In this document: positions 1-64,000 of the stretch, one piece after another
Numbering within the stretch: position 1 is the first letter of the stretch
Layout: every line of letters starts with the position of its first letter
Assembly: GCF_016595495.1 (NCBI RefSeq)
Contig: NZ_JAENIM010000008.1
Coordinates: 124,001 to 188,000, forward strand
Direction: 5' to 3'
Origin: Persicirhabdus sediminis
GTDB taxonomy: Bacteria; Verrucomicrobiota; Verrucomicrobiia; Verrucomicrobiales; Akkermansiaceae
Length of the DNA: 64,000 bases
Made by a program: the position numbers and the translations under genes
Notes under the pieces: model-generated
Databases searched by the model: none
What the model was told of the DNA's origin: nothing
What the model saw: the letters and a program-made list of their open reading frames with translations, nothing else

Positions 1-320
1 ATCGCGCAAATTCGTCATCTCAAGTGTTTGATTAATCGATTTGGTGTGAATGATAGATCCCCGCCAGTAGACGTAGTTGTTGGAGAGGTGATCATCATCG
101 AGTTAGCCAATATTTGTTAGCTAGAAATCAAATCCATGCCGACGAGTTAGCTGGGAGAATGGTATCGACCCACGCCAACAACAAGCTAGCTAGAGCATCG
201 GGGCGATGCACGGACGCTAGCTTGGCTCGACACGCAGCGGACCTATAGAATCATGTCTAGCTAGGGCAAAAAGATGAGCCAGCTAGTTTACTCGCTACCA
301 CGGTTCTAACGAAGCTTGCC
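1..320. other. Left-edge spacer without an intact gene
   Basis: No complete gene is visible here. On the minus strand positions 1-102 stay open in one frame and give a natural-looking peptide (it contains HLSNNYVYWRGS), but there is no start codon and a TAA lies immediately upstream at 103-105. It is therefore either a decayed gene end or chance. Positions 105-300 are dense in AGCT-containing words (TAGCTAG, AGCTAGC), with a small hairpin catcg-ggg-cgatg near 198-210. No T-run terminator is recognised downstream of the M56 gene that ends at 321. Confidence 0.4.
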
Positions 321-3300
321 TTAGTGGTCGATTCTGTTGATAGAGACAATACTGATGAGATAGCTGCTATCGGGTAGCCTAGCATAGGAGATGAAGTTAG
401 TAGCTGGCCCGTCGTAGAAGAAGCTATAGGTCCTTTTTTGAATCCTCATCTTACGCTGCGGGTTCAGCTGGTATTTTCTCAGAAGTGGAATGAGGCCTGC
501 GCCAGATGTGATAGACGCTTTTCCTATACCCAGAGGTTCATGGACCTTGAGCGCAACCTGTGTGCGGTTATTGAACCCAAGGCAGCTAGTGTCATAGCTG
601 TACCTGTGGCCAATCCAGCTTGCGGTCGGCTTTTGGTTAGCTTGTTCAGTTATTTCCATCACTTCAGCAGATCGGTAAACTGAAGCTGGCTCCTCTGAGC
701 GTAGATGGGTGCTTGGATAGGATATAACTTTACTGTCTCGGTTTTGCGCTAATACGCGCCGGATCATCTGAATCTCTTCGTCGCTGTAGGCGATCACGCC
801 GTCGGCATTTGCTTCCTGGCCTAGCGATTTCAGACTGTCTATTGTTTGCTTATCATCTTCGTCGATGTAAACCTGAATAGTGGTGGCCCTGAGCAGTGGG
901 GAGCTTGCAGCTGCATCTATCCACTGCGGTCGCGCTAGGCGCTCAATCTTGCGCGCTGCTTCGAGATCGCCTGAGAAAAGTACGGTGTGGTTCCATGCTT
1001 GATAGCTCGCCCCTTGAATCGCCCCATTTTTGCTAGGTTTGAGGATCACCTTAAGTTTGTCGACAAGGCTAGTGTCTAGCTCATGGCTTGGCTCTAACTT
1101 CAAAAGCCTTGTGTTGATACGGTCGAGAAAGTTAGCTGGAACCTCAATGAAATAATTACTCACTTTGCCATCCTCTGGCAGTGGCCGGAAGACCAAATCA
1201 TCAGCTTCAAATTTTCCCGTGAGATAGCCCGCTGACTCAGCAAGCCGGCGCATTGCCATCGTCATCGATTCCTGCGTTGAGCTGAAGTTGACCACTTGCT
1301 GTTTAGGCTCCCCCTCGATGCGAATGTTAAACTCTATAGGCTTCTCACCCGTATCAAAACAGGCCTGTCGATAGGCGCTTTTGAGTTTATTCACGGCTTC
1401 TCGGAGTGATATTTCATTGGCTGAAAAATCAGGCATGATGAAATTTCTCAAGTCATCTGGTAGATGCGTACTTTCTGGGCTATGGCCGATAAATTCGATC
1501 TGATTACCATTGATAGAGCAGGTACTGCCACTGTGCTTGGCCAGCGCTAGAAAGGCATTATACATTGAGATGTTCTTCTCTTTGAGTTCGGCGATAGCTT
1601 GAGTTTGCTCGTGCTTCTTGATGATAAATTTGATCGGTGTTAGGTTGTTTGCTCGGCAGTGGTCTTCGTATTGTTTGATCAACTGAGCTAGCGCAATATC
1701 GAGGCTAACATTCTGAAAATCAATTCCAGCTAGTTTTGTATCGATGAGCATCATCTCTAGAATTTCATTGGCTGAAAAATCAGGCTGGATGAAATTTCTC
1801 AAGTCATCTGGTAGATGCGAACTTGCTGGGCTCTGGCCGATAAATTCGATCTTATTTCCATTGATAGAGCAGGTACTGCCACAGTGCTTGGCCAGCGCTA
1901 GAAAGGCATTATACATTGAGATGTTCTTCTCTTTGAGTTCGGCGATAGCTTGAGTTTGCCCGTGCTTCTTGACGATAAATTTAATCGGTGTTAGGTTGTT
2001 TGCTCGGCAGTGGTCTTCGTATTGCTGGATCAACTGAGCTAGCGCAATATCGAGGCTAACATTCTGAAAATCAATTCCAGCTAGTTTTGTATCGATGAGC
2101 ATCATCTCTAGATCTTGTAATACGCCTAGTTTGGATGAATCCATCATCTGAGTATTCGCTGATGAGCTGCCTAAACGATACAAGTGAGTCTTGGGACTAT
2201 CTGCGATTGGTCTGCCCGTAGCATCAATGATTAGAGCTGTCGTGGCGACAATGAGATAGCTGCCATCATGCATCTGCATAAGCTTAATGCCAGTGTGCTC
2301 GTTCTCATTCAGCTGGCTGGTATCCCTCGCCTGTTTGACGAGTTTGAGATTATCGCGTCCAATTTCAGCTGGGTCGTAATTGTAGTCAAACTCGGCAATG
2401 CCTGATTTTTTTGTCTGCGCTAATATTTTTATTCCCTCTAGCTGGTTGATCTGAATCTGGCCGCGGTGCAGAATATCTAAACCGTGAAGCTCGGGGGATT
2501 GCAGGAATTTTACTCCTAGCCAATCAACTGATAGTTTTCCAGGACGCGTATATTCTCGTGTTAGCTCGATACTCGCAGTTTCGCCAAACCGACATATAAC
2601 AGATGGCAAAGTAGTGACCGATACTCCCTCATTGGTTGATAGATTGCGGGCTAACATCTGAGTTTGTTGGGATTCTAGGCTGAGTTCACCTGCAGAATCC
2701 ATTTGTTGTTGCAGGAGTTCAATGAGCTCTTGCTGAGTTTTTGGAAGGCTAATGAGCGTCGTCATGTATCTCAGCTGCATAGCGGGTTTTCGCCTTTCGA
2801 TATAGGCGATCGTTTTCATGAGCTCAGCGGTTTTTCTATCGCATTGATAGTTGATCGTACTTGAACCAGGGATGAATTTTGCTGATACGAACTTGCAGTT
2901 GTAGAGTTTTTCAACGACCTCTTTATAGCTGAGTTTGTCCGCTTCGGCCTGGGTCGCAAGATTCGAGCGTACCAAATTTTTTCTCATGTTCATGAGCCAG
3001 TCAGGAGAAACGATTGCCTTTTGAGTGACGATTTCAGCTGGGTTTTCAATTGGTTTAAATAGGCAAGGGAGAGCATCTGATGGCAGCTCATCCACGTCAT
3101 TGGGTAGTTCCAAACTCATGCCTGATAGAGCGGCTAGCATTTCGATGATTTGATAGAAATTGCCATTATATGGCTGGTAATACTTGATCTGGCTGGCTTT
3201 TTCCTGAATCTTGAATTCAAATTTCAGTGCTTGCTGACCAGTCTGCTCACAGATTTCGCGGTAACGATTTTCCAGCAGTTCGAGTGATTCAGCTAGGCTG

Positions 3301-5198
3301 AGTTGGCTGAATTCTATCGAAGGGATAAAAAAGTGGCGGAGTTCATGAAATTCGTGACTTTTTAGTTCATTGCCGTGAATGCTCACTTGATTGTCAGAAT
3401 AGCGGATCTCTGAGTTGCTAGCTTTTGCTATCTTTTCTAAAGCTAACTTCGCATTGCTGTTTTGGATCTGCAGGTAGGGGATCATTTTTGATGTCCCTGT
3501 GATGATGGGGGTGAAAGGGACTGGAGGTAATCCTCTATCGGTGTAGCTCATGTGAATCATGGTGCCTAACTTCATCACAGCTTCGTTGACCGTTTTGTTT
3601 TCCAAAGTGAAAGTCTCTATTGGGCATTCTGCTAGCTGTTTTTCCCGATGTGAAAATGCAGCTGCGGCTCTCTTTGGAAATTCAATTTGATTCTGCTCCA
3701 CATCGGTCAGCATGTTCATATCCGCAAGGGATGCTTGCATGCTCTTTAGAGGTGGGACTTCGCCAAAAGCGTCTGTGTCCCATTCGGCATTCTTCTCAAT
3801 ATCAGGAACCGGTACACTAACATCTTCTGGTAGCCAGATGATTTTTCCTTTATCCTTATCTTCAGCTGGTTTGGTATCTTCAGCTGGTTTGGCATCTTCA
3901 GCTGGTTTGGCATCTTCAGCTGGTTTGGTATCTTCAGCTGGTTCGGTATCTTCAGCTGACTCTACAGGCTGAGTTTTTGTTTCCTCTTTAGCGGAGCTTG
4001 GCTGGCTGCTATTGAACAGAATGGTACAGCATATCAGTGTGATCGTTAGGGCCGATAGGCTACCTAATGAAAGACTTGATGGGGCACTGATTTTTCTTTT
4101 TCCTGCAAGGATGGAAATGCGATCGAGTAATGAGCCATCAGTAGCTGCTAGGGTCGTCGTGAGCTGGCTGAGCCGCCATGATTCCAGCTGGGCCAGAGCC
4201 CTAGCGTAACTTGCCTTGTCGTTAATTGTTTCTGCAGCTAACTGATCGCAGCAGATTTCTCTAGAGTCTCTGGCGCGTCTGTGCAGCCACCAGACTACAG
4301 GGTGATAGAAAAGCACCGAGGTGATGACTAACTGCATGAAGTTAGTCAGGTAGTCGAAGCGGCGGATGTGAGCGAGTTCGTGCAGCAGAATCGCTTCTGC
4401 TTGTTGGGCATCCAGCCCTGTGAAAAATCCAAGCGGTACCATGATAGTTGGCCTAAGCGTGCCGATGACGACTGGGCTCGCGATACGAGCGCATTCGTGC
4501 AGGCGCACTTTGGTTTTCACCTTGATGCGTTCGCGCAGTTGGTCGAGACGGTTTTGCCAGCTGGAAACAGGGTGGCTAGCTCGTTGCCAGATCTGGCTGA
4601 GAAGCCAGCTCCACAGCAGTCGTAGCGAAAAGATCAAACATAGTGGCAGCCAGATTAGAGTTAGCCACGGCATAATGTTTGTTAGATTTTGGTGCCAATG
4701 CGTAAGCTTGGCAGGAGCGTTTTCTTCGTTAGCTTGGCCTAGACCACTCGGCTGATGATTGCTGATTGGCGCGGCTTCAGCTGGCGGCAGTTGGCTGTTT
4801 TCCTGACGGCTAATTCTAAGTGTCCATTCCGCTGTGTTGGGTTCAGCTGATGGAAACGGGAAATGTGCTAGCTCGGGCTGATCTAGTTGGTCTATTGGCC
4901 GCGGTGACTGAATGATTTCGGTAGCGGTTTCATTTATTGTAGCTGGAAATAATGGGGTGTTAGCTGGAGCTGACTCGCGCTCGGGGATGAGCTGATAGGT
5001 AATAATGGGCGCTAGGCCACAGAGCACCAAGCCAGCGACGCAGATAGCGTGCTGCACGTTAGCCGTTCTCGAGAACTTGAACTTCATCGTCAGCCCACAG
5101 ACGGAACCGATGACTAGCCCTTGCCAGAGAAAATGGAAAAGTGTCCAGCCAAGTTTTTCGCTGATTGGGTGGATCAGTAGGTCTGTGAGAGCGTGCAT
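321..5198 (-). CDS. M56-family (BlaR1/MecR1-like) membrane metallopeptidase with long secretin-like C-terminal tail
   Basis: A 1625-residue protein. The N-terminal ~400 residues are a BlaR1-type module with several membrane segments, a zinc motif HELAH at residues 273-277, and a downstream REICCDQLA segment likely to supply the glutamate ligand. After a last membrane segment (~385-405) comes an acidic PAED(T/A)K repeat linker. More than 1100 residues follow, with STN/secretin-N-like pieces (for example near the start of the tail, and a pair of ~117-residue duplicated units) and stretches like secretin beta-domains (VTTLPSVICRFGETASIE). The known role of the family is signal-triggered cleavage of a cognate BlaI-type repressor. 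The repressor gene lies 4 bp upstream, so the two form one operon. BlaR1 proteins normally end in a penicillin-binding sensor, which is absent here; the tail is the probable, unproven sensor. The M56 and BlaI assignments are firm; the tail assignment is by eye. Confidence 0.85.
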   Translation of the reverse strand: MHALTDLLIHPISEKLGWTLFHFLWQGLVIGSVCGLTMKFKFSRTANVQHAICVAGLVLCGLAPIITYQLIPERESAPANTPLFPATINETATEIIQSPRPIDQLDQPELAHFPFPSAEPNTAEWTLRISRQENSQLPPAEAAPISNHQPSGLGQANEENAPAKLTHWHQNLTNIMPWLTLIWLPLCLIFSLRLLWSWLLSQIWQRASHPVSSWQNRLDQLRERIKVKTKVRLHECARIASPVVIGTLRPTIMVPLGFFTGLDAQQAEAILLHELAHIRRFDYLTNFMQLVITSVLFYHPVVWWLHRRARDSREICCDQLAAETINDKASYARALAQLESWRLSQLTTTLAATDGSLLDRISILAGKRKISAPSSLSLGSLSALTITLICCTILFNSSQPSSAKEETKTQPVESAEDTEPAEDTKPAEDAKPAEDAKPAEDTKPAEDKDKGKIIWLPEDVSVPVPDIEKNAEWDTDAFGEVPPLKSMQASLADMNMLTDVEQNQIEFPKRAAAAFSHREKQLAECPIETFTLENKTVNEAVMKLGTMIHMSYTDRGLPPVPFTPIITGTSKMIPYLQIQNSNAKLALEKIAKASNSEIRYSDNQVSIHGNELKSHEFHELRHFFIPSIEFSQLSLAESLELLENRYREICEQTGQQALKFEFKIQEKASQIKYYQPYNGNFYQIIEMLAALSGMSLELPNDVDELPSDALPCLFKPIENPAEIVTQKAIVSPDWLMNMRKNLVRSNLATQAEADKLSYKEVVEKLYNCKFVSAKFIPGSSTINYQCDRKTAELMKTIAYIERRKPAMQLRYMTTLISLPKTQQELIELLQQQMDSAGELSLESQQTQMLARNLSTNEGVSVTTLPSVICRFGETASIELTREYTRPGKLSVDWLGVKFLQSPELHGLDILHRGQIQINQLEGIKILAQTKKSGIAEFDYNYDPAEIGRDNLKLVKQARDTSQLNENEHTGIKLMQMHDGSYLIVATTALIIDATGRPIADSPKTHLYRLGSSSANTQMMDSSKLGVLQDLEMMLIDTKLAGIDFQNVSLDIALAQLIQQYEDHCRANNLTPIKFIVKKHGQTQAIAELKEKNISMYNAFLALAKHCGSTCSINGNKIEFIGQSPASSHLPDDLRNFIQPDFSANEILEMMLIDTKLAGIDFQNVSLDIALAQLIKQYEDHCRANNLTPIKFIIKKHEQTQAIAELKEKNISMYNAFLALAKHSGSTCSINGNQIEFIGHSPESTHLPDDLRNFIMPDFSANEISLREAVNKLKSAYRQACFDTGEKPIEFNIRIEGEPKQQVVNFSSTQESMTMAMRRLAESAGYLTGKFEADDLVFRPLPEDGKVSNYFIEVPANFLDRINTRLLKLEPSHELDTSLVDKLKVILKPSKNGAIQGASYQAWNHTVLFSGDLEAARKIERLARPQWIDAAASSPLLRATTIQVYIDEDDKQTIDSLKSLGQEANADGVIAYSDEEIQMIRRVLAQNRDSKVISYPSTHLRSEEPASVYRSAEVMEITEQANQKPTASWIGHRYSYDTSCLGFNNRTQVALKVHEPLGIGKASITSGAGLIPLLRKYQLNPQRKMRIQKRTYSFFYDGPATNFISYARLPDSSYLISIVSINRIDH
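1411..2111 (-). repeat. Near-identical 351-bp tandem duplication inside the M56 gene
   Basis: Positions 1411-1760 and 1762-2111 are two copies offset by 351 bp, with only scattered substitutions. The offset is a multiple of three, so it adds one in-frame 117-residue unit (each contains LAGIDFQNVSLDIALAQLI and ELKEKNISMYNAFLALAKH). The closeness of the copies points to a recent duplication or ongoing conversion. Confidence 0.95.
3852..3963 (-). repeat. 18-bp tandem repeats encoding a PAED(T/A)K linker
   Basis: About six head-to-tail 18-bp units (core atcttcagctggtttggt) encode the hexapeptide PAEDTK/PAEDAK. They lie directly after the last membrane segment of the M56 protein and probably form an extended, charged periplasmic spacer. 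Third-position T/C differences distinguish units, so copy number could vary by slippage. Confidence 0.9.
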
Positions 5199-5202
5199 AA
5201 GT

Positions 5203-5592
5203 CTACATTTTAGTTGATTGCTCGTCCTCCATTTGTGCTACCAGCTCTTTGATCTTTTGCAGATCTTCTGCTGAGCATTTTTTCTCTGATAGAGCACCTA
5301 GCGCGAGCTTGAGAACGCTGCCTCCAAACAGCTTACCAGCTAGAGATTTCACTTCCTTCTGTTTCGCTGAATCTTTACTCAGTGCGGCGCTGTAAATATG
5401 TGCACGGCTACTCTCATCTCTGGTGACTAACTTTTTTGTCGTCATGATCTGAAGCAGCTTAAGGGTCGTGGTATAGCCGCTGCTAGTTTCTAGCTGGTCG
5501 TGGATCGCACGTACCGTTAGTGGGCCATTTTGCCAGAGCACATTGAGTATTTTGAATTCAGCCTCAGTCGGTGAAAGGTCCGTTTTTGACAT
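5203..5592 (-). CDS. BlaI/MecI/CopY-family transcriptional repressor
   Basis: 129 residues from ATG at 5592 (MSKTDLSPTEAEFKILNVLW). The family's winged helix is clear: a start like LSPTEAEFKILNVLWQ, then the recognition-helix region GYTTTLKLLQIMTTKKLV, then a C-terminal dimerisation and cleavage part. The family binds operators as a dimer and is released when the M56 partner is activated; that partner gene starts 4 bp downstream. A 12-codon in-frame extension to 5628 exists, but it runs straight through a strong promoter-like sequence (5600-5628), so the shorter start is chosen. That would make the mRNA leaderless or nearly so. katG is divergent upstream. Confidence 0.88.
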   Translation of the reverse strand: MSKTDLSPTEAEFKILNVLWQNGPLTVRAIHDQLETSSGYTTTLKLLQIMTTKKLVTRDESSRAHIYSAALSKDSAKQKEVKSLAGKLFGGSVLKLALGALSEKKCSAEDLQKIKELVAQMEDEQSTKM

Positions 5593-5599
5593 GTTTGTT

Positions 5600-5641
5600 T
5601 TAATACGACGAGCTTCGTAATTAGTCAACGAAAGTTTTCGT
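5600..5641 (-). promoter_or_regulatory. Promoter and candidate operator of the blaI-M56 operon
   Basis: Read on the minus strand: -35 TTGACT (5623-5628), 17-bp spacer, -10 TATTAA (5600-5605). The expected transcript start is at or next to the ATG at 5592. An inverted repeat acgaaa-gt-ttcgt type (5628-5641, six bp per arm, 2-bp centre) abuts the -35 and could be the repressor's own operator. It is not the classic TACA/TGTA BlaI box, so operator identity is inferred from position only. Confidence 0.5.
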
Positions 5642-5668
5642 ACAATGATAGATTAGATGGTTTGTTGA

Positions 5669-5805
5669 GTTGATAGAATCTCGTTGATAGAACTAGCGGC
5701 ACTTGAGTTTTATGGTTTTTTGGCCAGCGTGGATTTGCAATTAGCTGGACGTGAATTATTTGTCTGGGTTATGGGTAAGGGATGGCTGATTGTTTTTAAT
5801 CAGCC
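5669..5805. promoter_or_regulatory. Intergenic blaI/katG control region: direct repeats and hairpin
   Basis: The spacer between the divergent blaI and katG genes holds two copies of GTTGATAGAA (5669-5678 and 5683-5692, 14 bp apart) and an 8-bp inverted repeat ggctgatt/aatcagcc (5784-5791/5798-5805, loop gttttt). The hairpin has no T-run after it, so it looks like a binding site or 5' leader structure and not a terminator. No clear -35/-10 for katG was settled on. Confidence 0.35.
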
Positions 5806-5829
5806 AGCTAATTGCCTTAGAAAATCTAA

Positions 5830-8025
<2,196 letters not shown>

Positions 8026-8081
8026 CAAGAAATTCAAACTCTTCTAGCTAGCTGGCATTTCCGGCTGGCGGAGAAAATAAA

Positions 8082-8114
8082 AATGGCTCCGGAGAACCAA
8101 ACTCCGGAGCCATT
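8082..8114. terminator. Bidirectional terminator between katG and yqeY
   Basis: Perfect 13-bp stem aatggctccggag / ctccggagccatt with a 7-nt loop (8095-8101). It is flanked by an A-rich run on the left (aaaataaa, the T-run for the minus strand) and weak T on the right. It serves the convergent genes katG and yqeY. Confidence 0.9.
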
Positions 8115-8147
8115 ATTGCAAATTGATTAGGTGATTTCGTTAGCTGC

Positions 8148-8609
8148 TTACAGCTGGTTGAGCTTCTGCATAACCATCTGTGAGAGCACTTTACCGTCGG
8201 CGCGGCCAGCTGATTTTTCTTGAGCAGCCTTCATCACTTTGCCCATGTCTTGTTTGCCAGTGGCACCTACTTCAGCGATCGCGTCGGTGACGATGGCTTC
8301 GACTTCCTCAGCTGACAGAGCGGCAGGCAGGTAGCCTTCGAGCACTGCGAGTTCGAGTTTTTCAGTTTCGGCTAGGTCTGGTCGATCGTTGGCTTCGAAC
8401 TGGCTGATAGAGTCGAGACGTTGTTTGATCTGCTTGCGGATGATGGCAGTCATTTCACCTTCATCGAGCACGCCGTCAGGGCCAGCTTTATCGATGGCAG
8501 CATTTTTGAAAGCAGCCTTCAGAGCACGCAGGGTAGTGAGCGCCACTTTGTCTTTGGCTTTCATGGCGGCTTTCATGTCTTCGGTGATTTTTGCTTCGGA
8601 AATACTCAT
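8148..8609 (-). CDS. yqeY: GatB/YqeY-domain protein
   Basis: 153 residues, the usual length of free-standing YqeY proteins, which share the C-terminal tRNA-binding domain of GatB. The helical N-terminal half (DMKAAMKAKDKVALTTLRAL) and the C-terminal 'VLEGYLPAALS ... GKVMKAAQEKSAGRADGKVLSQ' pattern (shown in part) are family hallmarks. The role is unknown in detail; a link to tRNA or translation is inferred from the domain. It starts with ATG at 8609. A small membrane-protein gene lies upstream on the same strand. Confidence 0.93.
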   Translation of the reverse strand: MSISEAKITEDMKAAMKAKDKVALTTLRALKAAFKNAAIDKAGPDGVLDEGEMTAIIRKQIKQRLDSISQFEANDRPDLAETEKLELAVLEGYLPAALSAEEVEAIVTDAIAEVGATGKQDMGKVMKAAQEKSAGRADGKVLSQMVMQKLNQL

Positions 8610-8709
8610 AGGCGCATAATGTGCGAGATCCGCTGCCTCTTGTCTAGGGAAACTGTGTGCCAGCTGGCGGATTCTCTAGCTGAAATGGCTGCCAGTGGTG
8701 GAGCTGAGC

Positions 8710-8859
8710 TCAATCTTGTTTGATGATGAAGTAAAGCGAGCCAATGAATAGAATGGCGCCAGCAGTAGCACGTTGGGCGTCGACAGCAATTAAGACCACT
8801 CCCGCAATCATGACGAGGGCCATGAAGACGTTGTGGATCGTTCTCTGAACAAAATTCAT
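8710..8859 (-). CDS. Small two-helix membrane protein (49 aa)
   Basis: ATG at 8859 to TGA at 8710 gives 49 residues: a short amphipathic start (MNFVQRTIHN), one hydrophobic segment (~11-26), a short charged turn (DAQR), then a second hydrophobic segment (~31-46) ending KQD. The coding and amino-acid pattern fits a small inner-membrane protein. It lies 100 bp upstream of yqeY on the same strand. No family is recognised and no ribosome-binding site is visible, so this is a plausible but unproven gene. Confidence 0.5.
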   Translation of the reverse strand: MNFVQRTIHNVFMALVMIAGVVLIAVDAQRATAGAILFIGSLYFIIKQD

Positions 8860-8979
8860 TACGAGGGAGACTAACTGAAGAAGTTAGGTGTGTGAAGGCA
8901 AATCATGAGCGACTAGTCAGCAGGAGAAAATGGAATTCTACGCTGGCGCACTGGCATGGCGGGGTTTAAGGAAATGGCC

Positions 8980-9483
8980 ATGAGCGAGTCAAAGCAATCA
9001 TCTCTGGGTGGCCGCATTTTTTTATTTTTCCTCGGCGTCGCCTTGGCGGCGATGGGAGGATTTTTCACCTACATGCTGTGGCATAGTTTCCAGCTGGCTA
9101 AAGAAACTCGCCAGTGGCCAGAGGTGGAATGTGTGATTGTGCAGTCGCGTGTGGAAGAGCGACTGGTTCCTGGCTCGCCAATGGAGTATCGCGCACGGGT
9201 CTTTTTTGACTACGAGCTGGATGGACAAAGTTACCTTGGCGAGAAAATTTCCCGCCGCGGTGCGCGCTGGACAAAAAGTAAAGAACGCGTTGAGGCTGTG
9301 TTAGCTGACTACCCGTTGGGCTCAGTGCAGCCGTGCTGGGTGGATAACGCCAATCCTAACATTGCGGTTTTGCGCCACGATACCAAGGCGGGTGGTTATT
9401 CGATGTGGTTTCCCGGATTGTTTTTTGTCGGCGGTCTGGGCATCATGGTAGCCAGCGTGCTGCCACAAAGAAATGCCAGCTAG
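8980..9483 (+). CDS. DUF3592-type membrane protein
   Basis: 167 residues. A membrane segment at ~10-35 (FLFFLGVALAAMGGFFTYML), a soluble middle with the DUF3592 pattern 'W ... C.I..S.V' (WPEVECVIVQSRVEE), a DYELDGQSYLGEKIS strand, and a closing membrane segment (~145-162). The start at 8980 is chosen because AAGGA (8968-8972) sits 7 nt before it, one of the few visible ribosome-binding sites in the window. In-frame ATGs at 8956 and 8974 are alternatives. Function is unknown. Domain order (helix-soluble-helix) is as in the family. Confidence 0.75.
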   Translation: MSESKQSSLGGRIFLFFLGVALAAMGGFFTYMLWHSFQLAKETRQWPEVECVIVQSRVEERLVPGSPMEYRARVFFDYELDGQSYLGEKISRRGARWTKSKERVEAVLADYPLGSVQPCWVDNANPNIAVLRHDTKAGGYSMWFPGLFFVGGLGIMVASVLPQRNAS

Positions 9484-9530
9484 AGCATTTCGCGCTTGCC
9501 AGCTAGGGCGCGGCTGTAGACCTTGCGGTC

Positions 9531-9845
9531 ATGGAATTCAAAAACGTGACCGCCCAGGCTAAGGGCAATGTGTATTTCGACGGCAACGTGGTTTCTCACG
9601 CGATCACTCTGGAAGACGGCAGCAAGAAGACATTTGGTTTCATCTTCGCTGGTGAATACTACTTCGGTACTGAAGCCGCTGAGCGCATGGAAATCACCGA
9701 CGGTGAGTGTGTGGTGAAAATCAAAGGCGAAGATGCTGAGAAAACAGTGAAAGCTGGTGAGTACTTCGATGTTCCTGCGAATTCAGGATTCGACATCAAA
9801 GTGGCTGCTGGTACCGCTCAGTACATCTGCTCGTACATCGTCTAA
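9531..9845 (+). CDS. ppnP: Pyrimidine/purine nucleoside phosphorylase PpnP
   Basis: 104 residues, the usual length of the YaiE/DUF1255 family, a single-domain cupin that phosphorolyses a wide range of nucleosides. Family features seen: KGNVYFDGNVVSHAI at the start, FIFAGEYYFGTEAAERMEI, EYFDVPANSGFDIKV, and the end YICSYIV. Start ATG at 9531, 47 bp after the DUF3592 gene. A strong terminator follows, so it probably ends the transcript. Moderately sure of function, very sure of family. Confidence 0.93.
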   Translation: MEFKNVTAQAKGNVYFDGNVVSHAITLEDGSKKTFGFIFAGEYYFGTEAAERMEITDGECVVKIKGEDAEKTVKAGEYFDVPANSGFDIKVAAGTAQYICSYIV

Positions 9846-9890
9846 TTAGATTAGATTTTAAATTCCAGCTGGGATATTCCTAGCTGGCGA

Positions 9891-9927
9891 AATGGCCAAC
9901 TCGCATCTTGTGAGTTGGCCATTTTTT
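9891..9927 (+). terminator. Rho-independent terminator after ppnP
   Basis: Perfect 12-bp stem aatggccaactc / gagttggccatt (9891-9902 / 9912-9923) followed by a run of six T. Confidence 0.92.
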
Positions 9928-10032
9928 CTATCAACGGTGAAGATCTATCAGTCCAGCTGTGAGCGTTGATTTTAGCCAGTTAAATGAAAATGGTTAGCAA
10001 CTTGTGGCCAAGCTTGGAGTTCATAGCCGTGT

Positions 10033-11493
10033 ATGAAAAACATTTTCACCAAAGCTGTGAGTTCGGTATTATTTTCCTCATTGTTATGCTGCGGCCTAGC
10101 CTTGGGCGAGAAAGGAAAGAACAAGCCGGATAAAAAGGATAAGTCCGACGAGTGGTCATCTAGCGAATATAGTGGTATCCGTACCCACAAAAATCTACGG
10201 GCGGCGATGTTGTCTAAAGGTTTTTCGTGGCTCAGTGGATCTCCCGCCGATAACGAAAAGTTATCTATCGGAAAGAATGCCCAGTTCTTTGGATTTGTGG
10301 CCCTGCGTGGTGAATCTGGCCGCGCCGCTAACCGAGGCATACTTGGACGAGCCTTTTTTGCCATCAGTGATGATAAGCAAAAAGAGATACTAACAAAGGC
10401 GGTGCTGGCGGAAGATGAACCACTGAAAAACTGGTGGAAAACACGTGAGACCATCTTGAGGATTTTTGAAAATCATCTGTATAACGGTGAGCCGATAGAT
10501 GAAGAAAAGACCATCAAAGCGGGTAAAGAGTTTTGCAAGCTTGGAGGCATAGTTGCCATTCATGAGGCGCGTGCTTACGCCGCATTAGAAGACACACTAA
10601 CTGAAGATCAGCTGAGGAAAATAAAGGCATGGCGTATTGATCCAGAGACCGCTCAGGAATTTGGTGATGGTGGTCGCGTCGAGTCTGACAAGCTCACTCG
10701 CGAGCAAGCAAAGCAGCTAGAAGACCTTTTTGCGAAAGCCTTTTCCTGGCTAACAGGCAAGCCGGAAGACAACCTGGTGATTCCTTTGGGTCAGCCAGCT
10801 CAGTTCTTTGGATTTGTTGCAGTTCGCCACCAGAGTGGTCACGCTGCTAGCCGTGGAAAAATTGCCAAATCATTCCGCGATATTCTCAGCGCCAGCCAGC
10901 TGAAAATGGTGGATGCAGCCATTGCCGAACAAATACCAGTGGTGAACAATTTCACCGACGAGCGGGCAAAGTTTCTTGATCAACTCGAGCTATTGCGCAC
11001 GGATGCCGACAAGTTTGACGAAGCGTTAGCATTAGAAATCGCTGAAAAAATGGGTGCATTGGAAGCTGAAGCTGGCTGGATAGAAGCTAAGGTCTATCGA
11101 AAAATTAGAGAGTCGATGAGCGACGAGCAAACCAAGCTCATGATGAAGCTGCGCGGTGATTACGTACTCGATGACAAACAAGTTGAGGCGCTCACATTAA
11201 ACCAGCGAGGCGAGCAACTAGCCATCCTTTGCTCAGCCTGTCACGGTGCTACTGGGGCGATGGCGGGTCCTGAGCTCGAAGGCATGTTTGATAGACCGAT
11301 TGCCTCTGTTGACACTTATGAATATTCTAGCGCGATGAAAAAACATTCAGCTGATGGGCCGTGGACGGCTGAGAAGCTAGATGAGTTTCTAGCGAATCCC
11401 AAAGCCTTTGCTCCCGGAACTAAGATGGAGTTTCAGGGGCTGTTAAATGCCGAAGATCGCAAGGCAATCATCAACTACTATAAAGTGAAGTAG
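10033..11493 (+). CDS. Secreted two-repeat protein with C-terminal cytochrome c domain
   Basis: 486 residues with a Sec signal (about 1-25, SSLLCCGLALG). Two related units follow: residues ~60-130 and ~235-300 share a pattern (F-SWL-G-P-DN, then AQFFGFVA.R..SG.AA.RG), so the middle is an internal duplication. The C-terminal ~90 residues are a class I cytochrome c: haem motif C400-S-A-C403-H404, then the likely axial Met465 in GTKMEF. The role is inferred to be periplasmic electron transfer attached to a protein module I do not recognise. ATG at 10033 starts it; no terminator is evident after it. Confidence 0.75.
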   Translation: MKNIFTKAVSSVLFSSLLCCGLALGEKGKNKPDKKDKSDEWSSSEYSGIRTHKNLRAAMLSKGFSWLSGSPADNEKLSIGKNAQFFGFVALRGESGRAANRGILGRAFFAISDDKQKEILTKAVLAEDEPLKNWWKTRETILRIFENHLYNGEPIDEEKTIKAGKEFCKLGGIVAIHEARAYAALEDTLTEDQLRKIKAWRIDPETAQEFGDGGRVESDKLTREQAKQLEDLFAKAFSWLTGKPEDNLVIPLGQPAQFFGFVAVRHQSGHAASRGKIAKSFRDILSASQLKMVDAAIAEQIPVVNNFTDERAKFLDQLELLRTDADKFDEALALEIAEKMGALEAEAGWIEAKVYRKIRESMSDEQTKLMMKLRGDYVLDDKQVEALTLNQRGEQLAILCSACHGATGAMAGPELEGMFDRPIASVDTYEYSSAMKKHSADGPWTAEKLDEFLANPKAFAPGTKMEFQGLLNAEDRKAIINYYKVK

Positions 11494-11582
11494 CTGGCCA
11501 ATTCCCTGTGGGGGCTCTAGCTGGAAATATCTAGCTAGAGAATTTTTTGCGTTGCTGGGGAAATGCGTTATATTCGTTAGTT

Positions 11583-11903
11583 ATGATAGCTCCCAGATTG
11601 ATGTTAGTATGTGCCAGTGTTGTGGTTTCCCTAATTGCCTCTTCTTGTGAATATGGCAGGTCGATGGAGATCGAGGGCGGTGGCGTGACCTTTGTCATCC
11701 CAGAAAAAGGAGCCACTGCAAGTTCTCATTCCAGCGCCGGAGGGCTGGCTTATCAAGGCCCTCACACCCGCGCGATGACGGATGGAAAAACGCTAACGGT
11801 CAATGGGCAAAACTATGGCAGTGTGCGCGCTGGTGATGTGGTAGACTTACGAAAAAAAGGCGTGGTTGAAGTCAATGACCTGCCACGGTCGCCGCAGCTC
11901 TAG
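11583..11903 (+). CDS. Small predicted lipoprotein
   Basis: 106 residues from ATG 11583 (an upstream TTG at 11547 is possible but would put extra residues ahead of the signal). The signal core LMLVCASVVVSLI is followed by ASSC, a lipobox-like site, so the mature protein would begin at the Cys of CEYGRS. The mature part is short and ends with a small strand-rich section (LTVNGQNYGSVRAGDVVDL). No family is recognised. It probably sits in the outer membrane or periplasm. Confidence 0.6.
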   Translation: MIAPRLMLVCASVVVSLIASSCEYGRSMEIEGGGVTFVIPEKGATASSHSSAGGLAYQGPHTRAMTDGKTLTVNGQNYGSVRAGDVVDLRKKGVVEVNDLPRSPQL

Positions 11904-11979
11904 TTAGCTGGCTAGCTGGGGGAGTTTTATATTTGATAAAGGCTTGTCTTGAGTGCTGGTTAAACACTAGTTTTCCTGT

Positions 11980-12468
11980 GTGAAGATTTGCCGTGGGGAA
12001 GTAGCTAGTATTGAGAGGTCTAATGACGTTGTAACAACTGGGGATGGCAGCGTTCGAGGTAGACATGTTAGCTTGATTCAAGTTGATGGTGCTAGGGTGA
12101 TTTTTAAGTCACGTGAGATGGCACCCATTTCAGTTGGCTACTATGTTAGCTTTGTTGGCGAACCTCAGACTGGGCAGTTTCTAGCGCATGCATGTCGCAA
12201 TGATTCTACTGGCTGGAGCTCCAAGCGTCAGGGTGCTGGCTGCTTGCTAACGATCATGGTTTTGCAAGTTATCATCGCGGTGCCAGTATTGCTCATGTTT
12301 GCAATGATCTTATTGTCCCTCGTTACGCCTGAAACTGACTATGGTTTAGCAATGCTGATGGCCTTTCCATTCGGTTTTGGCTGCATTTTATTATACATCA
12401 TGGTTAGAGTGGCGATGGGCATGAAGTTAGATAAAAAAGCACACCAGATTCTAGCTGATCTTAGCTAG
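11980..12468 (+). CDS. Membrane protein with N-terminal soluble domain, unknown
   Basis: 162 residues from GTG 11980. A strand-rich N-terminal part (~1-75, GEVASIERSNDVVTTGDGSV and IFKSREMAPISVGYYVSFVG, OB-like in rhythm) precedes two membrane helices (~90-115 and ~125-145) and a basic tail. Its last 8 bp overlap the 3' end of the convergent antiporter gene. No ribosome-binding site and no family recognised. Confidence 0.6.
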   Translation: MKICRGEVASIERSNDVVTTGDGSVRGRHVSLIQVDGARVIFKSREMAPISVGYYVSFVGEPQTGQFLAHACRNDSTGWSSKRQGAGCLLTIMVLQVIIAVPVLLMFAMILLSLVTPETDYGLAMLMAFPFGFGCILLYIMVRVAMGMKLDKKAHQILADLS

Positions 12469-14383
12469 ATTCTCCGGCTTGGATATTTTGTTTCTTTTCA
12501 GCAGCCTTGCGCAGTCGTTCGCTAGCCCACGCTTTTTCTATAGCTGATTTGTGAGAATTAGCATCTTGCAGATTGAACCCTTCAAGCTCGCTGATTTTTT
12601 CCCTAATGAGTGAGATGTATTGGCCTTGGTCGCGATGGATTTCGGCAGCTTGTTGGGTCACTATTTTGTCGTGTTTGGTAAAATAACAAGCGGCGCGGTG
12701 TGCTTGATTGGCTCGCTGGCCAAGGCATTTCAGAGCGGCTTCCGCCATTGCTGTGGCGCTGCCTGAGTGCTGGTGGATCACAAAATCAACCCCCAGTTGG
12801 ATGAGCTCGTATTCGTGCGTGCGTGACAGTGCGCGGGCCATGATTTTCAGCTGCGGGAAATGCTTGCGGCACAGTTCGATGATGTGGAGGATTTTCTCTT
12901 CGTCATCAATGGCGATCATGATGGTTTTGGCTTCAGCGGCTCCAGCTGACTCTAGCAAGTCGAGCCGGCTGGCATCGCCGTAGAATGTTTCGATGCCGAG
13001 CTTGCGGAGGAATTCGACGTGTTCGGAGTCGCTATCAATGACAGTTAGAGGATATCCCTGTGCACGCAACATGCGGGCGACAAAGTTTCCAAATCGTCCA
13101 ACGCCCGCGAGAATGAAGGGGGATTGTTCGTCTATCTCGTCGGCTTGTTTGTCGTCGACTTCGCGAGTGCCTAACTTCGGACGAAGTACTTTTTCTTCCA
13201 CCATCATGATCAGTGGTGTTAGGGCCATGGAGATCGCCACACTCGCAATCAGCAGCTGGGTGGTTTCCGCTGGTAGAATGCCCTCGCTGAGCGCAAAACC
13301 AAATAAAACAAAGGCAAACTCACTGCCCTGAGCTAGACTGAGGGAAAACAGAACTCGCTGGTCTGAGCCAAGTTTGGCGACGCCGCCGATGGTGAAAATG
13401 ATGGCTGCTTTGATGAAGATGAGACCGAGGACAATGGCGGCCACGGTGAGCGGCATGGATTTGATCAATGAGAAATCAATGGCGGCTCCAACGGCGATGA
13501 AGAACACACCTAGCAGTAATCCTTTGAATGGTTCGATGTCGGATTCCAACTCGTGTCTGTACTCACTATCAGCGAGGACGACGCCAGCGATGAAGGTACC
13601 AAGAGCTGCTGAAACTCCCAGCTGCATCATGATGCTAGCGATGCCGATGACGATGAGCAGGGCTAGGGCGACAAAGACTTCGCGCACGCCTGTAGCGGCG
13701 ACGGTGCGTAGTACGGGACGCAATAACAGCCTGCTAGCTAGAATAATGAGAACCACTGCAGCAAGTACTAACAAGGTGAGCACCCAGCTGGGTTGATGGG
13801 CTATCCATTGTTGGAAGGCAGATCCTTCGCCGCCGTGGTCGTTGCCAGCTGAGCTAGGGCTGATGGTGGCGAGCATAGGGTAAACAGCTAGAATCGGGAT
13901 GACGGCGATGTCTTGAAATAACAAGACCGAAAAAGCGCTGCGCCCACCTGAGGTTTTGCTCAGTCCTTTTTCTTGCAGCGACTGCATGACAATGGCGGTG
14001 GAGGAAAGTGATAGAGCCATGCCGATAGCTAGCGCCATTTGCCAAACGAGTCCGCAGGCCATGGCAATGCCGGTGATAACGGCGGTGGTGACGATGACTT
14101 GTACACCGCCGAGGCCGAGGATTTTGCCACGCATGCGCCAGAGCATCGATGGCTGGAGCTCGAGACCGATGAGAAATAACATCATGACGACACCAAACTC
14201 AGCAAAGTGCATCACACTCTCACCTTCTTGGCCAATGGCGCGTAGGCCAAATGGTCCAATCACCATGCCCGCTACGAGGTAGCCGAGCACGGCGCTGAGG
14301 CCAAATTTTTTAGCTAGAGGTACACTGATAACAGCGGCTGCTAGGTAAATCAGTGCGCTGGAGAAAAATTGTTCTTGAGTCAT
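12461..14383 (-). CDS. CPA2-family cation:proton antiporter, KefB/KefC type, with TrkA-N domain
   Basis: 640 residues. Roughly 1-390 is the multi-helix Na+/H+ exchanger domain typical of CPA2 (start AAVISVPLAKKFGLSAVLGY, then VVMMLFLIGLEL). About residues 415-535 form a RCK/TrkA-N nucleotide-binding domain with the dinucleotide motif GVGRFG near 424 and an acidic strand end (VIDSDS). The family exports K+ in exchange for H+, often gated by glutathione adducts and nucleotides. The start codon overlaps the stop of the upstream quinone-reductase-like gene by one base (TAATG), so they are translationally coupled, as in KefB-KefG and KefC-KefF pairs. Whether it is KefB or KefC is not decidable here. 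Confidence 0.93.
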   Translation of the reverse strand: MTQEQFFSSALIYLAAAVISVPLAKKFGLSAVLGYLVAGMVIGPFGLRAIGQEGESVMHFAEFGVVMMLFLIGLELQPSMLWRMRGKILGLGGVQVIVTTAVITGIAMACGLVWQMALAIGMALSLSSTAIVMQSLQEKGLSKTSGGRSAFSVLLFQDIAVIPILAVYPMLATISPSSAGNDHGGEGSAFQQWIAHQPSWVLTLLVLAAVVLIILASRLLLRPVLRTVAATGVREVFVALALLIVIGIASIMMQLGVSAALGTFIAGVVLADSEYRHELESDIEPFKGLLLGVFFIAVGAAIDFSLIKSMPLTVAAIVLGLIFIKAAIIFTIGGVAKLGSDQRVLFSLSLAQGSEFAFVLFGFALSEGILPAETTQLLIASVAISMALTPLIMMVEEKVLRPKLGTREVDDKQADEIDEQSPFILAGVGRFGNFVARMLRAQGYPLTVIDSDSEHVEFLRKLGIETFYGDASRLDLLESAGAAEAKTIMIAIDDEEKILHIIELCRKHFPQLKIMARALSRTHEYELIQLGVDFVIHQHSGSATAMAEAALKCLGQRANQAHRAACYFTKHDKIVTQQAAEIHRDQGQYISLIREKISELEGFNLQDANSHKSAIEKAWASERLRKAAEKKQNIQAGESS

Positions 14384-14913
14384 TAGCTAGGGGTGTCAGT
14401 TAGGGTTTTGATGTAGTGCTCCATGCAACTTTTACAATTGTTCTTGTCGAGTTGCAGTGCGTCGTGGATGATCAATGGGGCTTGGTAGATCATGCCGCAG
14501 AGTTTGAATGTGCGCTCTAGCGGGAGCAAAATTTCCTCCATGGTATGTTGGACCTGCCCCTCTGGTGTATATGAGCTGGCTGGAGAGCCAGTGGTGGTGA
14601 TGATTTGGGCATATTTTCCTACCAGCGCATCAGCGTGGTGGCCGTACGCCCAACCGTATTCTAACACGATGTCGAACCATTCTTTAATGAGTGCAGGCGT
14701 CGAGTACCAGTAGAGGGGAAATTGGAAAATGATTCTATCCACTTGCTCGACTTTCTTTTGCTCAAGCTGCGGGTGAATGATGTGATCTGGGTAGGCTTCA
14801 TAGAGGTCGTGAAAGATGAGATTTTCATCTTTCGGTAGGTAATTAAGCAGCAGCTTGTTGGCTTGCGACTTGTGCAGAGCTGGATGGGCGAATATAAGGA
14901 GCGTTTTTAGCAT
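14383..14913 (-). CDS. KefF/KefG-type NAD(P)H quinone oxidoreductase, antiporter partner
   Basis: 176 residues, a flavodoxin-fold protein of the NQO2/KefF family: LLIFAHPALHKSQANKLLL at the N-terminus, FQFPLYWYSTPALIKEWFD in the middle (a flavin and substrate region typical of the family), and TTTGSPASSYTPEG later. These proteins bind and activate Kef antiporters. Start ATG 14913 is preferred to the TTG at 14937. The one-base overlap with the antiporter supports a working pair that protects against electrophiles. Confidence 0.92.
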   Translation of the reverse strand: MLKTLLIFAHPALHKSQANKLLLNYLPKDENLIFHDLYEAYPDHIIHPQLEQKKVEQVDRIIFQFPLYWYSTPALIKEWFDIVLEYGWAYGHHADALVGKYAQIITTTGSPASSYTPEGQVQHTMEEILLPLERTFKLCGMIYQAPLIIHDALQLDKNNCKSCMEHYIKTLTDTPS

Positions 14914-15263
14914 CAGAGGAAAATGGATTATGCTCAATATAAACGAGATAGATCTGGTTGGATAGAAAATAAGTTCATGGACAAGCTGCTAGACTGGACG
15001 TCGAGAGCTCCAGCGGTGATCGTGCTAGCCTGTTATTTTTTCTGAGTTGCTGATCCAGCTGACGGCCTAGAATGAATGGTCTCGGGACGCAGCGTAAAAT
15101 TTCTGAAATTTCCAGCAATTAGCGAACTATTCTAGCTGCAATGACTTACTCGCTGGGAGCGGCTATTCACCGTCAGTTAGCAAATAAAGAGATAAAACTA
15201 TTTATTCGTGGTGGTGTTAAAGCCGATGGCTACTAGTTGGCTAAAATACATACACACACACAA
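14914..15263. other. Divergent spacer between the kef-type operon and the arylsulfotransferase-like gene
   Basis: About 350 bp. A 22-codon plus-strand ORF (14977-15045) with a hydrophobic end (APAVIVLACYFF) is visible but too short to defend. A short CA run (acacacacaca) lies just before the ATG at 15264. No confident promoter was picked out. Confidence 0.4.
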
Positions 15264-18200
15264 ATGAAAAAAGCACTCTGTTTACTACTCATGCTGTTAG
15301 CATGTTCAGTTAGTGGGCAAGTTGTCATCAACGACATCAGCCCGTCGCAAGCGGAAGCCGGAACTACCGGCCTGCTCGTAACCTTCACATTACCGGCCTC
15401 GACGCCACCTTCGCCACCCGTTGGAAATCTGCCATCTAGCGTCACCATTGGCAGCCTAAGCGGGACATCGATCACGCACAACTCACTAGGTGTGATCACG
15501 GCTGTTTTTGATATTCCAGCTGACGAGGTAGATGGCGCCAAAGACGTCGTGCTTACCTTTTCTGGACCGACATTTACCCAAGCTGGTGGATTTACCGTAG
15601 GGGAAGAGGTTTCACAAGAAGTCAGCTGGCCTAACGGTCCTCCATCATCGGGGTATAATCTCTTTGGGCCACTCAACTCGACGGAGACCTATTTGATGGA
15701 TAATAACAAAAACATCCTGAAGACCTGGAGCAGTGAGTACAAGTCTGGTCATTCGTGTTATCTTACGGAAAAGGGGACCTTCATGCGCACTGCTAACACT
15801 GGAAGTACTGCGATCTTCGCTGGTGGCGCTGGCGGGCGAGTGGAAGAGTACGACTGGGATGGAAATCTTATTTGGGCCTATGATTATGATACTGCTGATC
15901 ATCGCCAGCACCACGACATTGAGGTCTTGCCTAACGGAAATATTCTGATGATTGCCTGGGAAGTGAAGACACTGGAAGAAGCTCTAGCAGCTGGTAGAGA
16001 TCCCGCATTGATTAGTGAAGGCGAACTGTGGCCAGACAAAATCATCGAGGTTGAGCCGACAGGAAGCTACGGCGGCAACATTGTGTGGCAGTGGTGCGTT
16101 TGGGACCATTTGGTCCAAGACTACGATGCTAGCAAAGCTAACTATGGAATCGTTGCGGATCATGCGCATAAGATTAACCTCAACTATACGCAGAGCGGCA
16201 ACAATGCGGGCATCGCTGACTGGAACCACGTGAACTCAGTTGATTACAATGCCGAGCTTGGACATATTGTTTTGAGTGTACGCAATTTCAGCGAGATCTG
16301 GGTAATCGATCACAAAACGACAAGCGCGGAAGCAGCTGGACCAGCAGGCGATCTGCTTTATCGGTGGGGCAATCCAGCGGCTTATAACTCAGGAGACACT
16401 AGCGATCAGCAGCTCTTTGTGCAGCATGATGCTCAGTGGATTGCTAAGGGGCTGTTAGGTGAAGGAAACATTATCATCTTCAACAATGGCCAAGGTCGTA
16501 TTGATGGTGATTATTCGTCGATTGAAGAAATCACGCCAGCATTGAATGAAGACGGTAGCTATACGATGGGCCAGCCTTTAGCGCCGAGCTGGAATTACAC
16601 TAGCAGCGTGCCGAGTGATTTTTACGCCTCACGTATTTCAGGAGTGCAGCGATTAGCTAACGGGAATACTTTGATCTGTGAGGGCACGGAGAGTTATGCT
16701 TTTGAAGTCACCCCTGATGGTGAGCTAGTGTGGGATCATTCCTCTAGCGGAAGTTTGTTCCGCTTCTCGCGCTACGCACCTGATTTTGCAGGTTTTTCCA
16801 ATACTGAGCTAGCTGTTTCTCAGCAGCCTTATGCGGTGGTTGGTACTGGCCAAGATCAATTTTATGGCAATACCAATACGATTAGCCAGCCAGCTATAGG
16901 TGATGATTTTTACGGTCAGGATGCCAATTATGTTAGTAATCGTCCAGTCTATGAACTTAGCCCCGACAGGCTCACTGTGTACGACTATCAGACAAAGCTC
17001 AGCTGGGTGAAATCAGTAGACCAAAATGGTGATGGCCTGATCGATACAAATGACAAAGTGGCCTGGGCTGATATTCCTAACATTGTTGCTGAGCTGAATG
17101 CGGAGAACTACGGTGGCTTCGACGACTGGCGTCTTCCTAGCATTAAAGAGATCTACTCTATCATCGATTTCCGCGGCATGGATCCGAGTGGTTATACAGG
17201 CACGGACACATCAGGTCTGACACCATATTTGGATAGAAACTACTTCGACTTTGGTTATGGTGACCAGGATGCAGGTGAGCGCATTATTGATGCGCAGTTC
17301 TGGAGTAGTAGCGAATACGTTAGTACGGTAATGAATGGCACGGCATCAGCGTTTGGTTTCAATTTTGGTGATGGCAGGATCAAAGGTTACGCGCGCGATA
17401 ACAAAGGCAGTGGCGCTGCGAACACCATGTATCTACGATTAGTGCGTGGCAATTCCAGCTACGGGATCAATGACTTTGCGGATAATGAAAACCAGACTGT
17501 TAGTGATTTCGCTACCGGCCTGATGTGGGCGAAAGATGACAGTGGCTTTGGCATGAATTGGCAGGATGCTCTGGCTTGGGTGCAGGAAAAAAATGCTGAG
17601 AACTTTCTAGGATTCAACGATTGGCGACTGCCTAACGCCAAAGAGCAACATACGATCCTCGACTATACTCGCTCGCCGGCGACTCATGGGACGGCAGCTA
17701 TTGACCCCGTATTCAACTGCACATCTATCATTGTGGAAAATGGCGAGAACGATTTCCCATTCTATTGGACGAGTACTAACCACATCACTTATAACGGCAA
17801 AAGTAGTAGTGCTGTCTATCATAGTTTTGGCACAGCATTTGGCTACTTTGGCGAACAATGGATAGACGTACACGGTGCTGGAGCTCAGCGCAGTGACCCT
17901 AAATACGATGACGGCACGGATTACTCTGAAGGTCACGGTCCACAAGGTGATAGCATTCGCATTGATAACTTCGCTCGTCTGGTGCGCACTTCTCTAGCTA
18001 GTGATGATAGCGTGGGCGACGGTATCCTTGACGCGTGGCGCCGCAAGTATTTTGGCGGCACTGGAACGACGACTAACGACCAGTCTGCAGCTGCTGCTGA
18101 CCCTGATGGTAACGGTCAAACGAACTGGCAAGAATACCTAGCGATGACGGATCCAACAGATCCAAATTCAACATTCAGAGCTGAGCTCAGTGGTGACGGC

Positions 18201-18398
18201 TCGTATTATTCATTCACCTTCCCGTCATCCAGCGAGCGCGTTTATACCTTATGGCGTTCAGCTGATTTGAGCGAGGGTTCATGGCAGCAAGTGGACGGTC
18301 AGGTAAATCTAGCTGGCAGTGATGGTTATCATGTGCTCACAGATCCAAGCCCAACAGACAAGCAAGGGTTCTACCGTGTTGAGGTTGCCCTGCCATAA
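15264..18398 (+). CDS. Secreted arylsulfotransferase-like protein with two DUF1566 (Lcl) domains
   Basis: 1044 residues from ATG 15264 (MKKALCLLLMLLACSVSGQ is a clean signal). Residues ~30-120 look like an Ig-like strand domain. Residues ~130-500 resemble the ASST-type beta-propeller, with RQHHDIEVLPNGNIL (~213), DWNHVNSVDYN (~318) and QHDAQW (~386) at the positions where the family has histidines. Two DUF1566/Lcl C-terminal-like units follow, marked by FDDWRLPSIKE (~618) and FNDWRLPNAKE (~782). The end has an EF-hand-like acidic repeat (DPDGNGQTNWQEY) and a final FYRVE tail. Known ASST enzymes move sulfate between phenols; whether this one is active is inference. The sulfate theme fits the sulfatases elsewhere in the window. 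Confidence 0.75.
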   Translation: MKKALCLLLMLLACSVSGQVVINDISPSQAEAGTTGLLVTFTLPASTPPSPPVGNLPSSVTIGSLSGTSITHNSLGVITAVFDIPADEVDGAKDVVLTFSGPTFTQAGGFTVGEEVSQEVSWPNGPPSSGYNLFGPLNSTETYLMDNNKNILKTWSSEYKSGHSCYLTEKGTFMRTANTGSTAIFAGGAGGRVEEYDWDGNLIWAYDYDTADHRQHHDIEVLPNGNILMIAWEVKTLEEALAAGRDPALISEGELWPDKIIEVEPTGSYGGNIVWQWCVWDHLVQDYDASKANYGIVADHAHKINLNYTQSGNNAGIADWNHVNSVDYNAELGHIVLSVRNFSEIWVIDHKTTSAEAAGPAGDLLYRWGNPAAYNSGDTSDQQLFVQHDAQWIAKGLLGEGNIIIFNNGQGRIDGDYSSIEEITPALNEDGSYTMGQPLAPSWNYTSSVPSDFYASRISGVQRLANGNTLICEGTESYAFEVTPDGELVWDHSSSGSLFRFSRYAPDFAGFSNTELAVSQQPYAVVGTGQDQFYGNTNTISQPAIGDDFYGQDANYVSNRPVYELSPDRLTVYDYQTKLSWVKSVDQNGDGLIDTNDKVAWADIPNIVAELNAENYGGFDDWRLPSIKEIYSIIDFRGMDPSGYTGTDTSGLTPYLDRNYFDFGYGDQDAGERIIDAQFWSSSEYVSTVMNGTASAFGFNFGDGRIKGYARDNKGSGAANTMYLRLVRGNSSYGINDFADNENQTVSDFATGLMWAKDDSGFGMNWQDALAWVQEKNAENFLGFNDWRLPNAKEQHTILDYTRSPATHGTAAIDPVFNCTSIIVENGENDFPFYWTSTNHITYNGKSSSAVYHSFGTAFGYFGEQWIDVHGAGAQRSDPKYDDGTDYSEGHGPQGDSIRIDNFARLVRTSLASDDSVGDGILDAWRRKYFGGTGTTTNDQSAAAADPDGNGQTNWQEYLAMTDPTDPNSTFRAELSGDGSYYSFTFPSSSERVYTLWRSADLSEGSWQQVDGQVNLAGSDGYHVLTDPSPTDKQGFYRVEVALP

Positions 18399-18412
18399 TG
18401 ATTTGGTAGAAA

Positions 18413-18444
18413 ATAAAAAACCACCAGCGGCAATGCTGGTGGTT
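18413..18444 (-). terminator. Terminator of the hisB-hisH unit
   Basis: 10-bp perfect stem aaccaccagc / gctggtggtt (18419-18428 / 18435-18444). On the minus strand it is followed by TTTTTTATTT, so it terminates hisH transcription. It may also slow plus-strand transcription from the upstream gene. Confidence 0.88.
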
Positions 18445-18495
18445 AGAAATTTGGTTTATCTAGCTGGCTGGAAATTTTTAGCCAGCTAGGTCACG

Positions 18496-19104
18496 CTACA
18501 GAGCGAGGAAGTTTTTCAGCAGCTGGAGTCCGTTGTGCTGGCTCTTTTCTGGGTGGAACTGAGTGGCAACCAGTTTACCGCGAATGGCCATAGTTGGGAA
18601 GTTGAGCGCGTAGTCGCAGTGAGCGGCGATGTCTTCTTGTTCCTGCAGGTCGGTGTAATACGAGTGCACAAAGTAGAAAAATGGATTTTCAGGCAGCTCG
18701 TTCCAGATCGGGTGAGATGGATCTGTTGGGACGACTTGGTTCCACCCCATGTGTGGAATTTTCAGCCCAACATTAGGGAAGCGCTTGCAGCTACCTTTGA
18801 GCACGCCGAGGCCGATAGCGTCGGGTGATTCTTCGCCACTTTCTAGCAATAGCTGATAGCCAACGCAGATTCCGAGGTATGGTTTGTCTGCGGCGATCCA
18901 ATTTTTGACGGGTTCAAATAACCCGCGCTCTTTTAGGTTAGCTGCGCAGTCGCCAAATTCACCTTGGCCAGGAAGCACGAGGTGAGTGAGCCCTTCGAGC
19001 TCTTCTGGAGTACTAACGAGTTTGGCGTTGGCGCCGATAGCGAGGAAAGCATTTTCCACACTATGCAGGTTGCCACGTCCGTAATCAACGATTCCTACTT
19101 GCAT
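18496..19104 (-). CDS. hisH: Imidazole glycerol phosphate synthase glutaminase subunit HisH
   Basis: 202 residues. Class I glutamine amidotransferase that supplies ammonia to HisF in histidine synthesis. The catalytic triad is visible: C80 in GICVGYQ, H184 and E186 in FHPEKS. The N-terminal IVDYGRGNLHSVENA and the LPGQGEFGDC loop are diagnostic. ATG at 19104 is used in preference to an in-frame TTG two codons up. It follows hisB by 26 bp on the same strand and ends before a terminator. hisF and hisA are not in the window. Confidence 0.97.
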   Translation of the reverse strand: MQVGIVDYGRGNLHSVENAFLAIGANAKLVSTPEELEGLTHLVLPGQGEFGDCAANLKERGLFEPVKNWIAADKPYLGICVGYQLLLESGEESPDAIGLGVLKGSCKRFPNVGLKIPHMGWNQVVPTDPSHPIWNELPENPFFYFVHSYYTDLQEQEDIAAHCDYALNFPTMAIRGKLVATQFHPEKSQHNGLQLLKNFLAL

Positions 19105-19130
19105 ATTCAATGTTAGTTAGGTGGCAGTGC

Positions 19131-19721
19131 TTAGAGCATTTCCTTAGTGGACGGCACGCCTTGAACGCGTGGGTCAACTTCGGCAGCGATCTTGAGTGCA
19201 CGGGCGAGGCCTTTGAAGATTGACTCGGCAACGTGGTGGCCGTCGCGACCGTAGAGGACTTCAACGTGCAAGTTGCAGCGTAGGTTGAAGGCAAATGCGC
19301 GGCAGAATTCTTCAGTTAGTGTGAGCGGGAAGTTAGGTGCATCAGCACAGCGCTCAGGGTGACGGAATTCGATGAATGGTCGGTTGCTGAGGTCGATGAC
19401 TACACGGCTGAGAGTCTCATCCATTGGCAGGTAACAATGACCGTAGCGATTGATGCCAAACTTGTTGCCTAAGGCTTCACGAATGCACTCGCCGAGTACG
19501 ATGCCGGTGTCTTCAACGGTGTGGTGGGCATCCACTTCGATGTCTCCAACAGTTTTGACCTTGAGGTCAATGAGCGAGTGACGCGCAAACAGGGTGAGCA
19601 TGTGATCGTAGAAGGGTACTCCTGTAGAAATCTCAGACTTGCCTGAGCCATCTAGATCTAGAGACAGCTCGATGGAGGTCTCGGTGGTAGTGCGTGATTG
19701 ACTTGCGGTTCTTTTGCTCAT
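19131..19721 (-). CDS. hisB: Imidazoleglycerol-phosphate dehydratase HisB
   Basis: 196 residues, the monofunctional form (no HisB phosphatase domain). Both metal-binding histidine clusters are present, DAHHTVEDTGIVLGE and GRDGHHVAESIFKGLARAL, as is FYDHMLTLFARH. It dehydrates imidazole glycerol phosphate to the acetol phosphate. Start ATG 19721; an upstream in-frame extension would translate through a terminator hairpin and is rejected. The first gene of the hisB-hisH pair. Its promoter seems to lie inside that hairpin. Confidence 0.97.
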   Translation of the reverse strand: MSKRTASQSRTTTETSIELSLDLDGSGKSEISTGVPFYDHMLTLFARHSLIDLKVKTVGDIEVDAHHTVEDTGIVLGECIREALGNKFGINRYGHCYLPMDETLSRVVIDLSNRPFIEFRHPERCADAPNFPLTLTEEFCRAFAFNLRCNLHVEVLYGRDGHHVAESIFKGLARALKIAAEVDPRVQGVPSTKEML

Positions 19722-19724
19722 GAT

Positions 19725-19764
19725 AAAAAAATCGGGCTGGCCAGAGCATAGTCTGGCAGCCCGA
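19725..19764 (-). terminator. Terminator of the upstream secreted-protein gene, abutting the hisB start
   Basis: On the minus strand a 13-bp stem (arms 19752-19764 and 19732-19745, one bulged base, 6-nt loop) is followed by seven T, ending only 3 nt before the hisB ATG at 19721. It stops transcripts from the gene at 19830-20885. It could also act as an attenuator for hisB if that gene is read from upstream. Confidence 0.82.
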
Positions 19765-19772
19765 GTTGTCAC
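19745..19772 (-). promoter_or_regulatory. Candidate hisB promoter overlapping the terminator hairpin
   Basis: Minus strand: GTGACA (19767-19772), 16-bp spacer, TATGCT (19745-19750). A start ~7 nt on would give a transcript with only the 3' arm of the hairpin, so it would escape termination, with a leader of about 20 nt. Confidence 0.4.
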
Positions 19773-19829
19773 GTTCAATTGTCCGCCTGCCTAGTGGCTG
19801 TGGCTGGACGGTTAGGTTGGATTAGATAG

Positions 19830-20885
19830 CTACTTTTTAGAGGCGTCCCACGCTTGTTTGTAGTGAGCCTGCACAGCGGTCTTGTACTTCTCGCTGAAGT
19901 TAGGATCAATTTTGATCTCTTCGAAGACCTCTTTTGCTTTGGCAAAATCTTGAGCATCAATCGCCTGCCAGATGGTGTTGTACAGCTCAGCTGAGTTGTG
20001 ACGAGCATGGTTATTCATGCTTCTGATGATCTGGTTGATGTTGTTGATGGTGTCTTGGCTTGGCGTTTTGTGGTACTCGCTGGCGGTGAGAATTTTCACC
20101 CCTTGAGATTTTTCACGTTTGTAGGTGCTTTCGACTGCTTTATTGGAATCTTGCACGACCTTGATGGCGTTGGCTTTGCTGTTGCCAGTCATCGATCCCA
20201 CGGTGCGTTTGCGCTCGTCTTTTTTCGCATCCACTTCATTGATCATGGTGGTGAGGCGAGATTTGTGGCGAGTCAGGGCATTTTTTAAGCTAGCACTTGC
20301 TTGGCTGTAGGCATCACAGCCGGCAAAATCGCTTTTCATGTTTTCCCATGCCTGAATGGCGCCGTTGTAGTCTTGCTTTTTGAGTGCGGCATCTACTCTG
20401 CCTTTGGCCACGCCAGCATCTAGCTCGTAGGCTTTTTTCTGGTACTCAGTTTGCGTTATCAGCTTGCCGTTGATTTTTGTTGAGCCAGCTTCGATTTGTT
20501 TTTTCTCGTCTTCGAGTGTGCGAATCATTCCGCGCACGGTGCGGCGGTGGCTGGACAGATCGTGTTCGTCGAGGAACTTGTTGAGTTCGGCGATGCGCTC
20601 GTCGTATTCCTCCACTGGAAGCATGTCTGGAGCAGGCGCTAAATCTTTGATTTTCTCAAATGCTGGGCCGTCAGTAGCGAGGCGTTCTTGGCGCACTACT
20701 TGGTCGCGCGGGAAGGTCTGCTCGTACTTGATGGTTTCGCCGTGATGAACCATGATTTTGTATTCATTTGCATCACGGGAAATTAATTCGCCCTCAACCT
20801 TAGTTCCGTCTTTCATGTGAAAGATATCTGCCGATGCGAGCGCGCATGTGCCAAGCAGGGCAATACATGTGAATTTGAATCTCAT
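19830..20885 (-). CDS. Secreted helical protein of unknown function
   Basis: 351 residues. A Sec signal (1-19, TCIALLGTCALASA) is followed by a short strand motif DIFHMKDGTKVEGELISRD, a common N-terminal pattern in secreted proteins of this phylum. A long, lysine- and glutamate-rich, mostly helical body then contains two ~45-residue similar helical sections (around DAALKKQDYNGAIQAWENMK and WQAIDAQDFAKAKEVFEEIK, a tetratrico-like rhythm). No enzyme motif. A terminator directly follows, so it is a single-gene unit. Confidence 0.7.
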   Translation of the reverse strand: MRFKFTCIALLGTCALASADIFHMKDGTKVEGELISRDANEYKIMVHHGETIKYEQTFPRDQVVRQERLATDGPAFEKIKDLAPAPDMLPVEEYDERIAELNKFLDEHDLSSHRRTVRGMIRTLEDEKKQIEAGSTKINGKLITQTEYQKKAYELDAGVAKGRVDAALKKQDYNGAIQAWENMKSDFAGCDAYSQASASLKNALTRHKSRLTTMINEVDAKKDERKRTVGSMTGNSKANAIKVVQDSNKAVESTYKREKSQGVKILTASEYHKTPSQDTINNINQIIRSMNNHARHNSAELYNTIWQAIDAQDFAKAKEVFEEIKIDPNFSEKYKTAVQAHYKQAWDASKK

Positions 20886-21129
20886 AAATGGTGTGTATGT
20901 TGATCATGTATTCCAGCAGGGAAAAATGAGAAGTAAAGTAAATAGCTGGATTTATATGCCTTGGGGGCGCTTGTGAAACAGCTTACTAGTAGGTGATTTA
21001 GCGCGTGTTGGTTTTTTTTAGCGGGCTAAAATTTGCATTAGAAATGGGCTGTTTGCACCAGTTTACATGTGCTAATACGGGCGGATATTTTATGGTAAAT
21101 TTCTTTGCATTGGCATCGATCTGCCACTA

Positions 21130-22209
21130 GTGATTTGGCTAGTGGCAAAGCAAGTAGATAGCATCATTATTGGGCAAGGGTTGGCTGGAAGTTGCTTGGC
21201 TCTAGAGCTGCGGCGGCGTGGACAATCGTTTCTTGTGGTGGATAGGCAAGATGAACATTCGTCGTCGCGAGTGGCGGCTGGATTGATCACACCTATCACC
21301 GGGAAGGGGATGAATCCATCGCCTCGACAGGATGAATTTTTGCAAGTTGCGGTACCTTTTTATCGTCAGCTAGAGAATCAGGTGGGGCAGACGTTTTATC
21401 ATTCCAGCGAGGTGTTAAGATTATTCTCTGGTGAAAAAGAGTTTCGCAAGTTTGAGCGTAAGCTACAGACACAGAACGGCTACGACCGCTGGGTGGCTGG
21501 CGAGGCAAACAGTGCAGCTGGGGTGAAAGCCGAGCACGGTGGTTTTGCCATGCGCGATGGTGGCTGGCTGGATACGAGAAAATTTCTAGCTGTGGTGAGT
21601 GAGTTACTTGCAGGTGAAAATCGCTGGCTGGAGGCGGATTTTTCTGCTGATGAGCTGGATTTTTCAGCTGATGGTGTGAGCTGGCGAGATTGGCGAGCGC
21701 AGCGGGTGATTTTATGCCTCGGTGCCTATGGTTTGGGATCTGGCCCATTTGATTATATTCCTCATCGTAGTGCTAAGGGGGAGATTTTAAGTTTACGCAT
21801 TCCATTGCTCCAAGGCAGCCAGCGCTACCATCGTGGCGGCTGGCTGGCGGCGCGTGAAAATGGCCTGTGGAAGGCGGGAGCGAGCTACGACTGGGACCAG
21901 CTGGATAGCGAGCCAACTGGCGCAGGCCGCGAGAAAGTGGAGGGCATTGTACAGTCGTTTACTGATGCCGCTTACGAGGTGGTGGCGCACGAGGCAGCGG
22001 TGCGGCCTATTGTGCGCTGCAGCCAGCCAGTTTGTGGGCTACATCCAGCTCACCGTCAGCTGGGATTTTTTAATGGTTTGGGGTCGAAGGGAAGTTTGGT
22101 GGCGCCATTGGTAGCTAGCCAGTTTGCCGAGTATTTAGCTACGGGTAAGCCAGTGGATGATGATTTTGATTTGGCGAAAATTTTTCCACCCGCTACTAGT
22201 GAGTCATGA
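21130..22209 (+). CDS. FAD-dependent oxidoreductase resembling the MnmC oxidase domain
   Basis: 359 residues. An N-terminal FAD-binding motif (IIIGQGLAGSCLALELRRRG) and a basic/acidic strand (VVDRQ) mark a DAO-family fold. Several later segments match the pattern of the MnmC C-terminal oxidase domain by eye: AGASYDWD, AAVRPIVRCSQPVCG and FNGLGSKGSLVAPLVASQFAEYL. MnmC(o) removes the carboxymethyl group from cmnm5U34 of tRNA. The gene overlaps the next one, an MnmM-type methyltransferase, by 4 bp (ATGA), which supports a tRNA wobble-modification role. The start is GTG 21130 or GTG 21142; neither has a ribosome site. Other DAO oxidases (glycine or amino-acid oxidase) remain possible. Confidence 0.7.
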   Translation: MIWLVAKQVDSIIIGQGLAGSCLALELRRRGQSFLVVDRQDEHSSSRVAAGLITPITGKGMNPSPRQDEFLQVAVPFYRQLENQVGQTFYHSSEVLRLFSGEKEFRKFERKLQTQNGYDRWVAGEANSAAGVKAEHGGFAMRDGGWLDTRKFLAVVSELLAGENRWLEADFSADELDFSADGVSWRDWRAQRVILCLGAYGLGSGPFDYIPHRSAKGEILSLRIPLLQGSQRYHRGGWLAARENGLWKAGASYDWDQLDSEPTGAGREKVEGIVQSFTDAAYEVVAHEAAVRPIVRCSQPVCGLHPAHRQLGFFNGLGSKGSLVAPLVASQFAEYLATGKPVDDDFDLAKIFPPATSES

Positions 22210-22775
22210 AGTGGCAGGTAAGAAAACCATTAGCAATGGCTCACGAGCTGGTGAAAGCGTGTGTGCAGTCGGGTGATGTGGTGGTGGATGCGACGCTGGG
22301 CAATGGTCATGACGCTTTGTTTTTGGCAAATTGTGTAGGTGCGCGCGGTCGGGTGATTGGTTTTGATGTGCAGCAGGCGGCAGTGGAGGCGAGTAGCGCG
22401 CGGCTAGCTGACTGTGAGGCGGCGGTGGATCTACACCATTGTGGGCACGAAAAGCTGGCTGATTTTGCGCCAGCTGGCTTGGGCGCGGTGATGTTTAATT
22501 TGGGTTATCTTCCCAATGCAGACCACAGCGTGATCACGCTGCCAGCTACGACTTTGGCGGCGCTGGAATCGGCGGTGGAGCTGATGCGCCCGCGCGGCAT
22601 TCTCTCAGTGATGTGTTATCCCGGCCACGATGGCGGGCGAGAAGAAGCTAATGAAGTGGAGGCGTACTTTGCCGCTCTGCCACGCTACGGCTGGCAGGTG
22701 GTGAAACACCAACACCTCAATGGGCCAGCGACATCGCCATTTCTACTGGCGGCACAGAAGCGTGCCGAGAAGTGA
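22206..22775 (+). CDS. mnmM: MnmM-type (YtqB) class I SAM methyltransferase
   Basis: 189 residues, the usual size of the PF06962 rRNA-methylase-like family whose member YtqB/MnmM methylates nm5U34 to mnm5U34 in tRNA. SAM motif DATLGNGHDALFLA and the family motif FNLGYLPNADH are clear; SVMCYPGHDGGREEA follows. Its ATG overlaps the stop of the FAD oxidoreductase gene (ATGA), so the oxidase and methylase are coupled. Together they could do what the fused MnmC does elsewhere. A terminator follows. Confidence 0.85.
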   Translation: MKWQVRKPLAMAHELVKACVQSGDVVVDATLGNGHDALFLANCVGARGRVIGFDVQQAAVEASSARLADCEAAVDLHHCGHEKLADFAPAGLGAVMFNLGYLPNADHSVITLPATTLAALESAVELMRPRGILSVMCYPGHDGGREEANEVEAYFAALPRYGWQVVKHQHLNGPATSPFLLAAQKRAEK

Positions 22776-22799
22776 TTTCCAGCTGGCTGGAGAAAACAA

Positions 22800-22829
22800 A
22801 ACCTCAGACCATAGATGGCCTGAGGTTTC
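22800..22829. terminator. Convergent terminator between mnmM and the PEP-CTERM gene
   Basis: 9-bp perfect stem aaacctcag / ctgaggttt (22800-22808 / 22821-22829) with a loop that itself can pair cat/atg. A-rich on the left and T-rich on the right suits both directions. Confidence 0.8.
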
Positions 22830-22857
22830 TATGTACTCAAGGAGATGTCGCAATAAA

Positions 22858-23613
22858 CTATTTTTTGCGTCTGGTGAGTAAACCAAATGCCCCGATCATG
22901 ATGAGTGACGCGGATGATGGTTCTGGAATAGGCGTGGTGAATGTGTAATCGATTGAGAAGAGGTCGAGTTGTCCACCTCTTGTGCCTGTACCAGGTTCTC
23001 CATCTAGTGTACCTAGGGTGAGTGTCCATGAATTGTCGCCAGCTGCGGCGTCGCCACCTACATTGTTAAGGCCTAGCTCATTGAAGCTGCCGCTGGTCGG
23101 AGTCAGGTTTGCATAATTGAAGGTATTACCGCTAGATCCTTCGATATTAGCAGTTGTAGCTCCACCTTGTTCTGAGAAGGTAAGGTATTCACCACTGCCG
23201 AATCCTTTTAGCGTAATGCTGTTCAGCGCGATTGAGTTGAGAGTGGTGCCGTCTACGGAGTTTACGGATAATGTGAAAGTGATTTGTTCGCCTGATTCGA
23301 TCTCGTTATTATTATTACCTCCATTGACATTAACAGTACTGCTGTTGCCAGCTTGTTCACGTAGCTTGAGGTTTGAAGAGTTTCCTACAGTAGGTGAGCC
23401 GGTGGCGGTGATTGTTAGTCTAAATTCAAGACCATCTTGCACGTAGCCCGCAGTCTGGCTGGTTGCGCCACCAGTTACCCCCAAGGCTCTCCAGTCTAAT
23501 CCACTACTTAAGTCGTTATTTCCCATGACTAAAGTGGCTGCCGGGCTAGCCGCTATGGTGGCAAATAATATTGTGGGTATAATCAGTTTAGTGTGTTTCG
23601 TTGTGATTTTCAT
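22858..23613 (-). CDS. PEP-CTERM sorting-signal protein
   Basis: 251 residues. Signal peptide (1-26, IIPTILFATIAASPAA), a body rich in Ser, Thr, Asn and Gly in beta-strand-like segments, and a C-terminal PEP-CTERM tripartite signal: PIPEPSSA, a hydrophobic stretch, then RRKK. Such proteins are processed by an exosortase and exported to the surface or matrix. No exosortase gene lies in this window. ATG at 23613. The body has no recognised domain, and the gene stands alone. Confidence 0.88.
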   Translation of the reverse strand: MKITTKHTKLIIPTILFATIAASPAATLVMGNNDLSSGLDWRALGVTGGATSQTAGYVQDGLEFRLTITATGSPTVGNSSNLKLREQAGNSSTVNVNGGNNNNEIESGEQITFTLSVNSVDGTTLNSIALNSITLKGFGSGEYLTFSEQGGATTANIEGSSGNTFNYANLTPTSGSFNELGLNNVGGDAAAGDNSWTLTLGTLDGEPGTGTRGGQLDLFSIDYTFTTPIPEPSSASLIMIGAFGLLTRRKK

Positions 23614-23898
23614 CTTCTTTTCGTTACTTGTTTAAGAGGATACGTGCGTGAAATAGTTTCACTGACGAAAATGAAGCTCGCTGCGTAATCTTTTGCAAAG
23701 TTTTAAACTTAAAATATTTTTTGATTTGTGAAATTTTGACGGTGATCGTGATACTATTTGATAAATATGTGACATGCAATTGTAGTTATTCAGTAAAATA
23801 GAACCCAATCGATTAATTGGACTCACTGATTTGCTGCACGACTGACTAGCTAGGATTTAAGGAATGACCCGCGCACGGCGGGCTAGTAGCTAGATGCC

Positions 23899-24546
23899 TC
23901 AGCAGCCACCGCGCATCTGGCGGAAAAGCATGAGGGCTAAGAACATGCCGATGATGGCGAGCGGGACCAGCCAGCGGGATTTGCTGACGGGCACGGAAAA
24001 ATCAGGCGCGTCGGTGACTTCAGCGAGCTGGCGCATTTTTTCCACCACACCATCGATGCCCACTTCGCGGCTGGTGGTGATGAGCTTGCCGGTATCGGCC
24101 TCGATCAGTGCGATGTGGGGGATGGAGTTTGGCGCGTATTTTTCCAGCTTAGGGATGTCGGACCAGGCGACGGCAGGAAATGGCATGTTGTAGTCGCGCA
24201 GGTATTTGAGCCGCTGTTCGGGTGTGCGATCGCTGCTGACCATGACGATTTCTACCGGTGATGATTTGAGATATTGGTATTCATCTACCAGCGCTGGCGT
24301 GGTGGCGCGGCACGGCGGACACCACATCGCGGTGTAATATAGCGCAATGAATTTTTTCTCCGCTGGCAGTGTGTAGCTAGCCAGCTCGGCGGGATTTTTG
24401 TCATCGAGAATTTCCAGCTGCGCGTGGTTGAGGCCAGCTGGCTGGCTGCTTGGTGCGCCGGTGAGCTGGCTGGCGGCGAGCAAGAAAACCATGGCAACTA
24501 GCTGGCTGAGCTGACGGCTGGTGGTGGAAAAATGGGCTGATTTCAT
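23899..24546 (-). CDS. Membrane-anchored thioredoxin-like protein
   Basis: 215 residues from ATG 24546 (an ATG two codons earlier is equally possible). An N-terminal hydrophobic signal or anchor (~12-30) is followed by a thioredoxin/nucleoredoxin-like domain with W-C76-P-P-C79, a TPEQRLKYLRDYNMPFPAV segment and the cis-Pro region NSIPHIALIEADTG. A C-terminal membrane helix ends in a tail RQMRGGC. It probably works in the periplasm on disulfides or as a peroxide or quinone-linked redoxin. No partner gene is adjacent. Confidence 0.82.
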   Translation of the reverse strand: MKSAHFSTTSRQLSQLVAMVFLLAASQLTGAPSSQPAGLNHAQLEILDDKNPAELASYTLPAEKKFIALYYTAMWCPPCRATTPALVDEYQYLKSSPVEIVMVSSDRTPEQRLKYLRDYNMPFPAVAWSDIPKLEKYAPNSIPHIALIEADTGKLITTSREVGIDGVVEKMRQLAEVTDAPDFSVPVSKSRWLVPLAIIGMFLALMLFRQMRGGC

Positions 24547-24776
24547 GATCATAGAGTCTAGGGGTGGGAGAGCCTTTATTTGGGTAAGATAGGCGAAATG
24601 GGCACTTATTCCGTGCATTTTTTTGCATAAACCGAACGAAACCGCTAATCCAGCTGAGAATTGACCGATTCTGCTTTATCGGACCCGCAAGCTGTGGTTT
24701 GTTGCGCGCATAAATTGAGCTGACCACTGGCTATAAGTGAGTGAGGCTTTTTTGTTAACTAAGACCAACGACCATT

Positions 24777-26387
24777 ATGCTGACGATTCGCAACATGACC
24801 AAAAACATGGGAGGGCGCACCCTGTTTGAAGATTCCAATTTGACGATCAACTGGGGCGAGCGCACCGCATTGGTCGGCCCTAACGGCGCGGGTAAGTCTA
24901 CTCTGTTTAAGATTATTCTGGGCGAAGAAGATTGCGACAACGGCGTGGTCGATCTCGATGAATACGCGATTGTTGGTTACCTCGCGCAGGAAGCTGGCGA
25001 TCCAGGTGACGAGACCGTGATGGAAATCGCCATGGGCACCACACCTGAGATGGTAGGCATTCTGCGTACCATGCGTGAGCACGAAGCTGCAGGCACCACT
25101 GATTCTGATGAATACGGCGCCGCTCAAGACCAATTTACCGCGCTCAATGGTTACCAGCTAGAGCCAAAAGCGAAGAAGATCCTCGCTGGACTTTCCTTTA
25201 AACAAGAAGATTTTGACCGCCCAGCTCGCGAGTTCTCTGGTGGTTGGATCATGCGTTCCTACCTCGCTCGTCTCTTGGTGATGGAGCCGGATTTGTTGAT
25301 GCTCGATGAGCCTACTAACCACTTGGACCTGCACACATTGATTTGGTTCCAGCGCTACCTGCAGAACTACCCAGGTGCGATTTTGATGATTTCCCACGAT
25401 CGCGATTTCATGGACGAGATCATTGAGACCGTGTTCGACATCGACCAGCAATCATTCATTTCCTATACCGGCAACTACAGCTCATTCCTCAATCAGCGCG
25501 AGACTCGCTACGAACAACAAGTTAGCGCGTACCGCAACCAGCAGAAGGAAATTGCCAAAGTGCAAGAGTTCGTCGACCGCTTCCGCTCAGTCGGCTCAAA
25601 AGCATCTCAGGTGCAGAGCAAGATGAAGCAGATCGAGAAAATGCGCACGCTGGAGAAACCAGCCACTCCGCGCAAGGTATTCAAATTTAACTTCCCTCAG
25701 CCGCCACGCTCAACACAGAAAGTAGTCGAGCTGGAAAATGTCGACCTCGCCTACGGTGATCTGGTGATCTACAAAAATACCAGCCTAACCATCGAGCGCG
25801 GTGAGAAGATCGTTCTGGTAGGCCCTAACGGTGCCGGTAAATCCACATTGATGAAGCTGCTCGCAGGTACCCTAGAGCCACAAGCTGGTACACGCCGCGC
25901 TGGCTACAGCACCAAGCTGGGTTACTACTCACAGCACCGTTCCGAAGCCTTTGACGAGCACAACTCAGTTCTCGACGAGGTGATGAAAGCAGCGCCAGAT
26001 ATTCGTGAAGACGAAGCGCGCTCCATCCTCGGATCATTCCTATTCCGTCGCCAAGACGTACACAAGAAATGTAAGGTTCTATCAGGTGGTGAGAAATCTC
26101 GTCTCAACTTGGTGAAATTCCTCGTTGATCCTCCTAACTTGCTGCTGATGGATGAGCCTACCACTCACTTGGACATCCTTTCTATCGAAGCCCTCGTGCA
26201 GGCGCTGAAGCAATACGAAGGCACCTTGGTATTCATTTCCCACGACGTGCACTTCATTCGCGCACTGGGTGAAACTACCCTGCATATCAGCGGTGGCCAG
26301 CTCACCCGCTACTCTGGCGGATACGACTATTACCTCGAGAAATCTGGTCTCGGTGATGGTGACGCTCGTGGCGGCATCACTGCCTAA
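24777..26387 (+). CDS. ABC-F family translational ATPase
   Basis: 536 residues with two ABC cassettes and no membrane part. First Walker A GPNGAGKST (~35), signature region FSGGWIMRSYLARLL and Walker B LLMLDEPTNHLDL. A charged interdomain helix pair (the P-site tRNA interaction motif region, ~240-290) links to a second Walker A GPNGAGKST and LSGGEKSRLNLVKFL / LLLMDEPTTHLD. ABC-F proteins act on the ribosome. The first signature LSGG-type motif reads FSGGW, a common variant. Codons are more C-rich than neighbours, fitting high expression. A perfect terminator follows. Confidence 0.95.
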   Translation: MLTIRNMTKNMGGRTLFEDSNLTINWGERTALVGPNGAGKSTLFKIILGEEDCDNGVVDLDEYAIVGYLAQEAGDPGDETVMEIAMGTTPEMVGILRTMREHEAAGTTDSDEYGAAQDQFTALNGYQLEPKAKKILAGLSFKQEDFDRPAREFSGGWIMRSYLARLLVMEPDLLMLDEPTNHLDLHTLIWFQRYLQNYPGAILMISHDRDFMDEIIETVFDIDQQSFISYTGNYSSFLNQRETRYEQQVSAYRNQQKEIAKVQEFVDRFRSVGSKASQVQSKMKQIEKMRTLEKPATPRKVFKFNFPQPPRSTQKVVELENVDLAYGDLVIYKNTSLTIERGEKIVLVGPNGAGKSTLMKLLAGTLEPQAGTRRAGYSTKLGYYSQHRSEAFDEHNSVLDEVMKAAPDIREDEARSILGSFLFRRQDVHKKCKVLSGGEKSRLNLVKFLVDPPNLLLMDEPTTHLDILSIEALVQALKQYEGTLVFISHDVHFIRALGETTLHISGGQLTRYSGGYDYYLEKSGLGDGDARGGITA

Positions 26388-26421
26388 CGCGGTCATAGAT
26401 TTACCGATTAGATTCAACACC

Positions 26422-26456
26422 AAAGCAGCCAGCTGATCCAGCTGGCTGCTTTTTTG
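26422..26456 (+). terminator. Strong terminator after the ABC-F gene
   Basis: Perfect 14-bp stem aaagcagccagctg / cagctggctgcttt (26422-26435 / 26439-26452), 3-nt loop, T-run after it. It includes the abundant CCAGCTGG words. Confidence 0.95.
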
Positions 26457-26482
26457 TATTCATTGAGAGGGCAAAAATTTAC

Positions 26483-26786
26483 CCAGCTGGATTTCTCAGC
26501 CTCCATTTAATAGATCCGGCTAGCCCAACAAATTGACATTTAGAATAGCAGTTCTATCAGCCTGTTGCTGGAGAGTCTTTTTTTTGTTGGAACTGAAACC
26601 AGCTAGAAAAAAGCTGGAATGAGCTCAGCTAGCTAATTTAGTAACACATTGAAGCCTAGTTGGCCAGAAGTCCAGCCAGCTGGAATGTTAAATCCTGAAT
26701 TGCTATCAAATTCCAGTGATTCTAGCTAACAAATAGATACGGTTTGAACTTGATTTTCCTGCTAGAAAGTTTTTAAACCAGTCTTG
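26483..26786 (+). repeat. Dispersed intergenic repeat, copy A
   Basis: About 300 bp that align along their length with 29263-29580 and, over the last ~115 bp, with 27343-27459. Well-conserved blocks include cccaacaaattgaca, gcagttctatcagcctgttg, ctggaatgttaaatcc and, at the end, aaacc-gtctt just before the downstream ORF. It precedes the small secreted protein gene at 26820. Together with the ABC-F terminator this explains the 432-bp gap before that gene. Confidence 0.85.
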
Positions 26787-26819
26787 TGATATATGACCCA
26801 CACTGTAAATTTCATTAAT

Positions 26820-27296
26820 ATGCGAACCTTGTTAATTGCTAGCTCATTATTTTTTTGGGGAATTCATTGCTCCCATGCAGACATCAGCAGAGATTTCTTT
26901 TGCTTATCAGTGGCTTCTCAGAATGCTCATGCTGAATTTGAAGTATTAGCTACTGATGTTGCTGTCGATCCAGAATTAGCATCCAAATACCGCAAAGAAA
27001 TTCAGCAATATCTATTATCTTTGGTTGAAAAAGGAGCGTTGGTTCAGATTGAAACAAAGTTTCAGTCTCCGGATGATCTGGGTGAAGAAAAACAAAATTC
27101 TTTCATGGAGGATTTGATAGATATAGCTACTTCGATGGCTCCAAAATATGGCTATTACACATCGTTGGAAATGGTAGGCTGCGGAGTAGGCCTCAAATTA
27201 CGCAATATCCAACGGGATGAGCCTATTGCATGGACTTTCAGCGTTCCGAAAGAATATGAAAAAAGAATTCAAACAATGATCGCGCTGTATAAGTGA
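26820..27296 (+). CDS. Small secreted protein, unknown
   Basis: 158 residues from ATG 26820 (MRTLLIASSLFFWGIHCSHA, a good signal peptide); an ATG at 26793 adds nine residues. The mature part is helical and acidic, with EVLATDVAVDPELASKYRKE and later SLEMVGCGVGLKLRN. No family recognised. The A+T content is higher than in the flanking core genes. It lies behind repeat copy A and in front of repeat copy B, so it looks like cargo of a repeated cassette. Confidence 0.6.
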   Translation: MRTLLIASSLFFWGIHCSHADISRDFFCLSVASQNAHAEFEVLATDVAVDPELASKYRKEIQQYLLSLVEKGALVQIETKFQSPDDLGEEKQNSFMEDLIDIATSMAPKYGYYTSLEMVGCGVGLKLRNIQRDEPIAWTFSVPKEYEKRIQTMIALYK

Positions 27297-27342
27297 CTCC
27301 AAATACATTCACACTACACGAAGAAAAAGAGAGTGAGCCTGC

Positions 27343-27459
27343 TAGCTGAAATGTTAAATCCACATTTGCTATCAAATTTCAGTGATTCTAGCTAACAAAA
27401 TGATTCGATTGAAAATTGCGTTTCCTGCTAGTCCGATGATAAACCTGTCTTGTTATATT
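27343..27459 (+). repeat. Dispersed intergenic repeat, copy B (partial)
   Basis: About 117 bp matching the 3' part of copies A and C: gaaatgttaaatcc, tttgctatcaaatttcagtg, attctagctaacaaa and aaacctgtcttgttatat. The 5' two thirds are missing. Confidence 0.8.
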
Positions 27460-27571
27460 CTTCTGCTGTCTCACATACTTACGCTGGTGTAACGGGGGCA
27501 CCCTCTACGGAAAGTGGAATGAAATCGTCGGCCGTTAGTATCAAAGAAAGTAATATTAGTAGTAAGTGGGA

Positions 27572-28030
27572 ATGTGTAGAAAGTTCGGAGTAGTAATATT
27601 GATCAGTTTGTTACTTTGGTTTGTGACATCACTGGCTTTGCAAGATAGCCGTAGCACAAAGCAAGAAATTATAGATGTTGGTACGCTGTATGTCTCTGTT
27701 ATGCCTGAAGTCGAAACGAAGTTTGTTGAGGATATACGCAAGTTGTACCAACTTGAGGATATTGCTCAGGGCGGTACAATGGAAGGTTTCTCATATTATG
27801 ACAGGACATATAGCTTCTATTTAGATCAGGCTGATGTCGATGATTTGCAACGATATGTATTAGCGAATTATGATGGTAAAAACCTGCTTGGGCACAAGCT
27901 TTCAGCTACAGTTGACTATGAGCCATCTGGGGATGAGGCACATCAAGTGTGGGTAGACGTCAAGTTTTATCATGAGGAGCAGCGGACGCAGAGTAAATGG
28001 ATGTTGTGGTTGTACCAATTTGTGGAATAA
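27572..28030 (+). CDS. Small membrane-anchored protein, unknown
   Basis: 152 residues from ATG 27572 (a GTG two codons upstream is possible). An N-terminal hydrophobic helix (~5-24, VVILISLLLWFVTSLAL) then a soluble acidic part with YDRTYSFYLDQADVDDLQRY and WVDVKFYHEEQRTQ. No family recognised. It lies between repeat B and a short conserved 3' flank at 28044-28076, and just before the transposase gene. Confidence 0.55.
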   Translation: MCRKFGVVILISLLLWFVTSLALQDSRSTKQEIIDVGTLYVSVMPEVETKFVEDIRKLYQLEDIAQGGTMEGFSYYDRTYSFYLDQADVDDLQRYVLANYDGKNLLGHKLSATVDYEPSGDEAHQVWVDVKFYHEEQRTQSKWMLWLYQFVE

Positions 28031-28043
28031 CTATTTTAATTTA

Positions 28044-28076
28044 GGAAGACTAGTAGACAGACAAAATGAGCTAGAA
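28044..28076 (+). repeat. Short 3' flank repeat, copy 1
   Basis: 33 bp (ggaagactagtagacagac then aaaatgagctagaa) that recur at 29845-29877 with few changes, each time soon after a small ORF. They may mark the end of the repeated cassette. Confidence 0.75.
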
Positions 28077-28117
28077 TTTTTTTGCAATCTTCTCAACCTG
28101 AGTTACCTGTAGAGATT

Positions 28118-29230
28118 ATGGCTACAGCTAGATATCTCTCTCCTTATCGAAAACACCGATCGGCGGTGTACCATTGCATTTCGCGTGTGGTGGATCGGCG
28201 ATTTATTTTGGGTGATACTGAGCGTGAGCTATTTGTTGGGCTCATGCGCAACTGTGAGACCTTCTATGGCGTCAAAATCCTCAGCTATTGTGTGATGTCG
28301 AACCACTTTCATCTGCTGGTCGAAGTCCCCAAGGAAGGCGAGGTGGAGATCGATGACGATGAGTTTTTGCGACGTGTGAAGGCGCTATATTCGCCTAGCT
28401 ACTACGCCGAGGTGAAGCAGATATTTTATAACTTGCTAGAGACTGCTAGCCAAGATGCTGAGGGGAATTCCAGCCGGGTGGCGGCGGATAATTTCAAGCG
28501 ACAATATACCAGCCGGATGCACGATTTGGGCAACTTCATGAAGAGCCTGAAGCAGCGGTTCAGCCGTTGGTACAATAGGCATAACAACCGCGACGGCTAC
28601 CTGTGGAGCGGTCGCTACACCAGCGTGCTCGTGCAGGCTGGATACGTTGCTAGAATCATGTCGACCTATATTGATCTCAACCCAGTTAGGGCGGGCATGG
28701 TAGAGAAACCAGATGCGTATCGATGGTGTAGCTACGGCGCTGCACTAGCTGGAGATAAACGCGCACGCCGTGGGCTTTGTCGTGTGCTCTGGCTGAAAGA
28801 TGAAATGCCTAACTCGGCGGCTGAAAACCAACCGTGGGATGAAGAAAATGCTCGCCATTACTGGACGGATGGCTGCGCCGAGCGCTATCGCGTGCTGCTC
28901 TATACCGATGCCGAGCAGACATTCAAAGACATCATGACCCGCGATGGCCAGTGGGTGAAAGCGCAAGTTAGAAAGGGAGTCAGCAAGGAAGAAATCGAGA
29001 AAGTATCTGAAGCTAACGGCCAGGTGAACATGGCCTATCTGCTGCGACATAAAGTCCGCCACTTCAGCGATGGTATGGTGATAGGCAGTCAAACATATCT
29101 CAATGAGGTATTCCAACAGACGAAGGAATGGTTTGGAGAAAAACGCAAATCTGGCGCTCGTAAGATGAAATCAAAGCATTGGCGCCAATCGCCCAAAGAG
29201 GTCTGCGCCATGCGCGATCTTCAGCAGTAA
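28118..29230 (+). CDS. REP-associated tyrosine (Y1, HUH) transposase
   Basis: 370 residues from ATG 28118 (a TTG at 28082 is less likely). Transposase IS200-like fold: YHCISRVVDRRFIL near the start, the HUH motif H63-F-H65 in MSNHFHLLVEV, then a helical region FMKSLKQRFSRWYNRHNNRDGYLWSGRYTSVLV that is characteristic of the REP-associated branch, and YIDLNPVRAGMV. A longer C-terminal extension (~235-370) with a helix-turn-helix-like section (VSKEEIEKVSEANGQVNMAYLLRHKV) is present. These proteins nick single-stranded REP hairpins and are usually domesticated single copies. Dispersed repeats and hairpins surround it. Confidence 0.92.
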   Translation: MATARYLSPYRKHRSAVYHCISRVVDRRFILGDTERELFVGLMRNCETFYGVKILSYCVMSNHFHLLVEVPKEGEVEIDDDEFLRRVKALYSPSYYAEVKQIFYNLLETASQDAEGNSSRVAADNFKRQYTSRMHDLGNFMKSLKQRFSRWYNRHNNRDGYLWSGRYTSVLVQAGYVARIMSTYIDLNPVRAGMVEKPDAYRWCSYGAALAGDKRARRGLCRVLWLKDEMPNSAAENQPWDEENARHYWTDGCAERYRVLLYTDAEQTFKDIMTRDGQWVKAQVRKGVSKEEIEKVSEANGQVNMAYLLRHKVRHFSDGMVIGSQTYLNEVFQQTKEWFGEKRKSGARKMKSKHWRQSPKEVCAMRDLQQ

Positions 29231-29262
29231 CCACCACCGCCAAACGAGCTGGAGTGAGCCAG

Positions 29263-29580
29263 GTAGCTGGAATTTTCAGGCCATTCGATAAATCCGACTG
29301 ACCCAACAAATTGACATCAAGAAAAGCAGTTCTATCAGCCTGTTGCTGGAGAGCTGTGATTTTGTTGAAATCAAGATCAGCTAGAAACTGGCTGGAATGG
29401 CCATGAAATCAGCTAATTGGGCCAATTTAGTTACGAACCGAAGATCAATGGCCAAAAATCCAGCCAGCTGGAATGTTAAATCCTGGTTTGGTATCAAAAG
29501 TCAGCGTTTTAGACTTACAAAATAATGTGATTAGTGGTTTAGATTCCTGCTAGTCTGACTCTAAACCTGTCTTCTAATAT
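29263..29580 (+). repeat. Dispersed intergenic repeat, copy C
   Basis: Full-length relative of copy A (26483-26786), starting just after the transposase gene. The same ordered blocks are present (cccaacaaattgacat, gttctatcagcctgttgctg, ccagccagctggaatgttaaa, ctaaacctgtctt). At its end a 14-bp unit gtcttctaatatgt is tandemly duplicated (about 29569-29596). Confidence 0.85.
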
Positions 29581-29822
29581 GTGTCTTCTAATATGTGGAA
29601 TAAGTATGGACGGGGGGCAGGAAAATCTAATACATATAAGTAATGATGAAGTACGGAATTATAGCTATAATTATATGCCAAATGCTAATTCTGTTGATGT
29701 TTATATATATGAAAAACTCAATGGAAGTAGATTACAAAAATACTCAAATGTTATTTGTAGAGCTACAAACTGAGATTAGGGAGCTAAAAAGTGTTTTAGC
29801 AGAGCTTCCAGCCCCTGATTAA
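29579..29822 (+). other. Decayed or very small coding stretch behind repeat C
   Basis: An A+T-rich section with two overlapping weak ORFs: 29579-29773 (64 codons, no signal peptide) and 29709-29822 (37 codons, MKNSMEVDYKNTQMLFVELQ then a heptad-like leucine pattern). By position this is where a cassette cargo gene should lie, between repeat C and the 3' flank at 29845. It is likely a degenerated remnant; the 37-residue ORF could be a genuine small coil protein. Confidence 0.3.
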
Positions 29823-29844
29823 TTTTATACAAAGTTTGGGGTTT

Positions 29845-29877
29845 GGAAGACTAATAGACAGACAAACTCAGCTATAA
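29845..29877 (+). repeat. Short 3' flank repeat, copy 2
   Basis: 33 bp matching 28044-28076 (ggaagactaatagacagac). It confirms that the same 3' boundary follows two different small-ORF slots. Confidence 0.75.
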
Positions 29878-29896
29878 TTAGCTGGCTAGTTTTGTC

Positions 29897-29975
29897 TCGC
29901 CCCTTTGGGGCTTCAGGCCTATTGGGCGCGCTCACCCTGACCTGCGTTAGGCTTTCAGCCTTGCCTTGGTCAGGG
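29897..29975. repeat. REP-like palindromic elements
   Basis: A GC-rich pair of inverted repeats in an A+T-rich spacer: gcccctttggggc near 29899-29911, and an outer stem ccctgacc / ggtcaggg (29935-29942 / 29968-29975) enclosing an inner aggct/agcct hairpin. Single-stranded folds of this sort are targets of REP-associated transposases; one is encoded 0.7 kb away. Direct proof that this is its substrate is lacking. Confidence 0.55.
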
Positions 29976-30040
29976 CTGTAGTGTCTCGCTCCTTCGGACC
30001 TTTTTCCGGGTATAATGATATCGCGATAGTTACTGGAAAG

Positions 30041-30300
30041 ATAGTGACATCCTGAGAGATGACGAAGCGATAGTGACATCCTGAGAGGTGGCGAAGCAAT
30101 AGTGCCCCCAGAGAGGTGGCGAAGCGATAGTGACATCCTGAGGGATGACGAAGCGATAGTGACATCCTGAGAGGTGACGAAGCAATAGTGACATCCTGGG
30201 GGGGGACGAAGCGATAGTGACATCCTGAGGGGTGGCGAAGCGATAGTGCCCGCTAGAGAGGTGACGCAAAAAATAGTGGCGTTCTGAGAAGTGGCGAAAA
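30041..30300. repeat. Nine-copy 29-bp tandem repeat
   Basis: Units begin with ATAGTG at 30041, 30070, 30099, 30127, 30156, 30185, 30214, 30243 and 30273, a period of 29 (once 28, once 30). The typical unit is atagtgacatcctgagaggt followed by gacgaagcg. Units are directly contiguous, so this is not a CRISPR array. Outer units are more diverged than inner ones. Open frames on the minus strand through it are artefacts of a repeat with few stops. Confidence 0.95.
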
Positions 30301-30403
30301 CCTGCTGAAGTTAGGGCCGTTCATCACGGGCATGTTTTATGAATCTTAGTTGTAGCTAGTGGGGGATCTGGCTGCTTGTTTTGCTGGTTGAGCGGGCAAA
30401 AAT

Positions 30404-30434
30404 AAACCCAGCTGGAATGAGATCCAGCTGGGTT
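30404..30434 (-). terminator. Terminator-like hairpin, copy of the one behind the giant genes
   Basis: Arms aaacccagctgga / tccagctgggtt (30404-30416 / 30423-30434), loop atgaga. Read on the minus strand a T-rich stretch (tttatttttg) follows. Near-identical to the hairpin at 34129-34160, together with its surroundings. Confidence 0.8.
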
Positions 30435-30484
30435 AGATAGAGGTGACTTTTCTAGCTGGCGGGTGGTTAGCCAGCTGGGGTGAA

Positions 30485-30580
30485 TTATTCTATCAGCATG
30501 CGATAGAATACTGACTGACTTTCGGTAGGCACGATGTGCAGCGCATACTGGTAGCTAGGCAAGCTAAAGGTCTTGATGAG
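30485..30580 (-). pseudogene. Degraded 3' end of a third giant G8/LamG-type gene
   Basis: The minus strand encodes ALHIVPTESQSVFYRMLIE followed by TAA at 30485, which lines up with ALIVPIESNPVFYRMIIE at the end of the 34210-41730 product. The terminator downstream is also the same. Upstream an in-frame TAG (30581-30583) cuts it off, and only 9 more nt, in the same frame, separate this from the TAG that ends the hydrolase gene (30593). So it is a remnant tail, in frame behind an unrelated gene. Confidence 0.8.
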
Positions 30581-30592
30581 CTATTTTGTGGC

Positions 30593-31591
30593 CTAGTCTT
30601 TGTCCATTTGATCTAGAGCGGGCATGGCGACTTCGGTGAGCCAGCGTTTGGCTGCTGATTTAGCGTCGTCGTTCATGCCATGAGCGGCGGTGGCAATGCC
30701 TTCTTTGGTGACCTGAACGCGAGAAGATTCCATAGCATCGGCAACGCCAATGGTGAATGCCTTGGATTCACTTTTTCCACCCCAACCGACCCAGCAGCAG
30801 TATTGTTTGCCTTTGGCTGCTCGAAAGTCGCGCGAGATTGAGCCGCCACCCTCCCAAAGCATGAAGGCTTTGAAATAGTCCATGTAACAGTCCCAGTCCA
30901 TGGCGATAGCTGAGCCGATGATGTGTGCTCCATTGCTGCTGCCGGCAATGATTCGATGGGTCTTTGAAAGGTTGGGGATGAGAGTGGTGAGGCGCTCAAG
31001 CATGGCCGCATGGTAGGCTTCGATCAACTTCATGTTGCCGCTATCACTTCCTAATGCGCCATCTTTTGCGATTTCAGAAGTATAAGGGAATGAGACGAGC
31101 ACATATCGACTGGGGTCGGCAATGCTTTTAGCTGCCCCAAGGCTGTCATTTCCGCTGCCGCCGTTGAGGAATACCAACACAGGCACAGGGTCGGGGTACT
31201 TGAAGTTGTCAGGGATTGAGATGCTGAAGCCTGCTGTTTTTCCGGTGTAGGTTTTTGCGAGTTCAGGCATTTCGACGCGGAAGGACGCGCCGGGTTTAAC
31301 TCGTGGATCGAGGTCGCTGGGCTGAGGTATCCCTTGGCTTTTAAAAACCCAATTCTTAATGTATTCTTGATCCTCTTCGATGAATGTATCCATAGCGAAT
31401 GTATATCGCTTTTTGCCGAGCACTTGTAAGGTGACTTGTGTTTCGTCAACAGAGACGATGGTGGCTTTGATTGTTTTTTGGTCAGTAGCTCGAGTGAAAT
31501 CTCTGACGGCAGCCTGGCCCTTGACCTCGGCGCCGAGGATCATGAAAAGTGCGAGTAAGGAGAGCGAGATCGACCATATATTAGATTTCAT
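30593..31591 (-). CDS. Secreted SHD1-domain protein with alpha/beta-hydrolase-like domain
   Basis: 332 residues with a signal peptide (1-26, LALFMILGAEVKG). Residues ~28-80 form an SLA1-homology-1 (SHD1) domain (RDFTRATDQKTIKATIVSVD, then the W of IKNW), a module frequent in secreted proteins of Planctomycetes and Verrucomicrobia. Residues ~110-325 look like an alpha/beta-hydrolase: VLVFLNGGSGND at the oxyanion strand, IAGSSNGAH as nucleophile elbow (Ser in G-S-S-N-G), and a late AAHGMND histidine. Probably an esterase acting on polymers; substrate unknown. It reads into a remnant of a giant gene's tail after its TAG. Confidence 0.78.
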   Translation of the reverse strand: MKSNIWSISLSLLALFMILGAEVKGQAAVRDFTRATDQKTIKATIVSVDETQVTLQVLGKKRYTFAMDTFIEEDQEYIKNWVFKSQGIPQPSDLDPRVKPGASFRVEMPELAKTYTGKTAGFSISIPDNFKYPDPVPVLVFLNGGSGNDSLGAAKSIADPSRYVLVSFPYTSEIAKDGALGSDSGNMKLIEAYHAAMLERLTTLIPNLSKTHRIIAGSSNGAHIIGSAIAMDWDCYMDYFKAFMLWEGGGSISRDFRAAKGKQYCCWVGWGGKSESKAFTIGVADAMESSRVQVTKEGIATAAHGMNDDAKSAAKRWLTEVAMPALDQMDKD

Positions 31592-32331
31592 TCTGCTAGT
31601 AACGTTTATTTTGCTAGGTGAGTCAAGATGGATTGCCGAGAGAAAGTAGTCGTTTGAATGTGGCTGTATATGGGAGACGCTGCACCAAGTATGTGGCTCT
31701 AACTGATTTATTGAAAAGCTCCTAGTGATCGTAGAGTGAGCACGTTCACTGGGTAATGAGATTAGCCGCGGCTGCGATAAGGCAGCGAACTGAGCTGGCT
31801 GGGGAATTGCTCTGTTGGCTTGTCAGCCTTCTTGGTGGTAGCGGGCTGCGCCTTTGGTTTTTAGTGAATTGAAACCGTGAAAGATCTTCTGATAGGGGTT
31901 CTAACGATGATAGTGAATTCTAATGAGTCAATGGGGGGAGTTAGGCGATGCGTGGCCACCACTATATGGCTCGTTGTTTTTATCGACCTTTTCCCCTGGG
32001 CTGTGCCCAGGGCTTCGAATGGTCGCCGCTACGCGGCTGGCTGGAGAAGTTAGGCGTGGCGGTATTTAACCATCTGGACTACCATAATATCCACTGAGCT
32101 GGAAATGCGGCGATAGATAATCGCAAAACTGTGAGCTATGCCGAATCTGTGAATTCATGAAACAGACAATTTGTTAGCAAAGTTTATTTGGATAGGATCA
32201 CAAGTCGCACTCCGATGTCATCACCTGACGGAGGCATGCTAGCATGACTATTTACAGAGAAAACAGCAAAGCATTCATTTAGCGCGATAGGCTTATCCTC
32301 GTTATAAGTGATGTACATCTGAAGTGTTTTT
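31592..32331. other. 740-bp spacer with REP-like hairpin and possible gene debris
   Basis: No intact gene. A REP-like structure lies at 31984-32025: outer stem cgacc/ggtcg, inner stem ccctgggc/gcccaggg with a 3-nt loop, followed by cgctacgcggct. Between 32184 and 32331 the minus strand stays open and ends PPSGDDIGVRLVILSK, which loosely recalls the C-terminal 'GFRLV' end of formylglycine-generating-enzyme domains; it overlaps the sulfatase end in another frame and is at best a fragment. Confidence 0.45.
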
Positions 32332-33864
32332 CTATTGCCCGACCCCGCCGGTGCTCTCCAGTTTCTCATCGAGGCTCTCGGAGTTTTTAGCAGCCGCCTT
32401 TGAGGCAGGAGGCCAATCAGCGAAGGTTTTCAAATGCTTCTGCACAATCCTTTGAGCTGGGCCAAATGCCCACATCTTTTTCCCCATCCACTCGATATAC
32501 ATGCCCGATTCTTCAGCCGCTCTCTCCAGTGGATCCTGTCGCAGGTTGAAAAGTAAGGGCGCAGTGAGCTCCTCCTTGGCGCCCGACCACCCCTCATTCT
32601 GAACAATGAAATGAGCCTTCCAGTCACCATATCTCACCGCCTGCAGCGTAGTGCGTTCGTAGTAGATGATCTCCTTCCGGTTCGACTCACCAGCACCGGT
32701 CAGCATAGGAATTTGATTGTAGCCGTCCAAGTGGGCCTTGTGTCCGTTGTAGCCGGTCAACATCTGCTGCTTCAGATCCTCTGGGCCACCAGCGGCAGCT
32801 ACGAGGGTGGGAAGAAGATCCATTGAATCGATGATGCCGTTGTTGATCGATCCCTGCTCAACTTTGCCAGGCCAACGCAGCAACATTGGCACACGAACTC
32901 CACCCTCCCATGTCGTGCCCTTTTCGCTCTTGAAAGGGGTCATTCCACCGTCAGGCCAAGTCATAATTTCAGGTCCGTTGTCAGCAGAGAAAATGACAAT
33001 CGTATTTTCGGCTACGCCCAGCGTATCTAGTTCGTCGAGAACCTCACCCACATGATCATCGAGGTCCCTCATCACGACCTCTTGAAGCCCTTGTCCGTCC
33101 TGACCGAGCATGGCTTCATACTTCGGTGAGAGGTGCGTCCAAACGTGAGCACGAGAAGGACAATGCCACACAAAGAACGGCTCCTTCTTGGCCACGGAAT
33201 CCCGGATAAATTTCAGGGTGTGCTTGTTGACCTCGTCATCGAGAGTTTTCATACGCTCGGGAGGAAGCGGCCCATCGTCGATGATCTTTTGAGTTCCCTC
33301 ACCGGTCGACCAGCAGTGGACGACATTCCTTGGGGCGAACTGCGCGGCCTCCTCGCCCTTCGGAAACTCGGGATCAGAGGTATATTCCATGGCGTTCAGG
33401 TGGTAGAGCCACCCCCAAAACTCATCAAATCCATGCATTGTGGGCAGGAACTCATCGCGGTCGCCCAAATGGTTTTTGCCGAATTGCCCGGTCCGGTATC
33501 CAAGTTCTTTGAGCAACTCCGGCAGGGTGGGAGTATCTGGGCTCAGGCCGATAGGATCCCCAGGCAAGCCAACCGTGTGCATTCCAGTGCGGACTGGAAA
33601 CTGCCCTGTGATCATTGCTGATCTGCCGGCGGTGCAGGTTGGTTGTGCGTAGTAGTCGGTGAAAAGCATGCCTTCCTTCGCGATGCTGTCGATGTTAGGG
33701 GTTTTGCTGCTCATCAAGCCGCGGTGATAGGCGCCGATATTCAGGAGCCCAACATCGTCGGTGAGAATAATGAGAATATTGGGTTTCGAAGTCTCCGCTA
33801 GCAAAGGGGCCTGATTTAGGGAGATTGCGATAACTGCGAATAGGAGTGTTTTGATTGGTTTCAT
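32332..33864 (-). CDS. Secreted sulfatase (type I, C-x-A-x-R)
   Basis: 510 residues from ATG 33864 (MKPIKTLLFAVIAISLNQAP is the signal; earlier in-frame ATGs would bury it). Sulfatase fold: metal site PNILIILTDDVG, then the maturation motif C77-T-A-G-R81 in which Cys becomes formylglycine, GQFGKNHLGD, and the late FSADNGPE metal site. It hydrolyses sulfate esters, probably of an algal or animal polysaccharide. By eye its codons are more C-rich and AGCTGG words are scarcer than in neighbours, so lateral origin is possible. It is followed upstream by two giant surface proteins on the same strand. Confidence 0.94.
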   Translation of the reverse strand: MKPIKTLLFAVIAISLNQAPLLAETSKPNILIILTDDVGLLNIGAYHRGLMSSKTPNIDSIAKEGMLFTDYYAQPTCTAGRSAMITGQFPVRTGMHTVGLPGDPIGLSPDTPTLPELLKELGYRTGQFGKNHLGDRDEFLPTMHGFDEFWGWLYHLNAMEYTSDPEFPKGEEAAQFAPRNVVHCWSTGEGTQKIIDDGPLPPERMKTLDDEVNKHTLKFIRDSVAKKEPFFVWHCPSRAHVWTHLSPKYEAMLGQDGQGLQEVVMRDLDDHVGEVLDELDTLGVAENTIVIFSADNGPEIMTWPDGGMTPFKSEKGTTWEGGVRVPMLLRWPGKVEQGSINNGIIDSMDLLPTLVAAAGGPEDLKQQMLTGYNGHKAHLDGYNQIPMLTGAGESNRKEIIYYERTTLQAVRYGDWKAHFIVQNEGWSGAKEELTAPLLFNLRQDPLERAAEESGMYIEWMGKKMWAFGPAQRIVQKHLKTFADWPPASKAAAKNSESLDEKLESTGGVGQ

Positions 33865-34209
33865 ATGCATGGGGTGGAATCTGTTACGAGTCTCAGTGAA
33901 TAGGGGTAAGCTTTCTGCACTAACGTAAAGCATATCGACCGAAGACATCGACCGAGAAGCTTTGGTGTTGGGCTTAATTTTTTAGTGTAACTAACTAATG
34001 TTGATTGAAATATATAATCAGTCAATGATCTAATCAGGCAATGAAATAGCTAAGCCGCTAGATATCTTTAGCTGGCTAGCAGATAGCTCTAGCAGGGCGC
34101 TTGTTTTGCTGATTGAGTGGGCAAAAATAAACCCAGCTGGAATGAGATCCAGCTGGGTTTGATAGAGGTGGTTTTTCTAGCTGGCTGATGGTTAGCCAGC
34201 TGGAATAGA
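33865..34209. other. Spacer between sulfatase and giant gene 1, with two hairpins
   Basis: 345 bp. It contains the strong terminator at 34129-34160 and a second hairpin (agctggct / agccagct, 34179-34186 / 34194-34201). The block 34090-34210 is closely similar to 30365-30484. Otherwise A+T-rich; no ORF. Confidence 0.6.
34129..34160 (-). terminator. Terminator of giant gene 1
   Basis: Perfect 13-bp stem aaacccagctgga / tccagctgggttt (34129-34141 / 34148-34160), loop atgaga, then tttatttttg on the minus strand. Confidence 0.93.
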
Positions 34210-37200
34210 TTATTCGATAATCATGCGATAGAACACGGGATTGCTTTCGATAGGCACGATGAGTGCCCAGTTTTGCACGCTGTTATTTTCTGATAGCAGT
34301 TCGGTATCGAGGTCGTCGCTATCGACATCTTTCCAGCTACTCATGTCATTTGATTTCTGCCATTTGTGGCTGAGCCCTTGCGCTTCGGTATTGAGTGAGA
34401 AGGCGATTTGCAGTTCACCGTTGCCAACAGGGGTAGGTAGATAGATGGAGCTGCCGGCGCTATTAGGATCGGTACCGAGGTAGTATTCCTGCATGTTAGT
34501 GAAGCCGTCACCGTCGGCATCTTCGGTAGCTGCTTGTAGCTGCTGGGCTACATTTTCCGTGCTTACCCATTGGTTGTAGTGGGTATTTGGGAAGTTGTCG
34601 CCAATCACCGCCATGCGCAGTTCCATGAGGGTGAAGTTAGCATCAGGTCCGTAGATGAGGACGGTATCAAACGCGCGGGTATAGTCGAAGCTGAAGCGCG
34701 AGTGGTAAGGCGAGCTGTCAGCGATATCGGCGTTGTGTAGTGAGTCGATCACGATGCCATCAGCACCACCAGCCAGCAGGTAGATTTCCATGCCGTTATC
34801 ACGGTGAGTGAGTGCGTTTTTGCTGCGGCCGTAGAGGTCCATGACTAACTTAAGACCACTAGCCACGGCGACACCTTCTGGGACCTCATAGTAGAGGAAG
34901 GACCCTGAAGTTTTATTGTTGGCATGGAATCCGTTGGATGCGGTGCCTTGAGCGGGGCGCACCAGCGTTGGCTCGTAGACGTCGTAGGCAAATAGATCAT
35001 CGAGGGTTTTGGCAATGGAGCCACCGTATCCAGAGCCTGTGGATAGATCACTTCTGCTGACAAGTGGCACGAGATCGGCAGAGCTGTCTAGGTGGACAGG
35101 ATTCTGGTAGATTATTAAGCTAAATACTCTGCTCAGCTGGTAGCCATATGGATCTGTGACGAGGACTTCGGCGTCGAAGCTGGTGATATCAGCTGGCAGC
35201 GCGGAGCCGTCGTTGATGCTGATGGTGCCTGTGTTGGCATCAATTTTCAGCGTGCCGTTGAGGTCATCAACTAGTTCGTAGAGGTGTTGGTCGAATTCAT
35301 TAATATCCTCAATGGTAACGGTGGCAACGACAGCTCCGTCATCCGCGTGTGGGTTGATCACGGAAACCTGGGTGAGCTCAAGAGCACTTGGCGGCATAGC
35401 GGCCAGACCAGCGACATCTTCAGCGAGCAGGGTGGTTTTGAACACCGAGACTTTGCTGATTTCACCTTGCCAATGGTCGCTAGCTGAATGTGTGCTGGCT
35501 AGCGTGAGTGTGGTTGCCTGAGCTAGCTGGCTGGAAAATTCACCTGAGGCGACTAAGTTGCCGTTGAGGTAAATGGCAGCCTCGTGTCCATTGACGGTAA
35601 ATGCGTAGTGATGCCAGTCAGTAGCGGCGTGAGACAGCATGTAGCTGATTTCGCTGTTCTTGTAGCTGAGTACCATTTCGCCCTTAGCTGATAGGCTGGC
35701 TGTTAATGGCTGGGATTCAGTCTGCATTTCAAAGAGAACCTGCTTGGCGGTGGAGGCGTCATTGACTCTAGCCCAGCTGGAGAAGCTGAATTGGCCATCG
35801 ATGTCGCTAACAGCTTGCTCAGGGATCTCTAAGGACGCGGCATCCGTATAGAGGCTTGGGCTGTTGACTTGATTACTGAACGAGCGGTAGTAGTCGCCAC
35901 TTGGGTGGGCGTTGTTGCCCAGGCCTGAGATGTCGTTGATGTCTTCGCCAAATTCCTCGTAGCTGAGGTAGCTACCAACTTCACCTAGGTAATGCATGTT
36001 GACTTGGTGAGCGCTGAGCGTCTTGCGGTAGAGGAAGATTTCATCCATTGATGTCATGGAGTAGTCATTGCCGTCAGAATTAGCCGCAAAAGTAATGGTT
36101 GCGAATGTGGTAGGAATGTTAGTTGGCTGGGTCAGTGTATTGGTGAGTTGGCCATTGACGTACATTTCTAGCTGCTCGCCGTTGTATTGAACCACAAAGT
36201 GAGTCCACTCATATTCCTCGAATTTGCTAGGGCTGACGGTAGTAGAAACTTTACTGTCGCCATTGAGGTAGGCGCGCACGCCGTTGTTGCTGCGGTGTTC
36301 AATCCACATGCCTTTGCCTTTGCCGTTGTTCATCTGGAAGATGCGCGTATGGTCGCCGGTTTCGTTACGTTTGAGCCAGAAGGCGATGGCAAATTCATCT
36401 GAATGGCTACCGATCTCGGCAACTAATTCGCTAGGTAGTGAGGCGTATCCGCCAGTGAAGCTGATGGCTTTACCATAGGCGCCGTCATCGATGATCTCGT
36501 AATCGCCGATCAGGCTGGCTTCGTAGCCGTTGTTGCGAAGGTCGTCCATTTTGCCAGCTTCGAAGTTGAACCAGCTGAGTGTACGCGGCAGCACTTGGAT
36601 TTGAATGTCAGCATCTGTGTTGTTGAGTGCATCGCCAACGTTGTAGCGGATTTTATCAAAGCCAGTGAATCCGAAGTCGGGCACGTAGTGAACGGTATTG
36701 CCTGTGACGACGTATGCGTATCCTTCTTCGATTTCTTCGAGCTCGGCGAGTTCAAGAACTTCGTTTTCCTCATCGGTATCATTGGCGACGGGGTCAAACT
36801 CTAGGATGTCATTTTCTACCATGACGTAGCTATCTTCACCAACGATTGGCGCCTGGTTCGCTCTGAACATGGCGGTGACCGTGTAGGTAGATTCGGTTAG
36901 CTCAGCAGCTGAGCGGTCGATGACCTCTTGGTAATCACCACCGTCAGGCATGACTTCTACCGTGTAGGTGTATATGCGATCCAGGTAGGCGTCGATGTGC
37001 AGTTGGTCGATCTGGTAGTTTTGTCCTAGGTCGATGACAATTTCCTGAACGGCCCCACTAGCTGACCAGCGGTTATCGTCGTCCTCGCTGATGCCATCGA
37101 TAGCTTCAGTCGCAGGGTTTTCCTCTTGCTGCGCGGTGACGGATTCAATGGATTTGTTGAGCGCCACATTCACGCCATTGCTGAAGACTTCGATCTCGCG

Positions 37201-40200
37201 CAAGGAGACCCAGCTTTCACCGTGCAGGTTATTGGTGGTAAGTTTTACGTAGCGGCCAGTGGTTGGTTCAATGTCGATGACATCTGGGTAATCACCAGTG
37301 ATCACGGTAATGGTGATCTCGTGCTCGGTATCAAATAGCTCAGTCTCGGAAAGCAGGCCGTCTTTGAGCAGGGTGATTTCACCTGTCTGCGCATCAATTT
37401 CTAAATATCCATCGAGGTCAGAGTTTTTCGTGCTGATAGAGTAGCGGTGTTTATCTTCAGTATTGAGGTCGTTAGCCTCCACAGTGGAGATGACGTCGCC
37501 AATCTGCGACACTTGTGAGATGAAGAGGATGTCACCTTCAATGTCATACTGGTTAGTAAAGGTGAGTGAGCTAGGTTCAGCGCGTGACGCTGCGTAGGCA
37601 GTTTCATCATCCAGCGCGGAAGTGTAAACTTTGATCTCATCAAGCAGAGCATAGTGTGGTGATGAGCCGTTGGCTTTTTGACCAATAAATAAGCGGTCTA
37701 GCTCGAGGTCGTCGGTTTGAATGCCTGTCTTGCTAGCGACAAGTAGACCATTTTGGTAGAGACGCAGTTGGGCATTTTCAGCATCGCGCACGACCACCCA
37801 GTGGTCGTAGAGAGCAGACGTCATTGGGGTAGTTAAGACGGCTGTAGTCGCATCCGATCCAGCTGTAAGAACAAGCTTAGAAGCATTGTTATTGGATAAG
37901 CTCATTACCGTCTGGCCGCTGGCATTGATGCCGTGGATGATGGTGGCTGCACTCGCAGGGTCTGTTGATTTCATCCAGAACGAGGCTGAGAAGGTCGCTG
38001 ATTGCTTGAGTTCATCAGCTAGCGGGAGTTCGATGGCGCCAGCTGTGAGGTCGATGCCAGCACCAATGGCGCCACTAGTAGTTGCGCTAGCGCCGAGGCT
38101 GAGCTGGTTATGTTGAGCATAGATGCTGAAGTCTTTCAGCTGGCCATTGGGCATGCTTTCCCCTTTGTAGGCGAGCACATTGTTGAGGGCGTCATCTTTG
38201 ATGCGTTCGGCGCTGAGGACCTGGTTGTAGATGCGGAGTTCGTCAATATCAGCTGAGCATCGGCCCAAGGTTAGAGTAGCTAGCTCAGTGAGGGCTCTGG
38301 ATTTGCCACTACCGCTGGAAACCAATTCACCATTGAGGTAAATTTTCAACGAGCCGGTAGTATTGTCTTTGGTGACTGACCAGTGCTGCCAGATATCATC
38401 GGCTACCCTGTTTGAGGCCGTCAGGTTGTCGTTATTACTTTCGTCGCGACCTAGAACTACGCGGAAGTCGTCATTTTTATATGGCATGTAGACGATGAAG
38501 TCATTGAAGCCATCGGTATTGACACCAAGCAGGAGCTCGCGGCTGCCGCCAGAATCAGCATCCATTCTTGCCCAGAAGGAAATGGTCAGCTGCGATTCAA
38601 TGCTGTCGAGAATGGTGGTTGGTAGCTGGAATTCATCACCTGAATCACTGAGTCTAAAACTCAAGTTGCCACCCCAGATACCGTCGCTTTGCCAGCTGCT
38701 GGATTCTGGTGTGTCTGTCCAGCCGTGTAGGCCATTGCCTGAGGAGTCAAGCAGCTGGCTGTCTCCTGCTGATCCATCCATTTTATAGTGAGCCACCAGC
38801 CCTTGGCTGAGCAGGCGAATGGAAGCGGTGTAGCTGTTGTTTTGGCTATCAGTAGCGGTGTATTCAAAATCAGTAGATCCCACAAATGGTCCTTTTGGGG
38901 TGAAATAGACAGATCCGTCGTCGAGGATCTCAGTACTGTAGTAGTCGTTGTTGCTGACGCTTACCACCATCAGTGAGTCATTTTCTGGAGAAATATCATT
39001 GGCGAGCAGGTCATAGGAGAATGCCAGACCTTGTTCGCTGACAATCACATCGTCCATCGCGCCAGGAGTATCACAGTAGATATATTGTGTGGCGTCACTT
39101 GTGCCCTCCAGGGAAACGGCGATCTTGATGCGGGCGCGACCAGAGGCGCCAGTTGGCGTCACGGTCATGATATTGCCTGAGACGGAGACGTTGGCGACGT
39201 CGGCATTGTCGATCACTTCAGCTTCACAGATGAGCTCTTCATTAAACCCGTGGAAATAGTCGCTTAGGTCGATTTCTACTGGCGTTTGGTCACCCTGTGA
39301 GAGGGCGTAGACATTGGGCAAATAGCGGGTGATGCGTGGCGTTTCATACAAAACTGCGCCATCGCTAGTGCCTTCCAGGTAGGAAATACCAAGCCAATCG
39401 TCGCGGGTCAGCGCGCCAGATGGGATGGGAGCGCCATTGTAGCGGATGCCTGTGCCATATTGGGCTTCAATATCGCTATTGGTCATGCCGGCGATGAGTG
39501 AGCTCGTGCTCTCAGCTGGCATTGGCATGTAGTCGTCTGCCTGTTGGACAGACATGTGCATGGCTATTGGGGTATTGGCAAAATTATCAGGGTCAAATGT
39601 GAAGTAGCTGCGAACACCAAAATTGGTGCCTACGATATTGTTAATTGCTCCACCAAACCCATCGATGGGTTTATTCCACATGTATATATTAGCTGGTTCA
39701 ACAGGAGTTTTGCCATCATCGATGACTCGTTGTTGGTAGTTAGCTAGCGCTTGCTGTGAGAGGCTGCCAAATTCAATATTTCCCTGAATCAGCTGCCTAT
39801 TTGGTTTGTTCCAGTTTTTGCTTAGCGTGATATTAACAACATTGTTGAGGTAGGCGTTGTACAGGTATGACGTGCCCTGGCGAGGAGATGATTCGTAACC
39901 ATTCACAAATCCTTCAATATGGGCATTCATGATGTCCCATCCACCAGTGTTGTGGAATGCTTTGTAGCCGGTGCCTGATGGATTATTGAGGTCGTTGACC
40001 AGAGTGAGACCGTTGACCGTAACGGCGCCAGAATACCATCGGCCCATGCCTGAACTGACGCTCCAGCCAGTGAAATCTTCGATGAGACCTTTAAACCCAC
40101 CGCCGCTGCGACCGAGTCGGTGCCCATCGCGCTGCACCGCGTAGGCGGTATTGCCGCGGAAGTTCTGTAAGTTCTGGTGAGGAGAAATGGTGCCTTCCCA

Positions 40201-41730
40201 TGGTGAGAGTGCGTGTTTCTCAGGGTCGCTAGTATATGCAGCTGGCAGTTCCTTGATGACTTTTGGCAAAGCACTGTGCGAGTGGTCAGGTTCTACCCAT
40301 GTGGTGAATCCAGAGCCGGTGGTACCAGAGGCCACGTTGTCGATGACGTCCATATTGGTGGATGTCAGCCAGAACCCCATGCCGCCGCCGCCGCTGTTGC
40401 GGCCAGGTCTGAGGTAATCCGCAGTGAGGGTGCGGATGGAAACGTTGTTGATGAAGGCGCCAAGTTCGTCGCCAGATTCGGCAACGTAGGCTGCGCCAGC
40501 GACATCGTAGCTCACGCAGTCTTCCACAATCGCGTGGCTGGAATGCACCACGTATCCCCAGCCAGGGCTGGTATCTACGGCACAACCACGGATGATGCCG
40601 GGAGTGCGGTTCACGCCATTGAGGTGGGCCATGTGAAAGTGCATCGCGTAGCGGGCCACTGGGTTGATCGCTGGCTCGCTTACTGAGGTAGACGAGGTGA
40701 CGGCTTCGCGTGTAGTGGCTTTTAAGTTGGTGCGGCCGAGGTTTTGGAACTCGACGAATTCGCAGACCACGTCGTTGTGGTGCATGAACATGATATGTCC
40801 ACGACCAGGAAACTCAGTGATCGTGCTGCGTCTATTATGCCACGGGTCGTCGTGTACCACGGTGTCCGCCAAGTGTGATTCTTCAGACTTAAAGACGATG
40901 TTGCGGTTGAGGTTAATGATGTGAATTTCCAACTTCTCCTGAACCGTCGCTGTGGATGCGGTGGGTGGAATGTGATCCAGCTCAAGCGGCTGATCTATGG
41001 TGATTGTTTTGGCGTTGCTGTTGACGGCTACTAGGTAGCGAATTTCATCACCCTCAACATCATCGTAGCTGTCTGTAGCGATGACGAGTTTGTCGCCGGC
41101 TTTCCAGTTGCTAGGAACTTCTTTGACGTTAATGACAGTAGAGCCAGCTGCAACGCCGCTAGTCACAGCGTAGGGTGATTTGGCTGAGCCATAGGCGCGT
41201 ACGGGGCCGTTAGCTAGCAGGCCAAGACCAATTTTCAGCGGATCGTAGTCGGCGGAATCGGAGTCGAGCACAAACCCATCTTCTCTATCATCAAAGATGA
41301 TGGTGGCGGTGACATTGTCTTGAATTGGCTGGCTGGAGCTACCGATTTCGAGGTAGCCCGATTCAGAAGTGACCAATGTTTCAACACGCAGCTGGGTGTT
41401 GCGGTTATGTTTGAAAGTAAGTTCGCCGTCGACGCGGATGGTGCGCAGCGATTGATCGTAGATGCCGTTTACCTGTACGGAGATGCCTTCGGGAATCAGC
41501 ACGCGGGAATCGTCAGTAGGTATTGTACCTGTATCCCAGATGCTAGTATCAGACCAGTTGCCATCAGCGATGGCGACGTGGGTGACATGTTCGTAGGCTA
41601 CCAGTGCCACACCGTGGCGATGTTTCGCTACTGGGCTGAGGTGCATGTCCATATCCATCTCTTCCTGGCCAATGGCCGAGATGGGGAGAAGCAGTGGGGT
41701 GAGAGAGGCTAGTATGTATAGAGCTCGCAT
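34210..41730 (-). CDS. Giant secreted G8/beta-helix/LamG protein, copy 1
   Basis: 2506 residues from ATG 41730. Signal peptide (1-22) then a short His/Met/Asp-rich start (EEMDMDMHL, KHRHG). Domains by eye: G8 (~48-190, WSDTSIWDTGTIP, NGPVRAYG); right-handed beta-helix of CEMIP type (~200-600, MHFHMAHLNG near 360, GWGYVVHSSHAIVEDC); cadherin-like/Ig (~820-970); LamG (~977-1180, LVAHYKMDGS); LamG (~1187-1390); cadherin (~1400-1480); discoidin F5/8C (~1488-1600, TTGRYVKLTTNN); cadherin-like (~1630); two more LamG (~1720, ~1917); cadherin (~2118); an acidic thrombospondin-3-like repeat (~2400, DADGDGFTNMQEYYLG); end FYRMIIE. G8 proteins such as CEMIP bind or cut hyaluronan, so a sulfated-polysaccharide adhesin or lyase is inferred. 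A paralogue lies directly upstream. Confidence 0.9.
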   Translation of the reverse strand: MRALYILASLTPLLLPISAIGQEEMDMDMHLSPVAKHRHGVALVAYEHVTHVAIADGNWSDTSIWDTGTIPTDDSRVLIPEGISVQVNGIYDQSLRTIRVDGELTFKHNRNTQLRVETLVTSESGYLEIGSSSQPIQDNVTATIIFDDREDGFVLDSDSADYDPLKIGLGLLANGPVRAYGSAKSPYAVTSGVAAGSTVINVKEVPSNWKAGDKLVIATDSYDDVEGDEIRYLVAVNSNAKTITIDQPLELDHIPPTASTATVQEKLEIHIINLNRNIVFKSEESHLADTVVHDDPWHNRRSTITEFPGRGHIMFMHHNDVVCEFVEFQNLGRTNLKATTREAVTSSTSVSEPAINPVARYAMHFHMAHLNGVNRTPGIIRGCAVDTSPGWGYVVHSSHAIVEDCVSYDVAGAAYVAESGDELGAFINNVSIRTLTADYLRPGRNSGGGGMGFWLTSTNMDVIDNVASGTTGSGFTTWVEPDHSHSALPKVIKELPAAYTSDPEKHALSPWEGTISPHQNLQNFRGNTAYAVQRDGHRLGRSGGGFKGLIEDFTGWSVSSGMGRWYSGAVTVNGLTLVNDLNNPSGTGYKAFHNTGGWDIMNAHIEGFVNGYESSPRQGTSYLYNAYLNNVVNITLSKNWNKPNRQLIQGNIEFGSLSQQALANYQQRVIDDGKTPVEPANIYMWNKPIDGFGGAINNIVGTNFGVRSYFTFDPDNFANTPIAMHMSVQQADDYMPMPAESTSSLIAGMTNSDIEAQYGTGIRYNGAPIPSGALTRDDWLGISYLEGTSDGAVLYETPRITRYLPNVYALSQGDQTPVEIDLSDYFHGFNEELICEAEVIDNADVANVSVSGNIMTVTPTGASGRARIKIAVSLEGTSDATQYIYCDTPGAMDDVIVSEQGLAFSYDLLANDISPENDSLMVVSVSNNDYYSTEILDDGSVYFTPKGPFVGSTDFEYTATDSQNNSYTASIRLLSQGLVAHYKMDGSAGDSQLLDSSGNGLHGWTDTPESSSWQSDGIWGGNLSFRLSDSGDEFQLPTTILDSIESQLTISFWARMDADSGGSRELLLGVNTDGFNDFIVYMPYKNDDFRVVLGRDESNNDNLTASNRVADDIWQHWSVTKDNTTGSLKIYLNGELVSSGSGKSRALTELATLTLGRCSADIDELRIYNQVLSAERIKDDALNNVLAYKGESMPNGQLKDFSIYAQHNQLSLGASATTSGAIGAGIDLTAGAIELPLADELKQSATFSASFWMKSTDPASAATIIHGINASGQTVMSLSNNNASKLVLTAGSDATTAVLTTPMTSALYDHWVVVRDAENAQLRLYQNGLLVASKTGIQTDDLELDRLFIGQKANGSSPHYALLDEIKVYTSALDDETAYAASRAEPSSLTFTNQYDIEGDILFISQVSQIGDVISTVEANDLNTEDKHRYSISTKNSDLDGYLEIDAQTGEITLLKDGLLSETELFDTEHEITITVITGDYPDVIDIEPTTGRYVKLTTNNLHGESWVSLREIEVFSNGVNVALNKSIESVTAQQEENPATEAIDGISEDDDNRWSASGAVQEIVIDLGQNYQIDQLHIDAYLDRIYTYTVEVMPDGGDYQEVIDRSAAELTESTYTVTAMFRANQAPIVGEDSYVMVENDILEFDPVANDTDEENEVLELAELEEIEEGYAYVVTGNTVHYVPDFGFTGFDKIRYNVGDALNNTDADIQIQVLPRTLSWFNFEAGKMDDLRNNGYEASLIGDYEIIDDGAYGKAISFTGGYASLPSELVAEIGSHSDEFAIAFWLKRNETGDHTRIFQMNNGKGKGMWIEHRSNNGVRAYLNGDSKVSTTVSPSKFEEYEWTHFVVQYNGEQLEMYVNGQLTNTLTQPTNIPTTFATITFAANSDGNDYSMTSMDEIFLYRKTLSAHQVNMHYLGEVGSYLSYEEFGEDINDISGLGNNAHPSGDYYRSFSNQVNSPSLYTDAASLEIPEQAVSDIDGQFSFSSWARVNDASTAKQVLFEMQTESQPLTASLSAKGEMVLSYKNSEISYMLSHAATDWHHYAFTVNGHEAAIYLNGNLVASGEFSSQLAQATTLTLASTHSASDHWQGEISKVSVFKTTLLAEDVAGLAAMPPSALELTQVSVINPHADDGAVVATVTIEDINEFDQHLYELVDDLNGTLKIDANTGTISINDGSALPADITSFDAEVLVTDPYGYQLSRVFSLIIYQNPVHLDSSADLVPLVSRSDLSTGSGYGGSIAKTLDDLFAYDVYEPTLVRPAQGTASNGFHANNKTSGSFLYYEVPEGVAVASGLKLVMDLYGRSKNALTHRDNGMEIYLLAGGADGIVIDSLHNADIADSSPYHSRFSFDYTRAFDTVLIYGPDANFTLMELRMAVIGDNFPNTHYNQWVSTENVAQQLQAATEDADGDGFTNMQEYYLGTDPNSAGSSIYLPTPVGNGELQIAFSLNTEAQGLSHKWQKSNDMSSWKDVDSDDLDTELLSENNSVQNWALIVPIESNPVFYRMIIE

Positions 41731-42357
41731 GATTGTAGGGTCGTCGTTCAAAATCAGTCTGACTGATTATGTGGGGGAGCTTCGGGGATACAAATGACTG
41801 GGTCGCCAAGAGGTATGGTGTGGTCTGTATTGAGGTCGTGGTTAACACTCAGGTCGCAGCTTTGCTTGGTGATTAAGCTAGGCCATGTTTCCTGTCCTGA
41901 GTTGTTTATACATTTTCAATACGAGATCACTGATAGAACTATCGATTCTAACCTGTATTATCAAGGTTGAAAAATGCCGTTTGTTTAGATTTTTCAATGA
42001 GTTCCGGGAGATAAACGGTTTAGTTTGATTTGGCTGATCAACAGAAAGATTGTTTGATGGATTCAGCCTATGCTCACGGAAATCAGTAGTTTAAGAAGCT
42101 TGGGGGCTGCTGAGTTTACATGTCACTTGCTGTTGCTGAACCGTTTAGCTGGTGGATGACACAAGGTGTTAATTAAATTAGTATAACATGTTAAATTTAG
42201 CAGATTTTCAGCTGATATTTTCAGTAGGTGAGAGGACCCTAGATTGTTCGTAATTGATTTTTGCAGATAAATCAATGATGCGGACACAAAAGACCCAGCT
42301 AGAAATGCTTCTAGCTGGGCCGGTTGAAGGTCTATCTATTTGAGCTAGTGGAGTGGA
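41731..42357. other. Spacer between the two giant genes
   Basis: 627 bp, A+T-rich, without a gene. The part next to copy 1 (the gtgggggagct element near 41771-41781) recurs in front of copy 2 (gtgggggagct near 49910-49920), so the upstream region was duplicated with the gene. The terminator of copy 2 is at 42294-42319. Confidence 0.6.
42294..42319 (-). terminator. Terminator of giant gene 2
   Basis: 11-bp stem cccagctagaa / ttctagctggg (42294-42304 / 42309-42319), 4-nt loop. On the minus strand tcttttgtg follows. Confidence 0.85.
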
Positions 42358-45300
42358 TTATTCAATGATCATGCGATAGAAAACTGGCTGGTCATCGATA
42401 GGCACGATGAGGGCCCATTCTTGCACATTACCAATTTCAGCCATCAGCTGGGTATTGATCTCTTCGTTGGCGAGCTCGGTCCATGACACCATGTCATGAG
42501 AGATCTGCCAACGGTGGCTGAGCCCCTGAGCGTCAGTATTCAGCGAGAACTTAATTTGCAGTTCTCCATCCTGAGTTGGAGTCGGCAGGTAAATGCCGCT
42601 ACTTGTGTGATTAGGATCGGTACCGAGGTAGTACTCTTGCATGTTGTTGTAGCCATCACCATCAGCATCGACGGTGGCTGCTTGCAGCTCTTGGGCGACA
42701 CTCTCCGCGTTGACCCACTGGTTGTAGTGGGTATTTGGGAAATTATCAGCAATCACTACCATGCGCATTTCTAGCAGGGTGAAGTTAGCATCCGGACCGT
42801 AGATCAAGACGGTGTCAAAGGCCCGCGTATTGTCGAAGCTGAAGCGCGAGTGATATGGCGAATTATCATCGATGTCCACATTGAGCATGGAATCAATGAC
42901 GATGCCATCAGCGCCACCAGCGAGCAGGTAGATGTCGATGTTATTATCGCGATAGGTCACTGAGCTGCTGTTACGGCCGTAGAGGTCGATGACAAATTTC
43001 AGCCCATTGGCTACGGCGACACCCTGTGGGACCTCGTAGTATAGGTAGGCTCCAGCGGATTGGTTTTTGGTGCGGAAGCCGAAGTTGACATCTTCTTGCT
43101 CCGGCAGCTCAAGCGCTGGCTCGTAGGCGTTGTAATCAAACACGTCGTTGAGAGTATCGGCTACCGAGCCCTTAAATCCATTGCTTGAGATATCATCGCG
43201 GGCTGTTAGCGGAACCAGATCAGCGGAGGCCTCAAGGTAGCTAGGATCTTGATAGATGATCAAGCTGTAGGCTTTGCTGAGCTGGTAGCCAGCTGGATCG
43301 GTGAGTAGGATCTCAATGTCGAAGCTAGAGATATTAGCTGGCAGCAGAGAGGCATCGGCAATGCTGATGGCGCCCGTATTGGCATCAATCTGAAGTGTGC
43401 CGCTAAGCTCGTCAACGAGTTCGTAGAGGTGCTGGTCAGTGGTATTGAAATCTTCGATCTCAATGGTGGCGATGATTTCACCAGCTTCTGAGTACGGCGT
43501 GATGACGGCAACTTGGGTAAGCTCAAGTGATGTCGGTGGCAGAGCCGCTAGCCCGACTATATCTTCAGCTGACAAGGTTGTCTTGAAGATATTCAGCTGG
43601 CTGATTTCACCCTGCCAATACTCGCTGGACGAATGAGTGCTAGCCGCGCTCAGTGAACTAGCCTGGCCTAGCTGGCTGGAAAACTCACCTTCAGCAACGA
43701 GCAAGCCGTTGAGGTAAATGGATGCATGAGATCCATTCACGGTGAATCCATAGTGATGCCATTCACTGACTTGATTAGCCACATCGTAGCTCACTTGGCT
43801 GCCATTGAAGCTGAGGACTATTTCTCCACTAGCGGATAGGCTGGCGATCAGCGGCTTGGACTCTGTTTCTAGCTCAAACAAGACTTGGGGGCCGTCTTGG
43901 ATTTCATCCACTTTGGCCCAGCTGGCAAAGGTGAATTGGCCATTGATAGCTGAGACCGCCTCAGCTGGAACATGCAGCGACGCCGATTGGGTAGTCAAAC
44001 TGGCGCTGTGCAAAAAGTCGCTGTAGTTGCGGTAATAATCACCAGCAGCATGGATGTGGTTGGCCATGCCGGAAATGTCGTTGATATCTTCGCCGTATTC
44101 TTCGTAGCTGAGGTAGCTGGCGACTTCACCTAGGAAGTGGCGGTTGACTTGATTCGCCGACAGCGATTTGCGGTACAGGTGGATTTCGTCAAACGACGCC
44201 AGTGAGGTGGAATTGCCGTCGCTATTGGCAGCGAAGGTGATGGATTCGAATGTATGCGGCAGGCCAGCTGGCTGAGCGATGGTATTTTTCAACTCACCAT
44301 TGACGTATATTTCCAGCTGCTCGCCGTTGTATTGCACCACAAAATGAGTCCATTCAAACTCATCAAAGTGACTCGCACCAACGTTGGCATAAGTTTTTTC
44401 ATCACCTTTGATCCAGACTCGCAGAGCGTTGCTATCACGTTGTTCAATCCAGATGCCTTTGCCGCTGCCATCATTCAGCTGGAATAAGCGAACATGGCCA
44501 GCTTCCTCAACAAACTTTGTCCAGAATGAGATGGCAAATTCATCTGAATGTTCATTGAGCTCAGCAACGAGCTCACTAGGGAGTGACGCGTATCCTCCAT
44601 TGAATTTGATGGCTTTGCCAAAGGCGCCGTCGTCAATGATTTCGTAGTCGCCGGTGAAGTTTGCTTGATAGTTGCCGTGGCGCACTTCGTCCATCGTGCC
44701 GGATTCGAAGTTGAACCAGCTGAACATGCGCGGAAGCACTTCAATATCGATGTCAGCGTCGACGTTGTTGAGTGTGTCACCCACGTTGTAGCGAATTGAG
44801 TCGAACCCGCTAAACCCATAGTCAGGCACGTAGTGAACCGTATTGTCAAAAATAACGTATGCGTGACCATCTTCCATTTCTTCGAGCTCGGCGAGCGTGA
44901 GGTGCTCATTTTCCGCATCAGTATCATTAGCGACCGGATCAAATTCGAGGATGTCATTTTCAATCATGACGTAGCTATCCCCACCAACCACAGGCGCTTG
45001 GTTTGCCTTAATCATGGTTGTCACCGTGTAGTTAGTTTCCTGCAATGTAACAGACGCGCGGTTGACAACTTGTTGATATTCGCCGCCCTCAGGCATGATC
45101 TCCACAGTATACGTGTACAGTCGGTTCAGGTAGGCGTCGATGTGTAGTTGATCGATCTCGTAGTTCGCGCCGAGGTCGATAACCACTTCGTTAGTTTTAC
45201 CTTCAGCTGACCAACGGTTAGCGTCGTCATCAATGATGCCGTCGATGATGTTAGTCGCTGGGTTCTCATCTTGCTGGCCACTCACTGAAGCAATGGTCTT

Positions 45301-48300
45301 GTTGAGGGCAACATTGACACCCTCGCTGAAGACTTCGATTTCTCTGATAGAAACCCAGGTGTTGTCGTGTTTGTTATTGGTTTTGAATCTAACGTAACGA
45401 CCAGTCGTCGGGGTAATATCGATAACATCTGACAAATCGCCAGTGAGCACGGTGATAGTGATTTCGTGTTCGGTATCAAAGAGCTCAGTTTCGGATAGGA
45501 GTTCGTCTTTGTGTAAGTAGATTTCGCCAGTCTGGTTATCAATTTTCAAATACCCGTAAACATCAGTACCATCGTCATCTAGCAAGTAGATGTGTTTGTC
45601 CTCGGCATTCAGGTCATTAGCGGTAACGGTAGAAACAAGATCGCCAATTTGCGAAACTTGGGAAATGTAGAGAATCTCATCAGCCTCGCCATATTGGTTG
45701 GTAAAGGTCAACGAGCTCGGCTCTTCGCGTGAGGTTTCGTAAGCAAGTTCATCACCAAATGCTGAGGTGTAAACCATGAGTTCATCAACCAAGGCATAAT
45801 GCGATGCGGAGCCGTCAATATTTTGGCCAATGACGAGACGGTCGAGGTCCAGCTGGCTATTCTGGCTGATTGAATTTTGCGCAACTAATACGCCATTTTG
45901 ATAGATTCTGAGCTCAGCTAGATCGGCGTCTTTTACCAAGATCCAGTGGTTATAGAGTGAGGAGTCCATTGCGGTTGTTAGGTCCGCAGTGGTATTGTCT
46001 GCACCTACTGACCAGCTCACTCTAGATGCGCTCGAGTTAGATAATTTCATCACCGTCTGACCGGTCTCATTGATACCATGCAGGATCGTTGAAGCCGTTG
46101 TTGGATCACTGGATTTCATCCAGAATGAGATGGAGAAGTTAGAAGCATTTTTCACTTCATCAATCATTGGAAGCTCGAGGCCAGCCACGGTGAGGTCAAT
46201 GCCTTTACCCAGCGCACCATCGTTGATTGAGCTAGCGCCTAACTCTAATGCGTTATGTTGGGAAAATGCGCTAGAGTCAGCAAGGTAGCCATTTTGCAAT
46301 GTCTCACCACGGTAGCTGAGAACGCCTCCGAGTGCGTCATCTTTGATGCGCTCAGCGGTGAGGATGTGGTTGTAGATACGCAGATCGTCAATGTCAGCTG
46401 AGCACCCGTTTCCGAGAGTGAGAGAAACGAGATCGCTAACGGATCTATTTTTACCAGAGTTGCTGCCAACCTGCTCGCCATTGAGATACAGGTACATTTT
46501 ACCAGTTTCTGTATCTTTGGTGATAGACCAATGCTGCCATTGGTCGTAGATCATATCATCTTTCACCGTGAAGGTATCGAGGCCGCTGTCATCACGCCCT
46601 GAGGATATTCTTACATCGTAGGCGGTGTAGGGAGTAAAGATATTGAAGACGTCCTGGCCAGCTGAGTTGAGGCCTTGCAGCATCTTGTTTTGATTGCTGG
46701 TATCACCGTCGACTCTGGTCCAGAAGGTGATCGTGTATTGTGATTCAATGCTATCAAAGATGGCGGCAGGCAGCTGGAAATGGTCAGCTGATTCGCTTTC
46801 TCTAAAGCTTAATGATTGGCCCCAAATGCCGTCGTCTGCCCAGTGGCTGTTAGCTGGTGAATCTGTCCAGCCGTGCAGACCATTGCCAGATGAATCAAGC
46901 AGCTGGCTGTCACCGGCGGAACCGTCCATTTTGTAGTAAGCAACGAGTCCTTGGCTGAGCAAGTTGATAGTTGCTGTGTAGCTAGTATTCTGGCTGTCCT
47001 GAGCGGTGTAGACCAAGGTGGTGGTGCCGACAAATGGCGCGGTTGGGGTGAACAGGATTGAGCCGTCACGGAGGATTTCAGTAGCGTAATAATCGTTGGC
47101 GGTGACGTCGGTCACTTGCAGGGAATCACCCTCTGGAGAAATATCATTAACCAAAACATCGTAGCTGAATTCTTGGCCTTGCTCGCCAACAATGAAATCA
47201 TCCATCGCCCCGGGCGTATCGCAGAAAATATATTGAGTCGAGGTGCCTGAGTCTAGCACGGAGGCTGACACTTTAATGCGAGCGCGGCCAGAGACTCCAG
47301 ATGGAGTCACTGTGAGCTGGGTACCAGAAATGGAAGCACTAGCGATATCGGCATTGTCGATGACTTCAGCTGAGCAAATCAGTTGCTGGTTAAATCCATG
47401 GAAGTATTCGCTCAAATCGATCGTCACGGGAGTTTGATCACCTTGGGCGCTGGCGTAGACATTGGGCAGGTAGCGAATGTGACGCGGTGAGTCGTAGAGC
47501 TTGGAGCCATCGCTGGTATTTTCCAGATAGTGAATGTTCAACCATTCTGGGCGGGTGATGGCATTGTTTGGGATGCCGGTGCCATTAAGGCGGATGCCGG
47601 TGCCGTATTGAGCTTCCACTTCGCTATTAGTCATGCCAGCGATCACCGTCTTGGTGCCCTCGGGCATCAGCACGTAATCGTCAGCCTGTTGGGCCATGTG
47701 AATAGCCATCGGCGTATTGGCAAAATTATCTGCGTCAAAAGTAAAGTAGCTGCGATAGCTCAAGTTGTTATAAACATTGTCAATCAAGCCACCAAAGTCC
47801 GTAGCCTTTTTGGTATCCATGTTCATGTCCGCCGGTTCTTTTGGCGTCTCTCCCATGTCGATGACACGCTGCTGGTAGTTAGCAATTGCCTCAGCTGAGA
47901 GTTGCTCGAAAATGATCTCACCTTGCACAAACTGCTTATTGGGTTTGTTCCAGTTTTTATTCCACTCGATGTTAACGACGTTTTTGAGGTAGGCGTTGTA
48001 TAAATACGAGGTACCTTGGCGTGGTGATGATTCGTAGCCGTGCACAAAGCCTTCGATGTGGGCATTAAAGATGTCCCAGCCACCAGTGTTGTGGAATGCT
48101 TTGTAGCCGGTGCCTGATGGATTATTGACATCGTTAACCAGCGTCAGGCCATTGACGGTCACGCCACCAGAGTACCAGCGGTCCATGCCAGACTCGACGC
48201 TCCAGCCAGTGAAATCTTCGATGAGTCCTTTGAATCCACCACCACTGCGGCCTAAACGGTGGCCGTGGCGTTTTGCAGCATAGGCGGTATTACCACGGAA

Positions 48301-49869
48301 ATTCTGCATGTTCTGGTGGGGTGAGATGGTCTCGTCCCACGGTGATAGACCGTGCTTTTCAGGATCGCTTGTATAGGCAGCTGGCAACTCCTTGATGACT
48401 TTTGGCAAGGCGCTGTGGGAATGGTCGGGTTCTACCCAAGTGGTAAATCCAGAGCCGGATGAACCAGAGGCCACGTTGTCGATCACATCCATGTTAGTAG
48501 ACGTCAGCCAGAAGCCCATGCCGCCACTACCGTTATTGCGGTTTGGTCTAGCTGAATCTGGCGTGATAGTGCGGATAGATACGTTGTTGATAAAGGCGCC
48601 TAACTCATCACCTGACTCGGCAACGTAGGCAGCGCCAGCAACATCGTAGCTGACACAGTCCTCAACAATCGCGTGGCTGGAGTGAACCACGTACCCCCAG
48701 CCTGGGCTGGTATCTACGGCACAACCGCGGATGATGCCCGGCGTGCGGTTCACGCCATTGAGGTGGGCCATGTGAAAGTGCATCGCATAGCGGGCTACTG
48801 GGTTGATCGCTGGCTCGCTCACGCTAGTGGATGAGGCGAGAGCTTCGCGTGTGGTGGCCATCAAGTTGGTGCGGCCTAAGTGGCGAAATTCGACGTATTC
48901 ACAGATCACATCGCTGTGGTGCATAAACATGACGTGGCCACGGCCAGGAAATTCTGTAATCGTGCTGCGTCTATTATTCCATTGATCGTCGTGATCTACG
49001 CTGTCAGCTAGGTGAGATTCTTCGGACTTGAGAATGATGTTGCGGTTCAGGTTGATGATGTGAATTTCTAACTTCTCCTGAACCTCTGGTTTGCTCGCGC
49101 TTGGCGGCATGTGATCCTGCTCTAGCGGCTGATCGATGGTGATAGTTTTTGCGTTGCTGTCGACGGCTACGAGGTAGCGGATTTCATCGCCCTCAATGTC
49201 ATGGTAGCTGTCGGTGGCGATGACGAGTTTGTCGCCGGCTTTCCAATTGCTAGGAACTTCTTTGACGGCAATGACGGATGTGCCTGCGGTGACTCCACTG
49301 GTCACGGCGTAGGGTGATTTGGCTGATCCATAGGCGCGCACTGGGCCGTTAGCTAGCAGACCAAGACCAATTTTCAGCGGATCGTAATCGGCTGAATCTG
49401 AGTCGAGCACAAACCCATCTTCTCTGTCATCAAAGATGATGGTAGCTGTGACATCGTCGTGAATTGGGTTTTCCGCAGTACCAATTTCAAGCAAACCTGT
49501 TTCGGAAGAAACTAATGATTCCACTCTCAGCTGGGTACTAACATCTTGTTGGAAACTTAGCGTGCCGTCGACACGGATGGTGCGCAGTGATTGGTCGAAT
49601 ATACCATCCACTAGAACCGTGAGCCCTTCGGGAATCAATACGCGAGAATCGTCAGCTGGCAGGGTGCCTGTATCCCAGATGCTAGAATCCGACCATTCGC
49701 CATCAGCGATGGCTACGTGAGTAACATGCTCGTAGGCTACTAAGGCGACCCCGTGGCGATGTTTGGCTACTGGACTAAGGTGCATGTCCATGTCCATCTC
49801 TTCTTGGGCAATGGCCACGAGAGGGAGAAATAGGGGAAAGAGTGAGGCTAGTTTGTATAGAACTCGCAT
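42358..49869 (-). CDS. Giant secreted G8/beta-helix/LamG protein, copy 2
   Basis: 2503 residues from ATG 49869, a tandem paralogue of the product of 34210-41730 with the same domain order and nearly the same length. Long blocks in the G8 and beta-helix part are identical (IFDDREDGFVLDSDSADYD; MHFHMAHLNG; GWGYVVHSSHAIVEDC), while the LamG, cadherin and discoidin parts differ more. Most indels are short and in frame. Signal peptide 1-21, His/Met-rich start, and end FYRMIIE are shared. A surface-exposed polysaccharide-binding or degrading role beside the sulfatases is inferred. No cell-wall or PEP-CTERM anchor is seen, so attachment is unknown. Confidence 0.9.
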   Translation of the reverse strand: MRVLYKLASLFPLFLPLVAIAQEEMDMDMHLSPVAKHRHGVALVAYEHVTHVAIADGEWSDSSIWDTGTLPADDSRVLIPEGLTVLVDGIFDQSLRTIRVDGTLSFQQDVSTQLRVESLVSSETGLLEIGTAENPIHDDVTATIIFDDREDGFVLDSDSADYDPLKIGLGLLANGPVRAYGSAKSPYAVTSGVTAGTSVIAVKEVPSNWKAGDKLVIATDSYHDIEGDEIRYLVAVDSNAKTITIDQPLEQDHMPPSASKPEVQEKLEIHIINLNRNIILKSEESHLADSVDHDDQWNNRRSTITEFPGRGHVMFMHHSDVICEYVEFRHLGRTNLMATTREALASSTSVSEPAINPVARYAMHFHMAHLNGVNRTPGIIRGCAVDTSPGWGYVVHSSHAIVEDCVSYDVAGAAYVAESGDELGAFINNVSIRTITPDSARPNRNNGSGGMGFWLTSTNMDVIDNVASGSSGSGFTTWVEPDHSHSALPKVIKELPAAYTSDPEKHGLSPWDETISPHQNMQNFRGNTAYAAKRHGHRLGRSGGGFKGLIEDFTGWSVESGMDRWYSGGVTVNGLTLVNDVNNPSGTGYKAFHNTGGWDIFNAHIEGFVHGYESSPRQGTSYLYNAYLKNVVNIEWNKNWNKPNKQFVQGEIIFEQLSAEAIANYQQRVIDMGETPKEPADMNMDTKKATDFGGLIDNVYNNLSYRSYFTFDADNFANTPMAIHMAQQADDYVLMPEGTKTVIAGMTNSEVEAQYGTGIRLNGTGIPNNAITRPEWLNIHYLENTSDGSKLYDSPRHIRYLPNVYASAQGDQTPVTIDLSEYFHGFNQQLICSAEVIDNADIASASISGTQLTVTPSGVSGRARIKVSASVLDSGTSTQYIFCDTPGAMDDFIVGEQGQEFSYDVLVNDISPEGDSLQVTDVTANDYYATEILRDGSILFTPTAPFVGTTTLVYTAQDSQNTSYTATINLLSQGLVAYYKMDGSAGDSQLLDSSGNGLHGWTDSPANSHWADDGIWGQSLSFRESESADHFQLPAAIFDSIESQYTITFWTRVDGDTSNQNKMLQGLNSAGQDVFNIFTPYTAYDVRISSGRDDSGLDTFTVKDDMIYDQWQHWSITKDTETGKMYLYLNGEQVGSNSGKNRSVSDLVSLTLGNGCSADIDDLRIYNHILTAERIKDDALGGVLSYRGETLQNGYLADSSAFSQHNALELGASSINDGALGKGIDLTVAGLELPMIDEVKNASNFSISFWMKSSDPTTASTILHGINETGQTVMKLSNSSASRVSWSVGADNTTADLTTAMDSSLYNHWILVKDADLAELRIYQNGVLVAQNSISQNSQLDLDRLVIGQNIDGSASHYALVDELMVYTSAFGDELAYETSREEPSSLTFTNQYGEADEILYISQVSQIGDLVSTVTANDLNAEDKHIYLLDDDGTDVYGYLKIDNQTGEIYLHKDELLSETELFDTEHEITITVLTGDLSDVIDITPTTGRYVRFKTNNKHDNTWVSIREIEVFSEGVNVALNKTIASVSGQQDENPATNIIDGIIDDDANRWSAEGKTNEVVIDLGANYEIDQLHIDAYLNRLYTYTVEIMPEGGEYQQVVNRASVTLQETNYTVTTMIKANQAPVVGGDSYVMIENDILEFDPVANDTDAENEHLTLAELEEMEDGHAYVIFDNTVHYVPDYGFSGFDSIRYNVGDTLNNVDADIDIEVLPRMFSWFNFESGTMDEVRHGNYQANFTGDYEIIDDGAFGKAIKFNGGYASLPSELVAELNEHSDEFAISFWTKFVEEAGHVRLFQLNDGSGKGIWIEQRDSNALRVWIKGDEKTYANVGASHFDEFEWTHFVVQYNGEQLEIYVNGELKNTIAQPAGLPHTFESITFAANSDGNSTSLASFDEIHLYRKSLSANQVNRHFLGEVASYLSYEEYGEDINDISGMANHIHAAGDYYRNYSDFLHSASLTTQSASLHVPAEAVSAINGQFTFASWAKVDEIQDGPQVLFELETESKPLIASLSASGEIVLSFNGSQVSYDVANQVSEWHHYGFTVNGSHASIYLNGLLVAEGEFSSQLGQASSLSAASTHSSSEYWQGEISQLNIFKTTLSAEDIVGLAALPPTSLELTQVAVITPYSEAGEIIATIEIEDFNTTDQHLYELVDELSGTLQIDANTGAISIADASLLPANISSFDIEILLTDPAGYQLSKAYSLIIYQDPSYLEASADLVPLTARDDISSNGFKGSVADTLNDVFDYNAYEPALELPEQEDVNFGFRTKNQSAGAYLYYEVPQGVAVANGLKFVIDLYGRNSSSVTYRDNNIDIYLLAGGADGIVIDSMLNVDIDDNSPYHSRFSFDNTRAFDTVLIYGPDANFTLLEMRMVVIADNFPNTHYNQWVNAESVAQELQAATVDADGDGYNNMQEYYLGTDPNHTSSGIYLPTPTQDGELQIKFSLNTDAQGLSHRWQISHDMVSWTELANEEINTQLMAEIGNVQEWALIVPIDDQPVFYRMIIE

Positions 49870-50306
49870 GATGTTAGGGTGATTGATGGGAATCAATTGA
49901 AAGTAATTGGTGGGGGAGCTCTGGATTTTATCTGACTAATCTATTGTTAGTAGTTAGTCAGTTGTTGGGTTGTGGAAGCATTGTCATTTCATCATTTCAA
50001 ATGGTGGATTTGGCAGTAATTGGCTACTGATTTGAATGAATATTCTGACGCTTTTTGAACCCTCTAGGTGCGCATTAGTTACGGGCAAGATTCGCTAGAT
50101 TCAAGCTGTATTAACTACATATTATGATATTTGATAACAAATTTAACACCTTAACGATTTAGTTTTTAAGCGCCTATTGCTAAAGGACTAGAGCTTATGT
50201 TCTTAGTGAAAATTGAGTGACAAAATTGTTACTTCGGTGTTTGGATTTTTGCTGATTTTTTAAATTTCCTTGTATGAAATAAATTATCCATTTTCATGAT
50301 CACACG
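49870..50306. other. Divergent promoter region, giant gene 2 / sulfatase 2
   Basis: 437 bp, markedly A+T-rich, no ORF. It must hold the promoters for both divergent genes, making shared control of the giant protein and the sulfatase possible. I could not fix a -35/-10 pair with confidence. Confidence 0.45.
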
Positions 50307-51764
50307 ATGAGAAGACTTTTTATGAACGCCCTGCTTTCGCTGTTAGGGTTGAGTGCTATTTCAGCTGAGGAGAAACCTAACTTCATCATGTTATTGGTAG
50401 ATGACATGGGCTGGGGCGATACAGGTTTTAATGGTCATCCGGTGATCAAGACACCAAACCTAGACCAAATGGCTGAAAATGGGCTGAAGATGAATCGTTT
50501 CTATTCGACTAACTGCACGTGTTCACCATCGCGCGCTGCCATTCTAACTGGCCGTCACAATCTGCGATTGGGGCTCACGGGATTCATGTCGACGCCGAGC
50601 GACGAAAACCCAGGGACATGGCATTTGCTAGAATCTGAGATTACCTACGCAGAGGCATTGCAAGAAGCTGGTTATGCTACGGCGCATTTTGGCAAATGGC
50701 ATGTCGGCTACATGTGCCCAGAGCAGAGCCCGGAACATTATTTCACTCCAGGCATGGCTGGGTTTGAGGAATGGTTTACCTCTCACAATGTCCTCTACAC
50801 TTACGATCCCTATCAGGCGCTGCCACCCGGCAAGGACGAGAAGCATCTTTATTATGATCAAGGAAAATTGATTACTCTAGCGGAAGGGCAAAAGCGGCCA
50901 GAATTACGCCGCGATGATACCACGATTTTGATGGATCGCACGCTGGATTACATCGAGCGCATGCACGAGCAGGGGAGGCCATTTGCGGTGGCGACGTGGT
51001 TTCACCACATGCACGGTCCGCTGAGCCAGAACCCAGATTTGCTTTCCTTGTATCCAGCTGGCTTGCCAGCTGACGAGGTGAAATACTATTCAAATGCCAG
51101 CTCGATAGATATAGAAGTGGGCCGGCTGCGCGCTAAGCTGCGTGAGTTAGGCATTGCCGACAATACGATGATTCTTTTCACCAGTGACAATGGGCCAGTT
51201 GGCGGCACGCAATTTCGCGATAGGCTCAATCAAGGTGAAAGCCACGGTGGGCGATTTGTGTATGGCTTTAGAGGATCAGCTGGACCATTCCGCGGCGGCA
51301 AATACCACCTTGGCGAAGGTGGCATTTTGGTGCCGGGCGTGATTGAGTGGCCAGCGCAGCTGAGTCAGCCAGCGGTGACCGATGTGCCGCTGGTGCAGAC
51401 CGATTATTTTCCAACCGTGCTGGAGGCCGCTGGAGTGGCGATGCCTGACGACCGCGAATACGATGGTATTTCTTGGATGCCATTATTTAGAGGGGAAAAG
51501 CTAGCGCGACCTCGTGGCATTGCTTTTTCATCTGGCCGCCAGCGTGCGTATCGCAATGACACATACAAGGTGGTGAGCGAGGACAAGCAGCCAGAGTTTA
51601 CCCGTCTGTACAACCTGCTGGATGACCCGTACGAGGAGAAGAATTTGGTGAAAGAAAACCCCGAGCTTTTTGAATCTATGGTCAAAGAATACGAACAGTG
51701 GGAGCAGAAGGCGTTGGCTGACTGGCAGGTGATGCTAGTCAAAGATAAAGAGCGGAAACAATAG
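50307..51764 (+). CDS. Secreted sulfatase (type I, C-x-P-x-R)
   Basis: 485 residues from ATG 50307, with a signal (1-20, NALLSLLGLSAISA). N-terminal metal site PNFIMLLVDDMGWGD, canonical motif C72-S-P-S-R76 with AAILTGR after it (an extra Cys at 70), HFGKWHVG, and FTSDNGPVGG for the second metal site. It needs a formylglycine-generating enzyme, not found in this window. It differs clearly from the sulfatase at 32332-33864 (different motif, shorter), so the two should cut different sulfate esters. It is divergent from giant gene 2. Confidence 0.95.
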   Translation: MRRLFMNALLSLLGLSAISAEEKPNFIMLLVDDMGWGDTGFNGHPVIKTPNLDQMAENGLKMNRFYSTNCTCSPSRAAILTGRHNLRLGLTGFMSTPSDENPGTWHLLESEITYAEALQEAGYATAHFGKWHVGYMCPEQSPEHYFTPGMAGFEEWFTSHNVLYTYDPYQALPPGKDEKHLYYDQGKLITLAEGQKRPELRRDDTTILMDRTLDYIERMHEQGRPFAVATWFHHMHGPLSQNPDLLSLYPAGLPADEVKYYSNASSIDIEVGRLRAKLRELGIADNTMILFTSDNGPVGGTQFRDRLNQGESHGGRFVYGFRGSAGPFRGGKYHLGEGGILVPGVIEWPAQLSQPAVTDVPLVQTDYFPTVLEAAGVAMPDDREYDGISWMPLFRGEKLARPRGIAFSSGRQRAYRNDTYKVVSEDKQPEFTRLYNLLDDPYEEKNLVKENPELFESMVKEYEQWEQKALADWQVMLVKDKERKQ

Positions 51765-51881
51765 TTCGTCCGCATCCATCTGCAGGAGGAGAAAATTTTC
51801 CTCGGTTTAGCTGAGAGCTTGCATTCTTGTGCCTGTCTGCTTGCATGGCGAGAGTATCACCCTCAGCATTCATCCATAAAC

Positions 51882-52748
51882 GTGAAAGAAAATAAGTCAG
51901 CACAGGCAAAGATTGTATGTAAACCAACCAACTGGTTCATCTGGCGGGCAGCCGCCATGATCATCATGTTTGGCGTGTTTGCGTTTTTATTTTTTCAAGA
52001 CGGCATGTGGGGGTATCGGGAGAAAAATCTCCAGTACTACATGCATCAGACATTTAAAGATGCAGAGACTAAGTTTAATCAACAGGTTAAAGAAGGGGGC
52101 GTGGATGCCGCCAGCTGGAAATCATTTGCCGCTGAGCAGCACTGCGCGCAGCCAGAAAGTGGCGGCGACATCCTGCCACGCGAATTTTCTGCCGAGCAGC
52201 CGTGGCCAGAGATATTGGTGAACGGATTTGATGCGCTCAGCAAGGGACGACAGACCGCTAAATTTCCCCCGCTGTGGGAGGAATATACGCTGGCTGAAGG
52301 CATGGACCTTGAGCTGGATGAACACGGAGTTTTTGAAGAAGGTAAAATCAAAGAGCAATTCACCGCCATGACGGTGTGTCTGGTATTGATTGCCATTACC
52401 TTGTTTTTCCTCATCCGTACGATGCTGCGGACCATAGAAATCGATGACGAGGCGCTCTACGACCAGCTGGGGCGGCGGATTCTATTTTCCAATATCACCA
52501 AGATCGACAAACGGAAGTGGGATACCAAAGGCATGGCCTATGTGTATTTCACCCAGGATGGCAAAGAGGAAACGGCGAAGATTGATGGCCTCGTGTACGG
52601 CCAGTTCAAAGAAGAAAATGGGGCGCCCGCTGAACAGTTATTTGCTAAACTTTTAGCCAATTTTAAGGGTGAAATCATTGAATACGTCGATGATGACGAG
52701 GATTCTGAAGAGGACTTATCGGCTGATTCTGTAAAGACAGATGCATAA
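51882..52748 (+). CDS. Two-helix membrane protein of unknown function
   Basis: 288 residues from GTG 51882 (an upstream TTG at 51819 would add a cysteine-rich run with no signal). A membrane helix (~20-40, AAAMIIMFGVFAFLFF), a large external section (~45-170), a second helix (~180-200, LVLIAITLFFLI), then a cytoplasmic strand-rich domain (IEIDDEALYDQLGRRILFSN, PH-like in rhythm) and an acidic tail (DDDEDSEEDLS). No family assigned. It precedes acpP by ~90 bp on the same strand. Confidence 0.65.
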   Translation: MKENKSAQAKIVCKPTNWFIWRAAAMIIMFGVFAFLFFQDGMWGYREKNLQYYMHQTFKDAETKFNQQVKEGGVDAASWKSFAAEQHCAQPESGGDILPREFSAEQPWPEILVNGFDALSKGRQTAKFPPLWEEYTLAEGMDLELDEHGVFEEGKIKEQFTAMTVCLVLIAITLFFLIRTMLRTIEIDDEALYDQLGRRILFSNITKIDKRKWDTKGMAYVYFTQDGKEETAKIDGLVYGQFKEENGAPAEQLFAKLLANFKGEIIEYVDDDEDSEEDLSADSVKTDA

Positions 52749-52756
52749 ATAATTGC

Positions 52757-52807
52757 GCGGATTCATTTTATGAGTTGCCAAAACTCGATCAGCCCGTATA
52801 AATCCGC
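52757..52807 (+). promoter_or_regulatory. Nested inverted repeat before acpP
   Basis: Outer arms gcggatt / aatccgc (52757-52763 / 52801-52807) enclose a small hairpin gagtt / aactc (52772-52776 / 52782-52786). No T-run follows, so it may be a leader structure of acpP or a weak terminator of the preceding gene. Confidence 0.3.
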
Positions 52808-52836
52808 CTAGGATAATTTCAACCAACCTAACTATT

Positions 52837-53076
52837 ATGTCAGATAGCATCGAAGCAAAAGTAAAGGCAATCATCGTAGACCAACTCGGAGTAAACGAAG
52901 ACCAAGTTAATCTTGAAGCAAAATTCATTGAAGACCTCGGCGCAGACTCACTCGACACTGTTGAGCTCGTTATGGCTTTCGAAGAAGAGTTCGGTATCGA
53001 AGTACCTGACGAAGACGCAGAAAAGCTTCAGAGCGTAGGCGACGTTGTTACTTACGTAACTAACGCCAATGCTTAA
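52837..53076 (+). CDS. acpP: Acyl carrier protein AcpP
   Basis: 79 residues, the standard length. The DSL motif [20 protein letters not shown] places the 4'-phosphopantetheine attachment at S38. It carries growing acyl chains in type II fatty-acid synthesis. Codons are biased, suggesting high expression. ATG 52837, preceded by ctaactatt with no ribosome site. accA, another fatty-acid gene, lies 1.7 kb downstream. Confidence 0.99.
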
Positions 53077-53105
53077 TTACATGCCCTTAGGCTAAAGTTT
53101 TTATT

Positions 53106-53142
53106 AAAAAAGGTGGGCTCTGTCATGGAGTTCACCTTTTTT
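53106..53142 (+). terminator. Terminator after acpP
   Basis: 15-bp stem aaaaaaggtgggctc / gagttcacctttttt (53106-53120 / 53128-53142) with two G-U pairs, ending in a T-run. Confidence 0.92.
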
Positions 53143-53234
53143 ATTTCTCAGCCAGCAGCTAGCTTGGCTGATGAGCTCGAGCTGCCAGCGGGTTTGTCAC
53201 CGGCAACAATCGAGCCTACTATGCAATAGACACT

Positions 53235-53771
53235 ATGACTCCAGGAAATCATTCACCTGACAGCATCCAGTATGCATTAGAAACCGCTCAGCTCTTGCAT
53301 GAGCCGGATCGACGCATTGATACTTTTGGCGCGACTCGTTTCAAATTCACTCTCATCAGCGAGCTGATGGACAAAGTGGGCCAAGTGCGTGTACGCACTG
53401 GCGAGCTGGAAGCGCACAAACCGCAGATCATCCGCCCAGATGCCTACAAGGAAATCGAGCTGGAGGGATTTAATGAAAAGGCGGCTGAGTATATGGATTG
53501 GCTCAAAGAGCAGCGCATTGAGCCCGTGTTTTTCCAATACGGATTTACCTTCAAAAGAACCAACGTGCAGGAAGAGCTCATTCACGACTCTGTAGACAAC
53601 GTGCGCGACCGAGTTCTGGAAGATTTACGCAAAACTGGTGACCCGATGATGGCGGTCATTGAAGGTGTGGATGACGCGTGGGAAGTCTGTTTGCTCAAGT
53701 TCTCCATCGATATTATTTCAAAATCAGCTGAGATTAACGCTTTTGATTTCAAAAGGCGTGGATTGCTGTAA
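53235..53771 (+). CDS. Conserved-looking protein of unknown function
   Basis: 178 residues from ATG 53235, soluble with no signal. It has a helical, charged layout: FKFTLISELMDKVGQVRVRTGELEAHKPQIIR, then YMDWLKEQRIEPVFFQYGF and DRVLEDLRKTGDPMMAVIEGVDD (quoted in part). Not recognised. It lies between acpP and a LysM protein (10 bp before it), so the two are likely co-transcribed, perhaps linked to envelope work. Confidence 0.65.
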   Translation: MTPGNHSPDSIQYALETAQLLHEPDRRIDTFGATRFKFTLISELMDKVGQVRVRTGELEAHKPQIIRPDAYKEIELEGFNEKAAEYMDWLKEQRIEPVFFQYGFTFKRTNVQEELIHDSVDNVRDRVLEDLRKTGDPMMAVIEGVDDAWEVCLLKFSIDIISKSAEINAFDFKRRGLL

Positions 53772-53780
53772 TCTGCCGGC

Positions 53781-54653
53781 ATGCAATTCTGGGTATTCAT
53801 TAAGTGTTTGGCCGCTACCTTTGTGATCGCATCGGTACTTGGTACTTATTGGGTGTTGGAAGAATTCAACAGCCCGCTGCTGCGTGAAGGCCCAGCTGAG
53901 TCTACCATCGTCGCCGCTCAAGAAGCCGCGATTCAGAAAAAAATGGAACAAGGCCAGCTCACCGACATCGAGCCTGGCGCCAATGCCTTTGAGCACGTCA
54001 AAGACCTGCTCATCAATGGCAAAATGGATGAGGCCGAAGCGAAGATGAAATACATCGTCAGCTTCTATCCTGCTTCTAGTGCCGCTGAAGCTTCACGCAA
54101 AATTCTCGGGGAAATGAACCTCGATAGGCTGCTAGCGCCACACGACAAACCTGTGGTTGAGGTCAAACCCGGTGATACTTATTACAAAATCTGCAACGCC
54201 AATAAAACCAGCTTGGATAACCTGATTTACCTCAACAAGCTGCGCCGCGCTACCTCGCTACAAGCTGGCGCTAAGCTCAAGGTGATGCCGCTCAATAATA
54301 GCTTGGTGGTGAACCTGCGTACTGGATGGCTCGAGCTGCTGGATAGCGATGGCCAATTCCTCAAAAACTACGCCATCATTGACGCCCGCTACGATTCTCG
54401 CAAAGGCAAATACAAAAACTCCGTGGATGCCACAGGTGGTTACGCTAACGACCGCAGAGTCGCTAAACATGGTGATGATTACCGCGCGTCAATCAAACGT
54501 ATCTCGCTAGCCAAACACGCGCTGGAAATCCGCTCACAGCTAGAAGATACAGATCCAGAAGATACGGGGATATTCATTGCTAACGAAGACATCGAAGAGT
54601 TGATGTTATTGCTGCGCGCCGGCAATGCCGTGCAAGTAGTTTATCCAGAATAA
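53781..54653 (+). CDS. LysM protein with apparently inactive L,D-transpeptidase (YkuD-like) domain
   Basis: 290 residues. A membrane anchor (4-24, FIKCLAATFVIASVLGTYW), a short tetratrico-like helix region (~65-110), a LysM peptidoglycan-binding motif (~124-170, VKPGDTYYKICNANKTSLDN), then a YkuD-like strand fold (~172-290, SLVVNLRTGWLELLDSDG). Active L,D-transpeptidases have HGT and S-H-G-C-I-R; here the matching sites read RSQ and DTGIFIANEDIEEL, so both the catalytic His and Cys are gone while the following helix and G-A-V-Q-V end are kept. It probably binds peptidoglycan without cross-linking it. ATG 53781, 10 bp after the preceding gene. Confidence 0.75.
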   Translation: MQFWVFIKCLAATFVIASVLGTYWVLEEFNSPLLREGPAESTIVAAQEAAIQKKMEQGQLTDIEPGANAFEHVKDLLINGKMDEAEAKMKYIVSFYPASSAAEASRKILGEMNLDRLLAPHDKPVVEVKPGDTYYKICNANKTSLDNLIYLNKLRRATSLQAGAKLKVMPLNNSLVVNLRTGWLELLDSDGQFLKNYAIIDARYDSRKGKYKNSVDATGGYANDRRVAKHGDDYRASIKRISLAKHALEIRSQLEDTDPEDTGIFIANEDIEELMLLLRAGNAVQVVYPE

Positions 54654-54753
54654 TCAGCCAAATTTTAGTTTGAGCCAAAAATAGCGATGGAAATCTTGTC
54701 CAATCCCTGATTGAATTCGCCAGCACAAAATTGCAACATTTTACAACTGACGC

Positions 54754-55707
54754 ATGAAACCATTAGACTTTGAAGAACCTATCATTGAACTCGAAGCTGA
54801 GTTGGCCAAATTGAAAAAAAAGGCCAAGGGGCAGAAAATCGATATGTCTGATGAAGTGACTGCCATGGAAGGAAAATTGGCAGAAACAAAAAACCAGATT
54901 TACGAAAACCTCACTCCATGGCAACGTGTACAAATCGCACGTCATACCAACAGACCATTCATGCTCGATTACGTCGCCCACGTATTCGATGATTTCTGTG
55001 AACTCCACGGTGATCGCCACATCGGTGACGACAATGCTATGCCAGGTGGCTTTGCTACTCTAGGTGGCCAAAAAGTCGTTGTTCTCGGTCATCAAAAAGG
55101 CCGCGATACCAAAGAAAACTTACTGCGCAACTTCGGCAGCGCTCACCCAGAAGGTTATCGCAAATCCATGCGCCTGATGAAGCTGGCTGAAAAATTCAAC
55201 CTGCCAGTAGTTGCCCTGATTGATACTCCGGGAGCATTCCCAGGTATTGGTGCGGAAGAACGCAACATCGCCGAAGCCATCGCCTATAACCTGCGTGAAA
55301 TGGCCATGCTGAAAACACCAATCGTAGCCGTTGTGCTCGGTGAAGGTGGCTCAGGTGGCGCGCTGGGAATTGGTGTCGCTGACCGCGTCTTGATGATGGA
55401 AAATGCCTACTACTCAGTGATTTCTCCTGAAGGCTGTGCCGCCATCCTCTGGAAGCACCGCAAGCACGCTCCTGAAGCTGCTGACGCTATGAAAATTGCC
55501 GCTCCAGATCTCGGTGAACTCAATCTCATCGACGGCGTGATTAACGAACCTAAAGGTGGTGCTCACCAAGATCACCTCATCGCTGCTTCTAACCTGCGCG
55601 ACGTGGTTCTTTCTCACATCAAAGAGCTGCAAGCCATGAGCACTGAGGAAATGCTCAACGCTAGATACGAAAAATTCCGCTCATACGGTGAGTGGAACCA
55701 CGCATAA
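54754..55707 (+). CDS. accA: Acetyl-CoA carboxylase carboxyltransferase subunit alpha
   Basis: 317 residues, the normal AccA length. N-terminal helical FEEPIIELEAELAKL, then WQRVQIARHTNRP, the crotonase-fold core with VALIDTPGAFPGIGAEERNIAEA and VLGEGGSGGALGIGVADRVLMMENAYYSVISPEG (quoted in part), all typical. It transfers carboxyl to acetyl-CoA, giving malonyl-CoA for fatty-acid synthesis. Strong codon bias. ATG 54754 without a visible ribosome site. AccD must be elsewhere. A terminator follows. Confidence 0.98.
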   Translation: MKPLDFEEPIIELEAELAKLKKKAKGQKIDMSDEVTAMEGKLAETKNQIYENLTPWQRVQIARHTNRPFMLDYVAHVFDDFCELHGDRHIGDDNAMPGGFATLGGQKVVVLGHQKGRDTKENLLRNFGSAHPEGYRKSMRLMKLAEKFNLPVVALIDTPGAFPGIGAEERNIAEAIAYNLREMAMLKTPIVAVVLGEGGSGGALGIGVADRVLMMENAYYSVISPEGCAAILWKHRKHAPEAADAMKIAAPDLGELNLIDGVINEPKGGAHQDHLIAASNLRDVVLSHIKELQAMSTEEMLNARYEKFRSYGEWNHA

Positions 55708-55730
55708 GTAATTCTAGCAGAATGAATTTG

Positions 55731-55762
55731 ATTAGGTGACTCCAGCTGGGGTCACCTTTTTC
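55731..55762 (+). terminator. Terminator after accA
   Basis: 10-bp stem aggtgactcc / ggggtcacct (55734-55743 / 55748-55757), loop agct, then T5. Confidence 0.9.
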
Positions 55763-55907
55763 TTTGCCTGTTAGTAAAACTCGACTTGTTACTAGCGGCA
55801 TCCATGTGTAATTAAACCGTAGTTTGCATATTTTGCTAAAACATTCTTGTCCGGCACTGGGTGCTTGACCATGGAGTGTTCCACAAATAAATCATCAGTT
55901 TCCCATT

Positions 55908-57098
55908 ATGTTTGAAAACGTAGAACAGGCAGCGCCGGATCCGATTCTTGGATTGACCGAAGTTTTTAATCAAGACCCTAACGTTGAGAAGATCAATCTC
56001 GGTGTAGGCGTCTATCAGGACACTAGTGGTAAAACACCAGTGTTGCCGTCAGTCAAACAGGCTGAAGCGATTGTTCTGGAGAAGGAAGTCTCTAAAGGCT
56101 ACCTGCCAATTCCAGGCCTTCCAGCATATGGCAAAGCCGTTCAGACTTTGCTCTTTGGTGCTGATAGTGAGTTGCTCACATCAGGCCGCCTGTTCACAGC
56201 TCACACACCAGGTGGTACTGGTGCCCTTCGTGTAGCTGGTGATTTTCTTAAGCAAAAGACTGGTGCCAAAAAAGTTTGGCTCACCACACCTACTTGGCCT
56301 AACCACGGACCAATCTTTGCCGCAGCTGGATTAGAAAACGAAGGATTCGCTTGGTACAATGCCGAGACTAAGAGCTTCGATCTAGCCGCTGCTCTGGAAG
56401 CAATCGCTAAAATGCCAGCTGGCGACATCATCGTCCTGCACGCATGCTGTCACAACCCAACAGGCTGTGATCCAACAGTAGCTGAGTGGAAGCAAATCGC
56501 TGAAGCAGTAGCTGAGCGCGGACTCCTTCCGGTAATCGACTTCGCTTACCAAGGTTTTGCTAACGGAATCGAAGAAGACGCAGAAGGCCTTCGCCTGATG
56601 ACTTCTATCTTCGGCGAAGCCATCATCTGTAGCTCGTTCTCTAAGAACTTCGGTCTCTACCGTGAGCGCACAGGTGCAGTGACTATCATCAGCAAAGACG
56701 CTGACACTGCTGGTAAAGTAGCTAGCCAAGCTAAAGTTGTAATCCGCTCAAACTACTCTAACCCACCATCACACGGTGGCCAGATCGTAGCGACTATCTT
56801 TGAAGACGCAGCTCTCATGGACATGTGGAAAGCTGACCTCACAGAAATGCGCGAGCGCATCAATGGTGTTCGTGGATCACTCGTTAGCGGACTCGCAGCT
56901 CTGCAGTCAGACGTTGACTTCTCATTTGTTGCTCAGCAGCGCGGCATGTTCTCACTGCTCGGCCTCAGCCAAGAGCAAGTGAAAGAACTTCGCGAGAAGC
57001 ACTCCATCCACATGGTTGGATCTAGCCGCATCAACCTGGCTGGACTTAGCGAGAACAACATCGAGCGCTTCTGCAAGGCTGTTGCTAGCGTGCTCTAA
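55908..57098 (+). CDS. aspC: Aspartate/aromatic aminotransferase, class I (AspC/TyrB type)
   Basis: 396 residues, the size of AspC. PLP enzyme of the I-alpha subgroup: INLGVGVYQDTSGKTPVLPS at the start, TPTWPNHGPIF, HACCHNPTGCDPT, DFAYQGFANG, and the Schiff-base lysine K246 in SFSKNFGLYRER. It converts aspartate/2-oxoglutarate and probably aromatic amino acids; TyrB-like activity cannot be excluded. ATG 55908 follows attccc-type sequence (ttcccatt) with no ribosome site. A perfect terminator follows. Confidence 0.95.
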   Translation: MFENVEQAAPDPILGLTEVFNQDPNVEKINLGVGVYQDTSGKTPVLPSVKQAEAIVLEKEVSKGYLPIPGLPAYGKAVQTLLFGADSELLTSGRLFTAHTPGGTGALRVAGDFLKQKTGAKKVWLTTPTWPNHGPIFAAAGLENEGFAWYNAETKSFDLAAALEAIAKMPAGDIIVLHACCHNPTGCDPTVAEWKQIAEAVAERGLLPVIDFAYQGFANGIEEDAEGLRLMTSIFGEAIICSSFSKNFGLYRERTGAVTIISKDADTAGKVASQAKVVIRSNYSNPPSHGGQIVATIFEDAALMDMWKADLTEMRERINGVRGSLVSGLAALQSDVDFSFVAQQRGMFSLLGLSQEQVKELREKHSIHMVGSSRINLAGLSENNIERFCKAVASVL

Positions 57099-57123
57099 TC
57101 GCTGAATTAATTCTTATCTAGCT

Positions 57124-57158
57124 TACCGTCTCAGCTACCAGCTGAGGCGGTAATTTTT
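57124..57158 (+). terminator. Terminator after aspC
   Basis: 13-bp stem taccgtctcagct / agctgaggcggta (57124-57136 / 57140-57152) with one G-U pair, 3-nt loop, followed by AATTTTTT. Confidence 0.93.
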
Positions 57159-57208
57159 TGTCAAAAATTTGTCATTGGCCAACTGGCTGGAAATGATAAT
57201 TTCCAATC

Positions 57209-57607
57209 ATGGATATATTGGAGGCCGTTATTTATGCAGACGATCTAGTTGCCGCTGAGGAGTTTTACAACAAATTGTTAGTCCGTCAGCCATTGATAAA
57301 AGATGAAGGTAAACACATCTTCTATCGTCTCCAATCAAGCATGTTGCTGATTTTTAATGCCGAGCAGTCAAGCGTCCAGTGCGTGAGTGACAAACACCCC
57401 ATTCCTGCCCACGGCGCCAAAGGGCCTGGTCACGTTTGTTTGTCTATGATGGGCATTGAGCCAGCAGTCTGGAGAAAGCGCCTAGCTGAGTTAGACATCG
57501 AGTTAGAACAAGACATCACCTGGCCTAACGATGGGGTGTCGCTCTACTTTCGTGATCCAGCTGGCAATAGCATAGAAATTGCTACGCCGAAGATGTGGGG
57601 GTTTTAG
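57209..57607 (+). CDS. VOC-family (glyoxalase/bleomycin-resistance fold) protein
   Basis: 132 residues, one VOC unit of two beta-alpha-beta-beta-beta modules. Start LEAVIYADDLVAAEEFYNKL and end LYFRDPAGNSIEIATP are hallmarks; H in GPGHVCLS and E in NSIEIA are likely metal ligands. The substrate is unknown (dioxygenase, epimerase or resistance proteins share the fold). Its stop is 10 bp from the end of the convergent alpha-2-macroglobulin gene. Confidence 0.88.
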   Translation: MDILEAVIYADDLVAAEEFYNKLLVRQPLIKDEGKHIFYRLQSSMLLIFNAEQSSVQCVSDKHPIPAHGAKGPGHVCLSMMGIEPAVWRKRLAELDIELEQDITWPNDGVSLYFRDPAGNSIEIATPKMWGF

Positions 57608-57616
57608 CTCTCATGC

Positions 57617-60600
57617 TTACTCAGATTTTTCAGCTACCACTGGCTGCTGAGTGCTAATGGTGGCGCTAGCCGTATTCGCGCGCATGCTCGGGTCATACAT
57701 CGCTTCTACTTTTGCAGCTGGTGCAGTCGCGGTGCCAGCAAAGGCAACTCTGGCTAGATAGCTGATTTGCTGCGCTTCTCCCGACCATGACTTGTTGAGG
57801 AAAAACCGCGCCTTATCACCTCTGAGCTCGCGGTGGCTGATGCGCCAGTCGCGGCTGATCTTCGCGCTGTGTACCGAACTTTGTGAGTCGAAGTGGTCAT
57901 TGATGATCTCAAACACACTTGGTAGCCTGTCCTCGATGGCGACGTAGCGAATGTCGGATGGGAAGCTAATCGTTAGCGTAACTTTGACGAGATCTCCAAC
58001 AGACGGTTTATCTAGTGGCAGTTCGCTGCCGTCGGCCTGCACCACAGTGTATCTTCTATCAATAGCTAGCCCTCCAGAGGAACTAATCTTTGTCTCCTTC
58101 GACTGCGGTTTTGCGCTCAAACTGAGCTTGGCAAACAAGGGGGTATCGCTAGTAGCCACCAGGCTCTGGCCATTTTCCAGCTGGAACACATGGTGCTGAG
58201 CTGAGCTGGTTTTATCGATAGAGCCCTGTAACGTTCCCTGATTAGACGTTAGCGAGTATTTGCTAGATCCGCTAGAGTGGCTAAGTGATTTTTCATAGCT
58301 AGCCATGCCCTGCAATGCCCAGCTATTCATCCATGTTGAGCGCCAGTTTCCATTAGCTGACCGTGATGCCAGTAGATCAATCACAGCATCGTCTATCATC
58401 TCAGCTGGTGCTTTCAGCTGGCTCAGCGCCATCAGGCGTGTGGATGAATCCGTTGACCCAGCCATCCAGCTGGAGCTATTTGTGTAGCTTGTTTTCTTTT
58501 CCACAAGACTGAGCGCAGTTTCTCTATCACCACCTGATAGGTCGATAGCCATGGCGAGAAATGATTTAGCTGTTTGGCTGAGCTGGTCTCTATCTTCGTA
58601 GATACGATTTTGTATAGAACGCTGCGGTTGTTCAGCTAGGGCGAGTACATAGAGTGTTCTGCAGAGAATGTCATTATTCCAGTCATTGTCTTCGATCTTG
58701 CTCTTGCGCACATCTTTGATAATCCAATTTGTTAGTTTGGCTAGACTCGAGTTGTCCACTTTGGCTCCTCTTTTTTCAGCTAGAATGAGAGCCATGGCCC
58801 CATAGCTCGATGCCCAGCGTTCAGAACTAGAGCCACTTGGCCAGTAGGCGAGTCCGCCGTCAGTGGTTTGCATGCTCAGCAGGCGGTCCGCTCCTTTTTG
58901 TAATGCGAGCATGACATCGGCTTCATTCACTTCTTTAAATGCTGGCACGATGTGTTTCAGTTCGTTCACTGTTAGCCACGGCATCATTGAGGACGTTGTT
59001 TGCTCAACACAGCCGTATGGGTACTTCAGCAGGTAGTCTGCTGCTCCAGCTGCTTCTAGCAAGCGTGAGTTAGAAACCGTTACTTCTAGCTGGCCTCTGC
59101 CAGCTAGTAGCTCGGCGTCAAGTTGATCCGCCAGCGCTGTATTGCCGTCGATACGTGCATAGACAACTTGCGTCAGCAGTGGTGTCGGGTAGGTGCTTTC
59201 GAAGCTGTTGGTGATGTTATCGCTATGCCGTTGAATCATGGAGGCATTCAGCGTGGCTCCTTCTAGCTGCTTAGGCTTGGCTGACCATGTCCACTGCACG
59301 GTACCAGTTTTACTCACATTGATAGGAAAGCTAACTTCAGCGGATTGGCCTTTTTTCAGCTGGATTGATTTTGTGCTGCTGTGGCTACTGCCATTGGTAG
59401 ACACCAGCTCGCAGATGTCGTTAGTTTCTAGAGTTACCTCCCAGCTGCCGTCGTAGTCGCTGTTATTTTGCACCAGAACCATTGGCTCCAGCTGGTCGCC
59501 TTCGCTTACGTATCTTGGAGGCATTGGCTCTAGCATGAGTTCTTTATCTACCACAAAGCTCGATGTGGATGAGCCAAACTGATCTGCGCCTTGTGCGGCC
59601 AGAGCGACCACTCGATACGTTGTTAGTGTGTCAGGTGTGGTGAAGCTTACAGAAAAGTTACCTTTTTTATCAGTCATTACCGTAGGCTGCCAGACAGCAC
59701 TGGGGTCGAAATCCTCACGTGTTGCGATGTCTAGACGTGGTGCGGCGGCAAAGGCGTCATCGCCGCCAATAACAAATCCTTTATTAGCCATATAACGCAG
59801 TTCTGGGTTTTCACTGAGGTAGTTAGAAAATGAGTTTCCGCAGGTCATGCTCAATGGCCGAGAGGCAAAGAAGAACTTCAGCCAGTTTGGGTTGTTGTAG
59901 CCCATTACCGCTAGAGTGCCTTCGTCGACGGCAAATAAGGTAACCTCGGCATTAGCTGCTGGTTTTCCTGCGGCGTCTTTAACCGAGCCACTCAGCGTAA
60001 TTTCGCTAGCTGGAAGTGATGAGTGTGATGGCGCGATGATTGTTATCTCGAGTTCTTTGGCGGGATCGAGCACGGCAAATTCGCAGTAACCGATGCGCAT
60101 GTCGGCGTGTTTGTATTTGTGTGGGCTGTCGAGAGCGCCACGCACCACCATCACGGAGACAAAGGCATTTGGCGCTAGCTCGGCGTCGATTGGAATTTCT
60201 ATCACTGGCTTTTCTGAGCTAAGCTGCATCTGGAAATGCTGCATCACATTTTCCCTCTCAAGGGTGACCAATGCGGTACCATCTATCGGCGTCATGACGA
60301 GGATTCTTGCGGTATCCCCAGCGGTGTATGTTTTTTGCTCGGGCACAAGTTTGATCTTATTGCCATCTTCAGTAGACCACGCGTAATCGTTGGCTCCGTA
60401 GACGTGTACGGCGGTCACTGTTTTCACGGTGCGGCCTTGTTTGTCTTGGCTAGTTAGGGTGATGAGATGTTCCCCAGTTAGGTCAGACGAAAATGTAAAC
60501 TTGGCGGATTTCCCAGCTGGAATCGTTAATTTGCTAGAGCTGATTTTGCTGATGCGTTCTTCGTTGTTAACGCGCATTTTTCCATCACTGTTACGTACTT

Positions 60601-63346
60601 TTGTAGTCTCGTGATAGACACGCTCCACGCTCACCTCAAGCTCTTGATCCTCAGCTGCCAGTTCCCCATTGATGTCGACCGCGAGGATGTCTAACTCAGC
60701 GCTATCTCCGATGCGCATAAGTTTATTGATGCGCGAAATACCTAGGTAAATAGAGCAGGGGTGAATAGTGGTATTGCTATTGGTAGTCAGCGTTTGCTCG
60801 CGGCTGTCGGTGACTTCTGCGGTCACTGAAAGCATCAGAGGGGAGGGAAATTCGCTAGCTGGAACTTCGAGCTCTTTGCTTATATTTCCATCTTCGTCGA
60901 GTAGCAGGTTGCCGTTGAGCGATTTGCTAGAAGGTACATTTGACTCGCTTTGATAGGAATCGTTGTAGCCATAGTAATGTGCCCAGTAGCCGTAGTCGTA
61001 ATGGCGATGGTTGCCAAATTTGTAGTCACGGAATTTCTCGGGATAGAAACCCACATTGCGGCTAAATAAATGCCATGCAACTCTAGCTGAGGCGACGGGC
61101 ATGCCTTGGTAGTAATTTGCTTTGGCTGACCAGGTGATTTTTTCACTGGCGATTTCCGGCTCATCTATCTGGCTGGATACCTCAAAGGCATTGCGACGGA
61201 ATTCTTGCACGTGAAATCCGCTGCGGAAATTATACATTTGCTCCCACCTCCAGTTAGAAATGGATTCTGGCTTAGCTGGTCCAACGAGTTTGAACTCGAC
61301 CGTGAAATACCCTACGGTTTCGTTAGGCAGAGTGAATGATTTGTCGAAGGCACCTTTTTCAGAGAACTCGATATCTTCGGAGATGAGTGAGCGCGAGCGG
61401 CTGTCGTTAATGATTAACTTGGCAGATTTGATATCGCTGAACTTGACTGAAGATCCTTCTAGCTGGCGCAGTAGCGCCTTCAGGTTGACTTGCTCGCCTG
61501 GACGATAGAGTGATCTATCAGTGAAGATAGAGAGCTTTTGAATTTTATCGGCTGGGGCATCCCAGCTGTAGTTGATAGGGAAGCGCCACATGGAAATATT
61601 TTGCATCTGCCTATCAAAGGGAACGATATATTGATCGTCATCTTTGCTGGCTACTAGATGAGTGATTGAGTCGTTGTTAGCTAGGATGACAACGCCATTT
61701 TGGTCGGCCTCATATTGTTCGATAAACTGGGCGTCATCGCCGTAGGCTTTGATCGTGAAATTAGGAATGGGTTTGCCATTGTTATAGCTGAATCCATAGA
61801 TCATGGTCTGTTGAGCTCCTTGCTTCCAGCTGAGGCCGATGTCAGTTAGTTGGATGATAGACTGGCTAATACAGCCACTGTTTGGCGCTAATTTTTTTGC
61901 TTTCCCCTCAACTGAAGCAAACATCAAGCTCGGCTTGCGATTGCCCTGTAGAACCTCGTTCCAGCTGAGTTTGATTTCAGCGCTGGTGTCGATTTTGTTA
62001 TCTAGGAATATCTCGCTATCGTAGATGGATTTTCCTGAGACGAGTGAGAAGGGGAGTGATTGTTTTGGGCTGACAGTTTGTCCGTTATGCCCCCAGCCAG
62101 TGTAATGTTGATAGCCTAGCATGGCGCGAACCGCTTGTTCGGCGTCGAGATGTTTGATGCGAATTCTAGCGGAGTCTATATTGACGGTATCTATGTTATA
62201 GTCGCGGCTGCCGTAAAGTTGCTGAGCTGTGATGAATGATGGCAGCGCGATGCCCGGCGCGAGCCGATAGAATGTAAAATCTCGTCTATCATCTTCAGCT
62301 AGATATAGCCCGTTGATAGAACTTAGGCCTTTTTTGATGGTGATGTTCCAGCTTTCTCGTTGTGAGAACTGCCCTTTAATGGTGAGCGTTTTTTTATCAT
62401 CTTCTAGCTGATAGCGGATGTTGGCCAACTTAGGGCTCAGATTGATATACTCGGGGAGTTTGTCGATGGTGGATTGATCTAGCGGGTAGTTGAAATGAAT
62501 CTTAAGCGTTCTCGGCTGATTGGCTTCTACCGCAGGGGTGATGTTATCAATTTCGAATGCATTGAGGTCGCCAATCCACTGAGATGTACTGCGTGCTGTT
62601 CTTGCTGTTCTTGATTTGTTAGGCGTGTCGGCTGGTATTACCAAATACCAGTTTTGGCCAATTGGTAGTGGTTTGATAGGTTCTATAACAACCGCGGTTG
62701 AAAGTGGGGCCTCGTCGGCAAGTTCTAGCTGGGCGATTTCCTTCAACTCAGGGTTGATGGCTTCGCGGAAGCGCTGAAGTCGGGGTTTTACTCTGTAGTA
62801 GTCAGATTGGCAATCGGCCCAAGTAGCGGTGCGCGCTTTGACTGGCACCTTCACCCCTGACTTGTCCTGAAAGTAGACCAGCAGCGGCATGTTCTCGGCA
62901 TTGATTTCGTCGTTGAAGGCTAGATAGACTTTTGGGCTCCTTGAGTAGGCTAAGCTATCTCCTATGGTGCGGCTACGGACGACGTCGAATGATTCGCTAT
63001 TGATGAGAAAATCATTGCCTCTCTGAATTGCGGAACCGTCTAGGTGGCTGGCTTCGGCGACGATTTCTAGCTTGTATTTGATGCCGATGATAGGCAGCTG
63101 GCCGGGAATGAATTCTGCTTTGTTAGGCGTGTGCCATTTGAGCATTCCGCGCACCTCGGGAGTTACCTTAACAAGTGTATTTTGCGCGACTTTACCTACC
63201 TGATCGTCGCCAACCATCTGTTTCTCGAAAGTGACAAAGATCTTCGACTCTGGCGTCCATTTACGACTGCTGGACTTAAATACTGGGGAGGCGAGTGTGA
63301 ACTGGACGAGCAGTAGACTCAGGATGGTGAAAGGGAGTAGCTTCAT
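57617..63346 (-). CDS. Bacterial alpha-2-macroglobulin family protein
   Basis: 1909 residues from ATG 63346 (MKLLPFTILSLLLVQFTLAS is the signal; no lipobox Cys, so not the lipoprotein class). N-terminal strand domains, MG-like units, the bait region, and a middle section near residues 775-815 very rich in Tyr, His and Phe (HYDYGYWAHYYGYND). TPDTLTTYRVVALAAQG and the thioester motif YPYGCVEQTTS with Cys near residue 1445 are intact, then the helical toroid (GGLAYWPSGSSSERWASSYG). These proteins trap proteases or defend the periplasm and usually sit beside pbpC; that partner is not here. A redoxin gene is next upstream on the same strand. Confidence 0.93.
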   Translation of the reverse strand: MKLLPFTILSLLLVQFTLASPVFKSSSRKWTPESKIFVTFEKQMVGDDQVGKVAQNTLVKVTPEVRGMLKWHTPNKAEFIPGQLPIIGIKYKLEIVAEASHLDGSAIQRGNDFLINSESFDVVRSRTIGDSLAYSRSPKVYLAFNDEINAENMPLLVYFQDKSGVKVPVKARTATWADCQSDYYRVKPRLQRFREAINPELKEIAQLELADEAPLSTAVVIEPIKPLPIGQNWYLVIPADTPNKSRTARTARSTSQWIGDLNAFEIDNITPAVEANQPRTLKIHFNYPLDQSTIDKLPEYINLSPKLANIRYQLEDDKKTLTIKGQFSQRESWNITIKKGLSSINGLYLAEDDRRDFTFYRLAPGIALPSFITAQQLYGSRDYNIDTVNIDSARIRIKHLDAEQAVRAMLGYQHYTGWGHNGQTVSPKQSLPFSLVSGKSIYDSEIFLDNKIDTSAEIKLSWNEVLQGNRKPSLMFASVEGKAKKLAPNSGCISQSIIQLTDIGLSWKQGAQQTMIYGFSYNNGKPIPNFTIKAYGDDAQFIEQYEADQNGVVILANNDSITHLVASKDDDQYIVPFDRQMQNISMWRFPINYSWDAPADKIQKLSIFTDRSLYRPGEQVNLKALLRQLEGSSVKFSDIKSAKLIINDSRSRSLISEDIEFSEKGAFDKSFTLPNETVGYFTVEFKLVGPAKPESISNWRWEQMYNFRSGFHVQEFRRNAFEVSSQIDEPEIASEKITWSAKANYYQGMPVASARVAWHLFSRNVGFYPEKFRDYKFGNHRHYDYGYWAHYYGYNDSYQSESNVPSSKSLNGNLLLDEDGNISKELEVPASEFPSPLMLSVTAEVTDSREQTLTTNSNTTIHPCSIYLGISRINKLMRIGDSAELDILAVDINGELAAEDQELEVSVERVYHETTKVRNSDGKMRVNNEERISKISSSKLTIPAGKSAKFTFSSDLTGEHLITLTSQDKQGRTVKTVTAVHVYGANDYAWSTEDGNKIKLVPEQKTYTAGDTARILVMTPIDGTALVTLERENVMQHFQMQLSSEKPVIEIPIDAELAPNAFVSVMVVRGALDSPHKYKHADMRIGYCEFAVLDPAKELEITIIAPSHSSLPASEITLSGSVKDAAGKPAANAEVTLFAVDEGTLAVMGYNNPNWLKFFFASRPLSMTCGNSFSNYLSENPELRYMANKGFVIGGDDAFAAAPRLDIATREDFDPSAVWQPTVMTDKKGNFSVSFTTPDTLTTYRVVALAAQGADQFGSSTSSFVVDKELMLEPMPPRYVSEGDQLEPMVLVQNNSDYDGSWEVTLETNDICELVSTNGSSHSSTKSIQLKKGQSAEVSFPINVSKTGTVQWTWSAKPKQLEGATLNASMIQRHSDNITNSFESTYPTPLLTQVVYARIDGNTALADQLDAELLAGRGQLEVTVSNSRLLEAAGAADYLLKYPYGCVEQTTSSMMPWLTVNELKHIVPAFKEVNEADVMLALQKGADRLLSMQTTDGGLAYWPSGSSSERWASSYGAMALILAEKRGAKVDNSSLAKLTNWIIKDVRKSKIEDNDWNNDILCRTLYVLALAEQPQRSIQNRIYEDRDQLSQTAKSFLAMAIDLSGGDRETALSLVEKKTSYTNSSSWMAGSTDSSTRLMALSQLKAPAEMIDDAVIDLLASRSANGNWRSTWMNSWALQGMASYEKSLSHSSGSSKYSLTSNQGTLQGSIDKTSSAQHHVFQLENGQSLVATSDTPLFAKLSLSAKPQSKETKISSSGGLAIDRRYTVVQADGSELPLDKPSVGDLVKVTLTISFPSDIRYVAIEDRLPSVFEIINDHFDSQSSVHSAKISRDWRISHRELRGDKARFFLNKSWSGEAQQISYLARVAFAGTATAPAAKVEAMYDPSMRANTASATISTQQPVVAEKSE

Positions 63347-63461
63347 GATCAGAAAAAATTCAAACCATATACTAGACATAAACAGCCGCAGTCGGCGATG
63401 AAATTTAGTTTAAATATTTGTCAGCAATGAGATGATTTTGTCTTGGCTGATAGTTAGGATA

Positions 63462-63493
63462 CAAAAAAAGGCATGCCGACTGCCGGCATGCCT
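63462..63493 (-). terminator. Terminator of the SCO1/TlpA-like gene
   Basis: 10-bp stem aggcatgccg / cggcatgcct (63469-63478 / 63484-63493), 5-nt loop; on the minus strand a run of seven or more T follows. Confidence 0.92.
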
Positions 63494-63517
63494 AGGTATT
63501 AAAGTTGGATAGTTAGG

Positions 63518-64000
63518 TTAGTTTGCTAGGCACCATTCGATGTGCTTAACGAGCTTGTCCTTTTCGTACGCGTAACGTTCAGGCTCTTTGCTTTGATCGA
63601 TGTTAAAGAGGTTGAACATGCCGCGCATTTGCAGTTCATCATCAAATACGGCGATGCGCATGTCGTGGGCGATTTGCCCAGGTGTGGCGCTTTTTTCAAA
63701 GCGGTTGTATTTCAGCTGATCCTGTCCGTATTCTAGCAGTTCATCTTTATCGGTACGCATCAGCCACCATTTTGAGGTATCAATGCTGAGCTGGTTAGAA
63801 AAATCTGCCATCCACTCTGGGGTATCCATTTCGGGATCAACCGTGATGCTAACAATGTGAAATTTTGGGTTGTCTCTGAACATTTCCTGAAGCTCGCGCA
63901 ATACGATGATGTTGTCTTTGGCGCATTCCGGGCAGCGGCTGTAGAACTGGGCAAAGACCCAAACTTTGCCTTTCAAGTCTAGCAAGTCGACGTCTTCGCC
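63518..64000 (-). CDS. SCO1/SenC- or TlpA-like thioredoxin-fold protein (5' end outside window)
   Basis: At least 160 residues. The frame stays open to the right edge (the residues before LLDLKGKVWVFAQF read EDVD), so the start lies beyond 64000. Motifs: FAQFYSRCPECAKDN with the CxxC pair, ITVDPEMDTPEWMADF (the SCO1-like DP.DTPE pattern), then TPGQIAHDMRIAVFDD with a histidine in the SCO1 copper-ligand position. It could deliver copper to cytochrome oxidase or act as a periplasmic redoxin. CPEC is shorter than the SCO1 CxxxC, so TlpA-like chemistry remains possible. Confidence 0.8.
   Translation of the reverse strand, partial: GEDVDLLDLKGKVWVFAQFYSRCPECAKDNIIVLRELQEMFRDNPKFHIVSITVDPEMDTPEWMADFSNQLSIDTSKWWLMRTDKDELLEYGQDQLKYNRFEKSATPGQIAHDMRIAVFDDELQMRGMFNLFNIDQSKEPERYAYEKDKLVKHIEWCLAN

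Follow-up and report, generated by a model that had tools for sequence, protein, structure and literature searches.

A tandem pair of giant secreted G8/beta-helix proteins in Persicirhabdus sediminis with a conserved N-terminal module and a more divergent tail

Introduction

Why do two neighbouring giant genes keep one part of their proteins nearly alike and differ more in the other, and what might the conserved part do? This question is raised by a locus of Persicirhabdus sediminis (Verrucomicrobiota) in the window, that is, the whole stretch of 64,000 nucleotides that was analysed (contig NZ_JAENIM010000008.1, positions 124,001 to 188,000). The original prediction described two tandem paralogues, here called A and B, and offered strong constraint or gene conversion on the helix, or diversification of the binding domains toward different glycans, as possible reasons. 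In the present study, we have compared the two proteins and their coding sequences with each other, with control pairs and with the closest known systems.

Results

Genes A and B, with 2513 and 2512 codons, lie in tandem and are flanked by one sulfatase gene on each side. The domains named beforehand (G8, beta-helix, LamG, cadherin and discoidin) were all detected by Pfam in both proteins, and the outer limits had been placed correctly: A ends with its stop codon at 34210, and the ATG of B has its first base at 49869. In both proteins the order by Pfam is leader, G8, CEMIP-type beta-helix, Big_9, two LamG, cadherin-like, F5/8, cadherin-like, two LamG, a cadherin-like stretch, an undefined domain and a TSP3 repeat. 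The G8 domain reached 52.1 and 52.7 bits in A and B (Pfam cut-off 22.9), and CEMIP_beta-hel 45.3 and 50.4 bits (cut-off 27.3). The features are as follows.

34210..41730, minus strand: protein A, giant and secreted, with G8, beta-helix and LamG parts; its likely ATG, at 41730, precedes a signal-peptide-like leader
34210-41751, minus strand: open reading frame of A, open as far as a TTG at 41751
42358..49869, minus strand: protein B, tandem paralogue of A, from its likely ATG
42358-49896, minus strand: open reading frame of B, called from a TTG at 49896 upstream of the ATG
41275..41538, minus strand: G8 domain of A, residues 72-159 (PF10162, E 7.5e-14)
49381..49677, minus strand: G8 domain of B, residues 74-172 (PF10162, E 4.9e-14)
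40285..40659, minus strand: CEMIP-type beta-helix of A, residues 365-489 (PF24606, E 1.1e-11)
48421..48798, minus strand: CEMIP-type beta-helix of B, residues 367-492 (PF24606, E 3e-13)
37552..38799, minus strand: LamG1-LamG2 of A, residues 985-1400 (Pfam), the least conserved part of the pair by regional identity
45697..46947, minus strand: LamG1-LamG2 of B (Pfam)
36862..37143, minus strand: F5/8 type C (discoidin) domain of A (Pfam)
45016..45288, minus strand: F5/8 type C (discoidin) domain of B (Pfam)
35422..36534, minus strand: LamG3-LamG4 of A (Pfam)
43567..44679, minus strand: LamG3-LamG4 of B (Pfam)
32332..33948, minus strand: sulfatase downstream of A on the same strand (PF00884, E 1.9e-51)
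50307..51764, plus strand: sulfatase divergent from B (PF00884, E 6.3e-47)

Comparison of the upstream regions of A and B gave short chance matches only and no further homology, thus the duplicated unit appears confined to the gene. Around the two stop codons, 46 nt matched at 83%.

Elsewhere in the window, about eight 29-nt tandem repeats occupy the intergenic positions 30040-30278, near a Y1 (IS200-like) transposase gene (28082-29230), and no further copy of their unit turned up in the genome. A 1625-codon gene (321-5198) carries a 351-nt tandem duplication (1411-2112, 96%) and an 18-nt repeat (3857-3958). A bacterial alpha-2-macroglobulin with the sequence CVEQT is encoded at 57617-63379, and a protein with Lcl_C domains and an arylsulfotransferase-like domain at 15237-18398.

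Along the whole alignment, 1767 of 2509 residues are identical (70%) and there are only seven gap positions. It had been claimed that the helix part keeps long identical blocks and the binding part differs more, and this was borne out: from G8 to the helix end 516/601 residues are identical (86%), and in the rest 1203/1849 (65%; Fisher p 4e-24). Even divergence along the genes, which would have contradicted that claim, was examined, and the divergence was found to be uneven, the variance of identity among 60-residue windows being greater than in all 5000 permutations (p 0.0002). By region, the identity was 0.79 in G8, 0.84 before the helix and 0.90 in the helix (361-660), vs 0.59 in LamG1-2, 0.72 in the cadherin/F5-8/cadherin part, 0.63 in LamG3-4 and 0.67-0.68 in the C-terminal parts. 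The longest identical protein run has 89 residues (alignment columns 355-443), and since the longest identical DNA run has only 49 nt, the identical blocks exist at the protein level and not at the DNA level.

The genome of the window contains six G8 genes, namely A, B, a second tandem pair (C16a and C16b) and two genes on separate contigs (C9 and C46). In the tree, A with B, C9 with C46 and C16a with C16b form three separate pairs, each fully supported, and C9 with C46 groups with Flavobacteriaceae (90/94). No orthologue of A or B was found in 260 family genomes, a phylum sample or the genome contigs searched, and at E 1e-20 any relative occurred in just 1 of the 260 family genomes, the window's own genome aside. 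Among phage records there was no match, and those in IMG/VR were distant.

To recognize the fold, a profile was required, because phmmer with the single sequence of A found nothing in PDB at E 0.01. The profile built from A, B and relatives matched the cell surface hyaluronidase TMEM2 (8c6i) with E 2e-13. The AlphaFold model of B 31-842 has a mean pLDDT of 66, with G8 mostly above 90, mixed helix turns and an unreliable last stretch of about 160 residues. A model of the C-terminal ~196 residues had a pLDDT of 35. The folding alignment left out proteins of some relatives' loci. With the B 31-842 model, the TMEM2 ectodomain was the best Foldseek match (E 5e-14), and by VIA-align TMEM2 reached Z 26.3 (rmsd 3.0, 501 residues aligned), followed by AlgE6 with Z 20.7. 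Judged by this model and the profile, the N-terminal module of A and B is a TMEM2-type G8/beta-helix. In the profile alignment, the insertion of TMEM2-type lectin-like domain 1 near the helix start is absent from the bacterial proteins: the stretch 161 to 337 of TMEM2, about 175 residues, is matched by only about 10 in the profile (positions 180 to 190).

Within the helix, six polar residues stand out as a candidate site.

48604..48789, minus strand: candidate active or metal site of B (Y370, H373, H375, H405, E427, E431), present in almost every relative and with aligned counterparts in TMEM2
40465..40650, minus strand: the same six candidate residues of A, numbered two lower, by sequence alignment

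In B numbering, the six residues are conserved across relatives from Pseudomonadota, Bacteroidota, Myxococcota, Cyanobacteriota, the window's own phylum and two contigs of a viral collection; the exceptions are a single E431D, in L026, and the partial row of L042, which is poorly aligned. The TMEM2 segments aligned to the six are RYPVHFH, VHG and LEDGIE. Counted along the 8c6i chain sequence in that alignment, the counterparts are Y465, H468, H470, H503, E526 and E530. In the B model, intervals of about 22-30 residues, taken with the predicted strands, place the six on consecutive turns of the helix, and we infer that they may be clustered in space. We hypothesize that the fold could have its catalytic or metal site here. 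The C16 proteins have lost all six, yet keep H279, R285, N286, H321, H326, R342, N365 and R369, which argues that the polar cluster is dispensable for folding. These giant G8 proteins, lying at L021 6424-14169 and L024 4124-11878, are without the conserved His/Glu cluster; C16a gave no CEMIP_beta-hel match in Pfam, and an alpha-L-fucosidase family gene adjoins the pair.

In one study the ectodomain of TMEM2 was reported to be without hyaluronidase activity (PMC10206443), and its status as an enzyme is disputed between groups (PMC10206443; PMC10276149, PMC10474455). The negative result, together with tails rich in adhesin-type repeats, would suit a module that serves without catalysis as a scaffold or adhesin at the surface, its polar cluster being structural or binding metal only. 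We consider such a role unlikely, though of some weight; against it stand the C16 pair, in which exactly the polar cluster was lost and the scaffold residues were kept, and the sulfatase context of A and B.

The silent sites of A and B bear on whether the helix is held alike by constraint or by gene conversion. From window to window along the pair, silent divergence reaches ~0.5-0.95 of saturation. In codons 421-660, the helix core and the best-conserved protein stretch of the pair, the silent difference is 0.432 vs 0.424 in codons 1500-end (p 0.87), and because the two are equal, the identity of the helix most likely reflects mainly constraint and not recent gene conversion. Two stretches depart from the rest.

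37453..39291, minus strand: A codons 821-1433, where A and B differ more at silent sites (0.549) than elsewhere (0.401; permutation p 0.007)
40492..41751, minus strand: A codons 1-420, where A and B differ less at silent sites (0.339) than elsewhere (0.457; boundary chosen post hoc; Fisher p 9e-5)

Such a non-uniform pattern is not predicted by protein-sequence constraint alone, and an old patchy exchange may have touched codons 1-420. The GY94 likelihood ratio for lower dS in these codons (p about 1e-11) was treated as a hint only, the dS estimates being at the upper bound in several regions.

Conversion between the tandem copies, which would keep their helices similar and leave the tails free to diverge, gains from this low stretch and from conversion-like tracts in the G8 family. 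A tandem G8/CEMIP pair of a flavobacterial MAG (F1 and F2 of L032, at 4686-9251 and 9632-14686) shares an exact tract of 662 nt (F1 nt 2681-3342) outside the helix, the remainder being about 85% identical. This tract, likely a recent conversion or else an effect of MAG assembly, served as a conversion-like positive control, and it looks different from the A/B pattern. In A and B, silent divergence is ordinary exactly where the protein is most conserved, the longest silent-identical run of 15 codons is not significant (p 0.13), and with the raised segment taken out no low silent segment was significant (p 0.36). Furthermore, the dispersed C9/C46 pair shows the same protein gradient, with 0.81-0.83 in the helix vs about 0.5-0.6 in the tail; in helix and tail alike, most silent sites are close to saturation. 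Between species, flavobacterial F1 and F3 have 0.49-0.57 identity in residues 301-600 and 0.18-0.40 past residue 800, a gradient that copy-to-copy conversion inside one genome cannot explain. Protein identity in the C16 tandem pair is flat along its length. Conversion as the main cause is therefore improbable, and strong constraint on the helix is the option which the silent sites and these three kinds of control pairs favour.

Positive selection of the LamG and F5/8 domains toward different glycans, to which the low identity of LamG1-2 would lend itself, likewise seems improbable, as dN/dS was below 0.45 in every 60-codon window with finite dS (a weak test of low power, dS being near saturation), same-position LamG domains are 59-65% identical vs 12-27% to all other LamG, indels are nearly absent, and pairs bearing other tail domains have similar tail identity.

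Overall, the uneven divergence of A and B is what a constrained module joined to a freer tail would ordinarily leave.

Discussion

Taken together, we find it probable that A and B go back to an old tandem duplication, with a module held by purifying selection and a freer tail, the module probably cleaving an anionic polysaccharide at the six-residue site. The ancestor would have been a large secreted polysaccharide-active protein. The N-terminal G8/beta-helix module of ~600 residues would be its working part, kept by purifying selection, and the LamG, cadherin-like and F5/8 tail a binding or spacer region under weaker constraint, so that the copies differ more there. The module would bind, and probably cleave, its substrate at Y370, H373, H375, H405, E427 and E431 on successive helix turns, and the sulfatases at the locus may take sulfate off that substrate. 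From the genomic context, A and B are likely secreted proteins that depolymerize or bind an anionic polysaccharide, probably a sulfated one; we read it so because of the two flanking sulfatases, the genome's 74 sulfatase matches (of which two look like halves of a single gene) and the alpha-L-fucosidase gene beside the C16 pair. Specialism on sulfated polysaccharides is described for marine Verrucomicrobiota (PMC8857213). The hyaluronan or chondroitin lyase activity suggested earlier would fit the fold family of the helix.

Among known systems, TMEM2 (CEMIP2) and CEMIP/HYBID are the closest, sharing the G8 domain and the CEMIP beta-helix, and the RYxxHFH, H and ExGxE motifs of TMEM2 align with A and B. 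Unlike TMEM2, A and B are secreted chains of 2,500 residues with LamG/cadherin/F5-8/TSP3 tails, and the bacterial proteins are without the ~170-residue stretch between aligned blocks that is the site of lectin-like domain 1. Bacterial proteins annotated as 'G8 domain-containing protein' (Leisingera and Antarctobacter plasmids; Flavobacteriaceae, Alteromonadaceae) have the same module, roughly 24-37% identical, with other tails; none is close, and A and B differ from them in four LamG domains, tandem arrangement and sulfatase neighbours. The right-handed beta-helices of AlgE/AlgG mannuronan C-5 epimerases, NosD and phage tailspikes have the same general fold (Z 17-21), but they score below TMEM2 and no sequence match was found.

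Against cleavage at the six-residue site stand the dispute over the activity of TMEM2, which is unproven even there, and the place of the substitutions reported to abolish it: they sit in lectin-like domain 1, and their positions are missing from the bacterial proteins. TMEM2 is reported to be most conserved within the beta-helix, and the location of its active site has been called an open question (PMC10206443). It is possible, though we say so tentatively, that the six residues serve the entire G8/beta-helix family, animal TMEM2 and CEMIP among them, as its catalytic (or metal) site, and that the C16 pair is a natural inactive version which keeps the fold for another use, e.g. glycan binding. 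A concrete set of residues to test is given by the bacterial relatives, which lack lectin-like domain 1, and by the loss of exactly one polar cluster in the C16 pair. The lasting value of the A/B case lies in this candidate site and in the natural comparison with the C16 pair.
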